A DNA stretch of 64,000 bases from the IMG/VR virus record IMGVR_UViG_3300042563_003307, positions 124,001-188,000 of that record. The stretch is one strand, 5' to 3'. The stretch is from a virus. The notes under the pieces were generated by a model. It had not been told where the DNA came from. It saw only the letters and a list, made by a program, of their open reading frames with translations, and made no database searches. The translations under genes were made by a program, and so were the position numbers. Shown piece after piece: positions 1-64,000 of this stretch; positions within the stretch are counted from its first letter, which is position 1, and each line of letters starts with the position of its first letter.

Positions 1-735
1 TTCCCATGAACGGATTTCTCCATTGATTAAAGACTCAGCCTCTTTAATAGCTTCATCATTTCTATCAGCGTTTGATAGTATTCCTTTTTGGTCTTTTAAG
101 AAAGAAATCATAGCTTCGTATGTTGCTAGTTTTTCCTCTTTAATTGCTAAGTCAGCAGATTCTCCTTCAACCATTTCTTTTAAGAATAAAAGAGCAGATT
201 CTCCAGTTTCTTTAGTAACATATTCAGCAGCTTCATTAGCACTGTTTGCTTTAAAGAATTTAGTAATTTTATTTGAATGGTTATTACGTGCAATGTAAAT
301 ATCTTCGTTTAGTACAAAAAGATTTACAGTTGTGTTATTTCCTTCAAATGTTGCAGCAAAATCAAGAGTTACAAAATTTTCTAAAAGTGTAGGAAGTGAT
401 TCAAATAATTCAGCAATCGGTTTTTCAGCGTATCTGATATGTCCGGCTGCCATAATATGGTTTGAAAATGTGCTTCCAATAATTTCTGAATTGTTATGTT
501 GAAAAATACCTTCAGCTAAATTGTAAATAAATTTGCTTGGTCCATGGAACCATCTAACAGAATCTTCAGTAAATTGAAAAGATTCAAATGCATTAATTGC
601 ATTAATTAAGGTTGAATTTTGGGTTCCTTCAACTTCTTTAATTTCAGTGTCATTCATTTCGAAAAGTCTTCCACTTACATAAAATTGGAAAGATTCGTCT
701 AATTTAACAAATGGTGCAAGAATATTAGTTGTCAT
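1..735 (-). CDS. Hypothetical protein, cut by the left window edge
   Basis: The frame is open from an ATG at 735 down to base 1 with no stop, so at least 245 codons are present and the C-terminus lies outside the window. I translated it by hand: it starts MTTNILAPFVKLDESF, contains a W-F-H-G-P-S-K stretch near residue 80, and ends in a Glu/Lys/Ala-rich, probably helical segment. I recognise no domain. It sits downstream of the fibre genes and has a TATAAATA-type late promoter element 21 bases before its ATG, so a virion or assembly role is likely but not shown. Confidence 0.7.
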   Translation of the reverse strand, partial: MTTNILAPFVKLDESFQFYVSGRLFEMNDTEIKEVEGTQNSTLINAINAFESFQFTEDSVRWFHGPSKFIYNLAEGIFQHNNSEIIGSTFSNHIMAAGHIRYAEKPIAELFESLPTLLENFVTLDFAATFEGNNTTVNLFVLNEDIYIARNNHSNKITKFFKANSANEAAEYVTKETGESALLFLKEMVEGESADLAIKEEKLATYEAMISFLKDQKGILSNADRNDEAIKEAESLINGEIRSWE

Positions 736-755
736 ATTGTTTTATTATTTTATTT

Positions 756-770
756 TATTTATATATCTCT
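756..770 (-). promoter_or_regulatory. T4-like late promoter element (TATAAATA)
   Basis: On the minus strand this reads AGAGATATATAAATA and contains an exact TATAAATA, the T4 late-promoter -10 core. It lies just upstream of the partial gene starting at 735 and directly after the stop of the 59-aa gene. Related (G/A)ATATATAA elements recur before other virion genes in the window. Confidence 0.5.
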
Positions 771-950
771 TTAAATAGGAGCTTCTTCTATTACATAAGG
801 TTGTTCATCATACCAAGTCCATCCATCTACTGGATATGTATATGTGTCTTTTAATTCTTTCTCTAATGTATAATCCGGCGCACTCACAAAGTTGGGTGCG
901 TACTGCCAATTATCATCTTCTAATTTGTAAAATCCTGCTGTTGTTTCCAT
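771..950 (-). CDS. Small 59-aa protein downstream of the LRR fibre gene
   Basis: ATG at 950 to TAA at 771 gives 59 residues, starting METTAGFYKLEDDNWQYAPN and rich in Trp, Tyr, Asp and Pro. It begins four bases after the stop of the LRR gene and ends where the next late promoter starts, filling the gap exactly. No family is recognised. Its position after fibre genes suggests a small virion or fibre-associated protein. The composition (W-Q-Y, D-G-W-T-W-Y-D) looks like genuine coding sequence. Confidence 0.65.
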   Translation of the reverse strand: METTAGFYKLEDDNWQYAPNFVSAPDYTLEKELKDTYTYPVDGWTWYDEQPYVIEEAPI

Positions 951-954
951 GTTA

Positions 955-3129
955 TTATCCTGTTACGGTCCATCCTTTAGCAGTTGCTATAGACCTTGTG
1001 CAACCTGCTGCTCCAGTGCAACCTGTTATATTTATTGTTTTTGATGTTACTGTAGTTAAATCTGTAAATAATTGGTCTAATGCTGCTATTCCTAAATCAC
1101 AGTAAGATACGTTTATTTGCGGAGAACTTCCTACCCATTGTCCTATTGATGTATTTAATAATCTTAGACTATTAAGCTTATTAAAACGTGAATTAAATGA
1201 GCCATTTACAGCTAATTGAGAGAATGGACAATTAAAACTTAGTGATGTTAGTGCATATGTTTGGGATGTAAAAAATGATCCATTAACTAAAGGAGTAGCT
1301 ACTAAACTTCCTATTTTGTCTAAATTATTTACTGTTGTTAATACTCCGCATTGAGTTAACATGTTTGAAATAGTATTTATTGCAATCATTTGCGTTGTTG
1401 GAAGTGTTATAGTTTTTAAATTAGTACATCCAAGAAATGTTTGTTGAAAACTGGAAATTGCTCCTGCTGTTGTAGGTAGCGTGATTGTTTCTATCTTAAT
1501 GCAGTTGGTAAATGCTAAGGCTGCACTAGTAAGAGATGTTGTGCTTATAGGTAATGTAAGAGATGTTAAATTGAAACAGTTTAGAAACGTATTTGCCATT
1601 GTAGTTAAAGAAGGCATTGATGCTGGAAACACTACAGAGGATATTCTTATGCAGTTAGAAAATGTATTTTGCAGTGTATTGACTGAAGTTAAGCTTGTAG
1701 GTAGTGTAATAGATTCTAATTTATAACAGTTGTTAAATGTACCTAACATTGTAGTTATACTATCCTGGGTGTTATTTGGTAAAACAACTGTTTTTAAACT
1801 AATACAGTTGTTGAAAGCGTTATTTAATGCGCCTAGTGTCCATGCAGATGGAATTGTTATAGATTTTAATGCATAACAACTATTAAACGTAGATTGCATG
1901 CTAACAGATGCTCCAACAGTAACTGGTAATGTTACTGACGTTAACAAATAACAAGTTTGGAAAGTCTGATCCATCATTGTTAGATTAGGCATTGGTGATT
2001 GAAATATAACGCTTATTAAACTATTACAATTACTAAAAGTATTAACTAGCGTATTGGCGTTGAAGTTTATAGGAAATACTATATTTTTTAAATTGAAACA
2101 ACTATTAAAAGCAGAGCTTATATTATAAAAAGCCGTGCTCGAACATTCTGAAGGAAAGTACACATGTTGAAGAGATGAGCACTGAGAAAACATGCTTGCC
2201 GCATTAACAGCAGTCAACCCGGATGAAAACACAGGAAAAGATGTAAATCTAACCCATTGTAATGATTGACATAGTTGAAAAATAGAACCTAGATCTATGC
2301 ATATATTAATACTTGGTAAAGTTACATTTTTTAAAGAAATACAATTCGAAAACGCTGCTTGGAGGGCAGTAACACTATTTAATGTTGTAGGAAAAGATAC
2401 AGTTCTTAAAGACCTACAACTAGAAAATGTAGTCTGTAAACTAGCTATTGATGTAGCATTTAATGGTAATGTTATATCTAATAAATTTACACATCCATTA
2501 AATGTACTTACTAATGTGACTAGAGAACTAGCGGATGTAGGCATAACAACTTTATGCAAATTTACACAGTTTTGAAACATATATTGCATTTGAGTAGTCC
2601 AAGTAACAACTGCAGGTAATTTTACATATTCTAACTCTGTAAAACTTGCAAAGGAATTAATACCTCCAATAGATGAAAATAAAGATTGAGATATTTCTTC
2701 CATTGTACCATCTCCAAAATAAGCTTCTAATACACCTACACTATAGGATGGATTTCCTCCTGTAACAGAGAAATTAGGAACATGTTTTACATTTGTAATT
2801 ACGCACGTTGCATCTCCATATATTCTAATTTTAAATGTATTATATCCACGCGAGCAAGGAGTACCTCCTGTACTATAAACATGGTTTGTTGTTTGTACTG
2901 TAGGTATAGTTATAGTGTCTATTACACCATCACCCCAATCTATATAGATATTAGCTCCACTATTTTGTGTGAATGTAGTTTCAATAGCAAATGCTTTTAA
3001 TCCCGTATCGGCAACTAAAAATTGAACTTCATTTGCTACATCTGTAATTGTTATCCAATCTACAGGTCTTACCCAATCTGCAGGAGTTGGGTGAGGTGCT
3101 ATTGAATTTATTGGTATATTAAATGCCAT
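955..3129 (-). CDS. BspA-like leucine-rich-repeat virion protein (putative receptor-binding fibre)
   Basis: 724 aa. The first ~30 residues are proline-rich, followed by a PKD/bacterial-Ig-like segment with W-G-D-G near residue 65. From about residue 150 to 650 there are roughly twenty repeats of ~23-25 aa of the type L-x-x-V-x-L-P-x(4)-S-L-x-x-L-x-x-T-F-x-N-C, which is the LRR_5/BspA (DUF285-like) pattern. In bacteria such proteins mediate adhesion. Here the gene lies next to a collagen-like virion protein in a phage tail region, so host-surface binding is the likely role (inference). The C-terminus ends in a Cys/Gly-rich segment (T-G-C-T-G-A-A-G-C-T). No signal peptide is visible, as expected for a virion protein. 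Confidence 0.75.
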   Translation of the reverse strand: MAFNIPINSIAPHPTPADWVRPVDWITITDVANEVQFLVADTGLKAFAIETTFTQNSGANIYIDWGDGVIDTITIPTVQTTNHVYSTGGTPCSRGYNTFKIRIYGDATCVITNVKHVPNFSVTGGNPSYSVGVLEAYFGDGTMEEISQSLFSSIGGINSFASFTELEYVKLPAVVTWTTQMQYMFQNCVNLHKVVMPTSASSLVTLVSTFNGCVNLLDITLPLNATSIASLQTTFSSCRSLRTVSFPTTLNSVTALQAAFSNCISLKNVTLPSINICIDLGSIFQLCQSLQWVRFTSFPVFSSGLTAVNAASMFSQCSSLQHVYFPSECSSTAFYNISSAFNSCFNLKNIVFPINFNANTLVNTFSNCNSLISVIFQSPMPNLTMMDQTFQTCYLLTSVTLPVTVGASVSMQSTFNSCYALKSITIPSAWTLGALNNAFNNCISLKTVVLPNNTQDSITTMLGTFNNCYKLESITLPTSLTSVNTLQNTFSNCIRISSVVFPASMPSLTTMANTFLNCFNLTSLTLPISTTSLTSAALAFTNCIKIETITLPTTAGAISSFQQTFLGCTNLKTITLPTTQMIAINTISNMLTQCGVLTTVNNLDKIGSLVATPLVNGSFFTSQTYALTSLSFNCPFSQLAVNGSFNSRFNKLNSLRLLNTSIGQWVGSSPQINVSYCDLGIAALDQLFTDLTTVTSKTINITGCTGAAGCTRSIATAKGWTVTG

Positions 3130-3133
3130 TGAT

Positions 3134-4951
3134 TTATGTGGTTTGTGTTATTATTATATCTACTACAATATCTGCTTCCGGAGGAAATTGAGAGAAAAAT
3201 ATTGCTACAGTATATCCGGTTGATATGTATGGAAGTATTTGTGCGTTATATGCCGTTTGATAACTTTCATTTTGTGGTGTTATTGATAAATCAGTATTAG
3301 GAGTTATATTTGTATTAGAAAATGTATAAGTATAATATAGGCCATTTAATGTCCAAGAGGCAGCATTTAATGTTTGTGAATATAATTTTATAAATGCAGA
3401 TGCACCTTGGAAACCTTGAGCACCTTGAGCACCTTGGAAACCTTGAGCACCTTGAAAACCTTGAGCACCTTGAAAACCTTGGACACCTTGTGCACCTTGG
3501 AATCCTTGAAAACCTTGTGCACCTTGGAATCCTTGAAAACCTTGGAAACCTTGAGCACCTTGGAATCCTTGAACTCCTTGCGCACCTTGGAATCCTTGAG
3601 GTCCAAGATCACCAATATCTCCTGTTCTTTGAAACGTAATGTAGACTAATTGGTCAGGTGGCGCACTTCCAGCAACAGGGCTAGAAAGAAATGCAACTGG
3701 TACATCATAATGGTCATTATGTTCTGTATGATTACCAGTAATGCTAAAAAACGCGTAAAGAAGTGGATCGGCCTGTGATGTTATTTTAAACGTACCTTTG
3801 ATCTGAGAAGATGAATCATCAATTGTTTGTAAAAATGATTGAATGTTTTCAGAGTTAGAATCTGAATATGAAATGTACATCATTGTACCAAATTCATTAA
3901 TCCTTACATGTCCTGCAGTCAAATTTGTAGGATCAACTGTAATATCATCATAATAGAACTCAAATGTTGCACCACCAAAAGTTCCTGGTTCACCTTTTTC
4001 TCCTTGAGCACCTTGGTATCCTTGAAGTCCTTGGTAACCTTGAGTTCCTTGGTAACCTTGGTAACCTTGGTAACCCTGAGCTCCTTGGTAACCCTGAGCT
4101 CCAAATAAAGAAATTCCAGGAGGTTGGGTTGGCGTAGGTACCTGTATAATATCTCCAATAAATTTTCCAGAGATTTGATTAACATCTTCGGCGTTTACTA
4201 TATTATTAATCGTAAACATTCTGTTTCCAGCAAATTGTTCAGTAGAAAGCTTGTTGGAGCCAAACCCTTGTTCATTACCTAAATAGAAAGAAGGTATGAA
4301 TGAATTGACTTCAATTGGAAATGTTATTTTAAATTGATCTTTGTCTTCGTATGTAAATCCAACTGGTCTATCTAAAGTATAATCGTCCGGGAGTGCATAA
4401 TACGATGCAATTCGATAATTACCCTCTTCTAAATGTCCAACTTCAACATTAAAATAGTTGGATTTGTACATTCTTTTAATTATTGATTCTGTTATTTTAA
4501 ACGAATCAAGAGTTGAAGATACTAGGATTTCGACATCAAATCCAATAGTGATTGGAATCATGTCAAATTCAGCAACATAGGATTCTATGATACCTTCAGA
4601 ATTCATTTTGGTATAATTACCCATGATTCTTTTGTTAACTAGTTTTCCAGAATCAATAGAAAGTCCTGTAAAGTTTACAATTCCTCTAGGTACAACATCG
4701 TAATTACCATCGGCGCTTGCTTTATCCGGAGTACAATTCGGTCCAGAAGGTGTTGAGAATAGAAAATTGTCTCTTAAGAACTGGTCATCCCCTGTTATTG
4801 AGTAGTAAAATGGAACATCCACTACTACTCTTTCTTCGTTAGTTATTTGTCGATGAAAATACAATTTAGTATTCAAATCGGCTAAAAATCCTATAATAAT
4901 GTGTCTAACTACACTATCATCTGAATTAAATTTTTGATTGTAACTTGCCAT
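3134..4951 (-). CDS. Collagen-like virion structural protein (G-x-Q repeats)
   Basis: 605 aa. Residues 1-~280 form a globular domain beginning MASYNQKFNSDDSVVRHIII; I do not recognise the family. Two collagen-like blocks of G-[YFAV]-Q-G triplets follow (about residues 285-335 and 455-525), separated by a ~115-aa globular insert and followed by a ~75-aa C-terminal head. Such triplets form trimeric stalks in phage fibres. The protein lies directly upstream of the LRR protein (4-base gap), so the two may form one fibre. Gln in the third position of nearly every triplet is unusual compared with the Pro/Lys-rich triplets of animal collagen. Confidence 0.75.
   Translation of the reverse strand: MASYNQKFNSDDSVVRHIIIGFLADLNTKLYFHRQITNEERVVVDVPFYYSITGDDQFLRDNFLFSTPSGPNCTPDKASADGNYDVVPRGIVNFTGLSIDSGKLVNKRIMGNYTKMNSEGIIESYVAEFDMIPITIGFDVEILVSSTLDSFKITESIIKRMYKSNYFNVEVGHLEEGNYRIASYYALPDDYTLDRPVGFTYEDKDQFKITFPIEVNSFIPSFYLGNEQGFGSNKLSTEQFAGNRMFTINNIVNAEDVNQISGKFIGDIIQVPTPTQPPGISLFGAQGYQGAQGYQGYQGYQGTQGYQGLQGYQGAQGEKGEPGTFGGATFEFYYDDITVDPTNLTAGHVRINEFGTMMYISYSDSNSENIQSFLQTIDDSSSQIKGTFKITSQADPLLYAFFSITGNHTEHNDHYDVPVAFLSSPVAGSAPPDQLVYITFQRTGDIGDLGPQGFQGAQGVQGFQGAQGFQGFQGFQGAQGFQGFQGAQGVQGFQGAQGFQGAQGFQGAQGAQGFQGASAFIKLYSQTLNAASWTLNGLYYTYTFSNTNITPNTDLSITPQNESYQTAYNAQILPYISTGYTVAIFFSQFPPEADIVVDIIITQTT
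3400..3605 (-). repeat. DNA repeat encoding the collagen-like G-x-Q block (C-terminal copy)
   Basis: Imperfect 9- and 18-base direct repeats (plus strand CCTTGNANN / CACCTTGGA) cover about 200 bases and encode about 23 Gly-x-Gln triplets. The near-identity of units suggests expansion by slippage or recombination, so copy number may vary between isolates. It is fully explained as coding sequence. Confidence 0.85.
4003..4104 (-). repeat. DNA repeat encoding the first collagen-like block
   Basis: About 100 bases of imperfect 9-base units (plus strand CCTTGGTAA variants) encode Gly-Tyr-Gln/Gly-Ala-Gln triplets. It is a second, separate block in the same gene, with Tyr instead of Phe as the common middle residue. 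Confidence 0.85.
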
Positions 4952-4963
4952 GGATTATATATC

Positions 4964-6637
4964 CTATTCTATTAGCTCAATATTAAATTTGGAGAATCCA
5001 TTTTCTCTATAGATTTGAATTTTTTTATCAAAGATTTCATGAGGTAATGGTGTGTGATTAATCACAAAACAATTTATTTTGCTCTCCTTAATTACTCCAC
5101 TTAATATTTTTAAAATATTGTGAATTCCATCTTGATCGACAGAACTTAACAACTCATCTAAGAATAACAAGTTTAGTTGTGGGAATCTTAATTTTAAGAT
5201 TTTAATAATTGCAATAATAATTATAAAATCTGCCTTCTTTCGCTCTCCTGTTGAAAGGGTCATTGGATTTATTTCTTCTCCTAAGTGATTGATAATACAA
5301 TTGAATTTCTCATCAAACCTGAGGTGGAAGTGAAGGTGCATTGTCTGGGTCATAGCTGCAATATTTGCATTTAGTCCGGGCAATATAGTCTTGATTGCAA
5401 GATTTTTAACTCCATCCTCTCCAAGAACCTCTTCAACCATTTCTAAGAAATTGAAGTCGATAGTTTTAGTATCTTTAAGATTTCCTTTCTCCAACTCTTG
5501 TGTTTCAAAGTCAGAGATAATTTGTTCCATGTGAGAAAAATCAGTTGTACCTTTAATTGAGGCGGCAATTGCTAAGAGTTCAGTTTTAAAATTTGCAATG
5601 TTAATATTTAAGGAAGATACTTTGTCTCGAACAACACTATCTTTATCTCTAAGTCCACTGATTAGGGTTTTAATGTTTGACACTTCTTGTGTAACTTCTT
5701 GAAGTTGATTTGGAATATCTTTTAGTTCGGATTCAAGTTCATCTTTTCTAGAGTTATGGAATTCTCCGGTAAGTTCATGCTCACAAGTTGGACATGCATT
5801 ATTTTCATACAATTCCAATTTCTTTTTAAGCTCTGCTATTTTAAACTTTAATTCAGTTTCAGTCGACTGGTTTGATTGTAGGTCCAAATTTAAACCTTTA
5901 ATACTTGCACTAATTTTACCTTGAGCCTCTTCGAGTTTCTTTTTATTCTCATCGTATTTAACAAGAGAATCTTTAAGATGCTGAATTTTCTTTTTGTCCT
6001 TTTCTTGACTTTCAACCATTAACTGGTCCAGTTTAGTCCTAACTGATTGTATATTCTCATTTATTTGGCCTAACTCTCTACCAAATGCATCAATATCACT
6101 TTTAAGGTTTCTTCTCTCTTCTTTAAGTGCATTTTGCATTTCATTTAAGATAGAGAACCCAAACATTTTATCAATAATTTGTCTTTTGTCGCTATTACTC
6201 ATTGTTAAAAAAGACTTAAAGTCATTAACGGAAAGAATAATGATATTTTTAAATACGTGGAATGGAATCCCATAGATTTCCTCTTCAAGATATTCTTGTA
6301 CTGAACGTTTACCTGCCTTGTCGAATTCTATTCCATTAAGGAGAACTTTGAATATTCCAGGAGCCAAACCACGCTCAATAACAACCTCAATACTTTTACA
6401 TTGTAAGGTTATTCTGACCCAAAGTTCTTTATTAATTCTATTTGGAAGGTCAGATAATTTAACTCCTTCGATTTTGCCGTAAAGCGCAAAAACTATCGCG
6501 TTAGCAATAGTTGTCTTGCCTTCACCATTTTTACCCAGTGTTAAAAATAGTTCAGATTTATCATCTTCAAATCTTATAGTTTGAACTTGATTACCGTAAG
6601 ATGCAAAGTTTTTTAGTTCAATACTTTGTATTTTCAT
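4964..6637 (-). CDS. 46: Recombination exonuclease subunit gp46 (SbcC/Rad50-like ATPase)
   Basis: 557 aa, the usual size of T4 gp46. It has a Walker A motif L-G-K-N-G-E-G-K-T at about residues 34-42, a central coiled coil with a zinc hook C-P-T-C near residue 280, an ABC signature-like S-T-G-E-R-K-K near residue 465, and Walker B L-L-F-L-D-E-L near 485. With gp47 it forms the nuclease that resects DNA ends for recombination-dependent replication. The gene starts two bases after the stop of the gp47 gene, so the two are co-transcribed. Assignment is firm. Confidence 0.95.
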   Translation of the reverse strand: MKIQSIELKNFASYGNQVQTIRFEDDKSELFLTLGKNGEGKTTIANAIVFALYGKIEGVKLSDLPNRINKELWVRITLQCKSIEVVIERGLAPGIFKVLLNGIEFDKAGKRSVQEYLEEEIYGIPFHVFKNIIILSVNDFKSFLTMSNSDKRQIIDKMFGFSILNEMQNALKEERRNLKSDIDAFGRELGQINENIQSVRTKLDQLMVESQEKDKKKIQHLKDSLVKYDENKKKLEEAQGKISASIKGLNLDLQSNQSTETELKFKIAELKKKLELYENNACPTCEHELTGEFHNSRKDELESELKDIPNQLQEVTQEVSNIKTLISGLRDKDSVVRDKVSSLNINIANFKTELLAIAASIKGTTDFSHMEQIISDFETQELEKGNLKDTKTIDFNFLEMVEEVLGEDGVKNLAIKTILPGLNANIAAMTQTMHLHFHLRFDEKFNCIINHLGEEINPMTLSTGERKKADFIIIIAIIKILKLRFPQLNLLFLDELLSSVDQDGIHNILKILSGVIKESKINCFVINHTPLPHEIFDKKIQIYRENGFSKFNIELIE

Positions 6638-6639
6638 AT

Positions 6640-7752
6640 TTAATCCATTTGATTATTATATGCGTAAAAATCGTGAAGTTTCTTTAAACGATCTTTGATT
6701 TGTGTTTTAACATCTTCAGCATGTATAGTATTATCAACATAGATATTACAAAGATGCAGAATATTATAGTTCTTGTACAGGTCTTCGATCTGGTCCATAT
6801 CGTATGAATCCTCGTCTAGGAATGTGTCCTGTTCGTAGATATTGGGGTCAATTTTTCTACTTATTGTTTGTACTTTATTTATAAGTCTTGAAAGAGCAGA
6901 GGTCGTTGCAATATTTGATGGGACATAAAGGTCTACAAAATTGTTTCTAATGGCATCTTTAAATTCTCCAAGAGGTGTATTATAAAGATTGGTTAGATTA
7001 AATTTAACAAACTTTGGTGATATTGTATTCTCAAAGAAAGTTTCTTGCATATCTTCTAAATTAACCAAGTCAAATCCTTTAGTGTTATCCATATCAGATC
7101 GTGTCAATTCATAAGGTGTACCAACCATTCTCAGTTGGCCTCTTCGCTGTCTATAATGAATATGTCCTGAATAAACTGCGGTAAATCGGTCATAAGTTGT
7201 TGAATCAGTTCCATGGTGATTATCAACCTTCTTATTTAATTTAATACCTCGCACTTCTGAATGGCAAAATACAATTTCAGAGTTTGGAAACAAATCTAAA
7301 GTTTCTACTTCATGTTCAACATCTCTTCTCCATGGCATTAATAAGACTTCTCTTCCACCCCAATTAAAAGTTTGAGGTTCTTTGTAGATGCTTACATTTG
7401 GAATCCATTTAAGAGCATCAATAGAACTTACATCATTACTTTTCTTTGCCCAAATATCATGGTTTCCACAAATTATATGGGTTGGTAGAATATTTCCAAG
7501 TCTTTCAAATAGATCAATAGCATAATGAAGTACTCTAATGTTTACACTTTGTCTATTATCGAATGCATCTCCAACTTGAACCAATATATCTCCATCTTCG
7601 TAGTTTTCTAGTAAGGTCGGGATGAATTGATTATCATAAAAATCTTTTTGCATTTCTAACCATTCCAAAGAACTCGAACGGACTCCTAGATGCATATCAC
7701 CTAGAATCCAAATTCTTTTTACCGGTTTGTTTAAATTTGCTTGTTGAATCAT
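6640..7752 (-). CDS. 47: Recombination exonuclease subunit gp47 (SbcD/Mre11-like phosphoesterase)
   Basis: 370 aa. It carries the calcineurin-like phosphoesterase motifs G-D-M-H-L near residue 18, G-D-A-F-D-N near 62, G-N-H-D near 95 and G-H-I-H near 196, which bind the two catalytic metals. It is the nuclease partner of gp46, encoded immediately downstream, as in T4. The C-terminal ~120 residues are probably the gp46-binding region. Confidence 0.95.
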   Translation of the reverse strand: MIQQANLNKPVKRIWILGDMHLGVRSSSLEWLEMQKDFYDNQFIPTLLENYEDGDILVQVGDAFDNRQSVNIRVLHYAIDLFERLGNILPTHIICGNHDIWAKKSNDVSSIDALKWIPNVSIYKEPQTFNWGGREVLLMPWRRDVEHEVETLDLFPNSEIVFCHSEVRGIKLNKKVDNHHGTDSTTYDRFTAVYSGHIHYRQRRGQLRMVGTPYELTRSDMDNTKGFDLVNLEDMQETFFENTISPKFVKFNLTNLYNTPLGEFKDAIRNNFVDLYVPSNIATTSALSRLINKVQTISRKIDPNIYEQDTFLDEDSYDMDQIEDLYKNYNILHLCNIYVDNTIHAEDVKTQIKDRLKKLHDFYAYNNQMD

Positions 7753-7755
7753 AAG

Positions 7756-8199
7756 TTAGAATAATCTATTTATATGCTTTTTCTTGAGTACGTTTGTCTT
7801 CTTGTCTAATACCTCGATTAGCTCCTCTTTAAATTTATTTCCTAATGACTGGTAGAATTTGGTTGGATTAACATTAAAGTAATCACATAATTCTGAAAAT
7901 ACTTCAATGATTGAATGATTTGGTCGGAGCTCATCTGAAATAAATTCATAGATTTCGTTAATTTCATTCTTTTTTAATTTAACAGTTTCGTTAAACTCAT
8001 TAATATTATTGAAGTGTTTGAATCTTGAGGATTCAATTAGCTCATGAATCTTTGTGATTATTATTTGCGTTTCAATTTTGTCCTCTTCATCTCGATTGTC
8101 TAGATAGCTTGGTGCAATTTCAAAAGAAAATGAAGTGTTTAATTCAAATTCACTCTCTGCAAATGTATTGTCGAATATTTTATCTCTTTGTGTTCTCAT
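7756..8199 (-). CDS. Putative late-transcription coactivator (gp33-like)
   Basis: 147 aa, acidic, mostly helical. The C-terminal 60 residues (I-I-E-V-F-S-E-L ... F-K-E-E-L-I-E-V-L ... N-V-L-K-K-K) resemble by eye the T4-type late coactivator pattern in which an L-K-x-K-I-x-x-E-A segment precedes a clamp-binding tail. The protein ends R-L-F, comparable with the hydrophobic clamp-binding ends of T4 gp33 and gp55. It is next to gp47, the neighbourhood in which T4 keeps gene 55. The call rests on weak similarity and position; a replication accessory factor is an alternative. Confidence 0.4.
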   Translation of the reverse strand: MRTQRDKIFDNTFAESEFELNTSFSFEIAPSYLDNRDEEDKIETQIIITKIHELIESSRFKHFNNINEFNETVKLKKNEINEIYEFISDELRPNHSIIEVFSELCDYFNVNPTKFYQSLGNKFKEELIEVLDKKTNVLKKKHINRLF

Positions 8200-8201
8200 T
8201 T

Positions 8202-9515
8202 TTATAAGTTGTGTATGTTTGAATTTGTAACATCGTCAGTTTCAGTAAGTCTCATATATTGATAATTAATATCTAGGCGGCATTTAACGCCCTTACCTTC
8301 ACCATCTCTAATTTTTAGTACTTTAAGCCAGTATTCAAATGATGCTCGCATAATATCATCTTGAATAATTCCAAGCATTAAATCTGCGGTATGTGAAAGT
8401 CCTGCAGATTCTGCAACATCTCCCATTCCAATATCACTTGAATTATAATTGTTTCGATTAATCTGCGTTGCAGTAACTATCAACCAACCATTTCTTACTC
8501 CCATTGCACGTAAATCTTCAGCGATCTGCTTGATTTTAAGGTACATATTTTCAGAGTTTGGATTTCTATAATTTGCTAAGATATTTATGTAGTCAATAAC
8601 AATAGCTCCTAGCTTTATTTTACGTTCTTCTTCGATTTGTTTTAAATAGGCTTCAATATCTGGTACGGTAGCTTGAGATGTCGGAAATTGTTTTACAAAA
8701 AGATTTCCAGGTGGTGTTAAACCATCACCTACATTTTCAAGCTTTCTTTTAATTAAATCTTTATTTTGGGCTTTTGCATCATATTCATTCATTGGAATTG
8801 TAAGTAGGTTTGCTCCAATTCTTTTAAGAACTTTATGAGCTGCCATCTCTGCTGAAACAAATGCAGTGTTAACTCCCATTTTAACAAAATTTGCAGCGTC
8901 ATTTGCTAAGAAAATAGACTTACCAATATTTTGTTCTCCAACATAAACTATTAATGAACCATCTTTGTCATAACCTCCAGAAAGTAATCTGTCTAAAAAG
9001 TTATATCCAGTTGAAAATTTAGCTCGACCTTCTTGGTAGTGGTCTCCTGCATTAAAGAAATCTAATCCAATATCTGAGTTAAATACAATTGAATTTCGGT
9101 CATTGATTAAACTTTTAACTTTTGAGATAATAGAATCTGCATTCTCTGGAGTAACTTCAGTAGTCTTAATATATTCAATAGTGTCTATTAGGGTAGTATC
9201 GAACGTTCTCCATTTAATCCAAGCCTCAGCCGTAGAAACTAGCCATTCCTCATCATATTGAGTAAGGTCAGTTTTATAAACCAATTCAATAATTCCTTCA
9301 TCTACTTTTCCTTTAAATTTAGGACTTTGAGAAAGGATTTTCATCTGATCTGCCTTTGGCGATTCATGGAATTTCTCATAGAACTTCGTTGCTAAAAAGT
9401 GCATCGTATCTATTTCGTCTGAAGTATAAAAGCCTTTATGTATTTTTTCTAAGTACTTTGGTTTTGCCAAAGATAACTTAAAGAATATTTTTTCAAAATC
9501 TTGTCCGAATTTCAT
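8202..9515 (-). CDS. 41: Replicative DNA helicase gp41 (DnaB/RecA fold)
   Basis: 437 aa. An N-terminal helical domain (1-~150) is followed by a RecA-type ATPase with Walker A G-E-Q-N-I-G-K-S at about 193-200, Walker B-like I-V-I-D-Y-I-N near 315, and T-A-T-Q-I-N-R near 350, typical of DnaB-type helicases. It unwinds DNA at the fork and works with the primase at 41622-42746. Length and motif order match T4 gp41. Confidence 0.93.
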   Translation of the reverse strand: MKFGQDFEKIFFKLSLAKPKYLEKIHKGFYTSDEIDTMHFLATKFYEKFHESPKADQMKILSQSPKFKGKVDEGIIELVYKTDLTQYDEEWLVSTAEAWIKWRTFDTTLIDTIEYIKTTEVTPENADSIISKVKSLINDRNSIVFNSDIGLDFFNAGDHYQEGRAKFSTGYNFLDRLLSGGYDKDGSLIVYVGEQNIGKSIFLANDAANFVKMGVNTAFVSAEMAAHKVLKRIGANLLTIPMNEYDAKAQNKDLIKRKLENVGDGLTPPGNLFVKQFPTSQATVPDIEAYLKQIEEERKIKLGAIVIDYINILANYRNPNSENMYLKIKQIAEDLRAMGVRNGWLIVTATQINRNNYNSSDIGMGDVAESAGLSHTADLMLGIIQDDIMRASFEYWLKVLKIRDGEGKGVKCRLDINYQYMRLTETDDVTNSNIHNL

Positions 9516-9555
9516 ATATTTTTTTAGATTATAAGCGTATTTAAAAGAAAGTTTC

Positions 9556-9867
9556 TTATTGGAACGGGTTAATTAGTATCTTATAAGCCTCTTTTCCCTC
9601 TTCAAAATTGGTTTGTTCAATTAAACCAAGTCCAATTGCTTGTTGTAAACCTTTCTCCGCATTTTCAATATTACCACATGCATGATATGTCATCAATGAG
9701 TGTTTTGTAAAATTGTTTCGAGGACGGTCTGGTTTTTTCATAGTTTCGACAACATAAACATGTATAATATCAAAGGCATCCGGAAAACTTTCTAGTTGTT
9801 CATGGATGCCTAAAATATATTTAATGGGTAGTTTGTCTTCATCTAGTCGATTAAGATTCACTTCCAT
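9556..9867 (-). CDS. Hypothetical 103-aa protein (possible winged helix)
   Basis: 103 aa, between UvsX and the gp41 helicase. The pattern of helices followed by I-G-L-G-L-I-E-Q and a short beta segment Y-K-I-L-I-N could be a small winged-helix fold, but I recognise no family. It begins one base after the UvsX stop, so it belongs to the same transcription unit. A role in loading the helicase (T4 gp59 is not otherwise seen here) is possible but unsupported by sequence. Confidence 0.7.
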   Translation of the reverse strand: MEVNLNRLDEDKLPIKYILGIHEQLESFPDAFDIIHVYVVETMKKPDRPRNNFTKHSLMTYHACGNIENAEKGLQQAIGLGLIEQTNFEEGKEAYKILINPFQ

Positions 9868-9868
9868 A

Positions 9869-10987
9869 TTATTCAGTATCTAAGTCCTCGTTTAATAAGT
9901 CTCCAATTTCATTATTAAGAGTTTCTGCCGAAGTATTGTAATTAAAAATTGGCTTAAGGTGTGTGTTAATTTGCTCAAGTACCTCTCTTGTAAATACCTT
10001 TTCAGTAAAGAATTCTGCATTAGAAACAGTCTCGTCAAGATGTTTACAAATCCATCCTCTTGCAGTTGCTTTAGGAGTTTTAACACCTTTCTCGATAGAA
10101 CCTCTTGTGATTCCACAAATATCCCATGTCGCATATTGTTCTAATCCAACATAAGGATTCATACCTTTGGTAAAATCAAGGTGGAATTTAATTGGGTGAG
10201 GTTTAGCAAAACGATTCTTGTCAGGCTTAGCGGTTACAACGATACCAACTTTTTTATCACCATCTTTCAATTGTGCCTTATTTAACATAAGAACTATTGA
10301 AGCGGCATACTCTGGTCCTGTACCACCTCCGGCAACTTGTCGTGAGATAAAATCTTGGGTTTGGTATGTGTGATTTGTAAATAAGAATGGAATCTTTAAG
10401 TCAGCCAATGGAGTCATAATAATTCTAAAGATTGACTTTAACATTTTAGAACGTGTCATATCTGCCTTTTCGCTTCCAGTCGCAGCATCATCGATTTCTT
10501 TTTGTGTTGCAAGGTTACCGGCACTATCTAATATAATCATTATCTTTTGAATCTCTCCGCCTTTTCTTTTAACCTCTTGCATTCTTTGAGTAATTGAAGT
10601 TACTGAAGTTCTAAATGCTTGTACAGTATTTACAGGCTGGTAGTTTACTTTAGTTACATCAATACCAAATTTTACCATCTGGTCTTTGTCAACTGCAGCT
10701 TCTGAATCATAATAGATTACATAGTAACCCATATTAATTGCTTCTCGAACTGAATTAAGTGTCAAGAAAGTTTTACCTGTTCCTGATGGTCCAGCAATCG
10801 AGCAAGACCTATTGTTAGGCCATCCTCCAAATAAATCTCCAGATAGGCATGCGTTTAAATGATAGTTTCCAGTATGAATCCATTCAGTAACTTCGGAGAA
10901 GTCTGATTTATCCATAACAGATCCTAGTGGGTTTAAACTTGCAAGTTCTGCGTTTAAATCGTCAAATGTAAATCTATTTTTTGCCAT
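9869..10987 (-). CDS. uvsX: UvsX recombinase (RecA-like)
   Basis: 372 aa from the ATG at 10987 (MAKNRFTFDDLNAEL). A start at 11026 is possible, but it would add 13 Lys/Asn-rich residues and overlap the upstream gene further, so I prefer the shorter form. Walker A G-P-S-G-T-G-K-T lies at about residues 66-73, the I-Y-Y-D-S-E-A stretch follows near 95, and Walker B I-I-L-D-S-A-G is near 155. It catalyses strand exchange in T4-type recombination with UvsY (40966-41394) and gp32. The acidic end E-D-L-D-T-E resembles T4 UvsX. Confidence 0.93.
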   Translation of the reverse strand: MAKNRFTFDDLNAELASLNPLGSVMDKSDFSEVTEWIHTGNYHLNACLSGDLFGGWPNNRSCSIAGPSGTGKTFLTLNSVREAINMGYYVIYYDSEAAVDKDQMVKFGIDVTKVNYQPVNTVQAFRTSVTSITQRMQEVKRKGGEIQKIMIILDSAGNLATQKEIDDAATGSEKADMTRSKMLKSIFRIIMTPLADLKIPFLFTNHTYQTQDFISRQVAGGGTGPEYAASIVLMLNKAQLKDGDKKVGIVVTAKPDKNRFAKPHPIKFHLDFTKGMNPYVGLEQYATWDICGITRGSIEKGVKTPKATARGWICKHLDETVSNAEFFTEKVFTREVLEQINTHLKPIFNYNTSAETLNNEIGDLLNEDLDTE

Positions 10988-11165
10988 TTTTGTATTGTTT
11001 TGTTTCTTTTTTTCTAAGGTCTTCAAGCTCTTCTATTAGAACTTTAGTCTCATTTTGTATTATTGACATTTGAGTCATAAGAGATTCAAGACGTGTGTTG
11101 ATTCTCTTGTAATGATTGACATAGTCTTTTTGGTCTGCTGTTAGGTCATCGATGTTTATATCCAT
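10974..11165 (-). CDS. Small 63-aa coiled-coil protein upstream of uvsX
   Basis: 63 aa, nearly all helical and highly charged: starts MDINIDDLTADQKDYVNHY, then heptad-like L/I/M positions and a Lys-rich end. Its stop overlaps the uvsX start by 14 bases, suggesting translational coupling. It begins a few bases after the DNA polymerase C-half start region and has no recognised family. Confidence 0.65.
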   Translation of the reverse strand: MDINIDDLTADQKDYVNHYKRINTRLESLMTQMSIIQNETKVLIEELEDLRKKETKQYKNGKK

Positions 11166-11168
11166 ATT

Positions 11169-12365
11169 TTAAAATAATGATGTTGAATAAATTAAGTTTC
11201 TATTTAGTGTATGTAAACCAACTGCGGTTAGAACCCGGTTCAATGGATCTATAACACTCTTTTCGAATTGTGTTTCATAGTCAACGGTTGGCGCAATTTC
11301 ATAAGGATGAGCTCCAGGTTGGTATGCAAATATTTCGCAAGTTCCATGTTTACAGTGGTATAGTTTTAACTTTTCACCATTACCAATCATCTTGTATTTG
11401 TTCTTATACTTTGGATTTTGATTCATTAGGAAATTATAAAATCCTGCAGCTTTAACGTTTGGTGGACATTTTAAACCATATTGAAATTCTACCGTATCGT
11501 CTATGATATATTTTTCAATATTATTAGTTCTTTTATTAAAACATATCTCATCAACACTTGCTAATTGAAATTCTTTTTTACATTGTTTCAAATAATCTAC
11601 AAGTCTTTTTAATAAGGACGCTGTAGGTTTTTCTGAAAGAATCAGTTTAAGAATCTCAGTCAACTGCTTTCTTGCAAGAGCTGGAGTTGAACTTTGAATT
11701 GTATCAAATCCGATGGTTTTAACTTTCTTAAGCGAAGGGTAACGTTCTTCGATTCCAATTTTATCTTCCCAAGCAATATTTTGCAAGTATTTTTTCTTAG
11801 CTAACCAAATTCCAGAGTATGCAATCGTTTCTAATTCAAACTGAAGGAAGTTTTCTGTATTAGTTGCTTCCGCATATTTCTCCATACACTTAAAGATATA
11901 TTCTTTAAGTCTGAAGTTATACAATTTCATAATAAATTGGTCAATCGATACCTTGTCTCCGAGCCATTCAATAGATTCATACATCTCTTCAAATTGTACG
12001 TAACAAGAATCGGTATCAATATAAACAACAGAAGGTCTCACCAACTTGTTTTTAACTTGAATATTAAAAAACTCATGAACTACTTTATCTTTAGTCCAAA
12101 ACTCTTGAAAATACTTATTTAGTATCTTCTCAGAATATAGAATCGCAGACTGTCCCTGTAAGGTAATAGATTCTGCGATGTCTATATTAAAAAAGTGAAA
12201 CCATTTGTTACCGAAGGCGCCATAGATCGAGTTAAGCATTACTTTTACTGCTTGTTCATAGGCTCCAAACTTTGCTGACAACATAGAATAATGCTCAACC
12301 AATGTTTTAATTTCATCTTGTGATAAATCACTTTCTGGTTTTAGTATTAATTCTTCGATTGTCAT
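11169..12365 (-). CDS. 43: DNA polymerase family B, C-terminal half (gp43-C)
   Basis: 398 aa. It contains motif B K-V-M-L-N-S-I-Y-G-A-F-G at about residues 41-52 and motif C Y-I-D-T-D-S at 115-120, with the catalytic Asp pair, then a thumb-like region. It lacks the exonuclease domain and motif A, which are encoded 4.6 kb upstream (16945-18342). The two pieces meet in the fingers between motifs A and B and together give about 863 aa, the size of T4 gp43. The end S-T-S-L-F resembles the clamp-binding end of T4/RB69 polymerase (S-L-F-D-M-F-D-F). It starts directly after the clamp gene. No intein motifs are seen. Confidence 0.93.
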   Translation of the reverse strand: MTIEELILKPESDLSQDEIKTLVEHYSMLSAKFGAYEQAVKVMLNSIYGAFGNKWFHFFNIDIAESITLQGQSAILYSEKILNKYFQEFWTKDKVVHEFFNIQVKNKLVRPSVVYIDTDSCYVQFEEMYESIEWLGDKVSIDQFIMKLYNFRLKEYIFKCMEKYAEATNTENFLQFELETIAYSGIWLAKKKYLQNIAWEDKIGIEERYPSLKKVKTIGFDTIQSSTPALARKQLTEILKLILSEKPTASLLKRLVDYLKQCKKEFQLASVDEICFNKRTNNIEKYIIDDTVEFQYGLKCPPNVKAAGFYNFLMNQNPKYKNKYKMIGNGEKLKLYHCKHGTCEIFAYQPGAHPYEIAPTVDYETQFEKSVIDPLNRVLTAVGLHTLNRNLIYSTSLF

Positions 12366-12368
12366 AAA

Positions 12369-13124
12369 TTATTCAGCTGTTTGGCAAGTAGCGATAGTTA
12401 GTAATGTTTCTGAATCTTTTGAGCGTAATACTACCCTGTTATCCATAACATTTGCTGAATAATCTTCTTTGTCTAAAAGGTTTAAATATTTTTTGAAAAG
12501 AGTTACATTGCCAGGATTATTTCCTTGGAATGAATCAGTTACAAGGTAGTTGTAAGTTTTACCTTTCATTCTAACACCTTCTGCATTAGTTGAGATAGTG
12601 AAAGTCTCTTCTTTGTCCAATCCGAAAAGAGAACGAACTTTTGAAGTTGCAGTATAATCCATGTCAAATACATAGTTTGCTGCGTCAATATTAAAGATTC
12701 CTGCAATTTGAGCATCTGTAAGGTCTTTATAACCTAATGAAGGCTCAGAACATGCAAGTTTAATTTCCAATTCATTGTTGAAAATACGGAATTCAGTTGC
12801 TACGAAATCCTCGTCATTTTCTACGAATTCAATTTCAGCTTGGATGTTTCCAAATTCAAATTGTTTAAATGCGTCAGTTAAACGACCAGCATCAAAGAAA
12901 GCAATTTTTAATTCTTTTGATGTGTTAATAGCACCGTCTTCCAATTGGAATACTTGCGACACTGGAATTCTGTGATGTTTTACAGCATCTCTTTGTGGAA
13001 GATAGGCGGATGCCTGTACCACTTCATCCTTGATTTTAAAGTAGATAAAGGTATCGATAACCTTAAGTCTATTCACAAAACCGATGAAATTGTTTTGGTC
13101 TACTTTGTCAATTTTAATTTTCAT
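12369..13124 (-). CDS. 45: Sliding clamp (gp45, DNA polymerase processivity factor)
   Basis: 251 aa, slightly longer than T4 gp45 (228 aa). Alternating beta strands and helices and the start M-K-I-K-I-D-K-V fit a PCNA-fold clamp, and the position immediately upstream of the polymerase C-half supports it. It would encircle DNA as a trimer and, in T4, also tethers late-transcription factors. No clamp loader (gp44/62) is present in this window. Identification is by fold-like pattern and context rather than a catalytic motif. Confidence 0.8.
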   Translation of the reverse strand: MKIKIDKVDQNNFIGFVNRLKVIDTFIYFKIKDEVVQASAYLPQRDAVKHHRIPVSQVFQLEDGAINTSKELKIAFFDAGRLTDAFKQFEFGNIQAEIEFVENDEDFVATEFRIFNNELEIKLACSEPSLGYKDLTDAQIAGIFNIDAANYVFDMDYTATSKVRSLFGLDKEETFTISTNAEGVRMKGKTYNYLVTDSFQGNNPGNVTLFKKYLNLLDKEDYSANVMDNRVVLRSKDSETLLTIATCQTAE

Positions 13125-13180
13125 ATTTAGTGTTTAAATTATTTTAATATTATAGACAAAAATTGGGTTTTGTTTCACAT

Positions 13181-13207
13181 AAAAAAACCTGTCATTACTG
13201 ACAGGTT
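13181..13207 (-). terminator. Rho-independent terminator upstream of the clamp gene
   Basis: On the minus strand a 9-bp stem (AACCTGTCA / TGACAGGTT, loop of 4) is followed by a run of seven T. It ends transcripts coming from the 13.25-14.1 kb genes before the clamp operon begins. Confidence 0.85.
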
Positions 13208-13253
13208 AAACTCGTTTGAGTCGGTCCTCTGATTCTATCCTGAGGAGGGGTTC

Positions 13254-13349
13254 TTATTTAGATTTTCTTAATTCGTCAAAGACAACAATTAAAAAAAATA
13301 GACCAATTATACCAATAAAGAAAGGTAAGCAATTCGGATCAGAGTTCAC
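13254..13349 (-). CDS. 31-aa single-span membrane peptide, GTG start
   Basis: A GTG at 13349 opens a 31-codon frame ending at 13254. The product begins (M)NSDPNCLPFF, continues with a strongly hydrophobic segment of about 17 residues (I-G-I-I-G-L-F-F-L-I-V-V-F) and ends in charged D-E-L-R-K-S-K. That is a typical small membrane peptide. Other frames in this gap are not open over the same span. The start is not an ATG and no Shine-Dalgarno is visible, so confidence is moderate. Confidence 0.45.
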   Translation of the reverse strand: MNSDPNCLPFFIGIIGLFFLIVVFDELRKSK

Positions 13350-13365
13350 TTCATGAAATGATATT

Positions 13366-13758
13366 TTATAATGTTTTTACTAGACGAACTGAATAGGCTT
13401 GCCCTGCTCCAGTAAAGTATTCTTGTTTTCCTGTACCAAAGTTTTGAACCCAAACTGCATTTTTACCAAATGTTTCAGAAGACATGTAAAACGCGTTCAT
13501 TCTAAGGTTAGGTAGTAGGGTAACATTTTGGTACATTGTTTCCAATTCATCTTTAGTCGGTACTCTCCAACCTTTGCCCATTTTTTTGGCTAAACGATTT
13601 GCATTAACCAATTTAAGGTCTGCGCCATTAAGTTCAGTTAAGTCGCGTTCTGCAACTTCTATATTACCAATCGTAACAGGATTTCCTATTACGTCTGATG
13701 CTGTATATAATCCAGCGATTTCATTAACGAAATCTTCAAATAATTTAATGTGTTTCAT
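13366..13758 (-). CDS. Capsid-targeted protein with DUF1566/Lcl-type domain
   Basis: 130 aa from the ATG at 13758, chosen because it gives the shared N-terminus MKHIKLFEDFVNE and avoids overlap with the previous gene; an ATG at 13779 would add seven residues. After the tag, W-R-V-P-T-K-D-E-L near residue 75, Y-M-S-S-E-T and the final Y-S-V-R-L-V match the DUF1566/Lcl C-terminal pattern found in many surface and phage proteins. The tag resembles the T4 internal-protein capsid-targeting sequence, with likely cleavage after F-V-N-E. Function of the mature domain is unknown. Confidence 0.75.
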   Translation of the reverse strand: MKHIKLFEDFVNEIAGLYTASDVIGNPVTIGNIEVAERDLTELNGADLKLVNANRLAKKMGKGWRVPTKDELETMYQNVTLLPNLRMNAFYMSSETFGKNAVWVQNFGTGKQEYFTGAGQAYSVRLVKTL

Positions 13759-13759
13759 A

Positions 13760-14092
13760 TTATTTGTACTCATTTTCATATTTAGACTTTAACTCTTCCC
13801 ATGCAGCTTTATACTTTGCTGGAATTTTATCAGGTCCATAAACTCTAGAATTAGATTTTTTAGATGAACCTACTTTATAGTTTTCACCTGTGTAGTATTC
13901 CATAAATTCATCTCCAACCTTTCTAGAACCATCGTCTTTAACGTAGATACCATAAGTAATATAAGTATCTGAATCTAAATGTCCTTCTAAAATATCACAA
14001 GATGGATTGTGATTTTTATGTGAGTTAAATTGATAATCAAGAAATTTTACGGCTTCGTTGATAAATTGTTCAAATAATTTAATGTGTTTCAT
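13760..14092 (-). CDS. Capsid-targeted hypothetical protein (MKHIKLFEQFINE tag)
   Basis: 110 aa. It begins with the tag MKHIKLFEQFINE, followed by a hydrophilic Tyr/Lys/Asp-rich domain with no recognised family (K-S-N-S-R-V-Y-G-P-D-K-I near residue 80). It ends one base before the start of the next tagged gene, so the two are co-transcribed from the late-type element at 14115-14124 and terminate at 13181-13207. Confidence 0.75.
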   Translation of the reverse strand: MKHIKLFEQFINEAVKFLDYQFNSHKNHNPSCDILEGHLDSDTYITYGIYVKDDGSRKVGDEFMEYYTGENYKVGSSKKSNSRVYGPDKIPAKYKAAWEELKSKYENEYK

Positions 14093-14114
14093 TATCGTTT
14101 TTTATTTTTATTAA

Positions 14115-14124
14115 TTATATATCT
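14115..14124 (-). promoter_or_regulatory. Late-type promoter element AGATATATAA
   Basis: The minus strand reads AGATATATAATTAATAAAA, 22 bases before the ATG of the tagged gene at 14092 and downstream of a terminator. The same decamer recurs before the genes at 31748, 39408 and 43736. Confidence 0.5.
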
Positions 14125-14191
14125 GATTTTGATATACAAATATAAACATTAATTTTTAAACCGGAAAACTTTTTATGTTAAATTTTAAAAT

Positions 14192-14222
14192 AAAAAAGCA
14201 GGGAGTAGCGAATTCCCTGCTT
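14192..14222 (-). terminator. Rho-independent terminator after ribonucleotide reductase
   Basis: The minus strand forms a 9-bp stem AAGCAGGGA / TCCCTGCTT with a nine-base loop, followed by TTTTTTA. It closes the unit that includes nrdA and nrdB. The 60 bases between the nrdA stop and this terminator contain a further small hairpin (14256-14275). Confidence 0.8.
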
Positions 14223-14282
14223 AACACCTCCGTGAACTAGTCCCGGTCCTAAAATGCAATCATGTTTCAGATTGCCGGTTCA

Positions 14283-15908
14283 TTATGCCGAACAGCTATC
14301 GCATTCAAGAATATCTCTTGCAAATGATTGCGCTGAACTTTGGCTAAATTGGTAGTATAATGTTTTAACCCCTTCCTCGTGAGCATAAAGATACAATGTA
14401 TTAATATCTTTAGCGGGTACTGAAGGATGAATCATCAAATTTAGTGACTGTGATTGGTCAATAAAATGTTGTCTTTGAGCCGCTTGCAGTACAATTTCTT
14501 TTGGACTGATTTCAACGAAAGATTTAAAAACTTCTTTGGTTGGAAAGTCTAAATGTTGTACACTTCCGTCTCTCTTTAAGATTCCTTCCCAAACTTCTGG
14601 TGTATTTAAACCATATTTGTCCAGCTCTTGAATTAAGAAAGGATTTTTGTAAATTGTTTTTGACTTGGCCAAATCTTTAATAAAATAATTAGATTTGATT
14701 GGTTCAATTCCCATACTTACTTGTCCTAAAATAAATGAACTACTTTTGGTTGGAGCAATCGCAACTAGAGTAGTGTTAGCGTATCCTGGTCGGATTGATT
14801 TGTAACCTTTCTCATCATGCAATAATCTAGAAGCCGCTTCACTCTTTTCTTTTAGTGTTGAAAAGATTTCATGATTCAATTGTTTTGCTTGAAGTGAATC
14901 AAAACTGATTAATTTAGATTGAAACAATGAATGATAACCAAGGACTCCAAGTCCTAAGGCTCTGTGGTCATTTGCAAATCTCCATGCTCTTTTCATTCCA
15001 GGCATATTATAAGATTTATTTATGAACTCATTCATAACTGCGTTTAAGAACATTGTATAAACTTCGATAGCATCAGTTTCTTTAATTTCGTCCCAGTGTA
15101 ATAGGTTAATAGAACCTAAACAACAAACAAATGAATTGAATGAATCTGTTGGTAATTGAATTTCACTACAAAGGTTACTTGCAGTAATATCAAGTCCTAA
15201 TTCTTTGTATGGCGAATTATTGTTTGAGTTATCTTTAAACATAATATATGGAAAACCAAACTCATTACGTCTTTGAATTACCTTAGCCCAAATTTTACGT
15301 TTTTCAGCATCTCCTGATTTCATATCAGCGATCCAAGCATCAGTAACAGTAACTCCATATTGTAGGTTTTGAATTGGATTCCCTTCAGTTCCAATATCTA
15401 AGAATTCTAAAATGTCATTATGTTCAACTGGTAACCAAACCGCGCATGCTCCTCTTCGGGCTTCTGATTGTTTACAAACATCAACTGTTGTATCATATAA
15501 TCTGGCATAGTGTACTGGACCATCGGCAGTTCCTCCTGTCGAAATCTTAGTACCTCTTGCCCGGATGTTTCCTAAAAATGCAGAAGTTCCTCCTCCGTAT
15601 TTTGACATCATTCCAACTTCTCTACTTCCATTTAAGATACTATCTAAAGTATCATCTACATTACTTCCATAACAACTAACCGGAAGTCCTTTGTCTTTTC
15701 CATAATTAATCCAAACTGGAGTTGATAAACTATAGAATCCTCTAGTCATATAGTCCTCAAACTTTTTTGCAAATCCTTCAATTTTTAAGTCTTTTTCTGC
15801 GGTATTTGCTACATCTTTAATTCGCTGCTCTGGAGATTCAGTAATATAACCTCTAGATAAAAATGTTCTACTGTCTTCGTTAAGCCAGTAATTCTTCTCG
15901 TAATCCAT
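14283..15908 (-). CDS. nrdA: Ribonucleotide reductase large subunit, short form
   Basis: 541 aa, shorter than the usual ~750 aa because the N-terminal ATP-cone is missing. Class I features are present: S-C-Y-G-S-N near residue 78 (first redox Cys), N-L-C-S-E near 245 (active-site Asn, Cys, Glu), a second redox Cys in F-V-C-C-L-G-S-I-N near 262, and a C-terminal C-D-S-C redox pair. It reduces ribonucleotides to deoxyribonucleotides with the NrdB protein encoded just upstream. Lack of the ATP-cone implies loss of dATP feedback through that domain. Confidence 0.92.
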   Translation of the reverse strand: MDYEKNYWLNEDSRTFLSRGYITESPEQRIKDVANTAEKDLKIEGFAKKFEDYMTRGFYSLSTPVWINYGKDKGLPVSCYGSNVDDTLDSILNGSREVGMMSKYGGGTSAFLGNIRARGTKISTGGTADGPVHYARLYDTTVDVCKQSEARRGACAVWLPVEHNDILEFLDIGTEGNPIQNLQYGVTVTDAWIADMKSGDAEKRKIWAKVIQRRNEFGFPYIMFKDNSNNNSPYKELGLDITASNLCSEIQLPTDSFNSFVCCLGSINLLHWDEIKETDAIEVYTMFLNAVMNEFINKSYNMPGMKRAWRFANDHRALGLGVLGYHSLFQSKLISFDSLQAKQLNHEIFSTLKEKSEAASRLLHDEKGYKSIRPGYANTTLVAIAPTKSSSFILGQVSMGIEPIKSNYFIKDLAKSKTIYKNPFLIQELDKYGLNTPEVWEGILKRDGSVQHLDFPTKEVFKSFVEISPKEIVLQAAQRQHFIDQSQSLNLMIHPSVPAKDINTLYLYAHEEGVKTLYYQFSQSSAQSFARDILECDSCSA

Positions 15909-15930
15909 TTAGTTTAATTTGTTTTTAATT

Positions 15931-16908
15931 TTAAAATAAGTCGTCTTCGGTAATTGCCTTAGACTTTTTGTTGTAGTCAATTGATTTTTTGTAGAAGAAA
16001 TCACCTTCTTTTGTTGAAAGAATCTCAACATCAAACCATAGAGATTTTTCAATTTCTGTAAAATCAACTTCAAATACTGGTTTCATTCCAATTCGTTGTA
16101 GGGAATTATTAAAACGATTTTGAATAAATTGTTTGATAGTTTCTTTTGGTAAGAAATCAAGTTCACCATTTTCAAAGATCCAATCAAGAATTTTAACCTC
16201 TGCTAGGTATGCTTTCTTACATGCAGAATCTATAAGTTGTTCAAATTCCTCATCAAACCATTCTGGATTTTCTCTTCTAATAATGTTAATTAATTCAGAT
16301 CCGAAGTTTCCGTGGATTTCCTCCTCTTTACTTGTCGCTTCAACTACATTTGAAATACCTTTAAATAGATTTTTTTCTTTGTTAAAGGACATCATAATAA
16401 AGAATTGGCTAAATAGACTAACATGTTCTATAAACAATGAAAATAGCAATACGGATTTCGTATACATTTTATTGTCCTTACTTCTTGTACCATCCAAATA
16501 CTTTGTCAAGTATGCAATTCTATCTTTAATTGCTGGAATCTCTACTACATGTTGGAATTCATCTTCTAATCCTAGGATTCTTAATAATTGTGCGTAAGCA
16601 TCTTTGTGTCGCACTTCACTTTCGGCAAATGTCATACCAACATCTCCAATTTCAGTGATTGGCATTCTTTTGTAAAGATCTGCCCAAAAAGTTTTAACAT
16701 TAACTTCAATTTGTGCAATTGCTAGCATCGATCTTTTAATTACTTCACGCTCTGGATCAGTGACTTTAGTCATAAAATCATCGATATCTGTTGTAAAATT
16801 AAATTCGGTGTGAATCCAATATGAGTGACGGATTGCGTCTTTGTATGCTAATAGTGAAGGGTATTCGTAAGGTAAAATATTTACGCGTTTTTGAAAGATA
16901 TTGCTCAT
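15931..16908 (-). CDS. nrdB: Ribonucleotide reductase small subunit (class I beta)
   Basis: 325 aa, normal length. Metal ligands appear in the helices carrying I-E-V-N-V near residue 70, A-E-S-E-V-R-H-K-D near 103-110 and E-E-E-I-H near 197. It holds the diiron/tyrosyl radical cofactor for NrdA. The end E-D-D-L-F is the expected acidic tail that docks on NrdA; it also happens to end in L-F like several other proteins here. Upstream is a TATATATAAAC stretch that could be a promoter. Confidence 0.92.
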   Translation of the reverse strand: MSNIFQKRVNILPYEYPSLLAYKDAIRHSYWIHTEFNFTTDIDDFMTKVTDPEREVIKRSMLAIAQIEVNVKTFWADLYKRMPITEIGDVGMTFAESEVRHKDAYAQLLRILGLEDEFQHVVEIPAIKDRIAYLTKYLDGTRSKDNKMYTKSVLLFSLFIEHVSLFSQFFIMMSFNKEKNLFKGISNVVEATSKEEEIHGNFGSELINIIRRENPEWFDEEFEQLIDSACKKAYLAEVKILDWIFENGELDFLPKETIKQFIQNRFNNSLQRIGMKPVFEVDFTEIEKSLWFDVEILSTKEGDFFYKKSIDYNKKSKAITEDDLF

Positions 16909-16944
16909 TGGTGATAATTTATTTTAGAAGTTTATATATAAGTT

Positions 16945-18342
16945 TTATTGGAGCAGTTTTTTCAACCGGTCAGCTTTTGTGTAATATTCATAAGAAGTTT
17001 TTTTATAATCTTTACGTTGTGCATATAGGTCACTTAATATCTTTCTGAGAATAGAATCTTCGGTCTTATAAACTACGCCATTATCACAAACGATAACCTC
17101 TTTATTTTTTCTGCGCTCTTCAATTTCACTTTTATAAATCTTTTCAATATATGCATCGGGAGATATATTAAATTGTCTCATTATCGAAGGATATAGTGAA
17201 GCAAAATCGAATGCACTTACACCTTCATAGAATCCTAAGATTGGTTCTTTTACAAATGCTCCAGCATATTGGCCATCTTTTTGGCTATCAGATTTCTCTT
17301 CACTTCCAATTCGCATTCCTTGCTCAGCAAGTTTTCTTGCCATAATTGCTTCAGTAACTGCCACTGGAGAACTTGCTTTGTATAACGGCATATTTGTAAT
17401 ATTTGCCAGTGTTAGTAGTACCTCCATCGACTTCAACTTCTGGTCAATGTAATATACAAGCACTGAATCGACAACATTGTAATATATGTACTTGACAAAG
17501 TTATCCCGGTATAAGTCCTGTAGTGATCCAGTGAACTTGATTTTGTTAACGTTCAAGACTTGACTTGAAACATAATCTAATGAATTGGATTCTTTAACTT
17601 TTACAGTTCGGTCATATTTGTCATACAATTGCATATAGTCAAGAATTCCGATATGAAGAGGACGACCATCTGTATGATCGATTGAATGGGTCATACCAAC
17701 TTCTTTAATATCGATTTGAAGTCTTTTACATCGATTAACGATATACTGCCAGTCATAGTTGATAAAATTCCACCCAGTCATCATAGGAAACTTTGGTAAG
17801 AATTTCATTAAGAATGTGTAAACCATATCGTACTCAGACTTGAACTTATGGTACTTAAATTCCCAGTCCTGGTCAAAATCTTTGAAGTACTCATTAGTAT
17901 CGTCTTGAATCTTTTGGATTTTATCTGAAGCCATATCTTCCAGTCCAAGCACGATTGCTTTACGGTCTGGAGTAATTATTGAGAATGAAAGAATTCTACT
18001 TTTGGCCTCTTCGGCTTTTGGAAAGCCATCAACAATTTCAGTTTCAATATCGACAAAATAAGTCTTTGGCATATTATATGCTGTTAGGTCTTTTTTGTCC
18101 TTCTCTGAAAGATTATCTAAAAAATAAAGAATTGAAAACTTATTAAATTGTTTTCCATATCCTAATTTAACAGGACGGCCATCCCAGTTTTTATAGTCTG
18201 GACTGGCCGCTCTGTCTTTTTCATCACAAACATACCAATTTTGGAATTTATCCACTGGGTATTGTTTAAATGCTACTTCTCCCTTGTCATTATAGTATGA
18301 AATGATAACATCTTTTTCACGCTGCTCGATGTCAAGTATCAT
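16945..18342 (-). CDS. 43: DNA polymerase family B, N-terminal half with exonuclease (gp43-N)
   Basis: 465 aa. It carries the proofreading exonuclease motifs Exo I F-V-D-I-E-T (D98, E100), Exo II G-W-N-F-I-N-Y-D-W near residue 205 and Exo III Y-N-V-V-D-S near 302. Polymerase motif A D-F-A-S-L-Y-P-S-I follows near 392. It then runs into a Lys/Tyr-rich helix (Y-A-Q-R-K-D-Y-K-K) and stops at K-K-L-L-Q, before motif B. The rest is encoded at 11169-12365, with the clamp, two tagged genes and nrdAB in between. Neither piece shows signs of decay, so the two probably assemble into one polymerase. Start overlaps the dUTPase stop (TAATG). Confidence 0.93.
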   Translation of the reverse strand: MILDIEQREKDVIISYYNDKGEVAFKQYPVDKFQNWYVCDEKDRAASPDYKNWDGRPVKLGYGKQFNKFSILYFLDNLSEKDKKDLTAYNMPKTYFVDIETEIVDGFPKAEEAKSRILSFSIITPDRKAIVLGLEDMASDKIQKIQDDTNEYFKDFDQDWEFKYHKFKSEYDMVYTFLMKFLPKFPMMTGWNFINYDWQYIVNRCKRLQIDIKEVGMTHSIDHTDGRPLHIGILDYMQLYDKYDRTVKVKESNSLDYVSSQVLNVNKIKFTGSLQDLYRDNFVKYIYYNVVDSVLVYYIDQKLKSMEVLLTLANITNMPLYKASSPVAVTEAIMARKLAEQGMRIGSEEKSDSQKDGQYAGAFVKEPILGFYEGVSAFDFASLYPSIMRQFNISPDAYIEKIYKSEIEERRKNKEVIVCDNGVVYKTEDSILRKILSDLYAQRKDYKKTSYEYYTKADRLKKLLQ

Positions 18343-18809
18343 TAATAGTTATTTTTCTGACGTTGAACGTTTGCTTCTGCTTTTGCGAAGTAGTAATTAT
18401 AGGCTGTTTTGGCATCCAATCCAATCGATGCTGCATAGTTAAATACAAAGTGGATTATGTCGACCCATTCCATATACAATTCTTTTTTATCATCTTCCGA
18501 TAGGTCACTGATTTTCAGGGTTTCATACTTTGAAAAGTCTTTTTTCCAGTATTTCCAAACTGCATTTCCACTACCATCTTTAATACCACCAAGAGCATCG
18601 GTCATTTCATGAATTTCATCAATAACAGCGTGTGTGTTAACATGCCAAAAGTTCATAATCTCTCTAAGTGTCATATCTTCGAAATTAAAACCATAGGTTT
18701 GCTCTTGCATTTTCTTTTGATTTTCCATGATGTCAGCTAAATGTGTAGTTGATTCATTGTAGAAGTCATTAACTTCCAGGTCTTTACATTGATTGTCTAT
18801 ATTTGCCAT
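18342..18809 (-). CDS. Dimeric dUTPase (all-alpha NTP pyrophosphatase)
   Basis: 155 aa. The pattern E-I-H-E-M-T-D-A-L ... W-K-Y-W-K-K-D ... E-W-V-D-I-I-H-F-V-F ... N-Y-Y-F-A-K-A-E-A-N-V-Q-R-Q is that of the dimeric dUTPase/MazG-like superfamily, with Glu and Asp metal ligands. It would convert dUTP to dUMP, keeping U out of DNA and supplying dUMP for thymidylate or hydroxymethyl-dUMP synthesis. It directly precedes the polymerase N-half and follows the modification-like cassette. Confidence 0.8.
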   Translation of the reverse strand: MANIDNQCKDLEVNDFYNESTTHLADIMENQKKMQEQTYGFNFEDMTLREIMNFWHVNTHAVIDEIHEMTDALGGIKDGSGNAVWKYWKKDFSKYETLKISDLSEDDKKELYMEWVDIIHFVFNYAASIGLDAKTAYNYYFAKAEANVQRQKNNY

Positions 18810-18851
18810 AAGTTTTTTATATAATAGTTTTATAGGTAATTTTGAACTTGT

Positions 18852-20042
18852 TTAAAATAAACATGAACTTTTAAATGATGGAGCTTCAATCTCACAAGAT
18901 TCACCAATTTGTTCTTTTGAAATTGGAGCATTTGCACGGTTTAAGGCCATCTTTTTACTATCTCTCAATCGTAAAAATACACCAAACTGACAACAACTAA
19001 TTTCAGTACCAAATGTAGTAAACCTTCCAGTCTCTGTGATTGTTTGTAAGTAGTCAAAATTCTCTCCTGTAAAATCAAAGAATTCATGTTGAGTGTCCCG
19101 GATTTGTCTGATGACTTTAGCTCCAACGTCAGATGAAATTGAAAAACCTAAGTCTTCATAGAACCAGTTGATTGTAATCATCGCACCAACTCCGGGTGCA
19201 ACAAAATCATCATCTTCGTTAAGATTTCCAGATAAACTATTTGGTCGCAATAGATCAGGAGTACCGATTTCAGGCATTCTGGCAAGGTTGGTACTAAAAT
19301 GGTAACCATAATAGTTTCCAATTCCTCGATGAGAAGTTAAAAATTCAAAAGACTCTTCCATCGTCGGTTTCTTAGCATAGAATTCTGCAAAACGTGGACC
19401 TAGTAGAGTAAACCAAAAAAACATATCGCTTGTTCGACTCTGTCTGATTGGATCTGGTTCGGCATTTATTAATACATCATAAGGAGTTTTAAGTACTCGG
19501 GCATAGTTTCTTGATTCAGTCTGAAGACTTGTTCGTAATTCAGTAGTGCCATAAATCTTTTCTCCACGTCTTTTTGCATTTTCCATGTTAACCATACACT
19601 GTAGAACATACTTCTCATCATTAACTAATCGGTCATATTTGACAAATGGAAATCCAGTGTCGTGCGTTAATAGACTAATTGTATTTGACGGTCCATAGAA
19701 TTTTACAATCGCTGCATTAATAAGACGGTCTTCAAATGTACAGTCTGGATTGTAGAACACATTTTCATTTAACCAAATAATCTCATCGTGAAAAGAACGA
19801 TTTGGATGGAAGTATGGAACTGAACGTCCATCTACTATAAATCCATGTCCAAACGTGTTTTCTTTTCCAGTTCCTTCACGGTGCCGAAAGGTATCAAAAG
19901 TACATGTTTTTGCAAAACGAACCTCATATTCTCTTCGATTCATTTCATGAACAAAATCTCGAATAAGTTGTCTTTTTTCTACAGGAATTAAATCCAATAG
20001 GGCTTGAGAATCCATCTCAAGCAGTTTTTTGTTTGAAGTCAT
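18852..20042 (-). CDS. HhH (DNA-glycosylase-fold) protein of the thymine-hypermodification clade
   Basis: 396 aa. Residues ~85-135 (F-H-P-N-R-S-F-H-D-E-I ... E-D-R-L-I-N-A-A-I-V-K-F-Y) match by eye the helical domain shared by the predicted alpha-glutamyl/putrescinyl-thymine pyrophosphorylases and the 5-hmdU DNA kinase helical domain. R-G-I-G-N-Y-Y-G-Y-H near residue 242 fits a helix-hairpin-helix, and A-P-G-V-G-A near 287 a second G-x-G turn. Family members are predicted to replace a pyrophosphorylated hydroxymethyl group on thymine with another moiety. The C-terminal region has a Cys pair (S-C-C) and the protein ends S-C-L-F, like the polymerase tail. The exact reaction is unknown. Confidence 0.65.
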   Translation of the reverse strand: MTSNKKLLEMDSQALLDLIPVEKRQLIRDFVHEMNRREYEVRFAKTCTFDTFRHREGTGKENTFGHGFIVDGRSVPYFHPNRSFHDEIIWLNENVFYNPDCTFEDRLINAAIVKFYGPSNTISLLTHDTGFPFVKYDRLVNDEKYVLQCMVNMENAKRRGEKIYGTTELRTSLQTESRNYARVLKTPYDVLINAEPDPIRQSRTSDMFFWFTLLGPRFAEFYAKKPTMEESFEFLTSHRGIGNYYGYHFSTNLARMPEIGTPDLLRPNSLSGNLNEDDDFVAPGVGAMITINWFYEDLGFSISSDVGAKVIRQIRDTQHEFFDFTGENFDYLQTITETGRFTTFGTEISCCQFGVFLRLRDSKKMALNRANAPISKEQIGESCEIEAPSFKSSCLF

Positions 20043-20049
20043 TTTAAGT

Positions 20050-20751
20050 TTATTTTTTAAAGAAGCAATCGTGCGCTATTAAATTATCGGTAAATATAAT
20101 CAATGGAACTATTCTAGAATGTGAATAAATTGACTGTAGCCTTTCCATTACTTGGTACATTTCAGCTCTGTGTTTTCCAGCGTGTAATTCAATAAATAAA
20201 TATTTAGGTTGATAATCTATTAAGGTATCGATTAGCGTATATTCAGCAGATTCAATATCCATTTTAATTATATCCGGATTGTATTTCTTTAGTAATTTTT
20301 TTAGATGGATATTTTCAACTGAATCATATTCATTAAACTTTACCTTGTTCTCAATTGAAGTTGAGCAATGCGCATTTTGACTTGACGATTTGAATATCTT
20401 TAGTGTTTTATCAGGAAGTCCAGAAACTGCAGCATATATTAAATCCACATAATCATCATTTTTAAATGTTGATTGTAATTTTTCAAAGTTTCGGGCATCA
20501 CATTCTACAGTACAAACTTTGCTTGCTCCGGAATCTATTGCAATTTGAGTAAAAGCACCAATATTGGCTCCAAGGTCTAAACAAACTGTTCCATTATAAT
20601 CAATTTCAGGAACTAAGTAATTAGAAATGCTTTCACCAATCATAGTATCGTCAACACCTTCTGATGCACCTAGTATTTTAACATACTTCTTTTTAAGTCG
20701 AGTCCTTTCTAATTTTGAAATTGGAAACTCTGGAAGTTTAACCCTACTCAT
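20050..20751 (-). CDS. FkbM-family SAM-dependent methyltransferase
   Basis: 233 aa. Motif I D-L-G-A-N-I-G-A-F-T lies near residues 59-68, followed by V-E-C-D-A near 80, and I-I-K-M-D-I-E-S-A-E-Y near 160. This is the FkbM signature for O-methylation of sugars and other hydroxyl compounds. No other Rossmann-type domain is fused. It lies between the HhH protein and the HAD phosphatase, with gaps of at most seven bases, so the three are one unit. It may methylate a hydroxyl of an inositol- or sugar-derived modification, which is inference. Confidence 0.8.
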   Translation of the reverse strand: MSRVKLPEFPISKLERTRLKKKYVKILGASEGVDDTMIGESISNYLVPEIDYNGTVCLDLGANIGAFTQIAIDSGASKVCTVECDARNFEKLQSTFKNDDYVDLIYAAVSGLPDKTLKIFKSSSQNAHCSTSIENKVKFNEYDSVENIHLKKLLKKYNPDIIKMDIESAEYTLIDTLIDYQPKYLFIELHAGKHRAEMYQVMERLQSIYSHSRIVPLIIFTDNLIAHDCFFKK

Positions 20752-20752
20752 C

Positions 20753-21151
20753 TTATTTTTGTACTAATTTTGATACAATATTAACCAATTCTACATCAGG
20801 ACAATTTTCCTGAAGGATTTGATATTGTATTGGGTCATCTTCAAAAAAACGTGAAACAATAACACCTTCACCCTTTAAACGGTTAATAGTATGGGCTTTG
20901 TGATGCCCAGAATGTCTTCTTGCCGCAACTGTATGATTTCCACGTTCCTCTAGAGTCATTGGATTAAAATACACTTTGCATTTAATTCCTCTCTCTTTAA
21001 GGATTGCGAGAACCTCGTCCTGTTCATCGACACATCTTCCGGTAATAACAAAATCTGTGGTTGCTCTTGGAGTTATTCCAATTGAGATTACTCCATCAAA
21101 ATCGTATCCGTAGATATCGACTGATTTTTTAGTTTTAAATATATTTAACAT
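20753..21151 (-). CDS. Small HAD-superfamily phosphatase
   Basis: 132 aa with a full set of HAD motifs: D-F-D-G-V near residue 17 (nucleophile and acid/base Asp), I-T-G-R near 35, a Lys in H-H-K-A-H near 85, and E-D-D-P-I-Q near 102. There is no large cap domain, so it may act on a small or exposed phosphate such as a nucleotide, a sugar phosphate or a DNA end. It sits just downstream of inositol-phosphate synthase, so dephosphorylation of inositol phosphate is an attractive but untested idea. It overlaps no neighbour and starts after the terminator at 21167-21195. Confidence 0.75.
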   Translation of the reverse strand: MLNIFKTKKSVDIYGYDFDGVISIGITPRATTDFVITGRCVDEQDEVLAILKERGIKCKVYFNPMTLEERGNHTVAARRHSGHHKAHTINRLKGEGVIVSRFFEDDPIQYQILQENCPDVELVNIVSKLVQK

Positions 21152-21166
21152 GCTAAAAGTTTTGAT

Positions 21167-21195
21167 AAAAAAAGGGAGAGTTATTCTCTCCCTTT
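21167..21195 (-). terminator. Rho-independent terminator after inositol-phosphate synthase
   Basis: The minus strand forms a perfect 10-bp stem AAAGGGAGAG / CTCTCCCTTT with a five-base loop and a T-run. It separates ino1 from the HAD-FkbM-HhH unit, so the latter needs its own promoter or read-through. Confidence 0.9.
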
Positions 21196-21211
21196 TGGAT
21201 TAATTGGATTG

Positions 21212-22402
21212 TTAGTTTTTTGTTTTAGCAACTAACTGGTTTCTTGTAGAATCTGTTAGGCGTCTTGCAGCCAATTCAGTACACTCATAAACAGCGTCAG
21301 AGAACATCATCTGGTCTGGTGGAGTTTTTTGTGTAAACGCTGAAGGACCTCTTAAGGCTCCTACAACTCCTAATTCTCTTGCAACTCTTAAGTAACGAAC
21401 TGCGTCGATTACAACTCCTGCAGAGTTTGGAGAGTCTTGTACACTTAATTGAGCATCAAAAAGAACTGGTGCTCCACCGAATCCTGTAAGTTCTAAACGG
21501 AAGTTAGCAACTTTATTATCACCATAGAATGCGATATATTCAGAAGGACCTGCATGTAAGAATGAATCTTCAGTTGAGATTCCTCTAATTTCGTTTTGAG
21601 CACGAATAACGTTTTCTTTAGAAATCTTTTTAGATGCTAGACGAGATTTGTCTTCCATGTTTAAGAAATCTGTGTTACCTCCAACGTTTCTTTGGATGTG
21701 CGCTTTTACATGATGTCCTCTTTCAAAGGCAAGTTCTTGTAACATTTGAGAAAGAATACTTGCTCCAAATTGAGAACGCATATCATCTCCGATAATTGGA
21801 ATACCTGCATCGATAAATCTTTGCTCCCAAGCTGGGTCAGATGCGATAAAAACTGGAATACAGTTTACTAAAGAGATTCCTGTTTCAAGACAAATTTCAG
21901 CCCAGAATTCAGTTGTTTTTTGTGAACCTACTGGTAAGTAGTTAATAAGTACTTCAACACCGTGGTCTTTTAATTTAGCAATAATTGAATCTTTCCACTC
22001 ACGTGATTTTTTTGGAGTCCAATCAGTACGGTTCATGTCTGTAGAATTTCTTAGTTTTTCGTCAACTAAGAAACGATTTTGCTCTGGATAGTTGTCCATA
22101 AGAGCTGCGTAACCATCAATAACAGGTGATTCATAAACTGGTGCTGTAGAAGTAATAACATCAACGATGTCATACGCACAGTTTGGTCTTTGTTTAAGGG
22201 CATATCCTAATGTTTGATTAACTTTACGTTCATCAATTTCAAAGGCACATTCAAATTCAATATTTTCTGCCTTGTAACCTCCAATATCGGACTTCATCAT
22301 TCCGGTAATATCATTTGGATTTTCTGTGTAATATTGTACACCTTCAACTAATGATTTAGCGCAATTTCCGGCTCCAATAATTCCTACTTTAATTTTCTTC
22401 AT
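21212..22402 (-). CDS. ino1: Myo-inositol-3-phosphate synthase
   Basis: 396 aa. NAD-binding G-I-I-G-A-G-N-C-A-K-S at 8-18, Y-L-P-V-G-S near 155, P-V-F-I-A-S-D-P near 180, G-D-D-M-R-S-Q near 200, N-V-G-G-N-T-D-F-L-N near 240, K-K-I-S-K near 257 and D-S-P-N-S-A-G near 338 match the actinobacterial/archaeal Ino1 type (about 365 aa) along the whole length. The enzyme converts glucose-6-phosphate to inositol-3-phosphate with NAD. The motifs look intact, so it should be active. A phage copy is unusual. Its neighbours suggest that inositol or a derivative enters DNA modification or a surface glycan. Confidence 0.93.
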   Translation of the reverse strand: MKKIKVGIIGAGNCAKSLVEGVQYYTENPNDITGMMKSDIGGYKAENIEFECAFEIDERKVNQTLGYALKQRPNCAYDIVDVITSTAPVYESPVIDGYAALMDNYPEQNRFLVDEKLRNSTDMNRTDWTPKKSREWKDSIIAKLKDHGVEVLINYLPVGSQKTTEFWAEICLETGISLVNCIPVFIASDPAWEQRFIDAGIPIIGDDMRSQFGASILSQMLQELAFERGHHVKAHIQRNVGGNTDFLNMEDKSRLASKKISKENVIRAQNEIRGISTEDSFLHAGPSEYIAFYGDNKVANFRLELTGFGGAPVLFDAQLSVQDSPNSAGVVIDAVRYLRVARELGVVGALRGPSAFTQKTPPDQMMFSDAVYECTELAARRLTDSTRNQLVAKTKN

Positions 22403-22453
22403 TGTTCTTAAAATTTAATTTATAATTTTTATACTTGTTTTATTTAAAAAGTT

Positions 22454-23515
22454 TCAAAAAAGAGTATTGATAGTCTTCTTTAGGACAACATTTTTTTCGG
22501 ACGTCTCGAAATCATATTGGTAAAACTCTCTAGATAGGTGAACAGAACCTGGCTTTTCCATGTAAGTATCGGCAAAATATTGAGGTTCTGCTGAATACCA
22601 GTGAATTGGCCATTCGATTACGTTCATATTATATATAGCCGAGAGTTTGTCAACCTCTTCGTTAAATATCTCCATCAATTGAGTCCGTTCTCGTTGAGTT
22701 CCGATAAATGGAGTATTTTTGTAGTACCCAGTTTTTGGGATTCTACGACCTTCGAATTCGATTGGCAATAATTTTACAATGGTATTCTTTTGGATTCCTA
22801 AAGATTTAAGGTGTTCAAAGTAATTTGTTACTAGACTTTTAACTGCATCAATAGGTTTTTCTTGTCGACATAGGTGATGTCGAACATCAATGTTTCCAAA
22901 GTATGTAATTAGGTGCTCGGTTCCTTCAGGAATATATGAGGCCATTCCTTCTTTCAAGACTCCAAATAGTGTTTTACCATCATTTCGACTAATATTTGCA
23001 CCAGGATGGTACACTGAAACTGAATGAGAATCTCCCAATACAAATGTTTTTGAATCTAATTTTAATTCAATTGTTTGGGTTTCTAAACTTCTTTTGGTAA
23101 GCTCTGCTGTATTAAGAGATGCCCATAAAGGAGAACATGATTTCATTCGACTTTCGGCAAATTGGCCAACATTTGGCATTTCTCGATTCAAACAATATAT
23201 AGTTCCACTAAAATCTAAGAATCTTTTAATTCTCTCTGCTGGTTCATCAGTAGCTCCACCAAATAGATTATAAGAACCTTGGAATTCCATTGGAAGCGCT
23301 ACTAGCCAGATATCATATTGGTGAATATCTTCTGACTTTGTAAGTACTTCAACTTCTAATCCTAGAGACCTCAATTGATTAGCTAATAAGAAGGCCCATG
23401 CACTTTTATGAGAGGCCTTCTTTGAGCTATAAGTTGTTACAACATCATCAATTGCAATCTTCTTTCCCTTTAATGATTCTAAAACTTCGTAAATATTAAC
23501 CATTGAAAGCGTCAT
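22454..23515 (-). CDS. SGNH-hydrolase-like protein
   Basis: 353 aa. After an alpha/beta N-terminal half (possible nucleotide- or sugar-binding Rossmann-like fold: K-K-I-A-I-D-D, then L-E-V-E-V-L-T), V-L-G-D-S-H-S near residue 158 fits SGNH block I (G-D-S). Y-F-G-N-I-D-V-R-H-H near 205 fits block III (G-x-N), and S-V-H-L-S near 328 fits the catalytic His block. Such enzymes hydrolyse or transfer acyl groups. The protein ends T-L-F. An internal ATG at 23503 would give less overlap with the preceding gene. Role in the ino1 cassette is inferred from position only. Confidence 0.6.
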   Translation of the reverse strand: MTLSMVNIYEVLESLKGKKIAIDDVVTTYSSKKASHKSAWAFLLANQLRSLGLEVEVLTKSEDIHQYDIWLVALPMEFQGSYNLFGGATDEPAERIKRFLDFSGTIYCLNREMPNVGQFAESRMKSCSPLWASLNTAELTKRSLETQTIELKLDSKTFVLGDSHSVSVYHPGANISRNDGKTLFGVLKEGMASYIPEGTEHLITYFGNIDVRHHLCRQEKPIDAVKSLVTNYFEHLKSLGIQKNTIVKLLPIEFEGRRIPKTGYYKNTPFIGTQRERTQLMEIFNEEVDKLSAIYNMNVIEWPIHWYSAEPQYFADTYMEKPGSVHLSREFYQYDFETSEKNVVLKKTINTLF

Positions 23516-23789
23516 CTATATCGTTTCTATTTTCTTCAATGTAATTGTCTAATCCTTGGATATATGCAACTGCATCTAATAAATTATCACGCTTGTGATT
23601 GTATGATTCTCTCGAGAATTTAAGTGCAACTAGCGCTTTAAACATGTGTTCACCAGTAACTTCAAGTCCGGTCATACCTTTAAAAATCATTGCAGCTCGA
23701 TCCATACCTTCTGAGAAAGGACCATAATTTCTGTCTGCTTCTTCTGAGCGGTTGTTTACAATTCCGCTTGCTTCATCTAAAATATTCAT
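23496..23789 (-). CDS. Small conserved phage protein (DUF6378-like)
   Basis: 97 aa, helical: I-V-N-N-R-S-E-E-A-D-R-N-Y-G near residue 10, then M-F-K-A-L-V-A-L-K-F-S-R near 45, then a helix with D-N-L-L-D-A-V-A-Y-I-Q-G-L-D. This pattern of R-x-x-x-Y-G, a long helix with K-x-x-R and a C-terminal D-x-x-x-Y occurs in a conserved phage family annotated DUF6378, which resembles MazG-type all-alpha folds; function is unknown. Its 3' end overlaps the next gene. Confidence 0.65.
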   Translation of the reverse strand: MNILDEASGIVNNRSEEADRNYGPFSEGMDRAAMIFKGMTGLEVTGEHMFKALVALKFSRESYNHKRDNLLDAVAYIQGLDNYIEENRNDIDDAFNG

Positions 23790-23843
23790 AAATTGTGTTT
23801 AGTTATTATATGTTATATATTGGTTTTGTTTTTTATGCACTTA

Positions 23844-24068
23844 TTAACGACCAGTTTCCATTTCAAACTGACGTTTTTCATGGTCATGCTCACTATAAAC
23901 ATTACAGTTTAAGTAAGCTCCATATTTTGAATAATCTCCAATATATGAAGTCGATGTGCGAACTTCTGATGGGTTAATATTAAAACAAAAATCATACTCT
24001 TCTTGGGTCAAGTATGTTTGGTTATTCATAATTTGATTGTAACGTTCTTGCGTTGAAATTGAAGTCAT
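23844..24068 (-). CDS. Hypothetical 74-aa protein
   Basis: 74 aa from the ATG at 24068 (MTSISTQERYNQIMNN). An ATG at 24107 would prepend 13 Tyr/Ile-rich residues translated from an AT-rich leader, which looks like promoter region, so I chose the shorter form. Acidic and Tyr-rich with no recognised domain. It lies just after the terminator at 24119-24163, so it probably begins a new transcription unit. Confidence 0.55.
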   Translation of the reverse strand: MTSISTQERYNQIMNNQTYLTQEEYDFCFNINPSEVRTSTSYIGDYSKYGAYLNCNVYSEHDHEKRQFEMETGR

Positions 24069-24118
24069 AATATGTTTGTTTAAATTAGATATGTAAATAT
24101 AATACAAAAAATCGACAT

Positions 24119-24163
24119 AAAAAAATCCTGACTAAAAAAGTTATTAACAATTTTGTCAGGATT
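24119..24163 (-). terminator. Rho-independent terminator
   Basis: The minus strand has a 9-bp stem AATCCTGAC / GTCAGGATT with a 22-base loop, then seven T. The loop is larger than usual. It ends transcripts that cross the GC-richer region 24164-24477. Confidence 0.7.
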
Positions 24164-24477
24164 AAATTATTACGGGATCGTTTTTCGTGATTTTCTTCCC
24201 GGCGGAATAACCCATTTTATAGTCTTCGGCATTTACTTTCGCGAGCGTCTACTAAACTTCGACCCATCCTACCGGTTACCTATTGGGGTGGTGTGACTTG
24301 CGATCCATTTTTTATCCTGGTTAAACTTCCATTTGCCTGTTATACTTGATACTATCTCTGTAATACATCTGGCTATCATAGCTGTGTTTGTACTTTTTGC
24401 TGTACCGATCCACCTGGTTCCAATGTTTGCGTAGTTTATAATTGCTTGTATCGTTTGCTGTAAGGAACCAATTATTT
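24164..24477 (-). other. GC-richer gene-free region, possible structured RNA
   Basis: 314 bases without an ATG-started gene, clearly richer in G and C than the flanks. On the minus strand GGATCG (24301-24306) can pair with CGATCC (24175-24180), closing a ~130-base segment directly before the terminator. The upstream part contains degenerate TACAGCAAA-like repeats. Two overlapping frames are open for 50-68 codons but have no normal start. A small RNA or a gene remnant are both possible. Confidence 0.35.
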
Positions 24478-24843
24478 TTATTTAATTATTACGAATAAAC
24501 CTCCTCTAGATGACGCAGATTCAGTGTTACCATTAGCTAAAGTAACTTTAGATAGTACTTCACCACCTAATTCTTTAGCAACTTCTTCTGCTACTGAATT
24601 TACTTCAAAGAAAACAACACTACCTCCATTATCTGCTAGTATGTTATATCCATCGCCTTCTACTACATTTGGCTTTTTAATCATTTTATTGATAGGACCA
24701 TTTACTGATTTACTATCAATGTTAATAATGTAAGTACCACTGCGACTTTTATAAGCTTTTGGACTTTGAGCATTTTCTATAGGCTCATATACATTATGGT
24801 CCGATTCATTTACAAAATCTTCGAATAGTTTAATGTGTTTCAT
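24478..24843 (-). CDS. Capsid-targeted hypothetical protein (MKHIKLFEDFVNE tag)
   Basis: 121 aa. Starts MKHIKLFEDFVNESDHN. The rest is a small alpha/beta domain without recognised family: N-I-D-S-K-S-V-N-G-P near 45, then G-G-S-V-V-F-F-E-V near 75, and the end G-G-L-F-V-I-I-K. An ATATATAA-type late element lies 18 bases upstream of the ATG. Likely cleaved after F-V-N-E on head maturation, by analogy with T4 internal proteins. Confidence 0.75.
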   Translation of the reverse strand: MKHIKLFEDFVNESDHNVYEPIENAQSPKAYKSRSGTYIINIDSKSVNGPINKMIKKPNVVEGDGYNILADNGGSVVFFEVNSVAEEVAKELGGEVLSKVTLANGNTESASSRGGLFVIIK

Positions 24844-24860
24844 CTTTGAGATATATTTCT

Positions 24861-24871
24861 TTTATATATTC
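24861..24871 (-). promoter_or_regulatory. Late-type promoter element GAATATATAAA
   Basis: The minus strand reads GAATATATAAAAG, 18 bases before the ATG of the tagged gene at 24843 and directly after the stop of the vWA gene. It differs from AGATATATAA at one core base. Confidence 0.4.
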
Positions 24872-26296
24872 TTATACAATTGGAGCGTATCTCTCACTCA
24901 AAATTGTTTTATCCATTATTTGTTGTGGAGATTCGATATCTCCACCAAGTAAACTTGTCATAATTGCTGGAGAGAATCCAGAAACTAATGCAGTTCCTTT
25001 AGCATCAAATGCAACTGGTACTCCTCCGTTTCGGGATTGAATATTCCAGTAAACAATTTGAGGTACCCTGTAACCTGCATCGGCATAAAGGGTTTCAATC
25101 ATCTTCTGAGCAGTTGGATTCCAGTGGCTTTCTCTACCGTAACCTTTTCCTGTTGCCGAATTAAATTCCATATCCGATAGGATTAAGATTTTGTTTGGCA
25201 TTTTGTCTTGAGACAATTTGTGCTTAGTGGCCTGATCTAGGATCAGTTTGAATGTAGCCTCAAGATCTGTTGACATTCCCCAATCAGAGTCTGACATCTG
25301 TGTGTAGCGATCATTCAGTGAGCCACTTAATACTTGTAACTGTGGTTTACTTGAGAATGTGATAAATGCATCTTTGAAAAGACCTTCATTTCTTTCAGAA
25401 ATATAAAGACCTAAAGAGATTGCAACATTCATACAAGTTACAGTTTTACTTCCACCAGCTGGAGTTGACATAGAACCTGAAACATCTACTACTGGTAAAA
25501 TCATATCGTTTGCACCTTCCAAATAGTTTGGTAAGGCTTTCCATTGTTCGTTTGCTACGGTTGCATTTCCACGTTCTAATGATGTAATAACGTCATAAGG
25601 ATAAACTGCACCTGCATTAATTTTAGCCTCACCTTTTACAAGAGAAGCAATGTACGCTGAATAACTTTCGTATGCATTTTTACCAAAGGCTTTTTGGTAT
25701 CTAGCCGAAGCAACTGAAGGTAATTTACCAAAATCAATAGAATTCCAGTCTTTAGCACACATTTTAGTTTCAACTACATTAGTTAAACCTACAAGAGATT
25801 TTCTGTATTGTTTTGGGGACATTCCAGTAAATTTACGTAACTTTTCAGCTATTGGACCTTTACGTGGCATCCATTTAGCACATAAACCGTTTTCGTTGAT
25901 TAATGCATCAGAGATTAGGGTGAATGCATCTTTTTCAAGATATGTTCCTGATAGGGCTAATAAGTCATCCCAACGACCATACTCTGAGATTAAGTGTAAG
26001 TTTGGTTTAAGTACTAAGTCGTGGTTTTCTGCTAAATAAACTAAAATGTCCTTGAAAACTTGACGTTCTCCAGCTCCACCTCGAACATCTCTGGCCCAGA
26101 AAAGTAGTTTCATAGCACGCTTCGGATCTTCATTAAATGCTTTAGAGAAAGTTGCAATCAAACGTTGCTTGTCTTGTCCTCTCATAGCTCCAATGTTAAA
26201 GAAAAGGTCAACGCAAGCATTCAATGAACTCGAGTTTGTCGCCATTCCATTTTCAGTTACTATATCTTCTTGTCTTAATGCGTCTAAGAATTCCAT
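24872..26296 (-). CDS. DUF2828/TROVE-like protein with von Willebrand A domain
   Basis: 474 aa. The N-terminal ~250 residues are helical with the conserved W-A-R-D-V-R-G-G-A-G-E-R at about 67-78 and Y-G-R-W-D-D-L near 106, as in DUF2828/TROVE-like HEAT-type rings. The C-terminal part is a vWA fold with an intact MIDAS D-V-S-G-S at 271-275 and a later I-L-S-D-M-E. Relatives of TROVE (Ro60) bind structured RNA, so an RNA-binding or chaperone role is possible. It has no capsid-targeting tag, unlike its neighbours. Function in phages is unknown. Confidence 0.75.
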   Translation of the reverse strand: MEFLDALRQEDIVTENGMATNSSSLNACVDLFFNIGAMRGQDKQRLIATFSKAFNEDPKRAMKLLFWARDVRGGAGERQVFKDILVYLAENHDLVLKPNLHLISEYGRWDDLLALSGTYLEKDAFTLISDALINENGLCAKWMPRKGPIAEKLRKFTGMSPKQYRKSLVGLTNVVETKMCAKDWNSIDFGKLPSVASARYQKAFGKNAYESYSAYIASLVKGEAKINAGAVYPYDVITSLERGNATVANEQWKALPNYLEGANDMILPVVDVSGSMSTPAGGSKTVTCMNVAISLGLYISERNEGLFKDAFITFSSKPQLQVLSGSLNDRYTQMSDSDWGMSTDLEATFKLILDQATKHKLSQDKMPNKILILSDMEFNSATGKGYGRESHWNPTAQKMIETLYADAGYRVPQIVYWNIQSRNGGVPVAFDAKGTALVSGFSPAIMTSLLGGDIESPQQIMDKTILSERYAPIV

Positions 26297-26307
26297 TTTG
26301 TTTATTT

Positions 26308-26583
26308 TTAAGTTCTTAATTTATACTTAGGATTTTTAATTTGTTTCAAAATAATTTGTTTTTTTAAAATTATTCTTAGCCAATAGAGATTTACAATCCA
26401 TTCTAGCTCCTCTGTTTGAATATTGTCTTCGAGAGCAGTAATCATTATGAATGTGTCGATCATCTGTTTGGCTGATTCTAGTTGCCTCAGAGTATCACAT
26501 GATTCGATAGTCACATTTATCTTTTCAGTGGCCAGTTCTGACCATCTAACATAATTGTCTGGTTTAAAAAAATATTGCATCAT
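26308..26583 (-). CDS. Hypothetical 91-aa helical protein
   Basis: 91 aa, MMQYFFKPDNYVRW at the start, then helices and a strongly basic C-terminus (L-K-K-Q-I-I-L-K-Q-I-K-N-P-K-Y-K). No family recognised. It lies between the vWA gene (12-base gap) and a terminator upstream, so it likely starts that transcription unit and may be functionally linked with the vWA protein. Confidence 0.6.
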   Translation of the reverse strand: MMQYFFKPDNYVRWSELATEKINVTIESCDTLRQLESAKQMIDTFIMITALEDNIQTEELEWIVNLYWLRIILKKQIILKQIKNPKYKLRT

Positions 26584-26592
26584 TGTTAAATT

Positions 26593-26621
26593 AAAAAAAC
26601 CTCAGTAGTTATACTGAGGTT
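26593..26621 (-). terminator. Rho-independent terminator after the capsid-targeted gene group
   Basis: The minus strand forms a perfect 10-bp stem AACCTCAGTA / TACTGAGGTT with a four-base loop and a seven-T run. It ends the long run of tagged genes from 39.4 to 26.6 kb. Confidence 0.9.
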
Positions 26622-26649
26622 TTAAATATTGTTTCAATTTTATTATTTG

Positions 26650-27426
26650 TTACTTTAAATAACCATAATCATCTAATTTTCCATTATGACGAAGTTCTTG
26701 GTATCTACTACCTAAATCAAAAAGAGTACCAAAATGATTTCCATTTTTATCAAAGAAATAAATGGTATCTCCATCTTCTTTATATTCGTATCTTTCTTTC
26801 ATATTTCGCAAAAGATCAGTTTTTAAACCAACTAAAATTTTACTTTTAGAATTACTATAATCTACGATTTTTTGCACAGATTCATTAATAAATTGTTCAA
26901 AGGATTTAAACTTCTTTAAGAACTCTTTACGTCTCTTTTTTTCCTCTTCCTCATCCTCTTTGTCATCTTTCCCAAAATTTGGAATGTCTCCAGAACCGAC
27001 TTCAGTTTGTGAAGGTAGAGCAGTTGCTCCCATTCCTCCAATACTTTCAGGAGAAACCATCTCATCTAATTCATGATAACCGTCGTTTGCCTGTTTAATA
27101 TAATTATAAGACTGTGAAATATGGTCTTGCAACCATCCTGGTAAGTCCTTTTCTTCTCTTCCAATTTTCTGAAGTAATTCACCAACTGCTTTTGAAATTG
27201 CATTAAGTTGACTCATTGCCATTCCAACTTCATGGTCTTCAGCTTCTTTAACATATTCAGGAAGTCCTTCGTGTTTTGTACTTGCAAAATCTTTCAATTG
27301 TTGAAGTGTCATAGAATCTGCAAGGTCTTTAACCTCTTGGCTTGCATCTTTAGGGTCCATATCTCCTTTTTTAAGAGCGTATGCCATTCCCATTAATTGT
27401 TGTTGTGCTTTACTCGTACTTGGCAT
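26650..27426 (-). CDS. DUF3008-like protein with an internal capsid-targeting-like segment
   Basis: 258 aa. The start M-P-S-T-S-K-A-Q-Q-Q-L-M-G-M-A-Y matches the small DUF3008 family. A helical region follows to ~150, then an acidic/basic linker (D-D-K-E-D-E-E-E-E-K-K-R-R-K). At about residues 172-182 there is F-K-S-F-E-Q-F-I-N-E, the same core as the N-terminal tags of its neighbours, here in the middle of the protein and followed by a separate ~75-aa C-terminal domain. Cleavage after F-I-N-E would release two domains. Confidence 0.7.
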   Translation of the reverse strand: MPSTSKAQQQLMGMAYALKKGDMDPKDASQEVKDLADSMTLQQLKDFASTKHEGLPEYVKEAEDHEVGMAMSQLNAISKAVGELLQKIGREEKDLPGWLQDHISQSYNYIKQANDGYHELDEMVSPESIGGMGATALPSQTEVGSGDIPNFGKDDKEDEEEEKKRRKEFLKKFKSFEQFINESVQKIVDYSNSKSKILVGLKTDLLRNMKERYEYKEDGDTIYFFDKNGNHFGTLFDLGSRYQELRHNGKLDDYGYLK

Positions 27427-27427
27427 A

Positions 27428-27964
27428 TTACTTTTGGTCTATTTGTATGATTTCAGAACCTCTGATTTCAACGTTATTTTCTCCAATTTCGGCATCATAT
27501 CCACCGTAAATGTCTTCTCCACCTGCAATTGCAGTATTTAACATACCTCCTAATTTGTTCTTAAATTTAGAACCATCAACATCATCCATAAAACCAATAT
27601 TAATTACAAAGTCTCCGGGAATTCTAATATGTAAAGGAGCACCATCTCTATTCAATCTATTAATAGTATCTGGTTCCCATGAAAGATTTAGTCCTTTGAC
27701 GTGTACATATACAACTTGGTCCATATCTTTTACAACCTTTTTAATTTCATCTAGGATGATTTTTTCGGCAGTTTTGGTAAAATCCCACCATGCACCATTA
27801 ACCTCTTCTAAAGTATCTGCTGCATCTCCTTCAAAAGTGGCAGTTTCAATTTCTTTTTTAAAAGCCTGCATAACTTTACCAATAATACCTTTAGAGGTAT
27901 AAGGTCCAGTCATTCTGTATGCTTTTTCATTTAAGAAATCTTCAAATAATTTTATGTGTTTCAT
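27428..27964 (-). CDS. Capsid-targeted hypothetical protein (MKHIKLFEDFLNE tag)
   Basis: 178 aa. After the tag (MKHIKLFEDFLNEKAYRM) comes a mixed alpha/beta domain with many charged residues and V-Y-V-H-V-K-G-L-N near residue 95. No family recognised. Its start codon shares a base with the stop of the preceding gene (TAATG), indicating tight coupling within the tagged-gene operon. Confidence 0.75.
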   Translation of the reverse strand: MKHIKLFEDFLNEKAYRMTGPYTSKGIIGKVMQAFKKEIETATFEGDAADTLEEVNGAWWDFTKTAEKIILDEIKKVVKDMDQVVYVHVKGLNLSWEPDTINRLNRDGAPLHIRIPGDFVINIGFMDDVDGSKFKNKLGGMLNTAIAGGEDIYGGYDAEIGENNVEIRGSEIIQIDQK

Positions 27965-28410
27965 TATTTTATAGGATTTTTATTCATTGCAGCGTCTTGG
28001 TTTTTCTCTTGCCAATTGTAAGATACTTTGTCTTCAGTAATAGGTCCACCTTTTGCCCATGTGTAACATGTTCGAGCTGAATGGCATTTAAAATGATGCA
28101 TCCAACAGTATCCTAATTTACCATCGTCGTCACTAATCTCGCCAGGCATACAGTCTAACATTCTTGGTGATATGTCGAAAGCAACACAATTTCCACATGT
28201 TGATTTTTTAGCAGCTTCAACACTAGTATTCCAATGATCAGCTATATGCTCCCAAAAACCTGCAGGTTCATCAACATTAAGAGGTCCATATTCAATAAAG
28301 TCTGCTTTAATTGCGCGGTCTCTATTATTAGTGTTAACCTTTAAGTCCTTTGTCGGTACAGGGCAACTAGTTGCTTCTTTAAATTCTTCGAAAAGTTTTA
28401 TAGTTTTCAT
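27964..28410 (-). CDS. Capsid-targeted Cys-rich protein, HiPIP-like pattern
   Basis: 148 aa. A tag-like start MKTIKLFEEFKEA is followed by C-G-N-C-V-A-F near residue 72, then C-M-P-G near 85, G-Y-C-W-M-H-H-F-K-C near 100 and R-T-C-Y-T-W near 115. The C-x2-C ... G-Y-C ... C-x(5)-C-x2-W spacing recalls high-potential iron-sulfur proteins and related phage Cys-rich proteins, so an Fe-S cluster or zinc site is likely. The tag lacks the usual N-E end; F-K-E-A could be a variant cleavage site. Confidence 0.7.
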   Translation of the reverse strand: MKTIKLFEEFKEATSCPVPTKDLKVNTNNRDRAIKADFIEYGPLNVDEPAGFWEHIADHWNTSVEAAKKSTCGNCVAFDISPRMLDCMPGEISDDDGKLGYCWMHHFKCHSARTCYTWAKGGPITEDKVSYNWQEKNQDAAMNKNPIK

Positions 28411-28411
28411 A

Positions 28412-29005
28412 TTATTTTACCTTAGGGTATTTAGTCTTAATTTCTTTATAGAATTTCTTGTAATTAGTAGCATTCATGTGGTCTTCAGCTGCTCTAAGCA
28501 AATCATCTAAAGAAGTCCATTGAACATCCGCTAATTGATCTTGTGTTGTTGAAACTTGAGCCATACGATCTAAAATTCCAAAAATAATATCATCTGTTAA
28601 TTTTGTTTCGGTACTTGGTTTTTCTTTACCTGCTGCTCTTTTAAGTGTCCACCAATCAACTTTCTTTGGAATTTGATATGATACAATTCCTCTTTGTTGG
28701 TCATTGGGACTAGTTTCTCCAGGTTTACCAATATTACTTTTAATATTATCCAGGTCTAAGTTATCATCAAATCCTTTTAATGCCTTTTGAATATCTTTAG
28801 TTGAATCTATATCTGCCATATCTGGTTCACTCCTAAGAAACATTCTATCAGTTGAACTCATATTAAAATAAATTCCTTTAACAGGTGAAATAGCTTTGAT
28901 AAATTGTTTTTGATACTCATCAGAATCTAGACCATTGTTATATCCTGGAAAGGTTTGCATCCTAGCTTCACCTACAAATTGTTCAAATAATTTGATATGT
29001 TTCAT
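28412..29005 (-). CDS. Capsid-targeted hypothetical protein (MKHIKLFEQFVGE tag)
   Basis: 197 aa. Begins MKHIKLFEQFVGEARMQTF. The body contains G-I-V-S-Y-Q-I-P-K-K-V-D-W-W near residue 115 and a helical C-terminus (D-D-L-L-R-A-A-E-D-H). No known family recognised. One base separates it from each neighbour, so it belongs to the same operon as the 913-aa protein upstream. Confidence 0.75.
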   Translation of the reverse strand: MKHIKLFEQFVGEARMQTFPGYNNGLDSDEYQKQFIKAISPVKGIYFNMSSTDRMFLRSEPDMADIDSTKDIQKALKGFDDNLDLDNIKSNIGKPGETSPNDQQRGIVSYQIPKKVDWWTLKRAAGKEKPSTETKLTDDIIFGILDRMAQVSTTQDQLADVQWTSLDDLLRAAEDHMNATNYKKFYKEIKTKYPKVK

Positions 29006-29006
29006 C

Positions 29007-31748
29007 TTACCAAGCGTAATTTTTAGCGTCTACTTTCTTAACGTAGTCAACGATTGTTTTAGAACTTTCTTTCATTCTACCTTCATAGAATTTTCCGCTA
29101 TAACCAGATGCAGCCTCTTTTTCAATATCTACAGCGTATGCAACATATCTGTTATATTCATCTAGGATGTTTTTCATTAAGTTAGAAGCATCGCTCATTT
29201 TGATTTCTCTACCTCTAGGGTCTAGTCCAATAATAAGTTCTCCATATTTTCCTTTTTCAGCTTTAGTTAGGGCATCTTTGATTTGTGTAGCAAGAGTATC
29301 AATAGCTCCTAATACAATTGAATCCATCGGCATTTCTGAAGCTTTTTGGGCTAATATTTGGTTATAACGGGCTTTGTTTTCTGCTTTAAAGTCTTTATCA
29401 CTTTTAAAAGCAGTAGCTCCACGTTTATCATCGGCTCTTTTTGATACTAATGACGTTGTAGAATATCTTGCTTTAAGGACATCTAAGTCAATAACATAAA
29501 CAGTATCGGCTAATTCAGCTACTTTAGTAAGTGAAGTGATTCCAGAACCATCGTATCTTTTACTGTCTCTTTTGTCAAATCCTGCTGCATCTTCTCTAGA
29601 ACTTGCTTTTGATATAGTTTCAGTTTTTGAGTATCTATTATATCCGGTAGAGTACCATTCATTTTGTCCATTAGTCATTGCTAATAGGGTGTTTGATTGG
29701 ATAATTCCATTATTGTATCTACTTGGAATTCTACCAGCTTCAATATATGGATTCTCTTTTTGGTTAGTTACTATATAGAAGTAAATTGCGTTAGCTCTTT
29801 TTTCTTTACGAGCAGTTTGAGGGTCCATTTCAATAATGTCATAATCTTCGATTTGGTCAATTGCCAATTTTGAGAAGTTATAGAATGCTCCTGCAAGGTC
29901 TTTAGTACCTGCACTTCCTACAGAGAAAAGGTTAGATAATTTAGCACTTTTAAATGCCTCGTTTAATGTACCTTCATTTAATTTGTTTTCAACAAATTCT
30001 GCGAAAGATTCGTAAATAAATTTTGTTTTCATATCGTTGTTATTTTTGTTTTCGTCTAAGTCAATAACCCAAGCATATTCAACGTACTTGATAGCGTCTT
30101 CAGGATTTACATCCCATTTAAGTGCCGCATCTAATACGATTTTTCTTGTAATTTTGCTATTTGGGTATTTTGCAATTTCTTTTTCAAATCCTCCAGGAAC
30201 CCAAATCTTAGGTGCCTTAGTAGTAGCTTCAAATATTTGCTTTAATCTTCCTTTTAATAGTTTTTTAACCTCTATTGACATATTGGTTTTATTATTATCG
30301 AATTCTTTAGAATTTCCTAATTCTTCTCTATTAAAAGCATTTAATTTATCATCAAAATACTCATCAGCATCAAGGTCTTCTATATTATCGTCAACATCTA
30401 ACCATTCATCATCTACAAATTGTTTAGCTAATTTTTTATAGTTTAATCCTTCATTCATAGTAGCTTCAGAAACCATAACATTTTTAAGGATTCTTGAACC
30501 TGTTTTTGATAGGGTAATTCCATCTTCAGATACATTAAAACACTGAGCGTTTCTTCTCAACCATCTTTTAGAATCTGTAGTCATTTCTTTAAGAATATTA
30601 TTAAAATCTTCTTGAGAAAGTTTACCATCTTTAATAGCTTCTAGCATTTTGTTACGAACTTTAGCAGCTTTACCTACAGTAACTGCAGGATTTTTATCAG
30701 TATAATGCCTTTTGATTGTGATGTTTCTTTCATTAACTACTGATTCTTTAATAGCATTTTTAACATCGCCTAATGTAGATATTTCCATGTTGGTTGCAAC
30801 TGTTAAAAAATCAAATGCATCTTCATATTCTCCACGATCCCAGAGTTTGTCAAATTCTTCAATATCATCTTCATCACCGATTAGAGCATATCCTGGATCA
30901 ATTCCAATTTCTTTATTAATAAAGTCGATAGTTTTTTTAATGTCAGATTTTTTAAATCCAGTTTCATTAACTACTGATTCATTTAAACCAAACTCTCTGA
31001 TATCGTTTTGTCCATTGTCAAATGATTTTTGAATAGCCGCTAATGCTTCTTTTCTATCGCTTGCAGATTCAAACCCAATTTCGTCATCGCTAAATGCTTT
31101 TGAATATTTTTTCCATGAGTCTTTTGATAAATCAGCAACTTTTCTTAAGTTGATTACTGTAGATTCTATACGGTATTTTGAAGCAGTTCCGGATGGGTAA
31201 TTGTTAGTTGATAAACCTAAAACTAAATTAGCCTCATCTAAAGAAGATTCTTTAATAATTTTATCATCTTTATGGAAAATGTATTCCATTTTCTTACCAG
31301 TTTTCTTAAATTCACCGCTATAAGAAACTTCTCCATCTTTATTTTTAAAAACTTTATCAACTACAAATTCTCCATCAGATGAAGCGTAAGGAATTACAAT
31401 ACTTCCTTTTTTAACAGTAGCTTCATTTGTAACTGATTCTGATAATTTATTAAGATTTTTAACAATAGTATCTACTGAATCATTCCATTTACCATAAACA
31501 GGACTTCCAGGTACGGCATTGTTTACAACATCACCATTTGCATGTATAGTATAAGAACCTCCATCGAACTCTTCTCCATTACAATCGATGTCGAATGAAT
31601 CCTCTTCTAATGTTCTAGTGTTAACGGTGCATTTGCTACCATCTGCCTTTGAAAGGGCTTTAGCATAAAGTTCTGCAACTTTTTTAGTTTTTTCTACAGA
31701 TAACCCCATCGGTTTAGAGCTTTCGTTTAAGAATTGATCAAAATTCAT
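29007..31748 (-). CDS. Capsid-targeted putative polyprotein (913 aa)
   Basis: 913 aa. A short tag MNFDQFLNE opens the protein. The sequence is then divided by linker motifs ESVTNE (104-109), ESSLDE (167-172), ESVVNE (257-262), ESVVNE (335-340) and SEATMNE (427-433) into segments of about 60-95 residues. A second tag-like element starts at residue 573 (MKTKFIYESFAEF, ending L-N-E) before a large C-terminal domain (598-913). The linkers end in the same hydrophobic-x-E pattern as the tag and suit a gp21-like prohead protease. The individual modules have no recognised family. It starts 25 bases after a late-type promoter element. Confidence 0.75.
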   Translation of the reverse strand: MNFDQFLNESSKPMGLSVEKTKKVAELYAKALSKADGSKCTVNTRTLEEDSFDIDCNGEEFDGGSYTIHANGDVVNNAVPGSPVYGKWNDSVDTIVKNLNKLSESVTNEATVKKGSIVIPYASSDGEFVVDKVFKNKDGEVSYSGEFKKTGKKMEYIFHKDDKIIKESSLDEANLVLGLSTNNYPSGTASKYRIESTVINLRKVADLSKDSWKKYSKAFSDDEIGFESASDRKEALAAIQKSFDNGQNDIREFGLNESVVNETGFKKSDIKKTIDFINKEIGIDPGYALIGDEDDIEEFDKLWDRGEYEDAFDFLTVATNMEISTLGDVKNAIKESVVNERNITIKRHYTDKNPAVTVGKAAKVRNKMLEAIKDGKLSQEDFNNILKEMTTDSKRWLRRNAQCFNVSEDGITLSKTGSRILKNVMVSEATMNEGLNYKKLAKQFVDDEWLDVDDNIEDLDADEYFDDKLNAFNREELGNSKEFDNNKTNMSIEVKKLLKGRLKQIFEATTKAPKIWVPGGFEKEIAKYPNSKITRKIVLDAALKWDVNPEDAIKYVEYAWVIDLDENKNNNDMKTKFIYESFAEFVENKLNEGTLNEAFKSAKLSNLFSVGSAGTKDLAGAFYNFSKLAIDQIEDYDIIEMDPQTARKEKRANAIYFYIVTNQKENPYIEAGRIPSRYNNGIIQSNTLLAMTNGQNEWYSTGYNRYSKTETISKASSREDAAGFDKRDSKRYDGSGITSLTKVAELADTVYVIDLDVLKARYSTTSLVSKRADDKRGATAFKSDKDFKAENKARYNQILAQKASEMPMDSIVLGAIDTLATQIKDALTKAEKGKYGELIIGLDPRGREIKMSDASNLMKNILDEYNRYVAYAVDIEKEAASGYSGKFYEGRMKESSKTIVDYVKKVDAKNYAW

Positions 31749-31772
31749 ATGATTTTTATATTTATTTATGTT

Positions 31773-31782
31773 TTATATATCT
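31773..31782 (-). promoter_or_regulatory. Late-type promoter element AGATATATAA
   Basis: The minus strand reads AAAGATATATAAAACA, 25 bases before the ATG of the 913-aa protein. It overlaps the stop codon of the preceding gene. Confidence 0.5.
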
Positions 31783-33644
31783 TTGTTAATAAATTGTTCG
31801 AATGTCATGATTTCATTAGTAACTGATTCTGTAACAACTCCCATTGCATCTTCAATTTTAGATTTAAGTTCATTATACATCGAATGAACTGCCTTTGGTG
31901 TTAGATTGTTAAATTGTTTTTCATTACCATCTAATAGAGCATTTCTAACTGCAGTAGCCGAAATATCATCGTCAGTTCTTGGAATTTCAAAAAGTCCAAA
32001 ATCAGCTCTACAATTTAATTGGTCTCTATAAGAATCATTATTAACTTGATAACCATAGCTTGTCATTCTATCACTTCCCGTTCCCCAAAGTACTGGCTCA
32101 TATTTAGGTCTCATTTCATTAAACATGATATCGATACCTCCAGTTGGAACTACAAATATTTCTTTTAAGAATGGATATTGTTTTTTAACATGATTGAACA
32201 TATCGATTTGGGTCTTTTCATCGTATGGTCTGCTAAATTCATCACCTTTCTTTTTGGTTTTTGATTTAACTAGGAATACAACTACTGGAAATCCATTCTC
32301 TTTATGTATAGTTTCTAAAACTTTTGCATGGCCTAATGTAAACGGCTGGAATCTTCCAACAAACATATTTACTGGTTGTTTTCCTTGTTCAACATGAGTA
32401 AGTTTAAGTGCCTCGTTTAAATTAACTGAAGATTTGATTTTATCACGCAACATAAAATTTTGGTAGTCATAGATTGCATTTTCATCAGTGTTTTCAACAA
32501 ATATTTTATCGTTGATTTTTTCAATAATTTCGTTTAAACGTTCCATAGTATCTTGGTCTATTAAATCTGAAGTTTTAGTTCTTTTCTTTCTAAAAGAACC
32601 TAAAATCATTTTAAAAAGTTCTGCTAGAATATCGTTAGAAACATATTTTAAGGTTTTTTCATCGGTAATATACTTTGAGTTTAATTTAAAAGATTCTGCT
32701 GATGAAAATTCAGCGCTTTCAAAATTAACTCCAATATATTTTGAAGAGTTCTTGTCAACATATTCATTAAATATAATTGACATTATTTCAAGATATCGAT
32801 AATCTGCTCGGTCATCTTCAAGCTGTACTTCATCGATCTTAAATTGAGTTATAAATTCTAAAAAGTCGGTGACTGCAATTTGATACATGTGACTTGAAGA
32901 GTTATCAATTGGATTTTTTCTTGTAAAATCTTCTAATTTAAAAGATTTTATAGATTTTTCATCGATAAAATTAACAACCAATCCATCGAATTCCTCATCA
33001 ATATCAGAATTTAGGGCAGTTTCAAAAGCACTAGGATTAAAAAGTTTAACTATTTTACTGGTAAAACTTAATTTGTCCTTTGTTTCTGGTAAATAGTCGA
33101 ATGATTCACTAAATTCTCTATCACTCATTCCAAGCAATTCTAGTAACTCATCTCTTTGTAATTGAGATAAATAGCCATCAAATAATATGCTTGGCTGTTG
33201 AACATCAAGAATTTTTGCCCATTTATTTAAGATTACCGGGTCATTAATAGTTTTCTTAACTTTATTACCTTCTCCAAGTTGTTGGATATGCGTTAAGATT
33301 AAATTATTTTTTGGAGTTTTTATGTATTTAATTTTAGATACATTAACTTCTGGTAGGTATTCAAAACCAAATCTCCAATCAATTGGCATTTGATTTTTAG
33401 TAGCACTTGGTAAACTTTGCATGTAGTTGATTGCAATCTCATATAGAGATATAATTGTTCTATCAACTAAATTTAGTTTGTCTGAATTTGAAGATTTAAA
33501 ATATTCAAATCCATCAAGATTTCTTTTAACAAGAAATGTAGGCGCAGAAACTTTCTCAGTTACTAACACCCTATTTTTTAACATCTCAATAAAGGTTTCT
33601 CTATTGGTTTCGTTAAAATACTCTCTTAATTTTTGTAATGCCAT
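31773..33644 (-). CDS. Ligase-like / nucleotidyltransferase (NMNAT-like) fusion with C-terminal capsid tag
   Basis: 623 aa. Residues ~25-245 look like a ligase/capping-type nucleotidyltransferase: R-F-G-F-E-Y-L (motif III-like, ~91), E-E-F-D-G-L-V-V (motif IV, 217-224) and S-F-K-L-E-D-F-T-R-K (motif V, ~234-243). The motif I region V-K-R-N-L-D-G (39-45) lacks the exact K-x-D-G spacing, so activity is uncertain. Residues ~425-570 form an HIGH-type nucleotidyltransferase: G-R-F-Q-P-F-T-L-G-H (430-439) and I-S-A-T-A-V-R near 553, as in NMN adenylyl- and cytidylyltransferases. The end E-S-V-T-N-E-I-M-T-F-E-Q-F-I-N carries linker plus tag at the C-terminus, inverted relative to neighbours. Confidence 0.75.
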   Translation of the reverse strand: MALQKLREYFNETNRETFIEMLKNRVLVTEKVSAPTFLVKRNLDGFEYFKSSNSDKLNLVDRTIISLYEIAINYMQSLPSATKNQMPIDWRFGFEYLPEVNVSKIKYIKTPKNNLILTHIQQLGEGNKVKKTINDPVILNKWAKILDVQQPSILFDGYLSQLQRDELLELLGMSDREFSESFDYLPETKDKLSFTSKIVKLFNPSAFETALNSDIDEEFDGLVVNFIDEKSIKSFKLEDFTRKNPIDNSSSHMYQIAVTDFLEFITQFKIDEVQLEDDRADYRYLEIMSIIFNEYVDKNSSKYIGVNFESAEFSSAESFKLNSKYITDEKTLKYVSNDILAELFKMILGSFRKKRTKTSDLIDQDTMERLNEIIEKINDKIFVENTDENAIYDYQNFMLRDKIKSSVNLNEALKLTHVEQGKQPVNMFVGRFQPFTLGHAKVLETIHKENGFPVVVFLVKSKTKKKGDEFSRPYDEKTQIDMFNHVKKQYPFLKEIFVVPTGGIDIMFNEMRPKYEPVLWGTGSDRMTSYGYQVNNDSYRDQLNCRADFGLFEIPRTDDDISATAVRNALLDGNEKQFNNLTPKAVHSMYNELKSKIEDAMGVVTESVTNEIMTFEQFINKDI

Positions 33645-33665
33645 CTCTTTGTTTTTATTAATTAA

Positions 33666-34133
33666 TTATGATGAACTTTTTGATACTTCAAATACTCTTC
33701 GTTGTTCGTCTAAATAAACTTTAGTATCTACCCAAATAGAACCTAACTTTGTTTCTTTCTTAGGGTCAGTTATATCAGTAAATGTCAATAGGGTTACATT
33801 AACCTCTTCTCCTCTTTTAGACTGTAGTGCTAATTGATAATCATTCAACCAATACTGTGAATTGTGAATTCTGTATTTTGGAGTATCGATGATATTTCCA
33901 TGTGGTTTTACTTCAAAATATTGATAGTGAACAAACATAGTTTCTCCTTCAAAATCCCAAATCCATTCCATTGCCGTATCTGTTGTTTTTGCAGTAAGTG
34001 GCATTAATTTCTTAAAGAATGTTTCGTCTAATGAATTAGATTTCTTTAATACTTCAGGTTTAAAGTTATTAATTGTTGATTCATATAGTTGTCTAGTTTC
34101 AACAAATTTTTCGAATAGTTTTACGTGTTTCAT
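33666..34133 (-). CDS. Capsid-targeted hypothetical protein (MKHVKLFEKFVE tag)
   Basis: 155 aa from the ATG at 34133, which restores the shared start MKHVKLFEKFVETRQL; an ATG at 34145 would add MEDK and overlap the preceding gene. The body is alpha/beta with W-I-W-D-F-E-G-E-T near residue 58 and V-N-V-T-L-L-T-F near 110. No recognised family. Lies between the two ligase-like genes. Confidence 0.7.
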   Translation of the reverse strand: MKHVKLFEKFVETRQLYESTINNFKPEVLKKSNSLDETFFKKLMPLTAKTTDTAMEWIWDFEGETMFVHYQYFEVKPHGNIIDTPKYRIHNSQYWLNDYQLALQSKRGEEVNVTLLTFTDITDPKKETKLGSIWVDTKVYLDEQRRVFEVSKSSS

Positions 34134-34134
34134 T

Positions 34135-35424
34135 TTATCTTCCATATTTTATAATTCCCATCAACTGATTAATCGCAGCGAATGTTCCTGTTAATTTGTA
34201 CATGTGTCCTTTGTATGAAAATACAATACCTTCAGTCGGTATAATAGATTGGATTCCTCCAATTCTTTCAAGTCTATCAAGTTCTTTTGCAACTTTCTCG
34301 ATTTGAGTAAGGTCTCCATTTAGTTTAATTTTATCGGCTTCAGTTCTGATTTCATTATGTAGCCTTTGCATTTCTTTTTCAGGAGAAGCAGCAACAAAGT
34401 TACTTGCATTCTTTAAGATAACACTTCCAAGTTCTAAGAAAAGGTCTTCAAATGGTCTAATGTTTTCTTTGAATTTTACTTTAAAGTCTTCTTTGTCAAA
34501 TTTCTTAACAGCATCTGATTGTTGTTTTGTTAATTCTTTGTCTAAAGAGCGCATGTTTAATGTTTTCTTATCATCATATGCCCATCTAAGTAATAATCCT
34601 TCTTTAATATTTTGTGGATATTCTCCGAATAAATTTTCAATTTGCTCTCTCCACCACATTTCATGGTATCTTGCAACTGCATCAGCATCTGTTAATTTAT
34701 AACGATTTTTAAGAGCATCAAGTTTTCCTAGGAATTTAGACTGATTCTCTTCAAAATTCATATCTTTTTGTAGTTTAATAACCTGCGGAGGGATTATTGT
34801 AAATGTTTTTCCAATATCAGCGTTTAGGGATTTAAGTACTCCAGTAACACTTTTTGCCGCACTATTGTCATCTCCAACTATATTTCCTGCACCATCAGTT
34901 TTCTTGATACCATGGAATTGAATTACATCAACATCGTAGTGAATTACATTAGGATTTGCAGAATATATCAACTCCATGTTCATGAAGTTTAGGCCATTCT
35001 GGAACACTTCCTCTTGTGTTTTTGCCGGCAACTTTATAAGCAGGGTTGCTAAATCAGCGGCTGCAAATTGGAAAGTATCTTGTACTAATTTGCTAGCATG
35101 TCCCTCAAATTTATTTTGGAAATCCTTAAGGCTCATAGGATTTTGCAACTCAGTTTTATTTCTGGCAAATTTAACTTCACCATTTTGAATAGTTGCAAAT
35201 ACGTTTTGACCGTCTGTTTTTTCAGTAGGTTCCTCTTCAAAGTTCAATTCACCTTGAAGTCCACCAATAATCATATTCTTGAAGTCTCCGAATGTTAGGT
35301 CATTATTATCGAATGGATGGGACATGTGTCCAGCAGCTCCACCTTCTAATAGTAACTGTTCATTCAATTTAACTTCATACTTTTCAGTTATGAATCGATT
35401 AAAATTAAGGATTCTTGTTTTCAT
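34135..35424 (-). CDS. Capsid-targeted RNA/DNA-ligase-fold protein
   Basis: 429 aa. Starts MKTRILNFNRFITEK, a tag variant. G-H-M-S-H-P-F-D-N-N-D-L-T-F-G near 32-46 is followed by ligase motif I E-K-T-D-G-Q-N (nucleophile Lys69). F-A-R-N-K (motif Ia-like) is near 86, M-N-M-E-L-I near 150 (motif III), and E-G-I-V-F-S near 403 (motif IV) with M-Y-K-L-T-G (motif V). Related proteins occur in other large myophages, usually called RNA ligase or hypothetical. A packaged ligase would act right after injection, for instance in nucleic-acid repair; this is inference. Confidence 0.78.
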   Translation of the reverse strand: MKTRILNFNRFITEKYEVKLNEQLLLEGGAAGHMSHPFDNNDLTFGDFKNMIIGGLQGELNFEEEPTEKTDGQNVFATIQNGEVKFARNKTELQNPMSLKDFQNKFEGHASKLVQDTFQFAAADLATLLIKLPAKTQEEVFQNGLNFMNMELIYSANPNVIHYDVDVIQFHGIKKTDGAGNIVGDDNSAAKSVTGVLKSLNADIGKTFTIIPPQVIKLQKDMNFEENQSKFLGKLDALKNRYKLTDADAVARYHEMWWREQIENLFGEYPQNIKEGLLLRWAYDDKKTLNMRSLDKELTKQQSDAVKKFDKEDFKVKFKENIRPFEDLFLELGSVILKNASNFVAASPEKEMQRLHNEIRTEADKIKLNGDLTQIEKVAKELDRLERIGGIQSIIPTEGIVFSYKGHMYKLTGTFAAINQLMGIIKYGR

Positions 35425-35431
35425 ATTTTAA

Positions 35432-35980
35432 TTACTTTGCAACTCTGTTGCTTTTAATGTTTTCCATTGCGATATCATCAATCAATCTTGTAAAAGAACT
35501 TAGGGTTGCAGCGGTATAAAATCCATCTTCACCAGGACCTGCATTGTTTGCTCCTACTTTATAAGCTTGAATGTGTCCAGCAAGTTCTAATGCTGCATCT
35601 CCCCATCCGGTGTCATTTCCTCCATTAGATTTAGCACGTTTAATTGCATCATTAGTAAGTGCTACTAAATCGTTTGCACCTCTAAATGCTTCGGGTTTTT
35701 TACTACTTTTCTTACCAGAAACGTTATTGTGTTCAATATCATCAAGGCCCATATTATTAACCAGTTCTTGGAATAATGATGGTGTTTGTGGACCATACCA
35801 TTTGTCTGCCTTTGGGTCAATAGTACTATCAATATATTTTCCAAGGTCTGTTAGGTAATCAAGTACATTTTGACCATTACCGCCACGTGCAAATATTTTT
35901 TTAGAGGCGTCTTTTACGTATTTTACGTAGTCATTTTTTCCTTCGTTAATAAATTGTTCGAATAATTGTATGTGTTTCAT
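35432..35980 (-). CDS. Capsid-targeted hypothetical protein (MKHIQLFEQFINE tag)
   Basis: 182 aa. After MKHIQLFEQFINEGKND comes a mostly helical domain with G-G-N-G-Q-N-V-L-D-Y near 33 and W-Y-G-P-Q-T-P-S-L-F near 61; G-G-N-D-T-G-W-G-D-A-A near 120 and G-P-G-E-D-G-F-Y-T-A-A near 148 follow. The repeated Y/W-G-x-x-T-x-x-S/A-L-x pattern is reminiscent of peptidoglycan-binding or head-decoration motifs, but I do not assign a family. Confidence 0.7.
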   Translation of the reverse strand: MKHIQLFEQFINEGKNDYVKYVKDASKKIFARGGNGQNVLDYLTDLGKYIDSTIDPKADKWYGPQTPSLFQELVNNMGLDDIEHNNVSGKKSSKKPEAFRGANDLVALTNDAIKRAKSNGGNDTGWGDAALELAGHIQAYKVGANNAGPGEDGFYTAATLSSFTRLIDDIAMENIKSNRVAK

Positions 35981-35981
35981 A

Positions 35982-36254
35982 TTATAAATTGCTTAGTTTA
36001 TTGTTTAAATCAAGTATTGCAGAATTAATTTTTATTTTCTGATTATCAAGTTCAAGAAGTGACATTTTAAGAGTTGCTATTTGCGCTTGAATTGCAGATT
36101 TTGGGTCATCTACCTTTTGATTCAAATCATTTACTTTATTTCTAAGTTCTTTTCTTTTTAGGAATATGTCGTGTGATTTAGCCGACAAATCAGATCTTGC
36201 ATCTGTATAGTCAGATTCATTTAAGAACTCTTCAAATAAGTTAATGTGTTTCAT
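35982..36254 (-). CDS. Capsid-targeted coiled-coil protein (MKHINLFEEFLNE tag)
   Basis: 90 aa from the ATG at 36254. An upstream ATG at 36293 would add 13 aromatic residues that overlap the terminator hairpin, so it is rejected. The tag MKHINLFEEFLNESDYTD is followed by one long coiled coil (heptads with L/I/V, K-K and D-N). This could be a small core or scaffold-like protein. Confidence 0.7.
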   Translation of the reverse strand: MKHINLFEEFLNESDYTDARSDLSAKSHDIFLKRKELRNKVNDLNQKVDDPKSAIQAQIATLKMSLLELDNQKIKINSAILDLNNKLSNL

Positions 36255-36262
36255 AGTGTAAA

Positions 36263-36301
36263 TATAATAAAAATACCTGACATGGTAAAACATCAGGTAT
36301 T
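36263..36301 (-). terminator. Probable terminator after the 1029-aa polyprotein
   Basis: The minus strand has a 9-bp stem AATACCTGA / TCAGGTATT around a 12-base loop, followed by TTTTTATTA. The T-run is interrupted, so it may be leaky and allow expression of the downstream tagged genes. Confidence 0.6.
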
Positions 36302-36318
36302 ATTTATTTGAATTATTT

Positions 36319-39300
36319 TTAAGATTCTTGAGCTATCATTGCATCGATAACATCAGATGAAATCCATCCTTTTGCTTTAACAAATTCTTTTGCAAGTTTT
36401 AAAACTTTCTTTTCTCCAGCAGATGTTACCTCATTTTCTTTACCGTTTTCATTATTATCATTCCAATCTTCAACGCAACCTTCTACTTCTTGCTGTAGTT
36501 GAAAATTACCTGGATTTTTACTTTTTGTAGAATCTTCATGATAATCTTCCCAGTAGTTTGCATCAAATGCTTCAGTAACAACTGATTCTCCAAGAGAACT
36601 TGTTAGCATTCCAACCGCAGCTCCATAATCTCCATCACATTTTTTAAGAATTCCATCAACTACTTCTCCAGCTTTAGCTTCATCAAAGTCTTCTCCGAAT
36701 GCTTTTTTCAAAACAGCCATCGCATATTCTTTAAATTCGTCATCAGATTTAACTTCAGCTTCATTAACCGTAGATTCAAATACTAACGTAACATCCTTAA
36801 CGTTAAGAGTTTTAACTAAATCTCCTAATTTATCATATAAATCATTTAATTCATCTTCAGTGTGGTGTTTATATCCTTTCTTTAAGTTTATATTTGCACT
36901 ACCAAATTTAGCCATATAATCATCTTTTCCTTCAGTAACTACTGATTCTTTAGCAGATCCAGCGGCTTTAGCTCTTTTTAATTGGGCTTTTTTGATTCTG
37001 TCCGTTTCTTCTCTATGGTCTCTTAATTTCTTTAATTTCTTTAATTGCTCAGCTTTACGAGTTGCTTCAGCACTTGGACCAGAACGTTGATAACCACTTT
37101 CAGTTACTGTAGATTCAGCAACATTGTTTTCCCACCATGTTTTAAGTTCATTAAAATCAGATTTACCCATGTTAGAAATCATGTATTCGATAATATCATT
37201 GTCGTAATCTTCAGCCTCATCTCTGTAACCTCCTGGAGTATCGATATAATCTTTACCCATGATTCTTTTGATTCTTTGTTCTGGCATACCATCGATTTCC
37301 TCACAGAATTCTTCAAAGTCTTTAGTTGATTTGAATTTTTCAGCTTCATTAACTACTGATTCATTTGCGTAAGCTCCTAATTCGCTGAATTTAACTTTTT
37401 TACCTGCTTTTTCTTCATCATTTTCATCAGAATGCGCTAATAAACCTGCATCAAATAATCTTTTAAGAACTTCTCCTTTAACCAGACTATAGTCGATAGC
37501 ATTACTTGAATTTTCCCAAGTATCACCTACATATTCTGGATCGATCCAACCATAACCTGATTTAATATCTTTAATTAAGGTCTGTACATCTTTGTCAAAT
37601 TGCTTAGTACCTTCATTAACTACTGACTCGATCAATTCCATATTATATGCATTTGAAATGTCAGTTTTAATTTCTCCAGTTTCTTTTGAATGCAACTTCA
37701 TAGTTTTACCATCAGGATTTAATTTAATGAATGTAACTTCACCGTAGTCTGATGTGTATTTGTGGTTTGGCTTTAAGTCTTTTGCTTTACCTTCGTAAAC
37801 AGTTCCAGCAACCTCATCATAATTGTTAAATTTCTTAGCAGATTTTTTAACAGTGTTTAATTGTTTAATGATAGAATCAATTACTCCAGGGTCAATATCA
37901 TTTCCAGCATTTGCACTATTAAATAAGTTGGTTAAATTTTTAGATGCTAAGTATAATTCGTTACCAATAACATCTTTTGGTAATCGGTTGAATGCTTCAG
38001 AAACGGTAGATTCATTACATAATGAATAAAGTTCTTGCGCAATCTTTTTTGCTTTTGAACCAGAATGTCCGTAAGTTTCTACAGTATCTAATGCATCTTC
38101 CATCGACATACCATGTAGTTCTTCCATATCACCATCTCTTTCATCTAAAAGATCGTCTAGTATATTTGAAGCCTCATCAGCCTCTTTTGATTCAGAAACT
38201 ACCAATTCTAGGTCTTTATCTTTATCAGCAATTGTTGCATCAAGTTCAGCTTCTAGGGCTTTCTTTTGAGCAGTCATTTCTTTTAATTTTCCAAGTAATG
38301 ATTCTTTAGCAGAACCTTCAGCAACTTTCCAATTTTGTGCGGTAGCTTGCATTGAAGTTGTTAACTTAGACCAGTCATATTGAATTTTAGCAATTGAACG
38401 AGCTTCATCAATAGATTCTACTGATTCATTTTTCTTTTGAGATGCTTTTAAATCTTCAAGTTCTTTTTTCAATTTAGGGTCTAATTGTCTTTCAATTCCC
38501 CAGTTAAAACTTGCATTTATTAACATATTCAATGGTAAGTTTTCATTTTTCTTACCGAATACGGATGTTTTAATCCAGTTTAAATAATGTTCAGCTAAAT
38601 CTTTTGATAATTTAATACCTTCTGCTCTTGAAGAATCTCCATCAACAATAGATTGAAGTATCTTTTTAGCCATTCCGTGTGAACCTTCATTAACTACAGA
38701 TTCTTGTATAAAACTAATATCTTTAAGATATAATTCATAGTCAGAACCATCTTGTGTATATCCAGTAAAAGAATCTCCTTTGTCATCTTTTAATTCTTTA
38801 GGGTCAACTGAATACCAGTCATTTCCAACAAAAACTTCTACAGGTTTTCCACTAGTTTGAGTATATAAGTCATGTGCAGTTTTACCTGTGAATTTGGTTC
38901 TTTTAGCCTCTTCGACTTTGTAAGTTTCACCATCAACTTCGAATTCATCTTCGTCATCTTCTTTTGCTTTTTTAACAGCAGCTCCGAACGCATTACCTTC
39001 GTTTTTTTCGCTTTCGCTAAGACCAGTGTCTTTCTTAATGGTTACTTTATATTTTTTACCATTAAATTCAAACTCAGATTTTCCATCTTGTTTAGCTTTA
39101 CTGGCTGCAAAAATAAATGCATTTCCCTCTTCTAGTTTTTTAGGTTCTCCTAATTTATTAAGCTCATCTTCAATATCTTCTGCCTCATCTTCTGAAACTG
39201 TTCCAAACATTTTGTTAATTAGGGCTTGTTTTTTCTCTTCATCTAACTCAGATAGAGAAGTTAAACCCATTTCATCAAGGATTGCTCCAATTTTACCAAC

Positions 39301-39408
39301 AGTTTCCTGTCTTTTTGCATTGTTTGTTTCTCTTAGTTTCATTGTATTTTCCTGATTCTTAACTTCAGTAAAACTCTTAAATGAAGAGATTTTGTTAACT
39401 TGTGCCAT
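36319..39408 (-). CDS. Putative capsid-internal polyprotein (1029 aa)
   Basis: 1029 aa. Linkers of the form E-S-[VT]-[VT]-[NTS]-E occur at 236, 466, 594, 683, 765, 821, 878 and 941, plus ESVESIDE at 328, dividing the protein into segments of about 50-130 residues. The start M-A-Q-V-N-K-I-S-S-F-K-S-F-T-E is a degenerate tag. Residues 95-125 and 137-167 are a tandem pair (E-G-N-A-F ... F-x-x-G-x-x-Y-K-V), a small repeat seen in head-associated phage proteins. Several segments end in basic helices. I infer processing at the linkers by a prohead protease into many small internal proteins. Expression is probably late. Confidence 0.75.
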   Translation of the reverse strand: MAQVNKISSFKSFTEVKNQENTMKLRETNNAKRQETVGKIGAILDEMGLTSLSELDEEKKQALINKMFGTVSEDEAEDIEDELNKLGEPKKLEEGNAFIFAASKAKQDGKSEFEFNGKKYKVTIKKDTGLSESEKNEGNAFGAAVKKAKEDDEDEFEVDGETYKVEEAKRTKFTGKTAHDLYTQTSGKPVEVFVGNDWYSVDPKELKDDKGDSFTGYTQDGSDYELYLKDISFIQESVVNEGSHGMAKKILQSIVDGDSSRAEGIKLSKDLAEHYLNWIKTSVFGKKNENLPLNMLINASFNWGIERQLDPKLKKELEDLKASQKKNESVESIDEARSIAKIQYDWSKLTTSMQATAQNWKVAEGSAKESLLGKLKEMTAQKKALEAELDATIADKDKDLELVVSESKEADEASNILDDLLDERDGDMEELHGMSMEDALDTVETYGHSGSKAKKIAQELYSLCNESTVSEAFNRLPKDVIGNELYLASKNLTNLFNSANAGNDIDPGVIDSIIKQLNTVKKSAKKFNNYDEVAGTVYEGKAKDLKPNHKYTSDYGEVTFIKLNPDGKTMKLHSKETGEIKTDISNAYNMELIESVVNEGTKQFDKDVQTLIKDIKSGYGWIDPEYVGDTWENSSNAIDYSLVKGEVLKRLFDAGLLAHSDENDEEKAGKKVKFSELGAYANESVVNEAEKFKSTKDFEEFCEEIDGMPEQRIKRIMGKDYIDTPGGYRDEAEDYDNDIIEYMISNMGKSDFNELKTWWENNVAESTVTESGYQRSGPSAEATRKAEQLKKLKKLRDHREETDRIKKAQLKRAKAAGSAKESVVTEGKDDYMAKFGSANINLKKGYKHHTEDELNDLYDKLGDLVKTLNVKDVTLVFESTVNEAEVKSDDEFKEYAMAVLKKAFGEDFDEAKAGEVVDGILKKCDGDYGAAVGMLTSSLGESVVTEAFDANYWEDYHEDSTKSKNPGNFQLQQEVEGCVEDWNDNNENGKENEVTSAGEKKVLKLAKEFVKAKGWISSDVIDAMIAQES

Positions 39409-39440
39409 ATTTGATATGTTTTTTTATTACGTTATTATGT

Positions 39441-39450
39441 TTATATATCT
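39441..39450 (-). promoter_or_regulatory. Late-type promoter element AGATATATAA
   Basis: The minus strand reads GGAGATATATAAACATAATAA, 33 bases before the ATG of the 1029-aa protein. It overlaps the end of the uvsW gene. Confidence 0.5.
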
Positions 39451-40949
39451 CCATCAAAATCCACTTTCTTTACAGTGTATTCAAATTTCTCTTGTTTATA
39501 TATAGATTGTCGCACCTTTCCGTGCTTGTATAGATAATTATCCCATTCAACTGTTCTAATATCATCGACGAAATCAACAATTAATACTTTGTCTTTTGAG
39601 TGATGTTGTCGAAGTCCACGTCCAATTGATTGTCTAATAATTACCTCTGATTTGAATGATTCGGTAAAAAATATGTTGTGAATTTTCTTAATTGAAATAC
39701 CTGTAGAAAATGTTCCAAAACTTGCAACAATTACAATTTCATCACCAGCCTCCATTTTCTTTTTGTATTCCTCTCTAATTTCTGAAGCAGTTCCACCATC
39801 AACATAAAATACTCGTTTGTTACTCTCTTGTCGCAGCTTTTCATAAAGTCGCTGTCCATGTTCTATTCGATGAAAAAGTACTAATGAGTTTCTAGGTACT
39901 CTTGCAATTACATTTGAAATAAAATTAAGTCTGGCTTCGCTTGTGATTACAAAGTTTTGCTCCAATGAGAACACATCTTTATTTTCATATCGGTTTTGGG
40001 CCAATTCCATAAAGGCAGTTCGCTGTTTTGGAGTTGCATAGTTCATTTCAATAACTTTAACTACGCATTGAGCAATATGCCCCTGCTCTTGTAAGAAACT
40101 TGCCTTAACTTCACTAATAACAGGTCCAGTTTGGCTCATTAGGGTTAATTTGTCAAGTGTACCATCTTTAGGTATTGTACCTGAAAGTCCAAATCTATAT
40201 TTTGCATTAACACATTTACTCAGGATTTCTTTGATACTGGCTCCTTTTGCTTTGTGAGTTTCATCAACAATAACTGCGTCGAATTCTGCAAAATAGGCAG
40301 CATCTTTTTTAATTAGTGATTGATAGGTCCCAATAATTATATTTTTATTCTTTTTAACCTCTTGTCCTGCAAATATTTGTTGGATTCGTAGATCAATTCT
40401 ATTTTTACAATTATATTCATGGAAATCTTCATGGGCTTGGACTACTAATGAAACGTTTGGAACAATGAAAAGAATCTTTTGAGCATGTCCCTTTTCAAGC
40501 ATATATGCAACGGTCATGAAGCTAATCAATGTCTTACCTGCTGAAGTTGCAAGTTCTGCTAGACACTTTCTAAATTTTAAAATGTTATATGCAGTTTCTA
40601 TTTGATAATCACGTGGAGTAAATTGTGAACCTTTAAAGAATTCTAGTGCCCATTCCTCAAACTGTTCTGCATTAATGTTGGAGTCAATAAGTCTCTTAAT
40701 ACCCTCGATTTTAAGTTCGTATCGGTATTCTTTACATATTGTCATAACATGACGCCAAAGTCCGGCTGGAATCCATTTATCATCTTTAATATATGATACG
40801 TATCCATCCCAAACTCCGCGTTTTACTAGAGGGTGAAACCTCCAACTTTCTATTCTTTTGGTCAGAGAGATTCGAATCTGCTCTAACTCAATTTCGGTAG
40901 CTTCATCAATTCTTAAAAATTGATTATCATCCGTTAATGTTAAAATCAA
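39441..40949 (-). CDS. uvsW: UvsW helicase (superfamily 2)
   Basis: 502 aa. An N-terminal ~105-aa domain is followed by Q-motif-like P-R-D-Y-Q at about 112-116, Walker A T-S-A-G-K-T near 135-140, D-E-T-H near 229 (motif II), and S-G-T-I near 255 (motif III). The second RecA domain carries Q-S-I-G-R-G-L-R-Q near 440 (motif VI). This is the UvsW type, which unwinds R-loops and branched recombination intermediates. Its neighbours UvsY and primase belong to the same replication/recombination group. Confidence 0.92.
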   Translation of the reverse strand: MILTLTDDNQFLRIDEATEIELEQIRISLTKRIESWRFHPLVKRGVWDGYVSYIKDDKWIPAGLWRHVMTICKEYRYELKIEGIKRLIDSNINAEQFEEWALEFFKGSQFTPRDYQIETAYNILKFRKCLAELATSAGKTLISFMTVAYMLEKGHAQKILFIVPNVSLVVQAHEDFHEYNCKNRIDLRIQQIFAGQEVKKNKNIIIGTYQSLIKKDAAYFAEFDAVIVDETHKAKGASIKEILSKCVNAKYRFGLSGTIPKDGTLDKLTLMSQTGPVISEVKASFLQEQGHIAQCVVKVIEMNYATPKQRTAFMELAQNRYENKDVFSLEQNFVITSEARLNFISNVIARVPRNSLVLFHRIEHGQRLYEKLRQESNKRVFYVDGGTASEIREEYKKKMEAGDEIVIVASFGTFSTGISIKKIHNIFFTESFKSEVIIRQSIGRGLRQHHSKDKVLIVDFVDDIRTVEWDNYLYKHGKVRQSIYKQEKFEYTVKKVDFDGDI

Positions 40950-40965
40950 ATCTCATTTGATATTT

Positions 40966-41394
40966 TTATAAACGACTAATGTCCAACCTATTTTTGATTG
41001 CAAAGCCCATGTTGTCGAGTGTTTTAATTGATCCCTCAAAAAAACCTTTTTGAGTCACTAATAACTCAAGGATGTTTGTATCGTCTGCGATGTCCGCATC
41101 AACGAATTTTTCGCGCATTTTATCGGTGAGCTTATAGTCATAACTATAATACTCAATCCATTTATCTTTATACTTTTTATCTACTACTGATTTTTGGGTT
41201 TTGATTCTATTACCCATGGTTGCTAAGTGCTCAACCAATATTTGTCGATAACTTAAAGTGTACGCGCTTACGTCTTCTAGATTATTACCTAACTTAAGTT
41301 CCTCAGTTAGACCCTTTATTTTTTGGGTCCAATCTTCTCGCTGTTTAATTAAGTATTCGTCAAGTTGTGTTATCTTGTCTTTGACTTCTGACAT
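40966..41394 (-). CDS. uvsY: UvsY-like recombination mediator
   Basis: 142 aa, the size of T4 UvsY (137 aa). The C-terminal part D-D-T-N-I-L-E-L-L-V ... L-D-N-M-G-F-A-I-K-N-R matches by eye T4 UvsY (D-A-I-K-S-R-G-F-A-I-K-H), and the middle Y-Y-S-Y-D-Y resembles its Y-Y-S-G-R-G. Such proteins load UvsX on gp32-coated DNA. Being adjacent to uvsW, as in T4, supports it. No catalytic motif is expected. Confidence 0.78.
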   Translation of the reverse strand: MSEVKDKITQLDEYLIKQREDWTQKIKGLTEELKLGNNLEDVSAYTLSYRQILVEHLATMGNRIKTQKSVVDKKYKDKWIEYYSYDYKLTDKMREKFVDADIADDTNILELLVTQKGFFEGSIKTLDNMGFAIKNRLDISRL

Positions 41395-41406
41395 ATATGA
41401 TGCTTT

Positions 41407-41625
41407 TTAAAAAAGTGAATTTCCTTTATTGTTTTCCTTAATGAAAACTGAACTTTTTAACCGGGCCTTTAATCTTGGCTTAGTCATTTTAAATTCTTTT
41501 TCAGTGTGTGAATATGCTGATGCGCTAAAATCTAGCATCATCTTAATATTCTTTCTTTTGTTTTTTTCGTTTTCAAAATCTTCGAATTCTTGGGCAACCA
41601 TTTCTAAAAAATCTATTTTTATCAT
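41407..41625 (-). CDS. Small 72-aa basic protein ending in S-L-F
   Basis: 72 aa, an acidic N-terminal helix (V-A-Q-E-F-E-D-F-E-N-E-K) and a basic C-terminal half (K-P-R-L-K-A-R-L-K). It ends G-N-S-L-F, like the polymerase C-half. Its start overlaps the primase stop by four bases. No family recognised; a small clamp-associated factor is possible from the tail alone. Confidence 0.6.
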   Translation of the reverse strand: MIKIDFLEMVAQEFEDFENEKNKRKNIKMMLDFSASAYSHTEKEFKMTKPRLKARLKSSVFIKENNKGNSLF

Positions 41626-42746
41626 AGGTAATATGCATCTAGTCGAGAGTTAGTAAAATACTTTTGAATCTGTGCAAGGCATTTATTTTTTGTTAGCCAA
41701 GACGCGATCACCAAATCGTTTAAATCACCTATTTGTTTAGGATATTTATCTCTTTCATCTTTGTTCAATTTTAGCAAGTACTCTTCCCATTCCTGGTCAA
41801 TTTTAGTATCTTTGAAAAACTTTTCCCATGTAAATATTTGTTTGCCTCTTCTAATCTTTTCCATCATCTTCTTTTTACCAGTAGTATCATTATCAAACAT
41901 ATATCTAATTGTAGGTATTTCATCAAATTCTAAGGTTGAACGGCCTGCTGTTGCTAATCCAATCGAATTCTGCATAAACATTGCATCAATAGGTCCTTCA
42001 AACATCGTAACATCACGTTCAAAGTCAACCATCATTACTCCAAATAAGGTTGAAAGTTTCTTAACACCAATCAATTCTTCATCAGTCAGCACAATCTCCC
42101 GTTGAATCTCTTGATACATCTTCTCAATGTCATAAGTTAAATAACGAGAATTAGAACGCTTGTCGATTGAACGAGTTTGAAATCCGATAACTTTATCATT
42201 TGGAGCTAAATTGAGAACTGCAATTCTTTTATCTCTAGGCGAATACATAAAACGATGCATTTGAGAAGACAATAATCTGTTTTTAAGATAGAAAAATGCA
42301 GGGTCTCCTGGTTCTACTTCTTTAAATTTAAACCATTCCATTAACTCTTTTCGAGTTGGAGCCATATCATATGTGAGTTTAAAAACATCATGCTCTAGGA
42401 CTTCAATCTCATTAGTTTCCATCTTATGTTCTTGAATATAATCAATAACTTGAATGGAATCATCAGTACTTTGAAATTTTATATGATGGTCTTTTAATAA
42501 TTGGTATGCGTTTGAATGGACACTGCAGTTAAAACAATGGTATTGTAAAGTGTCCCAGTAGAGATTTCCTCTCTTCTTTTTATGGTCAGTTGTTGAGTCA
42601 CCACAATAAGGACATGCCATCGTAATTCTACCCGGCATCTCTTTAATCATATGCTTGCTAGGCTCATTGTGGGCTTTTACAATTGCTTGTTTAACCAAGC
42701 TCCTGATTTTTATCTTTAAATCTTCTGTGATTTTTTGACTTTGCAT
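41622..42746 (-). CDS. 61: DNA primase (gp61-like, DnaG type)
   Basis: 374 aa. A zinc ribbon C-P-Y-C ... C-F-N-C lies at about residues 45-75. A TOPRIM domain follows with F-E-G-P-I-D-A near 240 and Y-M-F-D-N-D-T-T-G near 275 (metal-binding Glu and Asp pair). It makes RNA primers for the gp41 helicase complex. The length is close to T4 gp61 (342 aa). Confidence 0.9.
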   Translation of the reverse strand: MQSQKITEDLKIKIRSLVKQAIVKAHNEPSKHMIKEMPGRITMACPYCGDSTTDHKKKRGNLYWDTLQYHCFNCSVHSNAYQLLKDHHIKFQSTDDSIQVIDYIQEHKMETNEIEVLEHDVFKLTYDMAPTRKELMEWFKFKEVEPGDPAFFYLKNRLLSSQMHRFMYSPRDKRIAVLNLAPNDKVIGFQTRSIDKRSNSRYLTYDIEKMYQEIQREIVLTDEELIGVKKLSTLFGVMMVDFERDVTMFEGPIDAMFMQNSIGLATAGRSTLEFDEIPTIRYMFDNDTTGKKKMMEKIRRGKQIFTWEKFFKDTKIDQEWEEYLLKLNKDERDKYPKQIGDLNDLVIASWLTKNKCLAQIQKYFTNSRLDAYYL

Positions 42747-42756
42747 ACTATTATAT

Positions 42757-42788
42757 AGAAAAAAAGGGCTAAGTTTAATTAGCCCTTT
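42757..42788 (-). terminator. Rho-independent terminator after gp32
   Basis: The minus strand forms a perfect 10-bp stem AAAGGGCTAA / TTAGCCCTTT with a six-base loop, then TTTTTTTC. Between the gp32 gene and the primase. Confidence 0.9.
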
Positions 42789-42809
42789 AGTTTATAAAAT
42801 AACTTTAGA

Positions 42810-43736
42810 TTAAATATCTAAGTCGTTCAAGAATGAATCTAAGTCATCAGATGAATCTACATTAGTAGAACCTCCTGGAGTTCCTACCATTTCCGATGGG
42901 AATTCAAAATCAGTAGATTCTGAAGTTGGTTCAGATTTTGCTGGAGCTTTTTTAGCTGCAGGTTTATTAACAACTGAATCTATTGAACTTCCTGGATTTA
43001 AGTAATTTCTAAGAATAGAATTAACAAAATCAAGAGTTTCTCCGTCCCATGCTTTGTATTCGTAAGGCTCTAAACTTGGAGCTGCTTCCAATTCTGCTTT
43101 AATAGCACCCATTGATTCAGGAGTACGTGTTGCACCTTTACCATCAATTTCAACTGGTGAAGTTTTTGAAGAGAACTTTGATTTATCGTAGTTGTTAAAT
43201 TCTCCTTGTCTTGTAATAATCAATTCGAAGTTTTTACCTGCAAATAGGTCAAATACTTGAGTTGGTTCTCCAAATGCTGGTTTTAATTCCTCATCGATTT
43301 TCTCTTTGATTTTGTAACCAAATTTAAAAACCTTGTATTGTCCTTCTAATTCAGGGTTTTGTGGGTCTTTAATGATTTTAATAAGTGCAAAGTATTGTTC
43401 ACGTCTTTTAAGTTTATCACTCATTTTACGGTCAACTGCTGAGTCACTTTTACGTAACTTAAAGAATACGTCAGCGATAGGACATGGAGCTCCAACTGTC
43501 GATGGAGAATCTACCATTTTACCGTCACCATTAGCATTTGTTAGCCAATGTACGTATTTTTTCACTAAAGAGTTTCTAGGGTTTGTTGGGTTTGGAACAA
43601 AGCGAATCATTGCTTTATAAGTTCCATCTTTACCATCGTCTGCTGTAGGTTTGTAAAGATCGCTTCCAGATGAAGCTTGAGTTTCGTGTGTGTCGACGTC
43701 ATTTACGCCAAGATTAAAAATGTCAAATTCTGCCAT
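42810..43736 (-). CDS. 32: Single-stranded DNA-binding protein gp32
   Basis: 308 aa, similar to T4 gp32 (301 aa). An N-terminal segment is followed by an OB-fold-like core with W-L-T-N, F-F-K-L-R-K-S-D and K-V-F-K-F-G-Y-K-I. A Pro/Lys/Ala linker and an acidic tail (D-D-L-D-S-F-L-N-D-L-D-I) follow, the tail used for protein contacts. Only one Cys is present, so the T4 zinc site is missing. It coats ssDNA in replication and recombination. The leader has two late-type promoter elements and a large inverted repeat, suggesting autoregulation. Confidence 0.88.
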   Translation of the reverse strand: MAEFDIFNLGVNDVDTHETQASSGSDLYKPTADDGKDGTYKAMIRFVPNPTNPRNSLVKKYVHWLTNANGDGKMVDSPSTVGAPCPIADVFFKLRKSDSAVDRKMSDKLKRREQYFALIKIIKDPQNPELEGQYKVFKFGYKIKEKIDEELKPAFGEPTQVFDLFAGKNFELIITRQGEFNNYDKSKFSSKTSPVEIDGKGATRTPESMGAIKAELEAAPSLEPYEYKAWDGETLDFVNSILRNYLNPGSSIDSVVNKPAAKKAPAKSEPTSESTDFEFPSEMVGTPGGSTNVDSSDDLDSFLNDLDI

Positions 43737-43805
43737 GTCTTTAATTGCTTTAATTTTGTTAAACTTTAATTTAATAAGTCTTAAGGGCCCTTTAATTACT
43801 TATGA

Positions 43806-43813
43806 TATTTATA
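43806..43813 (-). promoter_or_regulatory. TATAAATA late promoter core before gp32
   Basis: An exact TATAAATA on the minus strand (context CTATATAAATATC), 69 bases before the gp32 start. It lies downstream of a second element at 43851-43860, so gp32 may have tandem late promoters. Confidence 0.5.
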
Positions 43814-43825
43814 TAGAAACTTTCT

Positions 43826-43935
43826 TTTTTGTTTCAAGAATCTATATTAATTATATATCTTTTTATTAGGAAACATGTCCCTGAAAGCATAAAGTTACCT
43901 TCTTAAAATATTTTTTAAGATTCTTGAAACAAAAA
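43826..43935. repeat. 18-bp perfect inverted repeat in the gp32 leader
   Basis: TTTTTGTTTCAAGAATCT at 43826-43843 is repeated exactly in inverse orientation at 43918-43935, with 74 bases between. The loop contains the AGATATATAA promoter element. Transcribed, it would form a long hairpin; as DNA, it could bind a dimeric regulator. It ends 27 bases before the stop of the resolvase gene. Confidence 0.8.
43851..43860 (-). promoter_or_regulatory. Late-type promoter element AGATATATAA before gp32
   Basis: The minus strand reads AAAGATATATAATTAATATAG inside the loop of the inverted repeat 43826-43935. Same decamer as at 14115, 31773 and 39441. Confidence 0.5.
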
Positions 43936-43962
43936 CTCATACGTTGAATATAACTAAAGTCT

Positions 43963-44619
43963 TTAAGCCTCCGGGTAAAATAAACTCCGAGCTAAGTGGT
44001 TTAAAAAATAGGCATCCACCAAATCATCTAAAGGTTTTGGAACTTTTTTAGTCTCTCCGATGTGGGTTTTACAGTATTTAAGCAGTGACGAGGTTTCAAG
44101 CACTGAATCGTTTAAAACGTTATCCAGGAATTTAACCCAAAGTTCATCCTTCTTCATGTTACCCTTTCCAGCATGCTTCTTAATGGTTGAAGGCGCGATG
44201 GTCATCATATCTAAGACTTTAAGCCTTGACATTAATTCCATCTTTAAGATTGCAGCTCCAGCCGCCATATCAATAATATTATTAGTTCCGCTAGAAGAAC
44301 CATAAGAGGAGCCTTCGAAAGCAATCACAAAAGAGGAATCATCGCCTGCAATTTCAATAATCATATTAATAATGTCATTTGCAGTTTGAGTGTGTCTCTG
44401 GATTTTAATCATTTCGCTTTTCGAATAGGCTTCGTTATTCGTCCAATCCGGCTGATGAGAGATCTGGGTATCTTCAAGTAGATGTAATTCCTCTTGGAGT
44501 TTTTGTTCTGATTTGGTACCTGTGTTTGGTTTTAAATACCCAATAAAATAGTACTTGTTACCTGAGAAGATACAAATACCTGGAGAATTTAAGGAAAAGT
44601 CAATCGTTACAAAATTCAT
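43963..44619 (-). CDS. RuvC-like Holliday-junction resolvase (RNase H fold)
   Basis: 218 aa. F-V-T-I-D-F-S-L-N-S-P-G puts Asp7 in the first strand, followed by I-A-F-E-G-S-S-Y-G near 100 (second acid), G-K-G-N-M-K-K-D-E near 155, and L-D-D-L-V-D-A-Y-F near 202 (last acids). This order is that of RuvC-type resolvases. T4 uses gp49 (endonuclease VII) instead, and no such gene is seen here, so this protein may replace it in resolving branched DNA before packaging. Confidence 0.75.
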   Translation of the reverse strand: MNFVTIDFSLNSPGICIFSGNKYYFIGYLKPNTGTKSEQKLQEELHLLEDTQISHQPDWTNNEAYSKSEMIKIQRHTQTANDIINMIIEIAGDDSSFVIAFEGSSYGSSSGTNNIIDMAAGAAILKMELMSRLKVLDMMTIAPSTIKKHAGKGNMKKDELWVKFLDNVLNDSVLETSSLLKYCKTHIGETKKVPKPLDDLVDAYFLNHLARSLFYPEA

Positions 44620-44621
44620 AT

Positions 44622-44990
44622 TTAGATTTTACTACCAAGAGAAGAACCAAGAGCGGCTCCTACTAGCCTTGAGGTTAACATGTCATACATAATACCACTT
44701 TGGATTCCTAAGATATTAGCAATCGTTTTCCCAATAGTTTTACCAAGTGCAAAACCTGCAAGTCCACCAAAGATACTACCTAAAATACCTTCATTAGTAA
44801 TCTCTTCGTTAAAAGCCTGGATGTTATATGTTCCATCCACGTTTTTATAAGTATTTGAAAATTGCTCTAGGGCAGCATCAACTTTTGCTTCAAGTTCTTC
44901 AGTCCATTCGGTTTGAAGAGACTCATTTAATACTTGAAGTTCAGTCTCTGTTATATTTTGTTCTGCTATGTAATCTAAAAATGTTTTCAT
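44622..44990 (-). CDS. Capsid-targeted glycine-zipper protein
   Basis: 122 aa. The start MKTFLDYIAEQ is very close to the T4 capsid-targeting sequence (MKTYQEFIAE). A second site I-T-N-E lies near residue 65, and after it begins a glycine-zipper, membrane-like segment (G-I-L-G-S-I-F-G-G-L-A-G-F). A second zipper L-V-G-A-A-L-G-S-S-L-G ends the protein. Cleavage at I-T-N-E would release a small membrane-active peptide. Possible role in DNA passage through the host membrane is inference. Confidence 0.7.
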   Translation of the reverse strand: MKTFLDYIAEQNITETELQVLNESLQTEWTEELEAKVDAALEQFSNTYKNVDGTYNIQAFNEEITNEGILGSIFGGLAGFALGKTIGKTIANILGIQSGIMYDMLTSRLVGAALGSSLGSKI

Positions 44991-44991
44991 G

Positions 44992-45546
44992 TTAGTTATC
45001 TATTTCTAATATTATATTGAATTTGTTATAGTAAAAATTAAGGTCAAATGTTGTAAATTCCGCGATGTTCGAACTCATATTTAACTCCAAATCTGAAATT
45101 GAATTAAGTATTGGTTTTTCAAAAACAGCGCTCATTAAGTGAATTCCTTCCGCATCCATTATTTGAAGTTTAATATCATTAATAAAAGGCTCTTTAACTG
45201 TCTTTGAATAATAATATAGTAAAGTATCTTGCATAATCCAATAATTTATATAACCATCTAGGAGCTGCATCGTTACTTTAAACTGTCTATCGATAGTATT
45301 TTGTATTGGAATTGAACCTCTGTGATATGTTACAGTACCATCATTTGGTGAAACTTCAACAGGGTCAAAACTAATTCCTGGAAGCCCAACGCCTTGGATC
45401 GAATAGTTTATAAAATCTATAGGTTCTGTAACTAAATTACCTGGCATTCTATTCAAATACTTTCGATACTTGTCAGCTACCTCTTTAGGAATAAAAGTCC
45501 TAGGAAACTTAAAATTGAATAAATTATTTCTGCTATTTAATATCAT
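44992..45546 (-). CDS. Tail-tube-like virion protein
   Basis: 184 aa. F-I-N-Y-S-I-Q-G-V-G-L-P-G-I near residue 46 and the segment F-K-V-T-M-Q-L-L-D-G-Y-I-N-Y-W near 90 fit the tail-tube/baseplate tube-initiator fold (T4 gp19/gp54-like), in which beta strands are followed by a W-rich helix. Its size agrees with T4 gp19 (163 aa). It lies at the start of the tail region and its stop and start overlap the next gene. Identification is by pattern only. Confidence 0.5.
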   Translation of the reverse strand: MILNSRNNLFNFKFPRTFIPKEVADKYRKYLNRMPGNLVTEPIDFINYSIQGVGLPGISFDPVEVSPNDGTVTYHRGSIPIQNTIDRQFKVTMQLLDGYINYWIMQDTLLYYYSKTVKEPFINDIKLQIMDAEGIHLMSAVFEKPILNSISDLELNMSSNIAEFTTFDLNFYYNKFNIILEIDN

Positions 45547-47618
45547 TATATGATGTTTACATTTCCGTAGTACAACAGTGATTCAGTACTTCCGTTTTTT
45601 ATGTTAATATAAAATTTGTCTGCATTCTGATTTGTATCACTTTGGTCAAATCTAACCGCTACGCTTTTTGGTACTTTAAAGAAAACTTCTCCAACTCCTA
45701 AGTCGACTCCTGGAAAACTAGGATCGTGAGATATTTGTTGTTCAATAGTTCCACTTTTAATAATAAGTATCAAATCTTCCGCATTAACTAGACTTATACT
45801 TTTCATCGAATCTCCATCAGGTTGAGCAATTTTAAATTTAACATAATTATCAGAAACTTTTGAAAGATTAATAATTCCATCCCCTTCTTTTTTATAATCC
45901 ATCGATGTTGTATCATTTACTGCTGCTCCATCGACTGTTACTGAAGTACTTCCTGCCATAATTCTATAAGTATCTAAGGCTACAGGAACATATTTAGTTT
46001 CTCCAACACTAGGTCTGATAGAATTTACAAATTGATTAAGTTCTCTATTAGTACTTGTATTTGGCAGAGTATTATAAACTACGCTTGGCGCAAAATTAGA
46101 ATTAAGAGCCAGTTTCAGTAATTTCTTACCATATTTTTTAGGTTGAGCATATATTAAAGAAGCAGTCTTTACGATTTGAGTATTATCTGTTTCATTGTAA
46201 ATTCTTAAATTAACCGATAATAAAAAGTTACTTGATACTGAAGAGTTTAAAATAACCGGGCGAAATACAATGGCTTCATCATAATTTGAAGTTTGTGTAA
46301 ACGTATTATTAAAGGTGTTAATATAATTAAGACCTAATTGTTCTGCAACTTGAACCTCATAAAATAAGGTAATGTCATCTCCAGAAGTTGCGATTCTTCC
46401 TGTTATATAATTTTCAAATGCAGGTTGATTTCCATTATAAGTACCATAGATTTTAAAATAATCTCCATCAGTTGCATGTTCAACATGAACTGCAATATCA
46501 GTGTACTCATCCTCTTGAGCCAGCGTTAATGATTTTCCTTCAGCAACATTAATATAATCATAACCTCCGAGAGTAATTACACTATCGATTAATTTAAAAT
46601 CAAATTCATAATTAGCAGTTGTTGGAATAGAATCAGCCCCAGATACACCAAAGAAAGTATTTTTAAATTTCTCGTTTGGAATATCTATAGTTGAAAACAT
46701 TTCCACTAAAGAAGGAACTTTAATTTCAATATACTTAGAATATGAAGATTCTCCTAATATAAATGGGTTTGGATTTTGAATTTCAAAACTTGAAGAGTTT
46801 AAATAAACCGTTGAATTAAAATAATTATAGATTCCAGAGTTTCTTTTAATCTTTGTTTGGAATAAGAAACCATCATAACCTCTACCACTAAAAGAATATC
46901 CTGTTCTTAAATGTAACTTAATTGTATCATAACATACTGCTTCTACATCAATTGTTGGAACTGGCTGTAAACCAGTAGAATCAGTTCCTAGCCATTCAGT
47001 AGAATCTAAATAACTTAAACTATTCTCAAGAAGAGCCATTGTACCTGCAGTATCAGTAGGAACTGCGTAATATCTTCCAGACTGTCCAGCTCCGGTTCTA
47101 ATATCATTTCCAGTGTCTGCTAATGGAACTGAAAATAGGGAACTTGCACGGTCTGAAACTTGGATTTCTCCTCCAGTAAATTCGGTACTTGCTAAATTAG
47201 TATATTCATAAGCATATTTTCCATTAGTTGTCGGTGTATAAATATAAGTAGTTCCAGCTCCTGATAAATAACCATTTCCGCCTGGAATATTAAATCCAGC
47301 AGGATTATTAATAGAAACATCGCTCAAGTCAAATTTATAAGTACTTCCATTTTTTAACAATAGCATTCTTGAAGCGAAATTATTAATAACTACAAACCCA
47401 TTAGAAGTTGTAACTACAAACTCTACAACATCTGCTCCTAATTCGTGTATTAAAAATCTTGATGCACTATTATCGGCATCAACTGTGTTTAAATACTTAA
47501 TTTGACTTCCATTATTGTCATTTTCGATTTTGACCAAATCAGCGTTTGATTGGTCATGATACATGAATTCTAATAATACGTCGTCGTCTAATTTAACGAA
47601 TCTTGATGATTTTGCCAT
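45546..47618 (-). CDS. Virion structural protein, probably baseplate or tail
   Basis: 690 aa, rich in Asn, Thr, Ser and Tyr and mostly beta, without signal peptide or membrane segments. It starts MAKSSRFVKLDDDVLLEFMY, a type of start seen in conserved T4-like baseplate or neck proteins. No clear domain. It overlaps the tube-like gene by one base. Confidence 0.6.
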   Translation of the reverse strand: MAKSSRFVKLDDDVLLEFMYHDQSNADLVKIENDNNGSQIKYLNTVDADNSASRFLIHELGADVVEFVVTTSNGFVVINNFASRMLLLKNGSTYKFDLSDVSINNPAGFNIPGGNGYLSGAGTTYIYTPTTNGKYAYEYTNLASTEFTGGEIQVSDRASSLFSVPLADTGNDIRTGAGQSGRYYAVPTDTAGTMALLENSLSYLDSTEWLGTDSTGLQPVPTIDVEAVCYDTIKLHLRTGYSFSGRGYDGFLFQTKIKRNSGIYNYFNSTVYLNSSSFEIQNPNPFILGESSYSKYIEIKVPSLVEMFSTIDIPNEKFKNTFFGVSGADSIPTTANYEFDFKLIDSVITLGGYDYINVAEGKSLTLAQEDEYTDIAVHVEHATDGDYFKIYGTYNGNQPAFENYITGRIATSGDDITLFYEVQVAEQLGLNYINTFNNTFTQTSNYDEAIVFRPVILNSSVSSNFLLSVNLRIYNETDNTQIVKTASLIYAQPKKYGKKLLKLALNSNFAPSVVYNTLPNTSTNRELNQFVNSIRPSVGETKYVPVALDTYRIMAGSTSVTVDGAAVNDTTSMDYKKEGDGIINLSKVSDNYVKFKIAQPDGDSMKSISLVNAEDLILIIKSGTIEQQISHDPSFPGVDLGVGEVFFKVPKSVAVRFDQSDTNQNADKFYINIKNGSTESLLYYGNVNII

Positions 47619-47632
47619 TACTCTATAATTTT

Positions 47633-48448
47633 TTAAAACCTAAGCCATTTTGGAGACCATATAAGTCCTACATTTAATGAAGGTCCGATACTAACAACTT
47701 TATTATTATTTAGGTTAATTCCATAACCAACTCCAACTCCAAGTGACCAACCTGATTTTTTTTCAAGTTTTTGGTTTAATTTGTCGTTAACTAAATTAAT
47801 ATTTTCAATATTAGTAAATAATACTCCAGGAGAAGGTGATGTAATTTTTAGTTTGTTAACACCTTCTTCGTTTATAATTGCAGCCTTAAGTTCAATTCCT
47901 TGCTCAAAGTTAAATTTATTTGAAAGAACTTTGATATTGTTTGTCTTTTTATTTCTTAAAATGTCAACAGTTCCATTGAACTTCCTCCAATTATATTTAT
48001 CCCAATTTTTTTCATCATTAATAGATATTGTCGCAGTTGAATCACTTGTTTGAACAACTAGACTTTGGGCATTAATAATAGAATCTTTTATTTTAATTTC
48101 AGCTCTTAACAATGAATTTACTCCTTTAAGGTCTTTATTAAGACCCAGAGATTTTTGATAATCGCCGATAACTTTTTTATTTTCAGCGGTTAAGGTATTA
48201 ATATCAAACTCATACGCCAATTTAATTGCAACTAATTCTCCATTTTTATTTCTTTCGAATTTAATAGTATCTTGAGATGCTTTGAGATTGTTATAATTTC
48301 TGTTTGAAACCTTTTGCGCAATTTCAGCATCATGTTTGAGCGTTGAATTTCTATCACATTGATGCAATAATAATAAAACAATAATCACTAAAACTATGAA
48401 TTGGATAGTGTTCTTGTTTGTCGGAATGTATTTTTTAAAGTCTATCAT
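47633..48448 (-). CDS. Membrane-anchored coiled-coil protein (spanin-like candidate)
   Basis: 271 aa. One transmembrane segment at residues ~15-29 (I-Q-F-I-V-L-V-I-I-V-L-L-L-L), preceded by Lys-rich residues, then a coiled coil to about 130. The C-terminus is a Gly-rich aromatic beta segment (G-V-G-V-G-Y-G-I-N-L). The layout N-in, TM, long periplasmic coiled coil recalls an i-spanin (Rz-type), but the beta end is unlike Rz. No holin or endolysin is seen nearby. Confidence 0.55.
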   Translation of the reverse strand: MIDFKKYIPTNKNTIQFIVLVIIVLLLLHQCDRNSTLKHDAEIAQKVSNRNYNNLKASQDTIKFERNKNGELVAIKLAYEFDINTLTAENKKVIGDYQKSLGLNKDLKGVNSLLRAEIKIKDSIINAQSLVVQTSDSTATISINDEKNWDKYNWRKFNGTVDILRNKKTNNIKVLSNKFNFEQGIELKAAIINEEGVNKLKITSPSPGVLFTNIENINLVNDKLNQKLEKKSGWSLGVGVGYGINLNNNKVVSIGPSLNVGLIWSPKWLRF

Positions 48449-48457
48449 AATTAATCG

Positions 48458-48465
48458 TATTTATA
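48458..48465 (-). promoter_or_regulatory. TATAAATA late promoter core
   Basis: Exact TATAAATA on the minus strand (context AAGTATAAATACG), nine bases before the ATG at 48448. The leader would be only a few bases long. Confidence 0.4.
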
Positions 48466-48472
48466 CTTGGTT

Positions 48473-50716
48473 TTAGTATGGTGCGCAATTATTTGTAATT
48501 GTGCTTTCTTGATAGATAATAGTGCCTACAAATGTAGTCACTATATATTGATATCCGGTACCAAATTCAGGTTGATTATATTGATCAAAATAATACCAGT
48601 TTATATTTTCCGCAGATTCATATGAGTTACTATTGGGATTAAACCACCAATAATATGCCACAGGACTAGAACTATTTGTATATATTACGTATGGGTAACC
48701 GCATGCTCCTCCTAAACCAGCTTCCATACCTTTTATATATATTTCCGGTAAAGATTCATACGTTCCAGTATCTGGTATAATTATTGCAGTACCACTCCAC
48801 ATTATAGTAGTAGATCCTCCACTTGGAAAATTAGTATCACTTAACGTTACTTCAATTGTAGTTGAATCAACTAAAGTTTTACTAATTATTTGAATTCTAC
48901 TCGGTGAGCCAGGTTGAAGAGTTAAGTTATCAACTTGAGTTTGTGTAAAATAATATCCACCATTAGCAGTTATTGTAACTGGAAAGGAATATGTCGATCC
49001 TTGAATTTGAGATGCTTGTTTAATGGAATCCAATGTTCCATCAGTTCCATCATCTACTGCAGTTGCATACGCAGGGCGGTACTCAGGGGTCGATAATAAA
49101 TAAGAATGTTGTACTGTTAAAGGACTAATATATGCTGCCGTATTAATATTTAAAGTTGCGGTTTCTGAAGTGGCAGGATGTGAACTTATATTAATAACTA
49201 TAGAAATTGTAGTTGGATCGCCCGGAGCTACAGTTATACCTCCTTCTAGAATCGTAGCATATGCTGGTAATCCGGTAATACTTTCCGGAGTAACAACTGC
49301 CGACCAATAATATCCAGCCGGAAGAGTAACGGTCGACGTGAATGAATATGAATCACCAACTACATGATCAGTTATTGTATTTAACGGATGTGGATTTGGT
49401 ACAAGATTTTCCATCGCATCATCCAATAAAAATGTTAGTATAATTGGTGGATTTTGGCTTCCACCTCCATCGAACCAATATAAATCAGTTTTCCCTAAAT
49501 AAATAATTTGAGGTAGTTGTTTGATTTTAAAAGTTGTTCCAGTACCAGTACCTACATTACCTGAAGATGTATCCACTGTAGAAGTAATATTATAAACTAA
49601 TGTGGAAACTGAAGTTGCAGTCATATTTATGTTTGAACCTCCGGTGATATGTCTTCTAAAATTTGATGTAATTGCACTACCCTGTCCTGCTGGATTTTCA
49701 GAAAACGGGTTGTCATCTATAATGTAATTAAATTGACCTATCGAAGGAACTTGATGAGTATCAACTCCATTTGTCCATTGTTTCCCATGACAAAGATACC
49801 ATCCTTTGTAGTTTCCTACTCCTTTACCTGCCGATATACGTATCGGACTTGTATCACCTTGTGATGTTATACTTTCAGTATTTATAAACTTAGTGTTATC
49901 CGCAAATATAGAAGGTAAAATTGAAACTATAGTACCAAAAGGAACGGTTCCTCCAAGTTCTTGTACACTTTTAAATGTAACCCTTCCAGTATTATCTGCT
50001 GAAATGGCAATTTCATTAATATCTGCACCTTGATTTCCAATAATTAAACCATTTATAATTGAAGCAGGAGAATCAAATGTTGTTTTAGTTTTAAAGAATG
50101 TTCCACTTAAATTAATTAATAAACTATCTGGAGATGAAATTGAACTACGAAAACTAGTGCTTGCAGATCTATATGTACTTATTGAATTCTCAATTTCGAG
50201 AAATCCCATTGTCATTTGATCTTTTCCACCGAATTTTTCTAATCTAAAATCATAAGCGTTGCCAGGGATATCCCCATTTAAAAATCTTAAATTAGAAATA
50301 GAATACGGTTGTCTATAGATATTCCATTGATACTGTGTTTTTCCTCCAACTAATTCAGATTTTGTCCCGGATTCCGGATCGCTTTCAACATAACCAATAC
50401 TTACAACTGGAGCGGGATAGGAGTTGTTTCCAGAATGAATAGGTATTAAAGTATCTGCATCAATATTTCCAGGAGCGATCTTTTTCCAATAGTTACTAGA
50501 AATTGGACTTTGAGGTCCTTGGAATCCAGCATCTCCTATAGGTCCTTGGAATCCCGGCTGCCCAGTAGTACCTTGAGTTCCGGTCTGTCCAATAGGACCT
50601 TGAGGACCTCGAGGTCCTCCTCCATTTGCAACAAGTTGATCAAAATTATAATTGACATTGTCAAGTTTAATATTGTCAGAATCTGAAGTGTTTATATGTT
50701 TAAGACTAATTGGCAT
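48473..50716 (-). CDS. Tail fibre protein with collagen-like stalk, paralogue A
   Basis: 747 aa. Residues ~1-30 end in N-Y-N-F-D-Q-L-V-A-N-G-G-G, followed by a G-P-R-G-P-Q-G collagen-like segment (33-72). A conserved fibre module (N-Q-G-A-D-I-N-E-I near 230) and a tail-collar-like module (G-W-Y-L-C-H-G-K-Q-W near 305) follow. After Q-L-P-Q-I-I-Y-L-G-K-T-D-L-Y-W near 400 comes a unique ~340-aa C-terminal beta-rich region, likely the receptor-binding part. It shares the first ~420 residues with the genes at 51434 and 52851. Confidence 0.75.
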   Translation of the reverse strand: MPISLKHINTSDSDNIKLDNVNYNFDQLVANGGGPRGPQGPIGQTGTQGTTGQPGFQGPIGDAGFQGPQSPISSNYWKKIAPGNIDADTLIPIHSGNNSYPAPVVSIGYVESDPESGTKSELVGGKTQYQWNIYRQPYSISNLRFLNGDIPGNAYDFRLEKFGGKDQMTMGFLEIENSISTYRSASTSFRSSISSPDSLLINLSGTFFKTKTTFDSPASIINGLIIGNQGADINEIAISADNTGRVTFKSVQELGGTVPFGTIVSILPSIFADNTKFINTESITSQGDTSPIRISAGKGVGNYKGWYLCHGKQWTNGVDTHQVPSIGQFNYIIDDNPFSENPAGQGSAITSNFRRHITGGSNINMTATSVSTLVYNITSTVDTSSGNVGTGTGTTFKIKQLPQIIYLGKTDLYWFDGGGSQNPPIILTFLLDDAMENLVPNPHPLNTITDHVVGDSYSFTSTVTLPAGYYWSAVVTPESITGLPAYATILEGGITVAPGDPTTISIVINISSHPATSETATLNINTAAYISPLTVQHSYLLSTPEYRPAYATAVDDGTDGTLDSIKQASQIQGSTYSFPVTITANGGYYFTQTQVDNLTLQPGSPSRIQIISKTLVDSTTIEVTLSDTNFPSGGSTTIMWSGTAIIIPDTGTYESLPEIYIKGMEAGLGGACGYPYVIYTNSSSPVAYYWWFNPNSNSYESAENINWYYFDQYNQPEFGTGYQYIVTTFVGTIIYQESTITNNCAPY

Positions 50717-50733
50717 ACCTATCTATATTTAGA

Positions 50734-50744
50734 TTATATATTCT
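50734..50744 (-). promoter_or_regulatory. Late-type promoter element AGAATATATAA
   Basis: The minus strand reads TTAGAATATATAATCTAAATAT, 17 bases before the ATG of fibre paralogue A. Confidence 0.4.
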
Positions 50745-50764
50745 AATTTTTAGAGAGTATACTA

Positions 50765-51415
50765 TTATAGTTTTTGAATAAACAAGGTAACTATAGATGG
50801 TTGAGCATTATTATGTGCTGATCCACCGCCTATCGGTCTTGTAGAAAACTCCTTATTAGGCTTTGAAGTACTTCCGGGCCTATCAGTAAGTTGAACATTT
50901 AAAGCAGCAGGAGGTCCGTCTGTATATAGAGGTGGTACATTACTAGAATGCGAATATATATTTCCAGCCCATCCTCCACCGTCATTACCGTGTGTTGGAT
51001 ATTTATGTCCATGCTCCGGCATTTCACCAGTAGTTAAAATATGTGTTTTTTCACCAAAAGTAACTGGTACGCCATTAGCATACATATTCGGTTGAGCAAT
51101 ACTAGTACCATTATCGTCGGTAGCTGTAGTTCCCCAACCAACAGAAACTCTACCTGTTCGGTTTTTTGTTAAACCATTATATCCGTTACAAATCGCCCAT
51201 CCTAATCTTTCATTAGTTCCTATTCCATTTGCATCGAAGTTATTCGAAATATATGCATCAGTGCAGTCAATTTCTTTTATGTCTCCGGTTAGCCATTGGC
51301 TGTTTGCAAAAGCTAAAATAGCTTCTTCAGCATCTATATGCCTCTCTGCTGTTATATTACTTCCAGGAGCTAGCTTTTCGGAAATAATTTGTAATACTTC
51401 ATTATATGTCGCCAT
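50765..51415 (-). CDS. Tail-collar-domain fibre protein
   Basis: 216 aa. L-G-W-A-I-C-N-G-Y near residue 80, V-S-V-G-W-G near 100, H-I-L-T-T-G-E-M-P-E-H-G-H near 130-142 and the final H-N-N-A-Q-P-S-I-V-T-L-F-I-Q-K-L are the hallmarks of phage tail-collar (short tail fibre tip) domains; the H-G-H motif can bind metal in T4 gp12. It lies between two fibre paralogues and may form the tip of one of them. Confidence 0.85.
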   Translation of the reverse strand: MATYNEVLQIISEKLAPGSNITAERHIDAEEAILAFANSQWLTGDIKEIDCTDAYISNNFDANGIGTNERLGWAICNGYNGLTKNRTGRVSVGWGTTATDDNGTSIAQPNMYANGVPVTFGEKTHILTTGEMPEHGHKYPTHGNDGGGWAGNIYSHSSNVPPLYTDGPPAALNVQLTDRPGSTSKPNKEFSTRPIGGGSAHNNAQPSIVTLFIQKL

Positions 51416-51433
51416 AATTTATTTTTATTTTTA

Positions 51434-52822
51434 TTAACCTGCATTATAATCTGATAATGCATAGTCAGTTTGATTATAGTCTGTTGTTATAAGTTGTCCT
51501 TCGCCTAATTGTGACCAATATAAATTACTTACTCCTAAATAAACAATTTGAGGTAGTTTTTTAATTTTAAATTGTATACCTGAATTATTTGATGAGATTT
51601 GTGGATCATTTGAATCATTTGAAAGATCAATATCATACAAAGCGCTACTCTCTCCGGATTCATCTGCATCCACAAAAATAAGAGCTCCTCCAATTAATTG
51701 AATTTCATCATTAGTTACACTTTTATATCCTTGACTATTAGGATCCGCAGACTGTGGATTATTAATAATTTGATATGAATATGAATTAAGATCAGGAACT
51801 TGCCATTTGTAAAAATCAGGATTATTAGGATCAGTAATAACACCATCTGTCCACCTTTGTCCATTACAAACATACCAACCTAGATAATCTCCAATTCCAG
51901 CTCCCATTTTTATTTTTATAGGATTATTTAGATCTGAATTTGTATCGATGATTTGACTATAAACAAATCTAGACGGGTCACTAAATATTGAAGGTAATAT
52001 AGAAATAATAGTACCTATTTTAACACTACCTCCTAATTCTTCTGTCGTTTTAAAAGTTACATTACCAGCACTGTTAATTGCAGTTACTATTTTATTTACA
52101 TCTGCGCCTTGATTCCCAATACGTAATGCTGCATTAAAAGTAACCTGTTTTTCAAAAAAAGTATTTCCTAGAGTTGATCCACCAGATGTTGAAATATTAA
52201 ATAAATCAACTGCAGTATTTCCAGTACTTTTAATAATATGAGATTTTGCTTTTAAATTTAACTGTGAATTTTGATTATCAATAAAACCTAGATATAATTT
52301 AGATAATCCATCAGAATTATCCATGGTAATATCAAACGCATTACCAAAAACACCTGAACTTTTAAATCTTAAATTAGAAGCAACATTGCTACTACGTCTA
52401 TTAACAACCCATTGATATTTTGGTAAACCATTGGGTTGCTGCTGTGCTTCATATCCAGTATCTTCATCTGTGTAGCCGGCAGCAATAACAGAAGCATATA
52501 ATGGAGCAGGATCGATATTGTCAATAGGATGCTTTGAAAACATAGTTGCCATTACATTTCCACCATCTATTAAATTCTGAGAAACGACTACCCAATATGA
52601 ATCAGAACCTCCTACGTCCGGTCCTTTGGTTCCTTGACTTCCTCTACCACCCTGAACTCCTAATGCTCCTTTAAATCCTTGAGCACCATCATTTCCATTT
52701 GATCCTATATAACCTTTAGGACCTCCACCATTTGCAATAAGCTGATCAAAATTATAGTTAATTTTGTCCAGCTTAATATTATCAGTATCGAGTACTCTTA
52801 TCTGTTTAAGGTTAATTGTCAT
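51434..52822 (-). CDS. Tail fibre protein with collagen-like stalk, paralogue B (short)
   Basis: 462 aa. Same plan as paralogue A: N-Y-N-F-D-Q-L-I-A-N-G-G-G, collagen-like G-x-x run (~34-70), N-Q-G-A-D-V-N-K-I near 235, and V-G-T/K-I-G-T-I-I-S-I-L-P-S-I-F near 275. The collar-like G-W-Y-V-C-N-G-Q-R-W follows near 325, and the protein ends soon after Y-L-G-V-S-N-L-Y-W. It lacks the long C-terminal region of the other two, so its tip may be provided by the collar protein encoded next. Confidence 0.75.
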   Translation of the reverse strand: MTINLKQIRVLDTDNIKLDKINYNFDQLIANGGGPKGYIGSNGNDGAQGFKGALGVQGGRGSQGTKGPDVGGSDSYWVVVSQNLIDGGNVMATMFSKHPIDNIDPAPLYASVIAAGYTDEDTGYEAQQQPNGLPKYQWVVNRRSSNVASNLRFKSSGVFGNAFDITMDNSDGLSKLYLGFIDNQNSQLNLKAKSHIIKSTGNTAVDLFNISTSGGSTLGNTFFEKQVTFNAALRIGNQGADVNKIVTAINSAGNVTFKTTEELGGSVKIGTIISILPSIFSDPSRFVYSQIIDTNSDLNNPIKIKMGAGIGDYLGWYVCNGQRWTDGVITDPNNPDFYKWQVPDLNSYSYQIINNPQSADPNSQGYKSVTNDEIQLIGGALIFVDADESGESSALYDIDLSNDSNDPQISSNNSGIQFKIKKLPQIVYLGVSNLYWSQLGEGQLITTDYNQTDYALSDYNAG

Positions 52823-52826
52823 TTAG

Positions 52827-52837
52827 ATTTATATATT
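52827..52837 (-). promoter_or_regulatory. Late-type promoter element AATATATAAAT
   Basis: The minus strand reads ATAATATATAAATC, four bases before the ATG at 52822. Very close spacing, so assignment is weak. Confidence 0.3.
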
Positions 52838-52850
52838 ATTTTAATTATAA

Positions 52851-55163
52851 CTAACATTCCAATACGTCTATTATTTGACCAGTTGCCGACGCTCCTCCTA
52901 CGTTTAATTTTCCATAATCAACAGGAGATTCACCAAAAAGAGGACCATTCAAATATACTTTAGTATATTTACCAATTGTATTTGGTCTGTTTTGGTCTTT
53001 TATATTAATTAACGGAGGTGTAGCAGTTAATTCTCCAGTAATTAGTGAATATTCACCTTCATCCCATCCAACTGTAACATATAACGCAGATCCATAAGCC
53101 ATAACATGTTCAGCTAGCGTTGTTCCAGATGGAGGAGGTGTTAACTCAGTATTTGCAGCAACATATGTTATGTGAATCATCTGCGTTGCATCACAAACAG
53201 ATGCCGGTTCTGGCACTAATGGAGTAGGAGTAAGTTGGATTGCGCTATTATAACCCGGGTCATATAGATTGCCATTGCTTGGTTGGTATATTTCTACTCT
53301 ACAAACATAATCTCTAGTAAATGAAAAACCAACAAATATACTTCCATTCCAATATCTTCTAACTCCGGATGTACCTTCACGGTACCATCCTTTAGGTGCA
53401 TTAGTTCCGACAGGATACTCCGGTTGATCGTCAGACCATTTTAAAGTAGTCGCATTAATAAACAATGGTGCATTATACTGAAGATATAAATCACCAACAA
53501 AATTGCTAGGTCCATTTAATTCTTCAACAAGTAGGCTAGTTATCAAATTATTAGTTGTTCCTCCGCCACTACATGTAGCTCCTCTTTGAGTAAAATCAGT
53601 TCCATTCCAAAATATTGGATATCCATCAATATTTTTATACCATCCGGATGACACATAATCTGTTGTTCCATTATTAAACAATTTATATGTTGAAGGAATT
53701 GTAAACGTATTCCAATCTGTGTTTCCAGTCCAACTATAATACATATCAACTGGAAGAGAGCACGACATAAGAGCTCCAATAGTTCCTGGTTTCATTATTG
53801 GTTCTGTTAGCGTAATTGCATTTGTAGTAATAGGAGGCACATAAACTCCAGTATTCGACCATTTTAAATCATGATTTTCTAAGTAAACTATATGAATCAT
53901 TCTACTAGTTTCGTAGAGTCCAGAAGTACCCATAGTAATAGAACTAATTCCAGGAGATGTATTATTATTTAGAAATTCATTAGTATATCCTACGGTATAT
54001 ATTCCAGCTGCACTTGGTACTGCTGAAATTCGCATATCATATCCTCCAATTAATATTGGAGCATCTTCTAGAATTGTAATTGGATTTTGAGCATCACCAT
54101 TAGCACCTATAGTATAACTAAAGTTATTTAGATTTGGAGTTAAAAATTGATTAAAACCGCCAACTGTTTCCCATGTCTCTCCATTGCAAAGATACCATCC
54201 TTCATAATCAGTACCTGCCTTTCCTCTTCCATAAATATTATTTAATGGAGAACCGGCAGTTACGTTTATCGAATCATTTAACCAAAAGTGATCAGTGATA
54301 AATTCATTTGCTCTAATTGAAACTATAGAACCTATTGGAAATGTTCCAAAAACGTCTTTAACGCTTTTCCATTCAACATCACCATTAGTATTTGTCGATA
54401 CAAGAACCCTATCTTCAGCAGCACCTGGTGTAAATCTAAATACATCTTGAGATGTTACTATTGTTCCAGCTGCACTGCCTAAATTAAATGGCCCACCAAT
54501 CCCACCATTATTGATAGTAATTTGGGAGTCAGTAATAACGATTGAATTATTTAATAAAGAATTAGTAATGCTACCTGTTTTGAGCACTATAGTCTGTGCA
54601 ACATATATAATCTTAAAATTTGAATCTGTTAAATCCGGAGTAATCTCAAAATTTGGATTACTACTATTAGATCCAAACTTAAAATTATAACCATTAAAAC
54701 CTCCGTTATCTTCGACTCTTAGATTAACCCAAGAACTATCTTTAGTTTTTATAACTTGAATCGGCGTGTCAATTGGATTAACTCCATCATTATATTCGCT
54801 ATCATTACCTAGAAATCCAATTCTTAAAGCAACTGGCGCTGATTGAATATCAGTAGCAGGGTTTTTTCTAGGAAATAAATATCCCGGTAAACCATTACCT
54901 TCTGGAAAATAATCCCAATCATTTAAACTCTCTGCTCCTTGAGGACCTTGGTAACCTTGAAGACCCTTATATCCAGTGTCTCCTTGAGCTCCCATATTTC
55001 CATCTCCACCATCTGCTCCGATAGTACCCTGAGGCCCTGGCATTCCTCCATTTGAAAGCTGATCAAAATTATAATTAATCTTATCGATTTTATCTTTAGA
55101 CCACCAGACTCCACTATTTGGATTAAGATCGGTTACAAAAAGTTCTTTTATATTAATAGCCAT
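52851..55163 (-). CDS. Tail fibre protein with collagen-like stalk, paralogue C
   Basis: 770 aa. N-Y-N-F-D-Q-L-S-N-G-G-M-P-G leads into a collagen-like segment to about 70. The fibre module and the collar-like G-W-Y-L-C-N-G-E-T-W near 325 follow, then V-Y-L-E-N-H-D-L-K-W near 430. A distinct ~330-aa C-terminus with repeated W-Y-x(3)-G-x(4)-W-N-G-x-x-F motifs (two copies, near 505 and 590) suggests a carbohydrate- or surface-binding tip. Paralogous to the genes at 48473 and 51434. Confidence 0.75.
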   Translation of the reverse strand: MAINIKELFVTDLNPNSGVWWSKDKIDKINYNFDQLSNGGMPGPQGTIGADGGDGNMGAQGDTGYKGLQGYQGPQGAESLNDWDYFPEGNGLPGYLFPRKNPATDIQSAPVALRIGFLGNDSEYNDGVNPIDTPIQVIKTKDSSWVNLRVEDNGGFNGYNFKFGSNSSNPNFEITPDLTDSNFKIIYVAQTIVLKTGSITNSLLNNSIVITDSQITINNGGIGGPFNLGSAAGTIVTSQDVFRFTPGAAEDRVLVSTNTNGDVEWKSVKDVFGTFPIGSIVSIRANEFITDHFWLNDSINVTAGSPLNNIYGRGKAGTDYEGWYLCNGETWETVGGFNQFLTPNLNNFSYTIGANGDAQNPITILEDAPILIGGYDMRISAVPSAAGIYTVGYTNEFLNNNTSPGISSITMGTSGLYETSRMIHIVYLENHDLKWSNTGVYVPPITTNAITLTEPIMKPGTIGALMSCSLPVDMYYSWTGNTDWNTFTIPSTYKLFNNGTTDYVSSGWYKNIDGYPIFWNGTDFTQRGATCSGGGTTNNLITSLLVEELNGPSNFVGDLYLQYNAPLFINATTLKWSDDQPEYPVGTNAPKGWYREGTSGVRRYWNGSIFVGFSFTRDYVCRVEIYQPSNGNLYDPGYNSAIQLTPTPLVPEPASVCDATQMIHITYVAANTELTPPPSGTTLAEHVMAYGSALYVTVGWDEGEYSLITGELTATPPLINIKDQNRPNTIGKYTKVYLNGPLFGESPVDYGKLNVGGASATGQIIDVLEC

Positions 55164-55166
55164 TAA

Positions 55167-58100
55167 TTATGCTTGTATTTTAACATGTATTTTAAAGTTA
55201 TATGAATATCCATATTTTTTATTATATATTAGTCTAAAACTTAAACCGTCATTTTGATAACTTTGAATATTGAAATTAGTTAACTCTACATAATTATCAG
55301 CAGTTAATTGTGATGTTTGAGTAACCGACACGAAACTCGTTTCTAATCCCTTACCTTCAATTCCATAAATTTTAATTGAATCAATAATAAAACGAGGGGA
55401 TATATTTGATTTTGAATAGATTTGCAAATCATCTTTTATCGAAGATTTATCTCCATATGAATTTGCAGCTTTAACGTATCTTCCGAAATATCTTTCAATT
55501 CCATCTTCAGTTAATTCATTTAATATTGCAGTTGATAAATAAAAATCTGCAATTACTTGAGATTCATCTTCAATCCAATGTATGGATGCTGTATTAGATT
55601 GTACAAACCTAATTTTATCTAAAACTTCAATTGAAAGCTCTTGAACATTATCAAATTTAGTTATATCATAAGTATCTCTGACCTTCATGATTGTTGATGC
55701 CATGAATGTTTTCTTTTCTACAGGACTTAATGTTCCATTTGTTGTTTCAGATTCTCCACCACTAAGGGCTCTTGTGAAATAATCTTTAGAATACTTAGAT
55801 TTAAAAACATTAATCTCTTTTTTATCAATTGCAATCTCTCCAATCATCGGATATAATGGTAATTTATCAGTTGTTTGAGAAAGTTTTAATATATTTTTCG
55901 AGTCTTGCTCATTAACTTTATGATAAAAATAGTTACTAATAAAACCATAGTTGTTTGTATTTTCTTTAAAAGAATCAAAAGAGATTCCTTTACCATTTAA
56001 CTTGTTGTACGCAATTAAAACAGATTCTTTTAACGCAGTTGTTGGAACTAATGGATCCTCTTCTATTTTAAGTACTTTTTTATCTGAATTAATATCTGAA
56101 AAAGTTATAATATCATTAAAAATAGGATTATAATCTCCATTCATTCTTCTCAAAATAGATACATATCCTCCATCTTTTCTATCTTCTACGATATTACCAA
56201 TTTGATTTGAAGATAGTCTAAACGCTTTTGGTCTTTCTGGATCTGAAGTTGGTTGTATAATAGAAGGTTTAACAACATCGACACCTGATTCTACCGAAAG
56301 AACAAAATCATTTTTTGATAGAGTTCCATCTTCAGCAATTGTAACATAGTTTACTTGTCCAAATGAATTAAATCTTTTAGAATATTTATAAGCACTAATT
56401 GAATCTAATAAATTTGCAAACTCATTTTTACCTCCTTGTGAATAATCAAAAGGTCCAGTTTCAGCTACCAAAGACATAAATTGTGGATCTAATCGACCCT
56501 CTAGAGGATATGGAGCAATAGGCGGATCATTAGGATTTATTGGTTGCGTCGGATTCGGTACAAATTTATACGGGTGTCCACTTACTAATATTGAAGTGTC
56601 ATCAATAACATCGATAACTTTTACTGCGTATGTATCTCCTGTCACTGTGAAATATATCCATGAATATTCGCCAATAGAATTTCTCTTAACAAACTCAGTA
56701 AACTTCGCAGTGCCATTATTTATTGATATAATCGATGCCTTAATAATAAAAGGAGTATCAGGGTCTGAATCTGGCTCTGGAGTTGATCCAATAAAATCAA
56801 TACGAAATGGAATTCTAGTATCTATAATATCACCGCCTAATGTTAAATCGTTTATAGTGTATAGCAAGTATCTATTAATATCTTCTTCTGTTATGTCATT
56901 TTCAATAATCTTTAATTCTATGTTAACACAAATAAATTTAAACTTGTCATTTTTAACACAATTAAAAACAATTGAATTTGATGGAATAGTATCATCGCTA
57001 CTGTATGACAGATATGCTCCAAACTTATAATCACTTATGTCAATTCCTTTCAAGAACTCAGTTGGAATTTCATTTGTAATTTCTTTTCTTTTTTGGAAAA
57101 CATATCTAAGACCTCTAAAAACTGCCGATGAATTTTTTTCAAAATTACCTATATCAAATTTAGACCATAATCTTTTTGATTTATTATCAAACCACGACTG
57201 TGCAGAGTTGCTTGTATCAAAATAACCAGTCCAATTAAAATGTTTATCAAAATAATTAAACGTAGTACTTTTTAATTTATCAATGGTTAATCCTCCATCA
57301 CCTGCAAAATCTAAATAATTATTTAAGTCTTTTCTAGAGCCTAAAATGCTAGTTGGAATTCTATTTAAGTGAAAATGTTCCATATTCAAGGATTCAATAT
57401 TTCTTTTTGAATCCAATTCTATATTTGGCGATAAATTATCATCTCCAAACGCCTCGTTTACATTTAAAACATAAGGTAAATTTCTACCATTTGATGAATT
57501 CTTAAGTTCATATTTACAAATAGTCGGAACAACTCTACTTAAAAGAGCAGTTTCCTTAAGACTATTTTCTTTAAGACGGTCATATTCATTTAAGAGTTGA
57601 GTTTTTGCGACTGTTTCTGAAGTTTCCGCGGATAAAATATCTCTAAGACCTGAATAGAATAATGATGCAGTAGTTGTTGAAGACTCATCAAAATCATAAA
57701 CCAAATCTCCTAGGTCTGAGTTTCTTGTTGAGTAAAAATCAAAATCAAAATCTTTAAAATCATATGCAGCAAATTTACCATGAACCGTTTTATATTCATC
57801 ATAAACCTCATATACTCTATCATTTGAAAGTTTTGTAGCTCTATCTAAAATAACTCTATAGTAATTTGTATCAAATGGGTCTTGGTTAATCTCTATAATT
57901 CTAACAAATTTATCAGAATCTTTTTGTTTTAAGTATTCTCCAACTTGAACATTTCCAATTTCTGAAGATTTAACAAGAACTGATTGTCCTTCAGATGATC
58001 CAGCAATAGTTGTCCATATATTCCAAACATTTGGAATATTAGCGTTTAGTCCAATATCATCAAATTCACCATTATCAACATTAATAAAATCAACTAAATT

Positions 58101-59669
58101 AGTATTGTATACTCCGAATGCGGTTTGTTTTCTTTTATTTCCAGCAACTATCTCTTCAATAATTATCGAAGTGCCAATAACTTTTGTTTTATAAGTTATA
58201 ATTTCTCCATTGTTAATTGCAGAAGCTAAAGCAATTGCTATTTGTTGTAGACTTCCATCGCTTGAGAATCTATTTCCTACAGCTCTAGCGACTGGTAAGG
58301 TTGGATCTGCAATAACAATATAGTCTCCTAAATTGTATTGTGAAATTTGAATTTCAGTTTTATCTCCAATAAAAATTCTATCATTAGCACTTGGAATATC
58401 TTTTATTGTAATCTTAATAAATCCTTTATAACTTGGCTCTTTAAGATCTGCCGTTATTTTCTTACCATTTTTTGCATATCCAATAAAAGATTTTTCATTA
58501 CTATCATTTTGAGATATTAAAAATTTATAAGACCAAACTTCTGGTATAGATAGTCCAGGATTTCCAGCATTTATTAATTTACTTGATGCATTTTTGATAT
58601 TATAAAAAGTACCTGATTTATCTTTAACATATTGTAAGGTTGGAATTTGAAATTGGTCACTTCCAGGAAACATATCAATATCAACCAAAGGAATTGGAGC
58701 TTGAGATATATCATAAAAAGTTTTATAACTATTGTATTCGGCATTTAATTGACTATTCGTAAGTCCAATAGAACCAAAACTACCTTCATCAATATCATCG
58801 GCATAAATACCAAAGTATCTATAGATTTTATAGTTTTCTGCAGTATAATCATCGAACAAAAATTCTAAATTAATTATATTAGCAGAAACAATACCATTCC
58901 TTTCAAATCCATTAGTTATGGTTTGATTGCTAAAAATCTCAGGATAATCAACTTGAACATAATCTCTGTCTAATTGTTCTGTTTTAACTGTAAATCCACC
59001 GTTAACGATATCAATACCATTAAATGTTGATTGAGAACCTTCTTTAAAGTTTATAGTAAGCGCTGAGTTTGGAAATCTTTTATCGTTAACATGAGTATTT
59101 AAGTACTCTCCAATTTTTGAAGATTTACCCAAATCAAACGTTTTAATTATTGTAGCATTTTTAAGAAGTTCTAAAATCCTAGAATTTTGTCCAGTAGTAT
59201 TTTCAGTATAATCTGTGTTATAATCAACATCTTCAATTCTATAAATTACAAATTTAGAAGGTACTTGTTTTTCAAGCCAAATTGGAGCAAATATTTTATA
59301 TTGCTCATCATATAATTTAGTAATATTTTGGATTGCGCCATATTGATACTGATCTTCATATTGAAATTCATAATCAGAAAATAGAGCAATATCAGAAGAT
59401 GCTCTAAGAGTTTCGTATCTTTGCGTTAGCGGAAGCTGTTTATAAAAATTAGCAATATCGATAGAATATATCCCGGAAGATTTAATCTCATATTTTTGAA
59501 ATTCAATTTTAGAAAGTTCTTTGTTTGCTCTAAAAGAACTTAAAAACAAGTCGCCATTTGAGTTAACAAGCAACTTTGAATTACTCGTTAACTTTGGATT
59601 TGTTCTTAATAAAGCAAAAGATTTATTATCTATTGAATTGTTTACAGCATCAGTATTAATTATAGCCAT
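55167..59669 (-). CDS. Large virion structural protein (1500 aa)
   Basis: 1500 aa, acidic, rich in Asp, Asn, Ile and Tyr, and alpha/beta throughout. It starts MAIINTDAVNNSIDNKSF. No catalytic motif, signal or membrane segment seen. Its size and place between fibres and another giant structural gene suggest a tail or baseplate-peripheral protein. Its leader has both GATATATAA and TATAAATA elements and a G-rich AGAGGTG seven bases before the ATG, one of few Shine-Dalgarno-like sites in the window. Confidence 0.65.
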   Translation of the reverse strand: MAIINTDAVNNSIDNKSFALLRTNPKLTSNSKLLVNSNGDLFLSSFRANKELSKIEFQKYEIKSSGIYSIDIANFYKQLPLTQRYETLRASSDIALFSDYEFQYEDQYQYGAIQNITKLYDEQYKIFAPIWLEKQVPSKFVIYRIEDVDYNTDYTENTTGQNSRILELLKNATIIKTFDLGKSSKIGEYLNTHVNDKRFPNSALTINFKEGSQSTFNGIDIVNGGFTVKTEQLDRDYVQVDYPEIFSNQTITNGFERNGIVSANIINLEFLFDDYTAENYKIYRYFGIYADDIDEGSFGSIGLTNSQLNAEYNSYKTFYDISQAPIPLVDIDMFPGSDQFQIPTLQYVKDKSGTFYNIKNASSKLINAGNPGLSIPEVWSYKFLISQNDSNEKSFIGYAKNGKKITADLKEPSYKGFIKITIKDIPSANDRIFIGDKTEIQISQYNLGDYIVIADPTLPVARAVGNRFSSDGSLQQIAIALASAINNGEIITYKTKVIGTSIIIEEIVAGNKRKQTAFGVYNTNLVDFINVDNGEFDDIGLNANIPNVWNIWTTIAGSSEGQSVLVKSSEIGNVQVGEYLKQKDSDKFVRIIEINQDPFDTNYYRVILDRATKLSNDRVYEVYDEYKTVHGKFAAYDFKDFDFDFYSTRNSDLGDLVYDFDESSTTTASLFYSGLRDILSAETSETVAKTQLLNEYDRLKENSLKETALLSRVVPTICKYELKNSSNGRNLPYVLNVNEAFGDDNLSPNIELDSKRNIESLNMEHFHLNRIPTSILGSRKDLNNYLDFAGDGGLTIDKLKSTTFNYFDKHFNWTGYFDTSNSAQSWFDNKSKRLWSKFDIGNFEKNSSAVFRGLRYVFQKRKEITNEIPTEFLKGIDISDYKFGAYLSYSSDDTIPSNSIVFNCVKNDKFKFICVNIELKIIENDITEEDINRYLLYTINDLTLGGDIIDTRIPFRIDFIGSTPEPDSDPDTPFIIKASIISINNGTAKFTEFVKRNSIGEYSWIYFTVTGDTYAVKVIDVIDDTSILVSGHPYKFVPNPTQPINPNDPPIAPYPLEGRLDPQFMSLVAETGPFDYSQGGKNEFANLLDSISAYKYSKRFNSFGQVNYVTIAEDGTLSKNDFVLSVESGVDVVKPSIIQPTSDPERPKAFRLSSNQIGNIVEDRKDGGYVSILRRMNGDYNPIFNDIITFSDINSDKKVLKIEEDPLVPTTALKESVLIAYNKLNGKGISFDSFKENTNNYGFISNYFYHKVNEQDSKNILKLSQTTDKLPLYPMIGEIAIDKKEINVFKSKYSKDYFTRALSGGESETTNGTLSPVEKKTFMASTIMKVRDTYDITKFDNVQELSIEVLDKIRFVQSNTASIHWIEDESQVIADFYLSTAILNELTEDGIERYFGRYVKAANSYGDKSSIKDDLQIYSKSNISPRFIIDSIKIYGIEGKGLETSFVSVTQTSQLTADNYVELTNFNIQSYQNDGLSFRLIYNKKYGYSYNFKIHVKIQA

Positions 59670-59685
59670 CTAGGACACCTCTTTT

Positions 59686-59703
59686 TATTTATATTATATA
59701 TCC
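59686..59703 (-). promoter_or_regulatory. Double late-type promoter element (GGATATATAA and TATAAATA)
   Basis: The minus strand reads GGATATATAATATAAATA, two late-type cores in tandem, 17 bases before the ATG of the 1500-aa gene. The strongest such site in the window. Confidence 0.6.
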
Positions 59704-59748
59704 CAGATTATGGAACAATATAAAGAGTATATGCCTTAGTAGAACTAA

Positions 59749-62700
59749 TTAATAATTATTAATATCTGGAAAGGAAAGATTTAAGAAGTCATCAGATAAA
59801 TATCTACGTCTTCCTCTTCCCGGTTGATAATTATTTTGATATTTAGTTAACATAGTACTTGTTACATTGTTAATATTTCTACCTTCAGCCGCATATTTAG
59901 ATGTTACTTCAATATCAAATTTAAAATCATTACTTCCAAAATCAATTATATCAATACCTATTTTTTTAGCATAACTTAAGTTTGTAAAAGTATTATCTAA
60001 AACTCCACCAACTCTACCAGTTCCAGTAGCCTTAGGTCCATAATAATCAGTCATACGGTACTGATAAACCAAATCAACTGACACAGCATTTGCACTTCCA
60101 CCTGGAATTAGCTTTTTACCACTTTTATTAGAAGCATCTACCACTAACGAATTAGTGTTTAGTGGAGAAATATAAAGGAATGAACCGCATGATCGACCGC
60201 CTAATAAGTATTGGTCTTCTGGAGAGAATCCTGCTTTACCAGTTTGTCGTAGACCTGCAATATTGGTATTACTTATAGTATCAATTATTCTAAGAGGTGT
60301 TTGTTTTTTACCATTTAGATCTGTTGCTCTTAGAGAAGCTGTTTTTGGCATTCCAACCGTTCCATTACTTGCAATATTTCCTAAAGATGGAGAATTTGTA
60401 CCACTCTGTAAAAGAGGGTGATCGACATGCAAATAAATACCATTTGTATATTGTAAATATGACATCGTGGTTGGAACTCCAATTGCAATTTTTTCAGGAA
60501 TTCCTGTTGATGCTGCATAGCTTCCAGACCAAACAAAATCATTTGGACTAGAAGATAATGGAGCAAATGGAGTTCCATTTATACCATTAAAGTTTTTAAA
60601 TCCATTAGTTCCAGATGGAGGAACTGTAGGAAATGTATATGAAATTCCATATTCATATAAATCATATGCACTATTAGTACCTGAATCTATTGCAGTATTA
60701 ATATTACCGTCAACTCCTTCAGTGATTACATACAAATTATCATCATTTGCGATATTTCTAAATCTAGAGTAAATAAATTGCCCTTTTAACTGAGAAGACT
60801 GATCAGGACCACTATTAAGATAGTCTTTGGTAAGATCAGTGATATTTTGATACATTACCGGAACTAAATCATATCGACCTTCTACTGTATAATACGAGTT
60901 ACTACCATATATTGGATCGATTGATGCAATTCCAGTTCCAAGTCCAAATTTTGTATTACTCGAAGAAACTGGAGCGGGAAGAGTAGTGTCTCCTACAATT
61001 CTAGATATTAACTCAAGATCAGTTGCTTTAGTATTTGATAATTCAATTTTAAAGTTTTTAGTAACAATTGCTCCTTTTCCATTAACCGCTGGAATTTCTT
61101 GGCTATAATAACCTGCAAACAACTGTACTGTTGAGTTATTTGTTACTGGTGTAACGTTTCCGTTTTCATCAATAATTCTTACAAGTAATTCTCCAGTTGT
61201 TTTCTCAATAACCGCTCTTAAGCTCAGAACCTCATTTTGAAGAGCTAATAACTTTTCATAAACAGTAATCGGTGCTTGGGTGTCTGTTATAAATCCAGAA
61301 GCTATTGTATTTGCACTATGGGCAAATGTTTGGCTGCCGACTGTAAAAGATTCTCCAACATGTTTGTATACACCTGCAGATTCTAAGTCTTGCTGAATTT
61401 GTACTTTTAATAAGTCAAGCTCATTAGCTTTAATAACATTTCCTAAATTGTCAGTATTAATTTCACCTTGTGGAAATTCTATTTTTTGAATTTCCGACCA
61501 GTCAGATTCTAAAGGATTCGCAGGGAATCCAGCTTCTGAAATTGATTTAATCATAAACTCAACGACTTCTCCAGGGTTAATTGAGATATCGAAAGAGTTA
61601 AAGTTTACTGCATTAGCATCCTCTTCGCTCTCTAGAATCCAACCATATTTTCCATTAGCATCCATTGCTCTCTTTCTAACAGGTCCACTAACTTCTACCC
61701 AATTTGAAAAAGCAGCTGTTTTTTCAGTTTGATTTGTAGCATCTACAAATTTTATTTGATCGATTGTTGAAGTTTTTCCTGAAGTAGAAACATATCTGTA
61801 TCTAATTTTAAATTGTACAACTTCTTGCGATACTTGGTTTCCAATTGTTTTTGGTTCTGGTACCGCCCAAAATCCTCTAACTTTATACTTTGGAGATGCT
61901 GTTTGTAAATCTGCAGATTCTGCTGAAGATTTAATTTCACTAACAGTTGATGAAAAAAGTTTTGATTCAGATTCTCTTTGAGAAATTAATGAACTTAATT
62001 CATTTTTATGAGTATCACTTTCTGCTTGAGAAGCAAATTTCTTAGTATTAATTAAAGATTTTTTCTGTTTGATAGATTCATCAAGTTGTTTTAATGATTG
62101 CTCTGTAGATGATTTATCAGACTTTAATTGTTTAATTTTATCGGTTGTAGTATTGTCAGTTAAGTGTTTATTAATTTGAACAACTTTAAAGTTTTCAACA
62201 TTAATAACAGGGGGTGTTGGAGTAATTCCAGACGCTGCAGGTGGAATATAATCTACCTTTAGCGATTTAAGGAATTGTCCAAAATCCGCAACTTCATTTT
62301 TATAATATTCAGCCAAGGTCATTTTATTACCGGCTTCATCATTCATTTCTAAACTATTAGAATAGAATCCAACTCCTGGTGAGAAATTCTCAGCAGGTAT
62401 TTTTGAAATAGGATCGATTGGTTTAACAAAGATAACTTGTCTTTCATTAAATGCGACATTGATTTCGATATTCAAATCAGTATCAACTGCTTTATAAATT
62501 CCAAGCGAGTTAACTCCAAGCTTAATAGATTCAGAACCTTCGAGTAATAGTAACTCAACTTGTGTTGTTGAAGTATCTATAGAAAGAATTTGGTATCTTG
62601 TTCTATAATTACCAGAGTTAACAATAAGAGAATCTCCAGTCTTTAGCGTTTCAGTATCTTTAAGGGTTTTAGTTGAATCAGTAAACGTTAATTTGTTAAG

Positions 62701-63423
62701 CGTAAATAATTTAACAGTTTTAGTTTGGGTTGTTCCATCAATAACAACATTCTTTTGAGCATTGTCTATTTTAATAACATCAAAAAACCCAGTGTATTGG
62801 ATCTTTCTAATAGGCATATCAATAACTTGAGAATCTAAATAGTACACAAAGTTATTATTGGTCAATTGCGTTTTAAAATCAGAGTAAACAAGTTCACTTC
62901 CTCCTTTATAAAGTTCATCAAATGCAGTGATTGAAGCCAGATCATTTTCATTGAATATGAATCTTTCAACATATACCTTTTCAGTTTCTACTGGAATTTG
63001 TTTGCTTACATCTAAATTAATTGTAAGTAATGGATTTAAAAAGTTTTCAAAGAAATCATTTAACTTAGTTGAAAACTGGGTAGGAGATGCAAGAGTTGTA
63101 ATAGAAGGAGATGGTCCTTTTAATCTAGAAGTATGGATAGTTCTAAAAGAACCGTCTTTTAATCTAACATTTGCATTTGAACCTTCAAGCCCACTAATTG
63201 AACTCAAATTACTATTCAAACGATCAATTTCTCTTTTCAAGTACCCAAATGCAGGTATTTGAATAGTTTCCATTGTATTCGTTTTACTATTGAAAAGGTC
63301 AATACTAACAGTTTCCTTATCAGTAGTTATAGCTTCATTAATTCTTTTAAATGTTTCTAGTGAGTTAGTGTTTAACTCAAGAAACTGTTCAAGTAATTGT
63401 GATATTGAATTGCTAGCGCTCAT
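59749..63423 (-). CDS. Large virion structural protein with coiled coil and FnIII-like region (1224 aa)
   Basis: 1224 aa. The N-terminal ~110 residues are helical, followed by a beta-rich part to ~400. A coiled coil at about 415-500 (L-K-S-D-K-S-S-T-E-Q-S-L-K-Q-L-D-E-S-I-K-Q) follows. A fibronectin-III-like region (V-Q-F-K-I-R-Y-R-Y-V ... V-E-F-M-I-K-S) lies around 530-640, then a large beta-rich C-terminus. No enzyme motif. Likely baseplate or fibre-attachment protein; it ends two bases before the neighbouring partial gene begins. Confidence 0.65.
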   Translation of the reverse strand: MSASNSISQLLEQFLELNTNSLETFKRINEAITTDKETVSIDLFNSKTNTMETIQIPAFGYLKREIDRLNSNLSSISGLEGSNANVRLKDGSFRTIHTSRLKGPSPSITTLASPTQFSTKLNDFFENFLNPLLTINLDVSKQIPVETEKVYVERFIFNENDLASITAFDELYKGGSELVYSDFKTQLTNNNFVYYLDSQVIDMPIRKIQYTGFFDVIKIDNAQKNVVIDGTTQTKTVKLFTLNKLTFTDSTKTLKDTETLKTGDSLIVNSGNYRTRYQILSIDTSTTQVELLLLEGSESIKLGVNSLGIYKAVDTDLNIEINVAFNERQVIFVKPIDPISKIPAENFSPGVGFYSNSLEMNDEAGNKMTLAEYYKNEVADFGQFLKSLKVDYIPPAASGITPTPPVINVENFKVVQINKHLTDNTTTDKIKQLKSDKSSTEQSLKQLDESIKQKKSLINTKKFASQAESDTHKNELSSLISQRESESKLFSSTVSEIKSSAESADLQTASPKYKVRGFWAVPEPKTIGNQVSQEVVQFKIRYRYVSTSGKTSTIDQIKFVDATNQTEKTAAFSNWVEVSGPVRKRAMDANGKYGWILESEEDANAVNFNSFDISINPGEVVEFMIKSISEAGFPANPLESDWSEIQKIEFPQGEINTDNLGNVIKANELDLLKVQIQQDLESAGVYKHVGESFTVGSQTFAHSANTIASGFITDTQAPITVYEKLLALQNEVLSLRAVIEKTTGELLVRIIDENGNVTPVTNNSTVQLFAGYYSQEIPAVNGKGAIVTKNFKIELSNTKATDLELISRIVGDTTLPAPVSSSNTKFGLGTGIASIDPIYGSNSYYTVEGRYDLVPVMYQNITDLTKDYLNSGPDQSSQLKGQFIYSRFRNIANDDNLYVITEGVDGNINTAIDSGTNSAYDLYEYGISYTFPTVPPSGTNGFKNFNGINGTPFAPLSSSPNDFVWSGSYAASTGIPEKIAIGVPTTMSYLQYTNGIYLHVDHPLLQSGTNSPSLGNIASNGTVGMPKTASLRATDLNGKKQTPLRIIDTISNTNIAGLRQTGKAGFSPEDQYLLGGRSCGSFLYISPLNTNSLVVDASNKSGKKLIPGGSANAVSVDLVYQYRMTDYYGPKATGTGRVGGVLDNTFTNLSYAKKIGIDIIDFGSNDFKFDIEVTSKYAAEGRNINNVTSTMLTKYQNNYQPGRGRRRYLSDDFLNLSFPDINNY

Positions 63424-63424
63424 A

Positions 63425-64000
63425 TTATCTTATTATTTCAAGTTCAAATGTCTTGTTTATTTCATCTACACATATTAATTCAAAGTAAGGTTTTTGGCTT
63501 AAAATATTACTACTATCTATAGAAGCCTTTAAAACATAACTATTGTTTTTATCCGTGTATATATTTATTTTGTAATTTCCTAAAGTTGGAATTCCAATCG
63601 GTATTTGATTTTTAAAAGAAAACTTAATAGTTTGCCCATTTTTCCAAGTATTAATACTATCATCTAGGTATATATTCAAGTCTCCGGTCATTGTATTATT
63701 ATCCGTATTAATTCTAATTAGATTCTCAAATGGTCGTATTCTTGTAATTAAACCAGTAGATGCAGCAAGATTTAAGTTAAATAAATTACTTGGAGCAATT
63801 AAAGAACCAGATATTCCTGGGATAAATTCATAATTAAAAATAGAATTTAATGTATATCCATTATTGTCATTAACTATCTTAATCATACTAGGGTTTGATT
63901 TGTCGATTTTTACCCCATCACCTGCTGCAAGTACATTAGTATTATATTGTATTTCGGTTGGAATAACTCCACTAATCATTTGATTCAACCTAGTGTTTAC
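63425..64000 (-). CDS. Hypothetical virion protein, cut by the right window edge
   Basis: The frame is open to base 64000, so the true N-terminus may lie outside; the first ATG inside is at 63979 and a TTG at 63988 is also possible. At least 185 residues remain, with D-G-V-K-I-D-K-S-N-P-S near 25 and M-T-G-D-L-N-I-Y near 105, a beta-rich pattern typical of tail proteins. No family recognised. Confidence 0.65.
   Translation of the reverse strand, partial: VNTRLNQMISGVIPTEIQYNTNVLAAGDGVKIDKSNPSMIKIVNDNNGYTLNSIFNYEFIPGISGSLIAPSNLFNLNLAASTGLITRIRPFENLIRINTDNNTMTGDLNIYLDDSINTWKNGQTIKFSFKNQIPIGIPTLGNYKINIYTDKNNSYVLKASIDSSNILSQKPYFELICVDEINKTFELEIIR

Follow-up and report, generated by a model that had tools for sequence, protein, structure and literature searches.

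A conserved phage gene cassette around inositol-phosphate synthase, proposed to place a cyclitol on 5-hydroxymethylcytosine of phage DNA

A gene cassette built around a complete inositol-3-phosphate synthase (Ino1) recurs in many metagenomic phages, and on balance we favour the view that it puts an inositol-type cyclitol on 5-hydroxymethylcytosine (5-hmC) of phage DNA. The modified base is very probably cytosine, the product quite probably a cyclitol, and its attachment to DNA fairly probable; the genes, their families and their conserved linkage are established at the level of sequence. We analysed a 64,000-nt virus window (positions 124,001-188,000 of IMG/VR record IMGVR_UViG_3300042563_003307), whose genome we call G000. 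A sequence-only reading of the window had proposed five adjacent genes forming a DNA hypermodification pathway beside a dUTPase and the polymerase. All cassette ORFs lie on the minus strand where that reading placed them, and they are conserved as a unit. The arrangement is almost gapless, with successive genes from 18342 to 23789 separated by 42, 7, 1, 60, 51 and -20 bases:

18342..18809, minus strand: all-alpha NTP pyrophosphatase of dUTPase/dCTPase type (phrog_173, 9.8e-12; phrog_18650 dUTPase, 1.5e-8)
18852..20042, minus strand: HHH, the helical DNA-modification protein, HMUDK_hel family (PF18723, AF2 model, BFVD, VIA-align)
20050..20751, minus strand: FkbM-type SAM methyltransferase (PF05050, TIGR01444)
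20753..21151, minus strand: putative minimal HAD-type phosphatase (motif residues; weak phrog_415 match)
21212..22402, minus strand: Ino1, inositol-3-phosphate synthase (PF01658; nearest solved relative from M. tuberculosis)
22454..23515, minus strand: SGNH-fold protein, partner of HHH (AF2 model, Foldseek, motifs)
23496..23789, minus strand: DUF6378 protein (PF19905, 1.4e-8), adjoining SGNH in 99 of 112 loci

The upstream neighbour is indeed of the all-alpha NTP pyrophosphatase type, with a Pfam dUTPase_2 score under the cut-off, and may remove dCTP or dUTP. We place it outside the cassette core because it occurs in 61 of 112 loci. The adjoining polymerase gene encodes the N-terminal part of a family-B polymerase, with the remainder at 11169-12365 (assigned by sequence, not by profile).

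The cassette genes stay together across phages. An Ino1 scan retained 80 loci with Ino1 at least 82% identical to the window's; of these, 33 were flanked by 3.5 kb or more on either side, and SGNH, HAD and HHH were present in 33/33 of them and FkbM in 27/33. All scans together gave 211 Ino1 loci (some contigs counted repeatedly), which collapsed to 32 groups at 90% identity. Twenty-two groups had sufficient flanks, and in these HHH was found in 20, SGNH in 19, HAD in 19 and FkbM in 11, with Ino1 identity to the window's as low as 43% in HHH-bearing groups. SGNH came first in 13 groups and last in six, and the outer neighbours varied while HHH and SGNH were kept around Ino1. This recurrence around Ino1 in many metagenomic phages indicates linkage beyond chance. 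Among the loci listed, ORFs inserted within the cassette were few and mostly small, and are identified only in part. Two groups (L118 and L090) retained the cassette without FkbM, L176 had a different methyltransferase between HAD and HHH (PF08241, 26.9 bits against a cut-off of 21.2), and the search around HHH in L187 revealed no SGNH. Thus Ino1 and HAD travel with HHH as had been proposed, and the presence of FkbM in about half of the groups matches what is expected of a decoration step.

The assignment of HHH to the thymine-hypermodification clade was upheld by both profile and fold. Comparison of 18852-20042 with HMUDK_hel (PF18723) gave 33 bits, the cut-off being 25 (E=5.4e-8). The profile was also matched above cut-off in L120 (47.8 bits), L085 (37.9), L168 (29.6) and L187 (41.5), and the SGNH-HHH fusion of Aeromonas phage 44RR scored 17.2, under the cut-off. 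The AF2 model of HHH (pLDDT 90.5) found its best matches among viral predicted structures (BFVD) in a protein of Aeromonas phage 31 (1.6e-28) and two unnamed proteins (4.8e-6 and 3.0e-5), followed by the SP10 5-hmdU DNA kinase (1.5e-4) and two helical-domain proteins (1.6e-4 and 2.8e-4). Foldseek against PDB returned no match at E≤0.001. The top VIA-align row was PUGT, the 5-PmdU glycinyltransferase 8z2n (Z 11.3, rmsd 3.8, 228 residues), where helical models may reach Z 13-14 without clear kinship. HHH may thus resemble the ADDT/PUGT transferases (PF18724; PaMx11 gp46, M6 gp51) in fold, and it shares with them the signature E-x3-C-x-[FWY], present in 33/33 aligned HHH relatives, but it exceeds M6 gp51 by about 100 residues in length and has no sequence match to these transferases: the ADDT profile matched neither HHH nor anything else in G000, and hhalign against the ADDT transferases found nothing (E 0.43). 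The empty comparison places HHH nearer the kinase's helical partner than the proven transferases. Since HMUDK_hel in phage M6 is a separate protein adjoining the P-loop kinase, a PF18723 match alone does not make a transferase. We propose that HHH holds the flipped 5-hmC, and it probably joins inositol to it.

The supply and tailoring genes were assigned with differing firmness. Ino1 is complete, as had been claimed (PF01658, E 1.5e-22, 80.3 bits against 27), and aligns with M. tuberculosis Ino1 1gr0 (262 bits) including its lysines. Residues K258, K259, K262, K297, K359, D207, N243, D245 and D323, which we take to be catalytic, are invariant in 23/23 non-redundant relatives. The putative HAD phosphatase fared less evenly: it matched no Pfam or NCBIfam family and phrog_415 only weakly (E 1.6e-4), while D17, D19, T37, K85, D105 and D106, presumably the DxD, T/S, K and DD motifs, are invariant in 42/42 non-redundant relatives. 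We therefore file it as HAD-type by motif and propose that it is the inositol-phosphate phosphatase. The FkbM methyltransferase was recovered by PF05050 (E 8.8e-13) and TIGR01444 (61.3 bits against 37.7), and is proposed to be an optional tailoring enzyme performing O-methylation.

For the suggested SGNH-like hydrolase, the fold stood and one catalytic motif did not. The Pfam GDSL score is under the cut-off. The AF2 model (pLDDT 89.9) has an SGNH fold, with 28 PDB matches by Foldseek at E≤0.001, of which most are SGNH/GDSL enzymes and a few are designed scaffolds; in VIA-align a designed scaffold ranked at Z 12.3 and SGNH enzymes at 12.0 and lower. GDSH and GNI[DN] occur in 29/29 sequences and His326 is invariant, but DxxH was found in the last 90 residues of 0/29, and for want of this aspartate we classify the protein by fold only. 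Its target is presumably either the hydroxymethyl group or the cyclitol once attached.

SGNH is common to the HHH, d0, UDP-galactopyranose-mutase and L239 contexts, and is fused with a second partner class in L247. In Aeromonas phages SGNH and HHH form a single 795-aa protein. The fused gene of the cultured phage 44RR2.8t adjoins a sodium/sugar-type symporter (vSGLT, 3.3e-103); the record had no Ino1 match, is annotated with gp42, gp56, gp1 and alc, and has no glucosyltransferase annotated in the stretches examined. Import of a free hexose or cyclitol could here take the place of synthesis. At the same site (motA-nrdC.10), Aeromonas phage 25 carries a UDP-galactopyranose mutase (5e-54), a 358-aa protein and SGNH, apparently an allelic swap. 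Phage 25 is absent from the HHH tblastn matches, so SGNH there probably works without HHH. Elsewhere SGNH adjoins a PLP-type enzyme or UDP-galactopyranose mutase.

The choice of base rests largely on a hydroxymethylase outside the window, about 80 kb from the cassette (G000:C1:223977-224831). The best solved relative of this second ThyA-family protein of G000 is the T4 dCMP hydroxymethylase 1b49 (6e-15), and it has the catalytic Cys, while its specificity position holds Asp rather than Asn; we take Asp in place of the thymidylate synthase Asn to mark the cytosine type. The same Asp is found in 44RR gp42. Ten of 13 related records (several being close kin of G000) each encode one protein with both the Cys and the Asp; the other three, pieces of 57-104 kb, gave no match. 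In 11 of 22 groups Ino1 and an Asp-type gene are no more than 6.5 kb apart, and across L156-L165 such a gene stands a few genes upstream of SGNH in 9/10 loci. A cytosine-type hydroxymethylase is thus present, judging from sequence, in most genomes examined for it. Asn is found in plain thymidylate synthases and in M6 gp58, which, given the 5-hmdU-derived bases of M6, we take for a dUMP hydroxymethylase. If thymine were modified instead, a kinase would phosphorylate 5-hydroxymethyluracil and HHH, as an aGPT-PPlase-like transferase, would add inositol; the match of HHH to the helical domain of the 5-hmdU DNA kinase, the dUTPase-like upstream pyrophosphatase and the top VIA-align glycinyltransferase all fit such a route. 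Set against it are the Asp-type enzymes, an Asn-type thymidylate synthase that G000 retains, and the 5-hmdU DNA kinase PF18748, with no match in G000 and the 13 related records (possibly incomplete) and the expected match in M6 as positive control. The sole AAA_33 match of G000 (88640-89047) belongs to a general family and has no relative near the cassette. We consider thymine highly improbable; on this point the sequence-only reading, which had looked to a dUMP hydroxymethylase and 5-hmdU kinase, is not supported, while its HHH clade, Ino1/HAD linkage and FkbM decoration stand.

Other readings concern what is made and which protein does the chemistry. SGNH might be the catalyst that adds or decorates inositol, with HHH only presenting the flipped 5-hmC, much as a P-loop kinase phosphorylates 5-hmdU with the aid of HMUDK_hel. 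The Aeromonas fusion, the second fusion in L247, the range of SGNH contexts and the separate neighbouring kinase and HMUDK_hel proteins of M6 speak for this. We still think it unlikely, if the least so of the alternatives, given the phage 25 SGNH beside UDP-galactopyranose mutase that probably works without HHH, the HHH of L187 with no SGNH found nearby, and the chemistry required, ether formation not being known among SGNH enzymes. Inositol or its phosphate could also serve a lipid, an osmolyte or a change of host surface glycans, merely near DNA-modification genes. Stenotrophomonas phage IME-SM1 carries Ino1 among 7-deazaguanine genes with no HHH or ADDT nearby and no ThyA-family match in its genome, and G000 has a separate GT2-type glycosyltransferase (63 bits) that could act on 5-hmC or on surface sugars. 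We give such use a low probability, since HHH and SGNH persist around Ino1 in 20/22 and 19/22 groups while outer neighbours vary, since inserted ORFs are few and mostly small, and since Ino1 in Caulobacter phage Cr30 adjoins an ADDT DNA transferase and a TAGT-like glycosyltransferase. The only ThyA-family protein of Cr30 is Asn-type, and the IME-SM1 and Cr30 contexts together indicate that Ino1 is not always coupled to 5-hmC. Finally, an Ino1 homologue with a shifted substrate might yield another cyclitol phosphate, so that the group on DNA is not myo-inositol. The second-best solved relative, the Ino1 paralogue 6k96, makes a five-membered cyclitol phosphate (141 bits), and the mycothiol equivalog TIGR03450 scored 288 bits, short of its cut-off of 638. 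The far higher score of M. tuberculosis Ino1 and the aligned, invariant catalytic lysines make this shift improbable.

In the cyclitol-on-5-hmC pathway that we prefer, the dCMP hydroxymethylase would supply 5-hm-dCMP for polymerisation into DNA. Ino1 would convert glucose-6-phosphate to inositol phosphate, and the HAD protein would remove the phosphate to give free inositol. HHH would bind DNA and flip 5-hmC, and together with SGNH would bond the 5-methylene carbon to a hydroxyl of inositol. SGNH may activate the hydroxymethyl group, replacing the kinase of the thymidine pathway, or acylate or deacylate the cyclitol, and FkbM would O-methylate the cyclitol where present; we infer the linkage, the activation step and the part played by SGNH. 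The likely purpose is to shield virion DNA from host nucleases. More tentatively, and with rather less confidence than we place in the pathway itself, myo-inositol (often O-methylated) ether-linked to 5-hmC may be a widespread phage base. It would be made by a modular SGNH and helical platform in which SGNH is constant and the supply gene is swapped: Ino1 with HAD to make inositol, a sodium symporter to bring in a hexose or cyclitol, or, for an amino-acid route, a PLP-type enzyme together with a further protein bearing the E-x3-C signature.

A cyclitol on DNA, if true, would be a new chemical class and a new kind of DNA base. The 5-hmdU and 5-hmdC handles are described as glycosylated, aminated or carbamoylated in the relevant passage of PMC12783734. 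An activated sugar donor would not be needed, and the helical DNA-modification fold would be seen to have moved into cytosine chemistry, with SGNH as its new partner. The literature search found no nucleoside analysis of these phages, and the prediction is testable at once because the cultured 44RR2.8t has the fused SGNH-HHH and a hydroxymethylcytosine gene set. Some T4-like phages, including other Aeromonas phages, are suspected of having a non-canonical base that depends on an unknown protein (PMC8056088, in a passage that does not name 44RR), a gap to which the cassette may be relevant.

Among the closest known systems is the 5-hmdU DNA kinase/HMUDK_hel thymidine pathway of SP10 and M6, which likewise has a PF18723 helical protein, a ThyA-family hydroxymethylase, and supply and tailoring genes close to the DNA-acting protein. 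It differs in that the cassette phage has a cytosine-type hydroxymethylase, an SGNH partner and no PF18748 found, and in that Ino1 and HAD stand where SP10 and M6 use amino-acid chemistry. The glycosylated 5-hmC of T4, RB69 and Thanatos shares a dCMP hydroxymethylase, a dCTPase/dUTPase-type pyrophosphatase and a hexose-derived group on 5-hmC. The T4 AGT and BGT families gave no match, nor did any control match either, and the cassette shows no sugar-nucleotide step; its route would rely instead on a cyclitol in free form and on a helical protein acting on DNA. Among the RB69 genes listed for arabinosyl-hmC, one encodes a polynucleotide-kinase phosphatase domain (PMC8056088). Carboxymethylcytosine of phage S-B43 (CmoX/CmoY), in the account excerpted from PMC12783734, is made on cytosine by two steps, handle and then conjugate, a logic that the proposed pathway shares with a different handle, different enzymes and a different conjugated group.

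The gene cassette claimed at 18852-23789 by the sequence-only reading is present, and its genes are conserved as a unit in many phages. The cluster lies on the minus strand, with almost no gaps between the cassette genes, and reads in transcription order:

23789-23496, minus strand, DUF6378 protein
23515-22454, minus strand, SGNH-fold protein (SGNH)
22402-21212, minus strand, inositol-phosphate synthase (Ino1)
21151-20753, minus strand, HAD-type phosphatase (HAD)
20751-20050, minus strand, FkbM methyltransferase (FkbM)
20042-18852, minus strand, helical DNA-modification protein (HHH)
18809-18342, minus strand, NTP pyrophosphatase
18342-16945, minus strand, N-terminal part of a family-B DNA polymerase (split gene)

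With a GC content of 0.347 against 0.325 for the window, the cassette is not distinguished by composition. At the DNA level, 14000-26000 matched nothing in phage records. The viral record itself (G000, 234,066 bases), of which the window spans 124001-188000, is probably near full length, since an identical HHH occurs in two other records of 234,467 and 236,071 bases. The DNA polymerase apparently occupies two ORFs, 16945-18342 and 11169-12365 (the C-terminal part is assigned from its sequence), which are separated by other genes, both ribonucleotide reductase genes among them; a split polymerase is also found in Aeromonas phage 44RR (gene 43/43B).

Scans of IMG/VR returned 37 close HHH relatives (35 loci) and 119 Ino1 relatives, 80 of which were kept. 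Ino1 was found in 110 of 112 loci, and grouping at 92% identity gave 14 groups. The order SGNH-Ino1-HAD-(FkbM)-HHH was retained in 12 of these, with varying outer genes and, in two of the 12, one extra inner ORF; the exceptions were Caulobacter phage Cr30 and Stenotrophomonas phage IME-SM1. FkbM was absent from two groups. Profile scans added 259 relatives of HHH and at least 597 of SGNH, with 80 kept from each. A locus entered the counts only if its centre gene had been called and had at least 3.5 kb of sequence on both sides, a filter that removed 47 of the 80 Ino1-scan loci and 10 of 32 groups; the 211 Ino1 loci contain contigs fetched by several scans, repeats that grouping at 90% eliminates. 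Among the pooled Ino1 groups with flanks (n=22), HHH was present in 20, SGNH in 19, HAD in 19, FkbM in 11 and a cytosine-type hydroxymethylase in 11. Here IME-SM1 is counted as lacking HAD though an annotated HAD-like gene matching phrog_415 lies beside its Ino1, and one group (L113) was removed from the 12 initially scored for the hydroxymethylase because its protein has the Asn of thymidylate synthases. SGNH is a near-constant companion in the cassette. Viewed from the SGNH side, Ino1 and HHH accompany it in 19 of 29 flanked loci, drawn from the 80 kept of at least 597.

Gene order changes among the more distant relatives: SGNH leads in 13 groups and follows HHH in six, FkbM and HAD are swapped in two loci (L159 and L161), and a different methyltransferase (PF08241) sits between HAD and HHH in L176. 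In the L168-L182 group, which has similar genes, the protein of L168:10136-11350 matches C-5 cytosine DNA methylases (PF00145, 3.9e-17), and its cluster adjoins SGNH or HHH in many loci. The window also encodes, at 24872-26296, a protein with DUF7788 (4.4e-52) and DUF2828 (3.4e-34), relatives of which lie near the cassette in 40 of the 112 loci.

The sequence-only reading had likened the protein at 18852-20042 to the thymine-hypermodification clade, and the profile comparison bears out the family: HHH scores 33 bits against Pfam HMUDK_hel, exceeding the cut-off of 25. Its predicted model is confident (mean pLDDT 90.5). The best match among viral predicted structures was an Aeromonas phage 31 protein (1.6e-28), followed by two unnamed proteins (4.8e-6 and 3.0e-5), the 5-hmdU DNA kinase of the thymidine-hypermodifying phage SP10 (1.5e-4) alongside two helical-domain proteins and, further down, aGPT-PPlase clade 1 proteins (2.7e-3 and 4.9e-3). 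Foldseek against solved structures gave no match at E<=0.001, and the HHH and SGNH profiles returned only chance rows from PDB sequences. In VIA-align the top row was PUGT, a 5-PmdU glycinyltransferase (Z 11.3, rmsd 3.8, 228 residues), then DUF2419 (8.8), helix-hairpin-helix glycosylases (7.6 and lower) and cytochromes P450 (4.2 and lower). An assignment of HHH as ADDT was ruled against by the absence of a Pfam or hhalign match. HHH comprises two subfamilies, 27-29% identical, that occupy the same slot. A signature, E-x3-C-x-[FWY], is found in 33/33 HHH proteins (with Cys351 invariant), in 2/2 ADDT proteins and in 10/10 members of a family termed d0, described below, and is also visible in gp55 of M6, another phage with thymidine hypermodification.

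The best solved relative of Ino1 is the M. tuberculosis enzyme, with the lysines aligned and invariant in 23/23 non-redundant relatives. The HAD-type protein matched no Pfam profile, and its HAD motif residues are invariant in 42/42 non-redundant relatives. The SGNH-fold protein carries an additional N-terminal part; GDSH and GNI[DN] occur in 29/29 and DxxH in 0/29 of these proteins, and His326 is kept. For this protein VIA-align ranked a designed scaffold highest (Z 12.3); SGNH enzymes came next, with Z values of 12.0 or less.

Which base would carry the modification can be approached through the ThyA family, in which the residue at the specificity position (Asp or Asn) sets the preference for cytosine or uracil. 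Of the two members of this family in G000, the first is an ordinary thymidylate synthase carrying Asn; the second (G000 223977-224831) has Asp, and its best matches are T4 dCMP hydroxymethylase (6e-15) and then CMP 5-hydroxymethylase (2e-14). 44RR gp42 likewise has Asp. Among 13 related records, 10 have one Asp-type protein apiece, including L247, L239 and L249, where SGNH is present with no Ino1 nearby; in the other three (L244, L253 and L258) no match to the ThyA family was obtained. Across linked loci, Asp is the residue in 26 of 29 ThyA-family ORFs and Asn in three, counted per locus, so that related contigs repeat. Thymine as the base would call for the 5-hmdU DNA kinase of the thymidine pathways, and M6, whose DNA is described as containing 5-(2-aminoethyl)deoxyuridine (PMC6449724), has Asn at the specificity position of gp58. 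The kinase family was found 0 times in G000 and in 0/13 related records, with M6 positive as control. Together with the Asp-type hydroxymethylase, this rejects or at least weakens thymine, and cytosine is likely the modified base. The proposal of an inositol-based DNA hypermodification stands as to DNA modification, with cytosine as the likely base; inositol-modified DNA as the product is our prediction from sequence.

In the predicted pathway, Ino1 would make inositol phosphate, HAD would free inositol from it, HHH with SGNH would join the inositol to 5-hydroxymethylcytosine (5-hmC) in DNA, and FkbM, where present, would methylate. Thymidine pathways rely on a kinase to create the leaving group. 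Here the hydroxymethyl group might be activated by SGNH, by HHH itself, with Cys351 as candidate residue, or by an AAA_33 protein encoded elsewhere in G000. The AAA_33 protein (G000:88640-89047) and a GT2-type protein were also considered as cassette-linked genes and set aside, as the 3,596 ORFs from the examined loci included no relative of either (controls: HHH 195 hits, hydroxymethylase 48 hits). The GT2 protein (G000:C1:219822-221672; 616 aa, GT2 domain 63 bits) lies ~2.3 kb from the dCMP hydroxymethylase gene and has 5-hmC or a surface sugar as possible glycosylation targets. Profiles of T4 AGT and BGT matched 0/7 records each and TAGT 0/11; those of AGT and BGT matched no control either, so their absence is not implied.

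Elsewhere SGNH occurs without Ino1. In most of loci L241-L260 it is followed by d0, a protein of ~405 aa (399-411 aa), and L247 encodes a single protein that combines SGNH with a d0-type domain (36% identical). Fifteen of these loci carry an additional family, a tested member of which is weak on PALP-fold PLP enzymes (25.9 bits, cut-off 35) and matches phrog_7093 'threonine dehydratase' (7.4e-39). Since the gp51-gp52 pair of M6 is ADDT plus PALP, this variant looks, by analogy, like an amino-acid route. We rejected d0 as a demonstrable HHH relative, hhalign giving nothing against HHH or ADDT and only the short signature being shared; their possible kinship is a lead. SGNH was not found near Ino1 in Cr30, IME-SM1 or L187. 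Overall, SGNH varies least from locus to locus, and it is the supply gene that changes.

Cultured relatives show further arrangements. Searching with HHH (tblastn) matched 19 phage records, all Aeromonas phages. In 44RR2.8t SGNH and HHH are fused into one protein of 795 aa, SGNH forming the N-terminal and HHH the C-terminal half, and the fusion gene is preceded by an SSF symporter closest to vSGLT; an attempt to assign its substrate ended with sodium/sugar symporters as best relatives, inositol and hexose not being separable. Annotated genes of 44RR include gp42, gp56, gp1, alc and denA; no glucosyltransferase is annotated in 1-148,500 and 151,437-170,696. Aeromonas phage 25 has a UDP-galactopyranose mutase, a 358-aa protein of unassigned family and SGNH at the same locus, an arrangement that IME13 resembles. 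The Ino1 search (tblastn) matched 18 records: two belong to Cr30 and the other 16 to Stenotrophomonas phages. In Cr30, whose ThyA-family protein has Asn, Ino1 comes after ADDT (1.3e-52) and a glycosyltransferase with weak similarity to TAGT, and these three cluster with a HAD-type gene. In IME-SM1, Ino1 and the HAD-like gene sit amid FolE, QueC-like and QueE-like genes and the genome gave no ThyA-family match; inositol on 7-deazaguanine is conceivable there.

Attaching a conjugate to a handle on a pyrimidine in phage DNA is a known kind of modification, and Iyer reportedly predicted many such systems in 2013. What would be new, as far as our searches of open-licence text reach, is the conjugation of inositol, the partnership with SGNH and the HMUDK_hel fold acting on cytosine; among the matches listed from open-licence PMC text, no title or abstract start was on inositol in phage DNA.

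Other features of the genome were noted in passing. By a loose pattern, 22 of 252 predicted G000 ORFs start with a leader like MKHIKLFEQFVNE, among them window 13366-14092, 24478-24843, 27428-29005 and 35432-35980. We take this leader to resemble the T4 capsid-targeting sequence, an analogy that suggests many internal head proteins encoded in G000. By eye, G000:C1:60567-62096 encodes a nicotinamide phosphoribosyltransferase-like protein and window 31773-33644 has a C-terminal nucleotidyltransferase-like part, possibly an NAD-rebuilding set. Long Gly-x-x repeat (collagen-like) proteins were likewise seen by eye at L006 (G000:C1:10936-19983).
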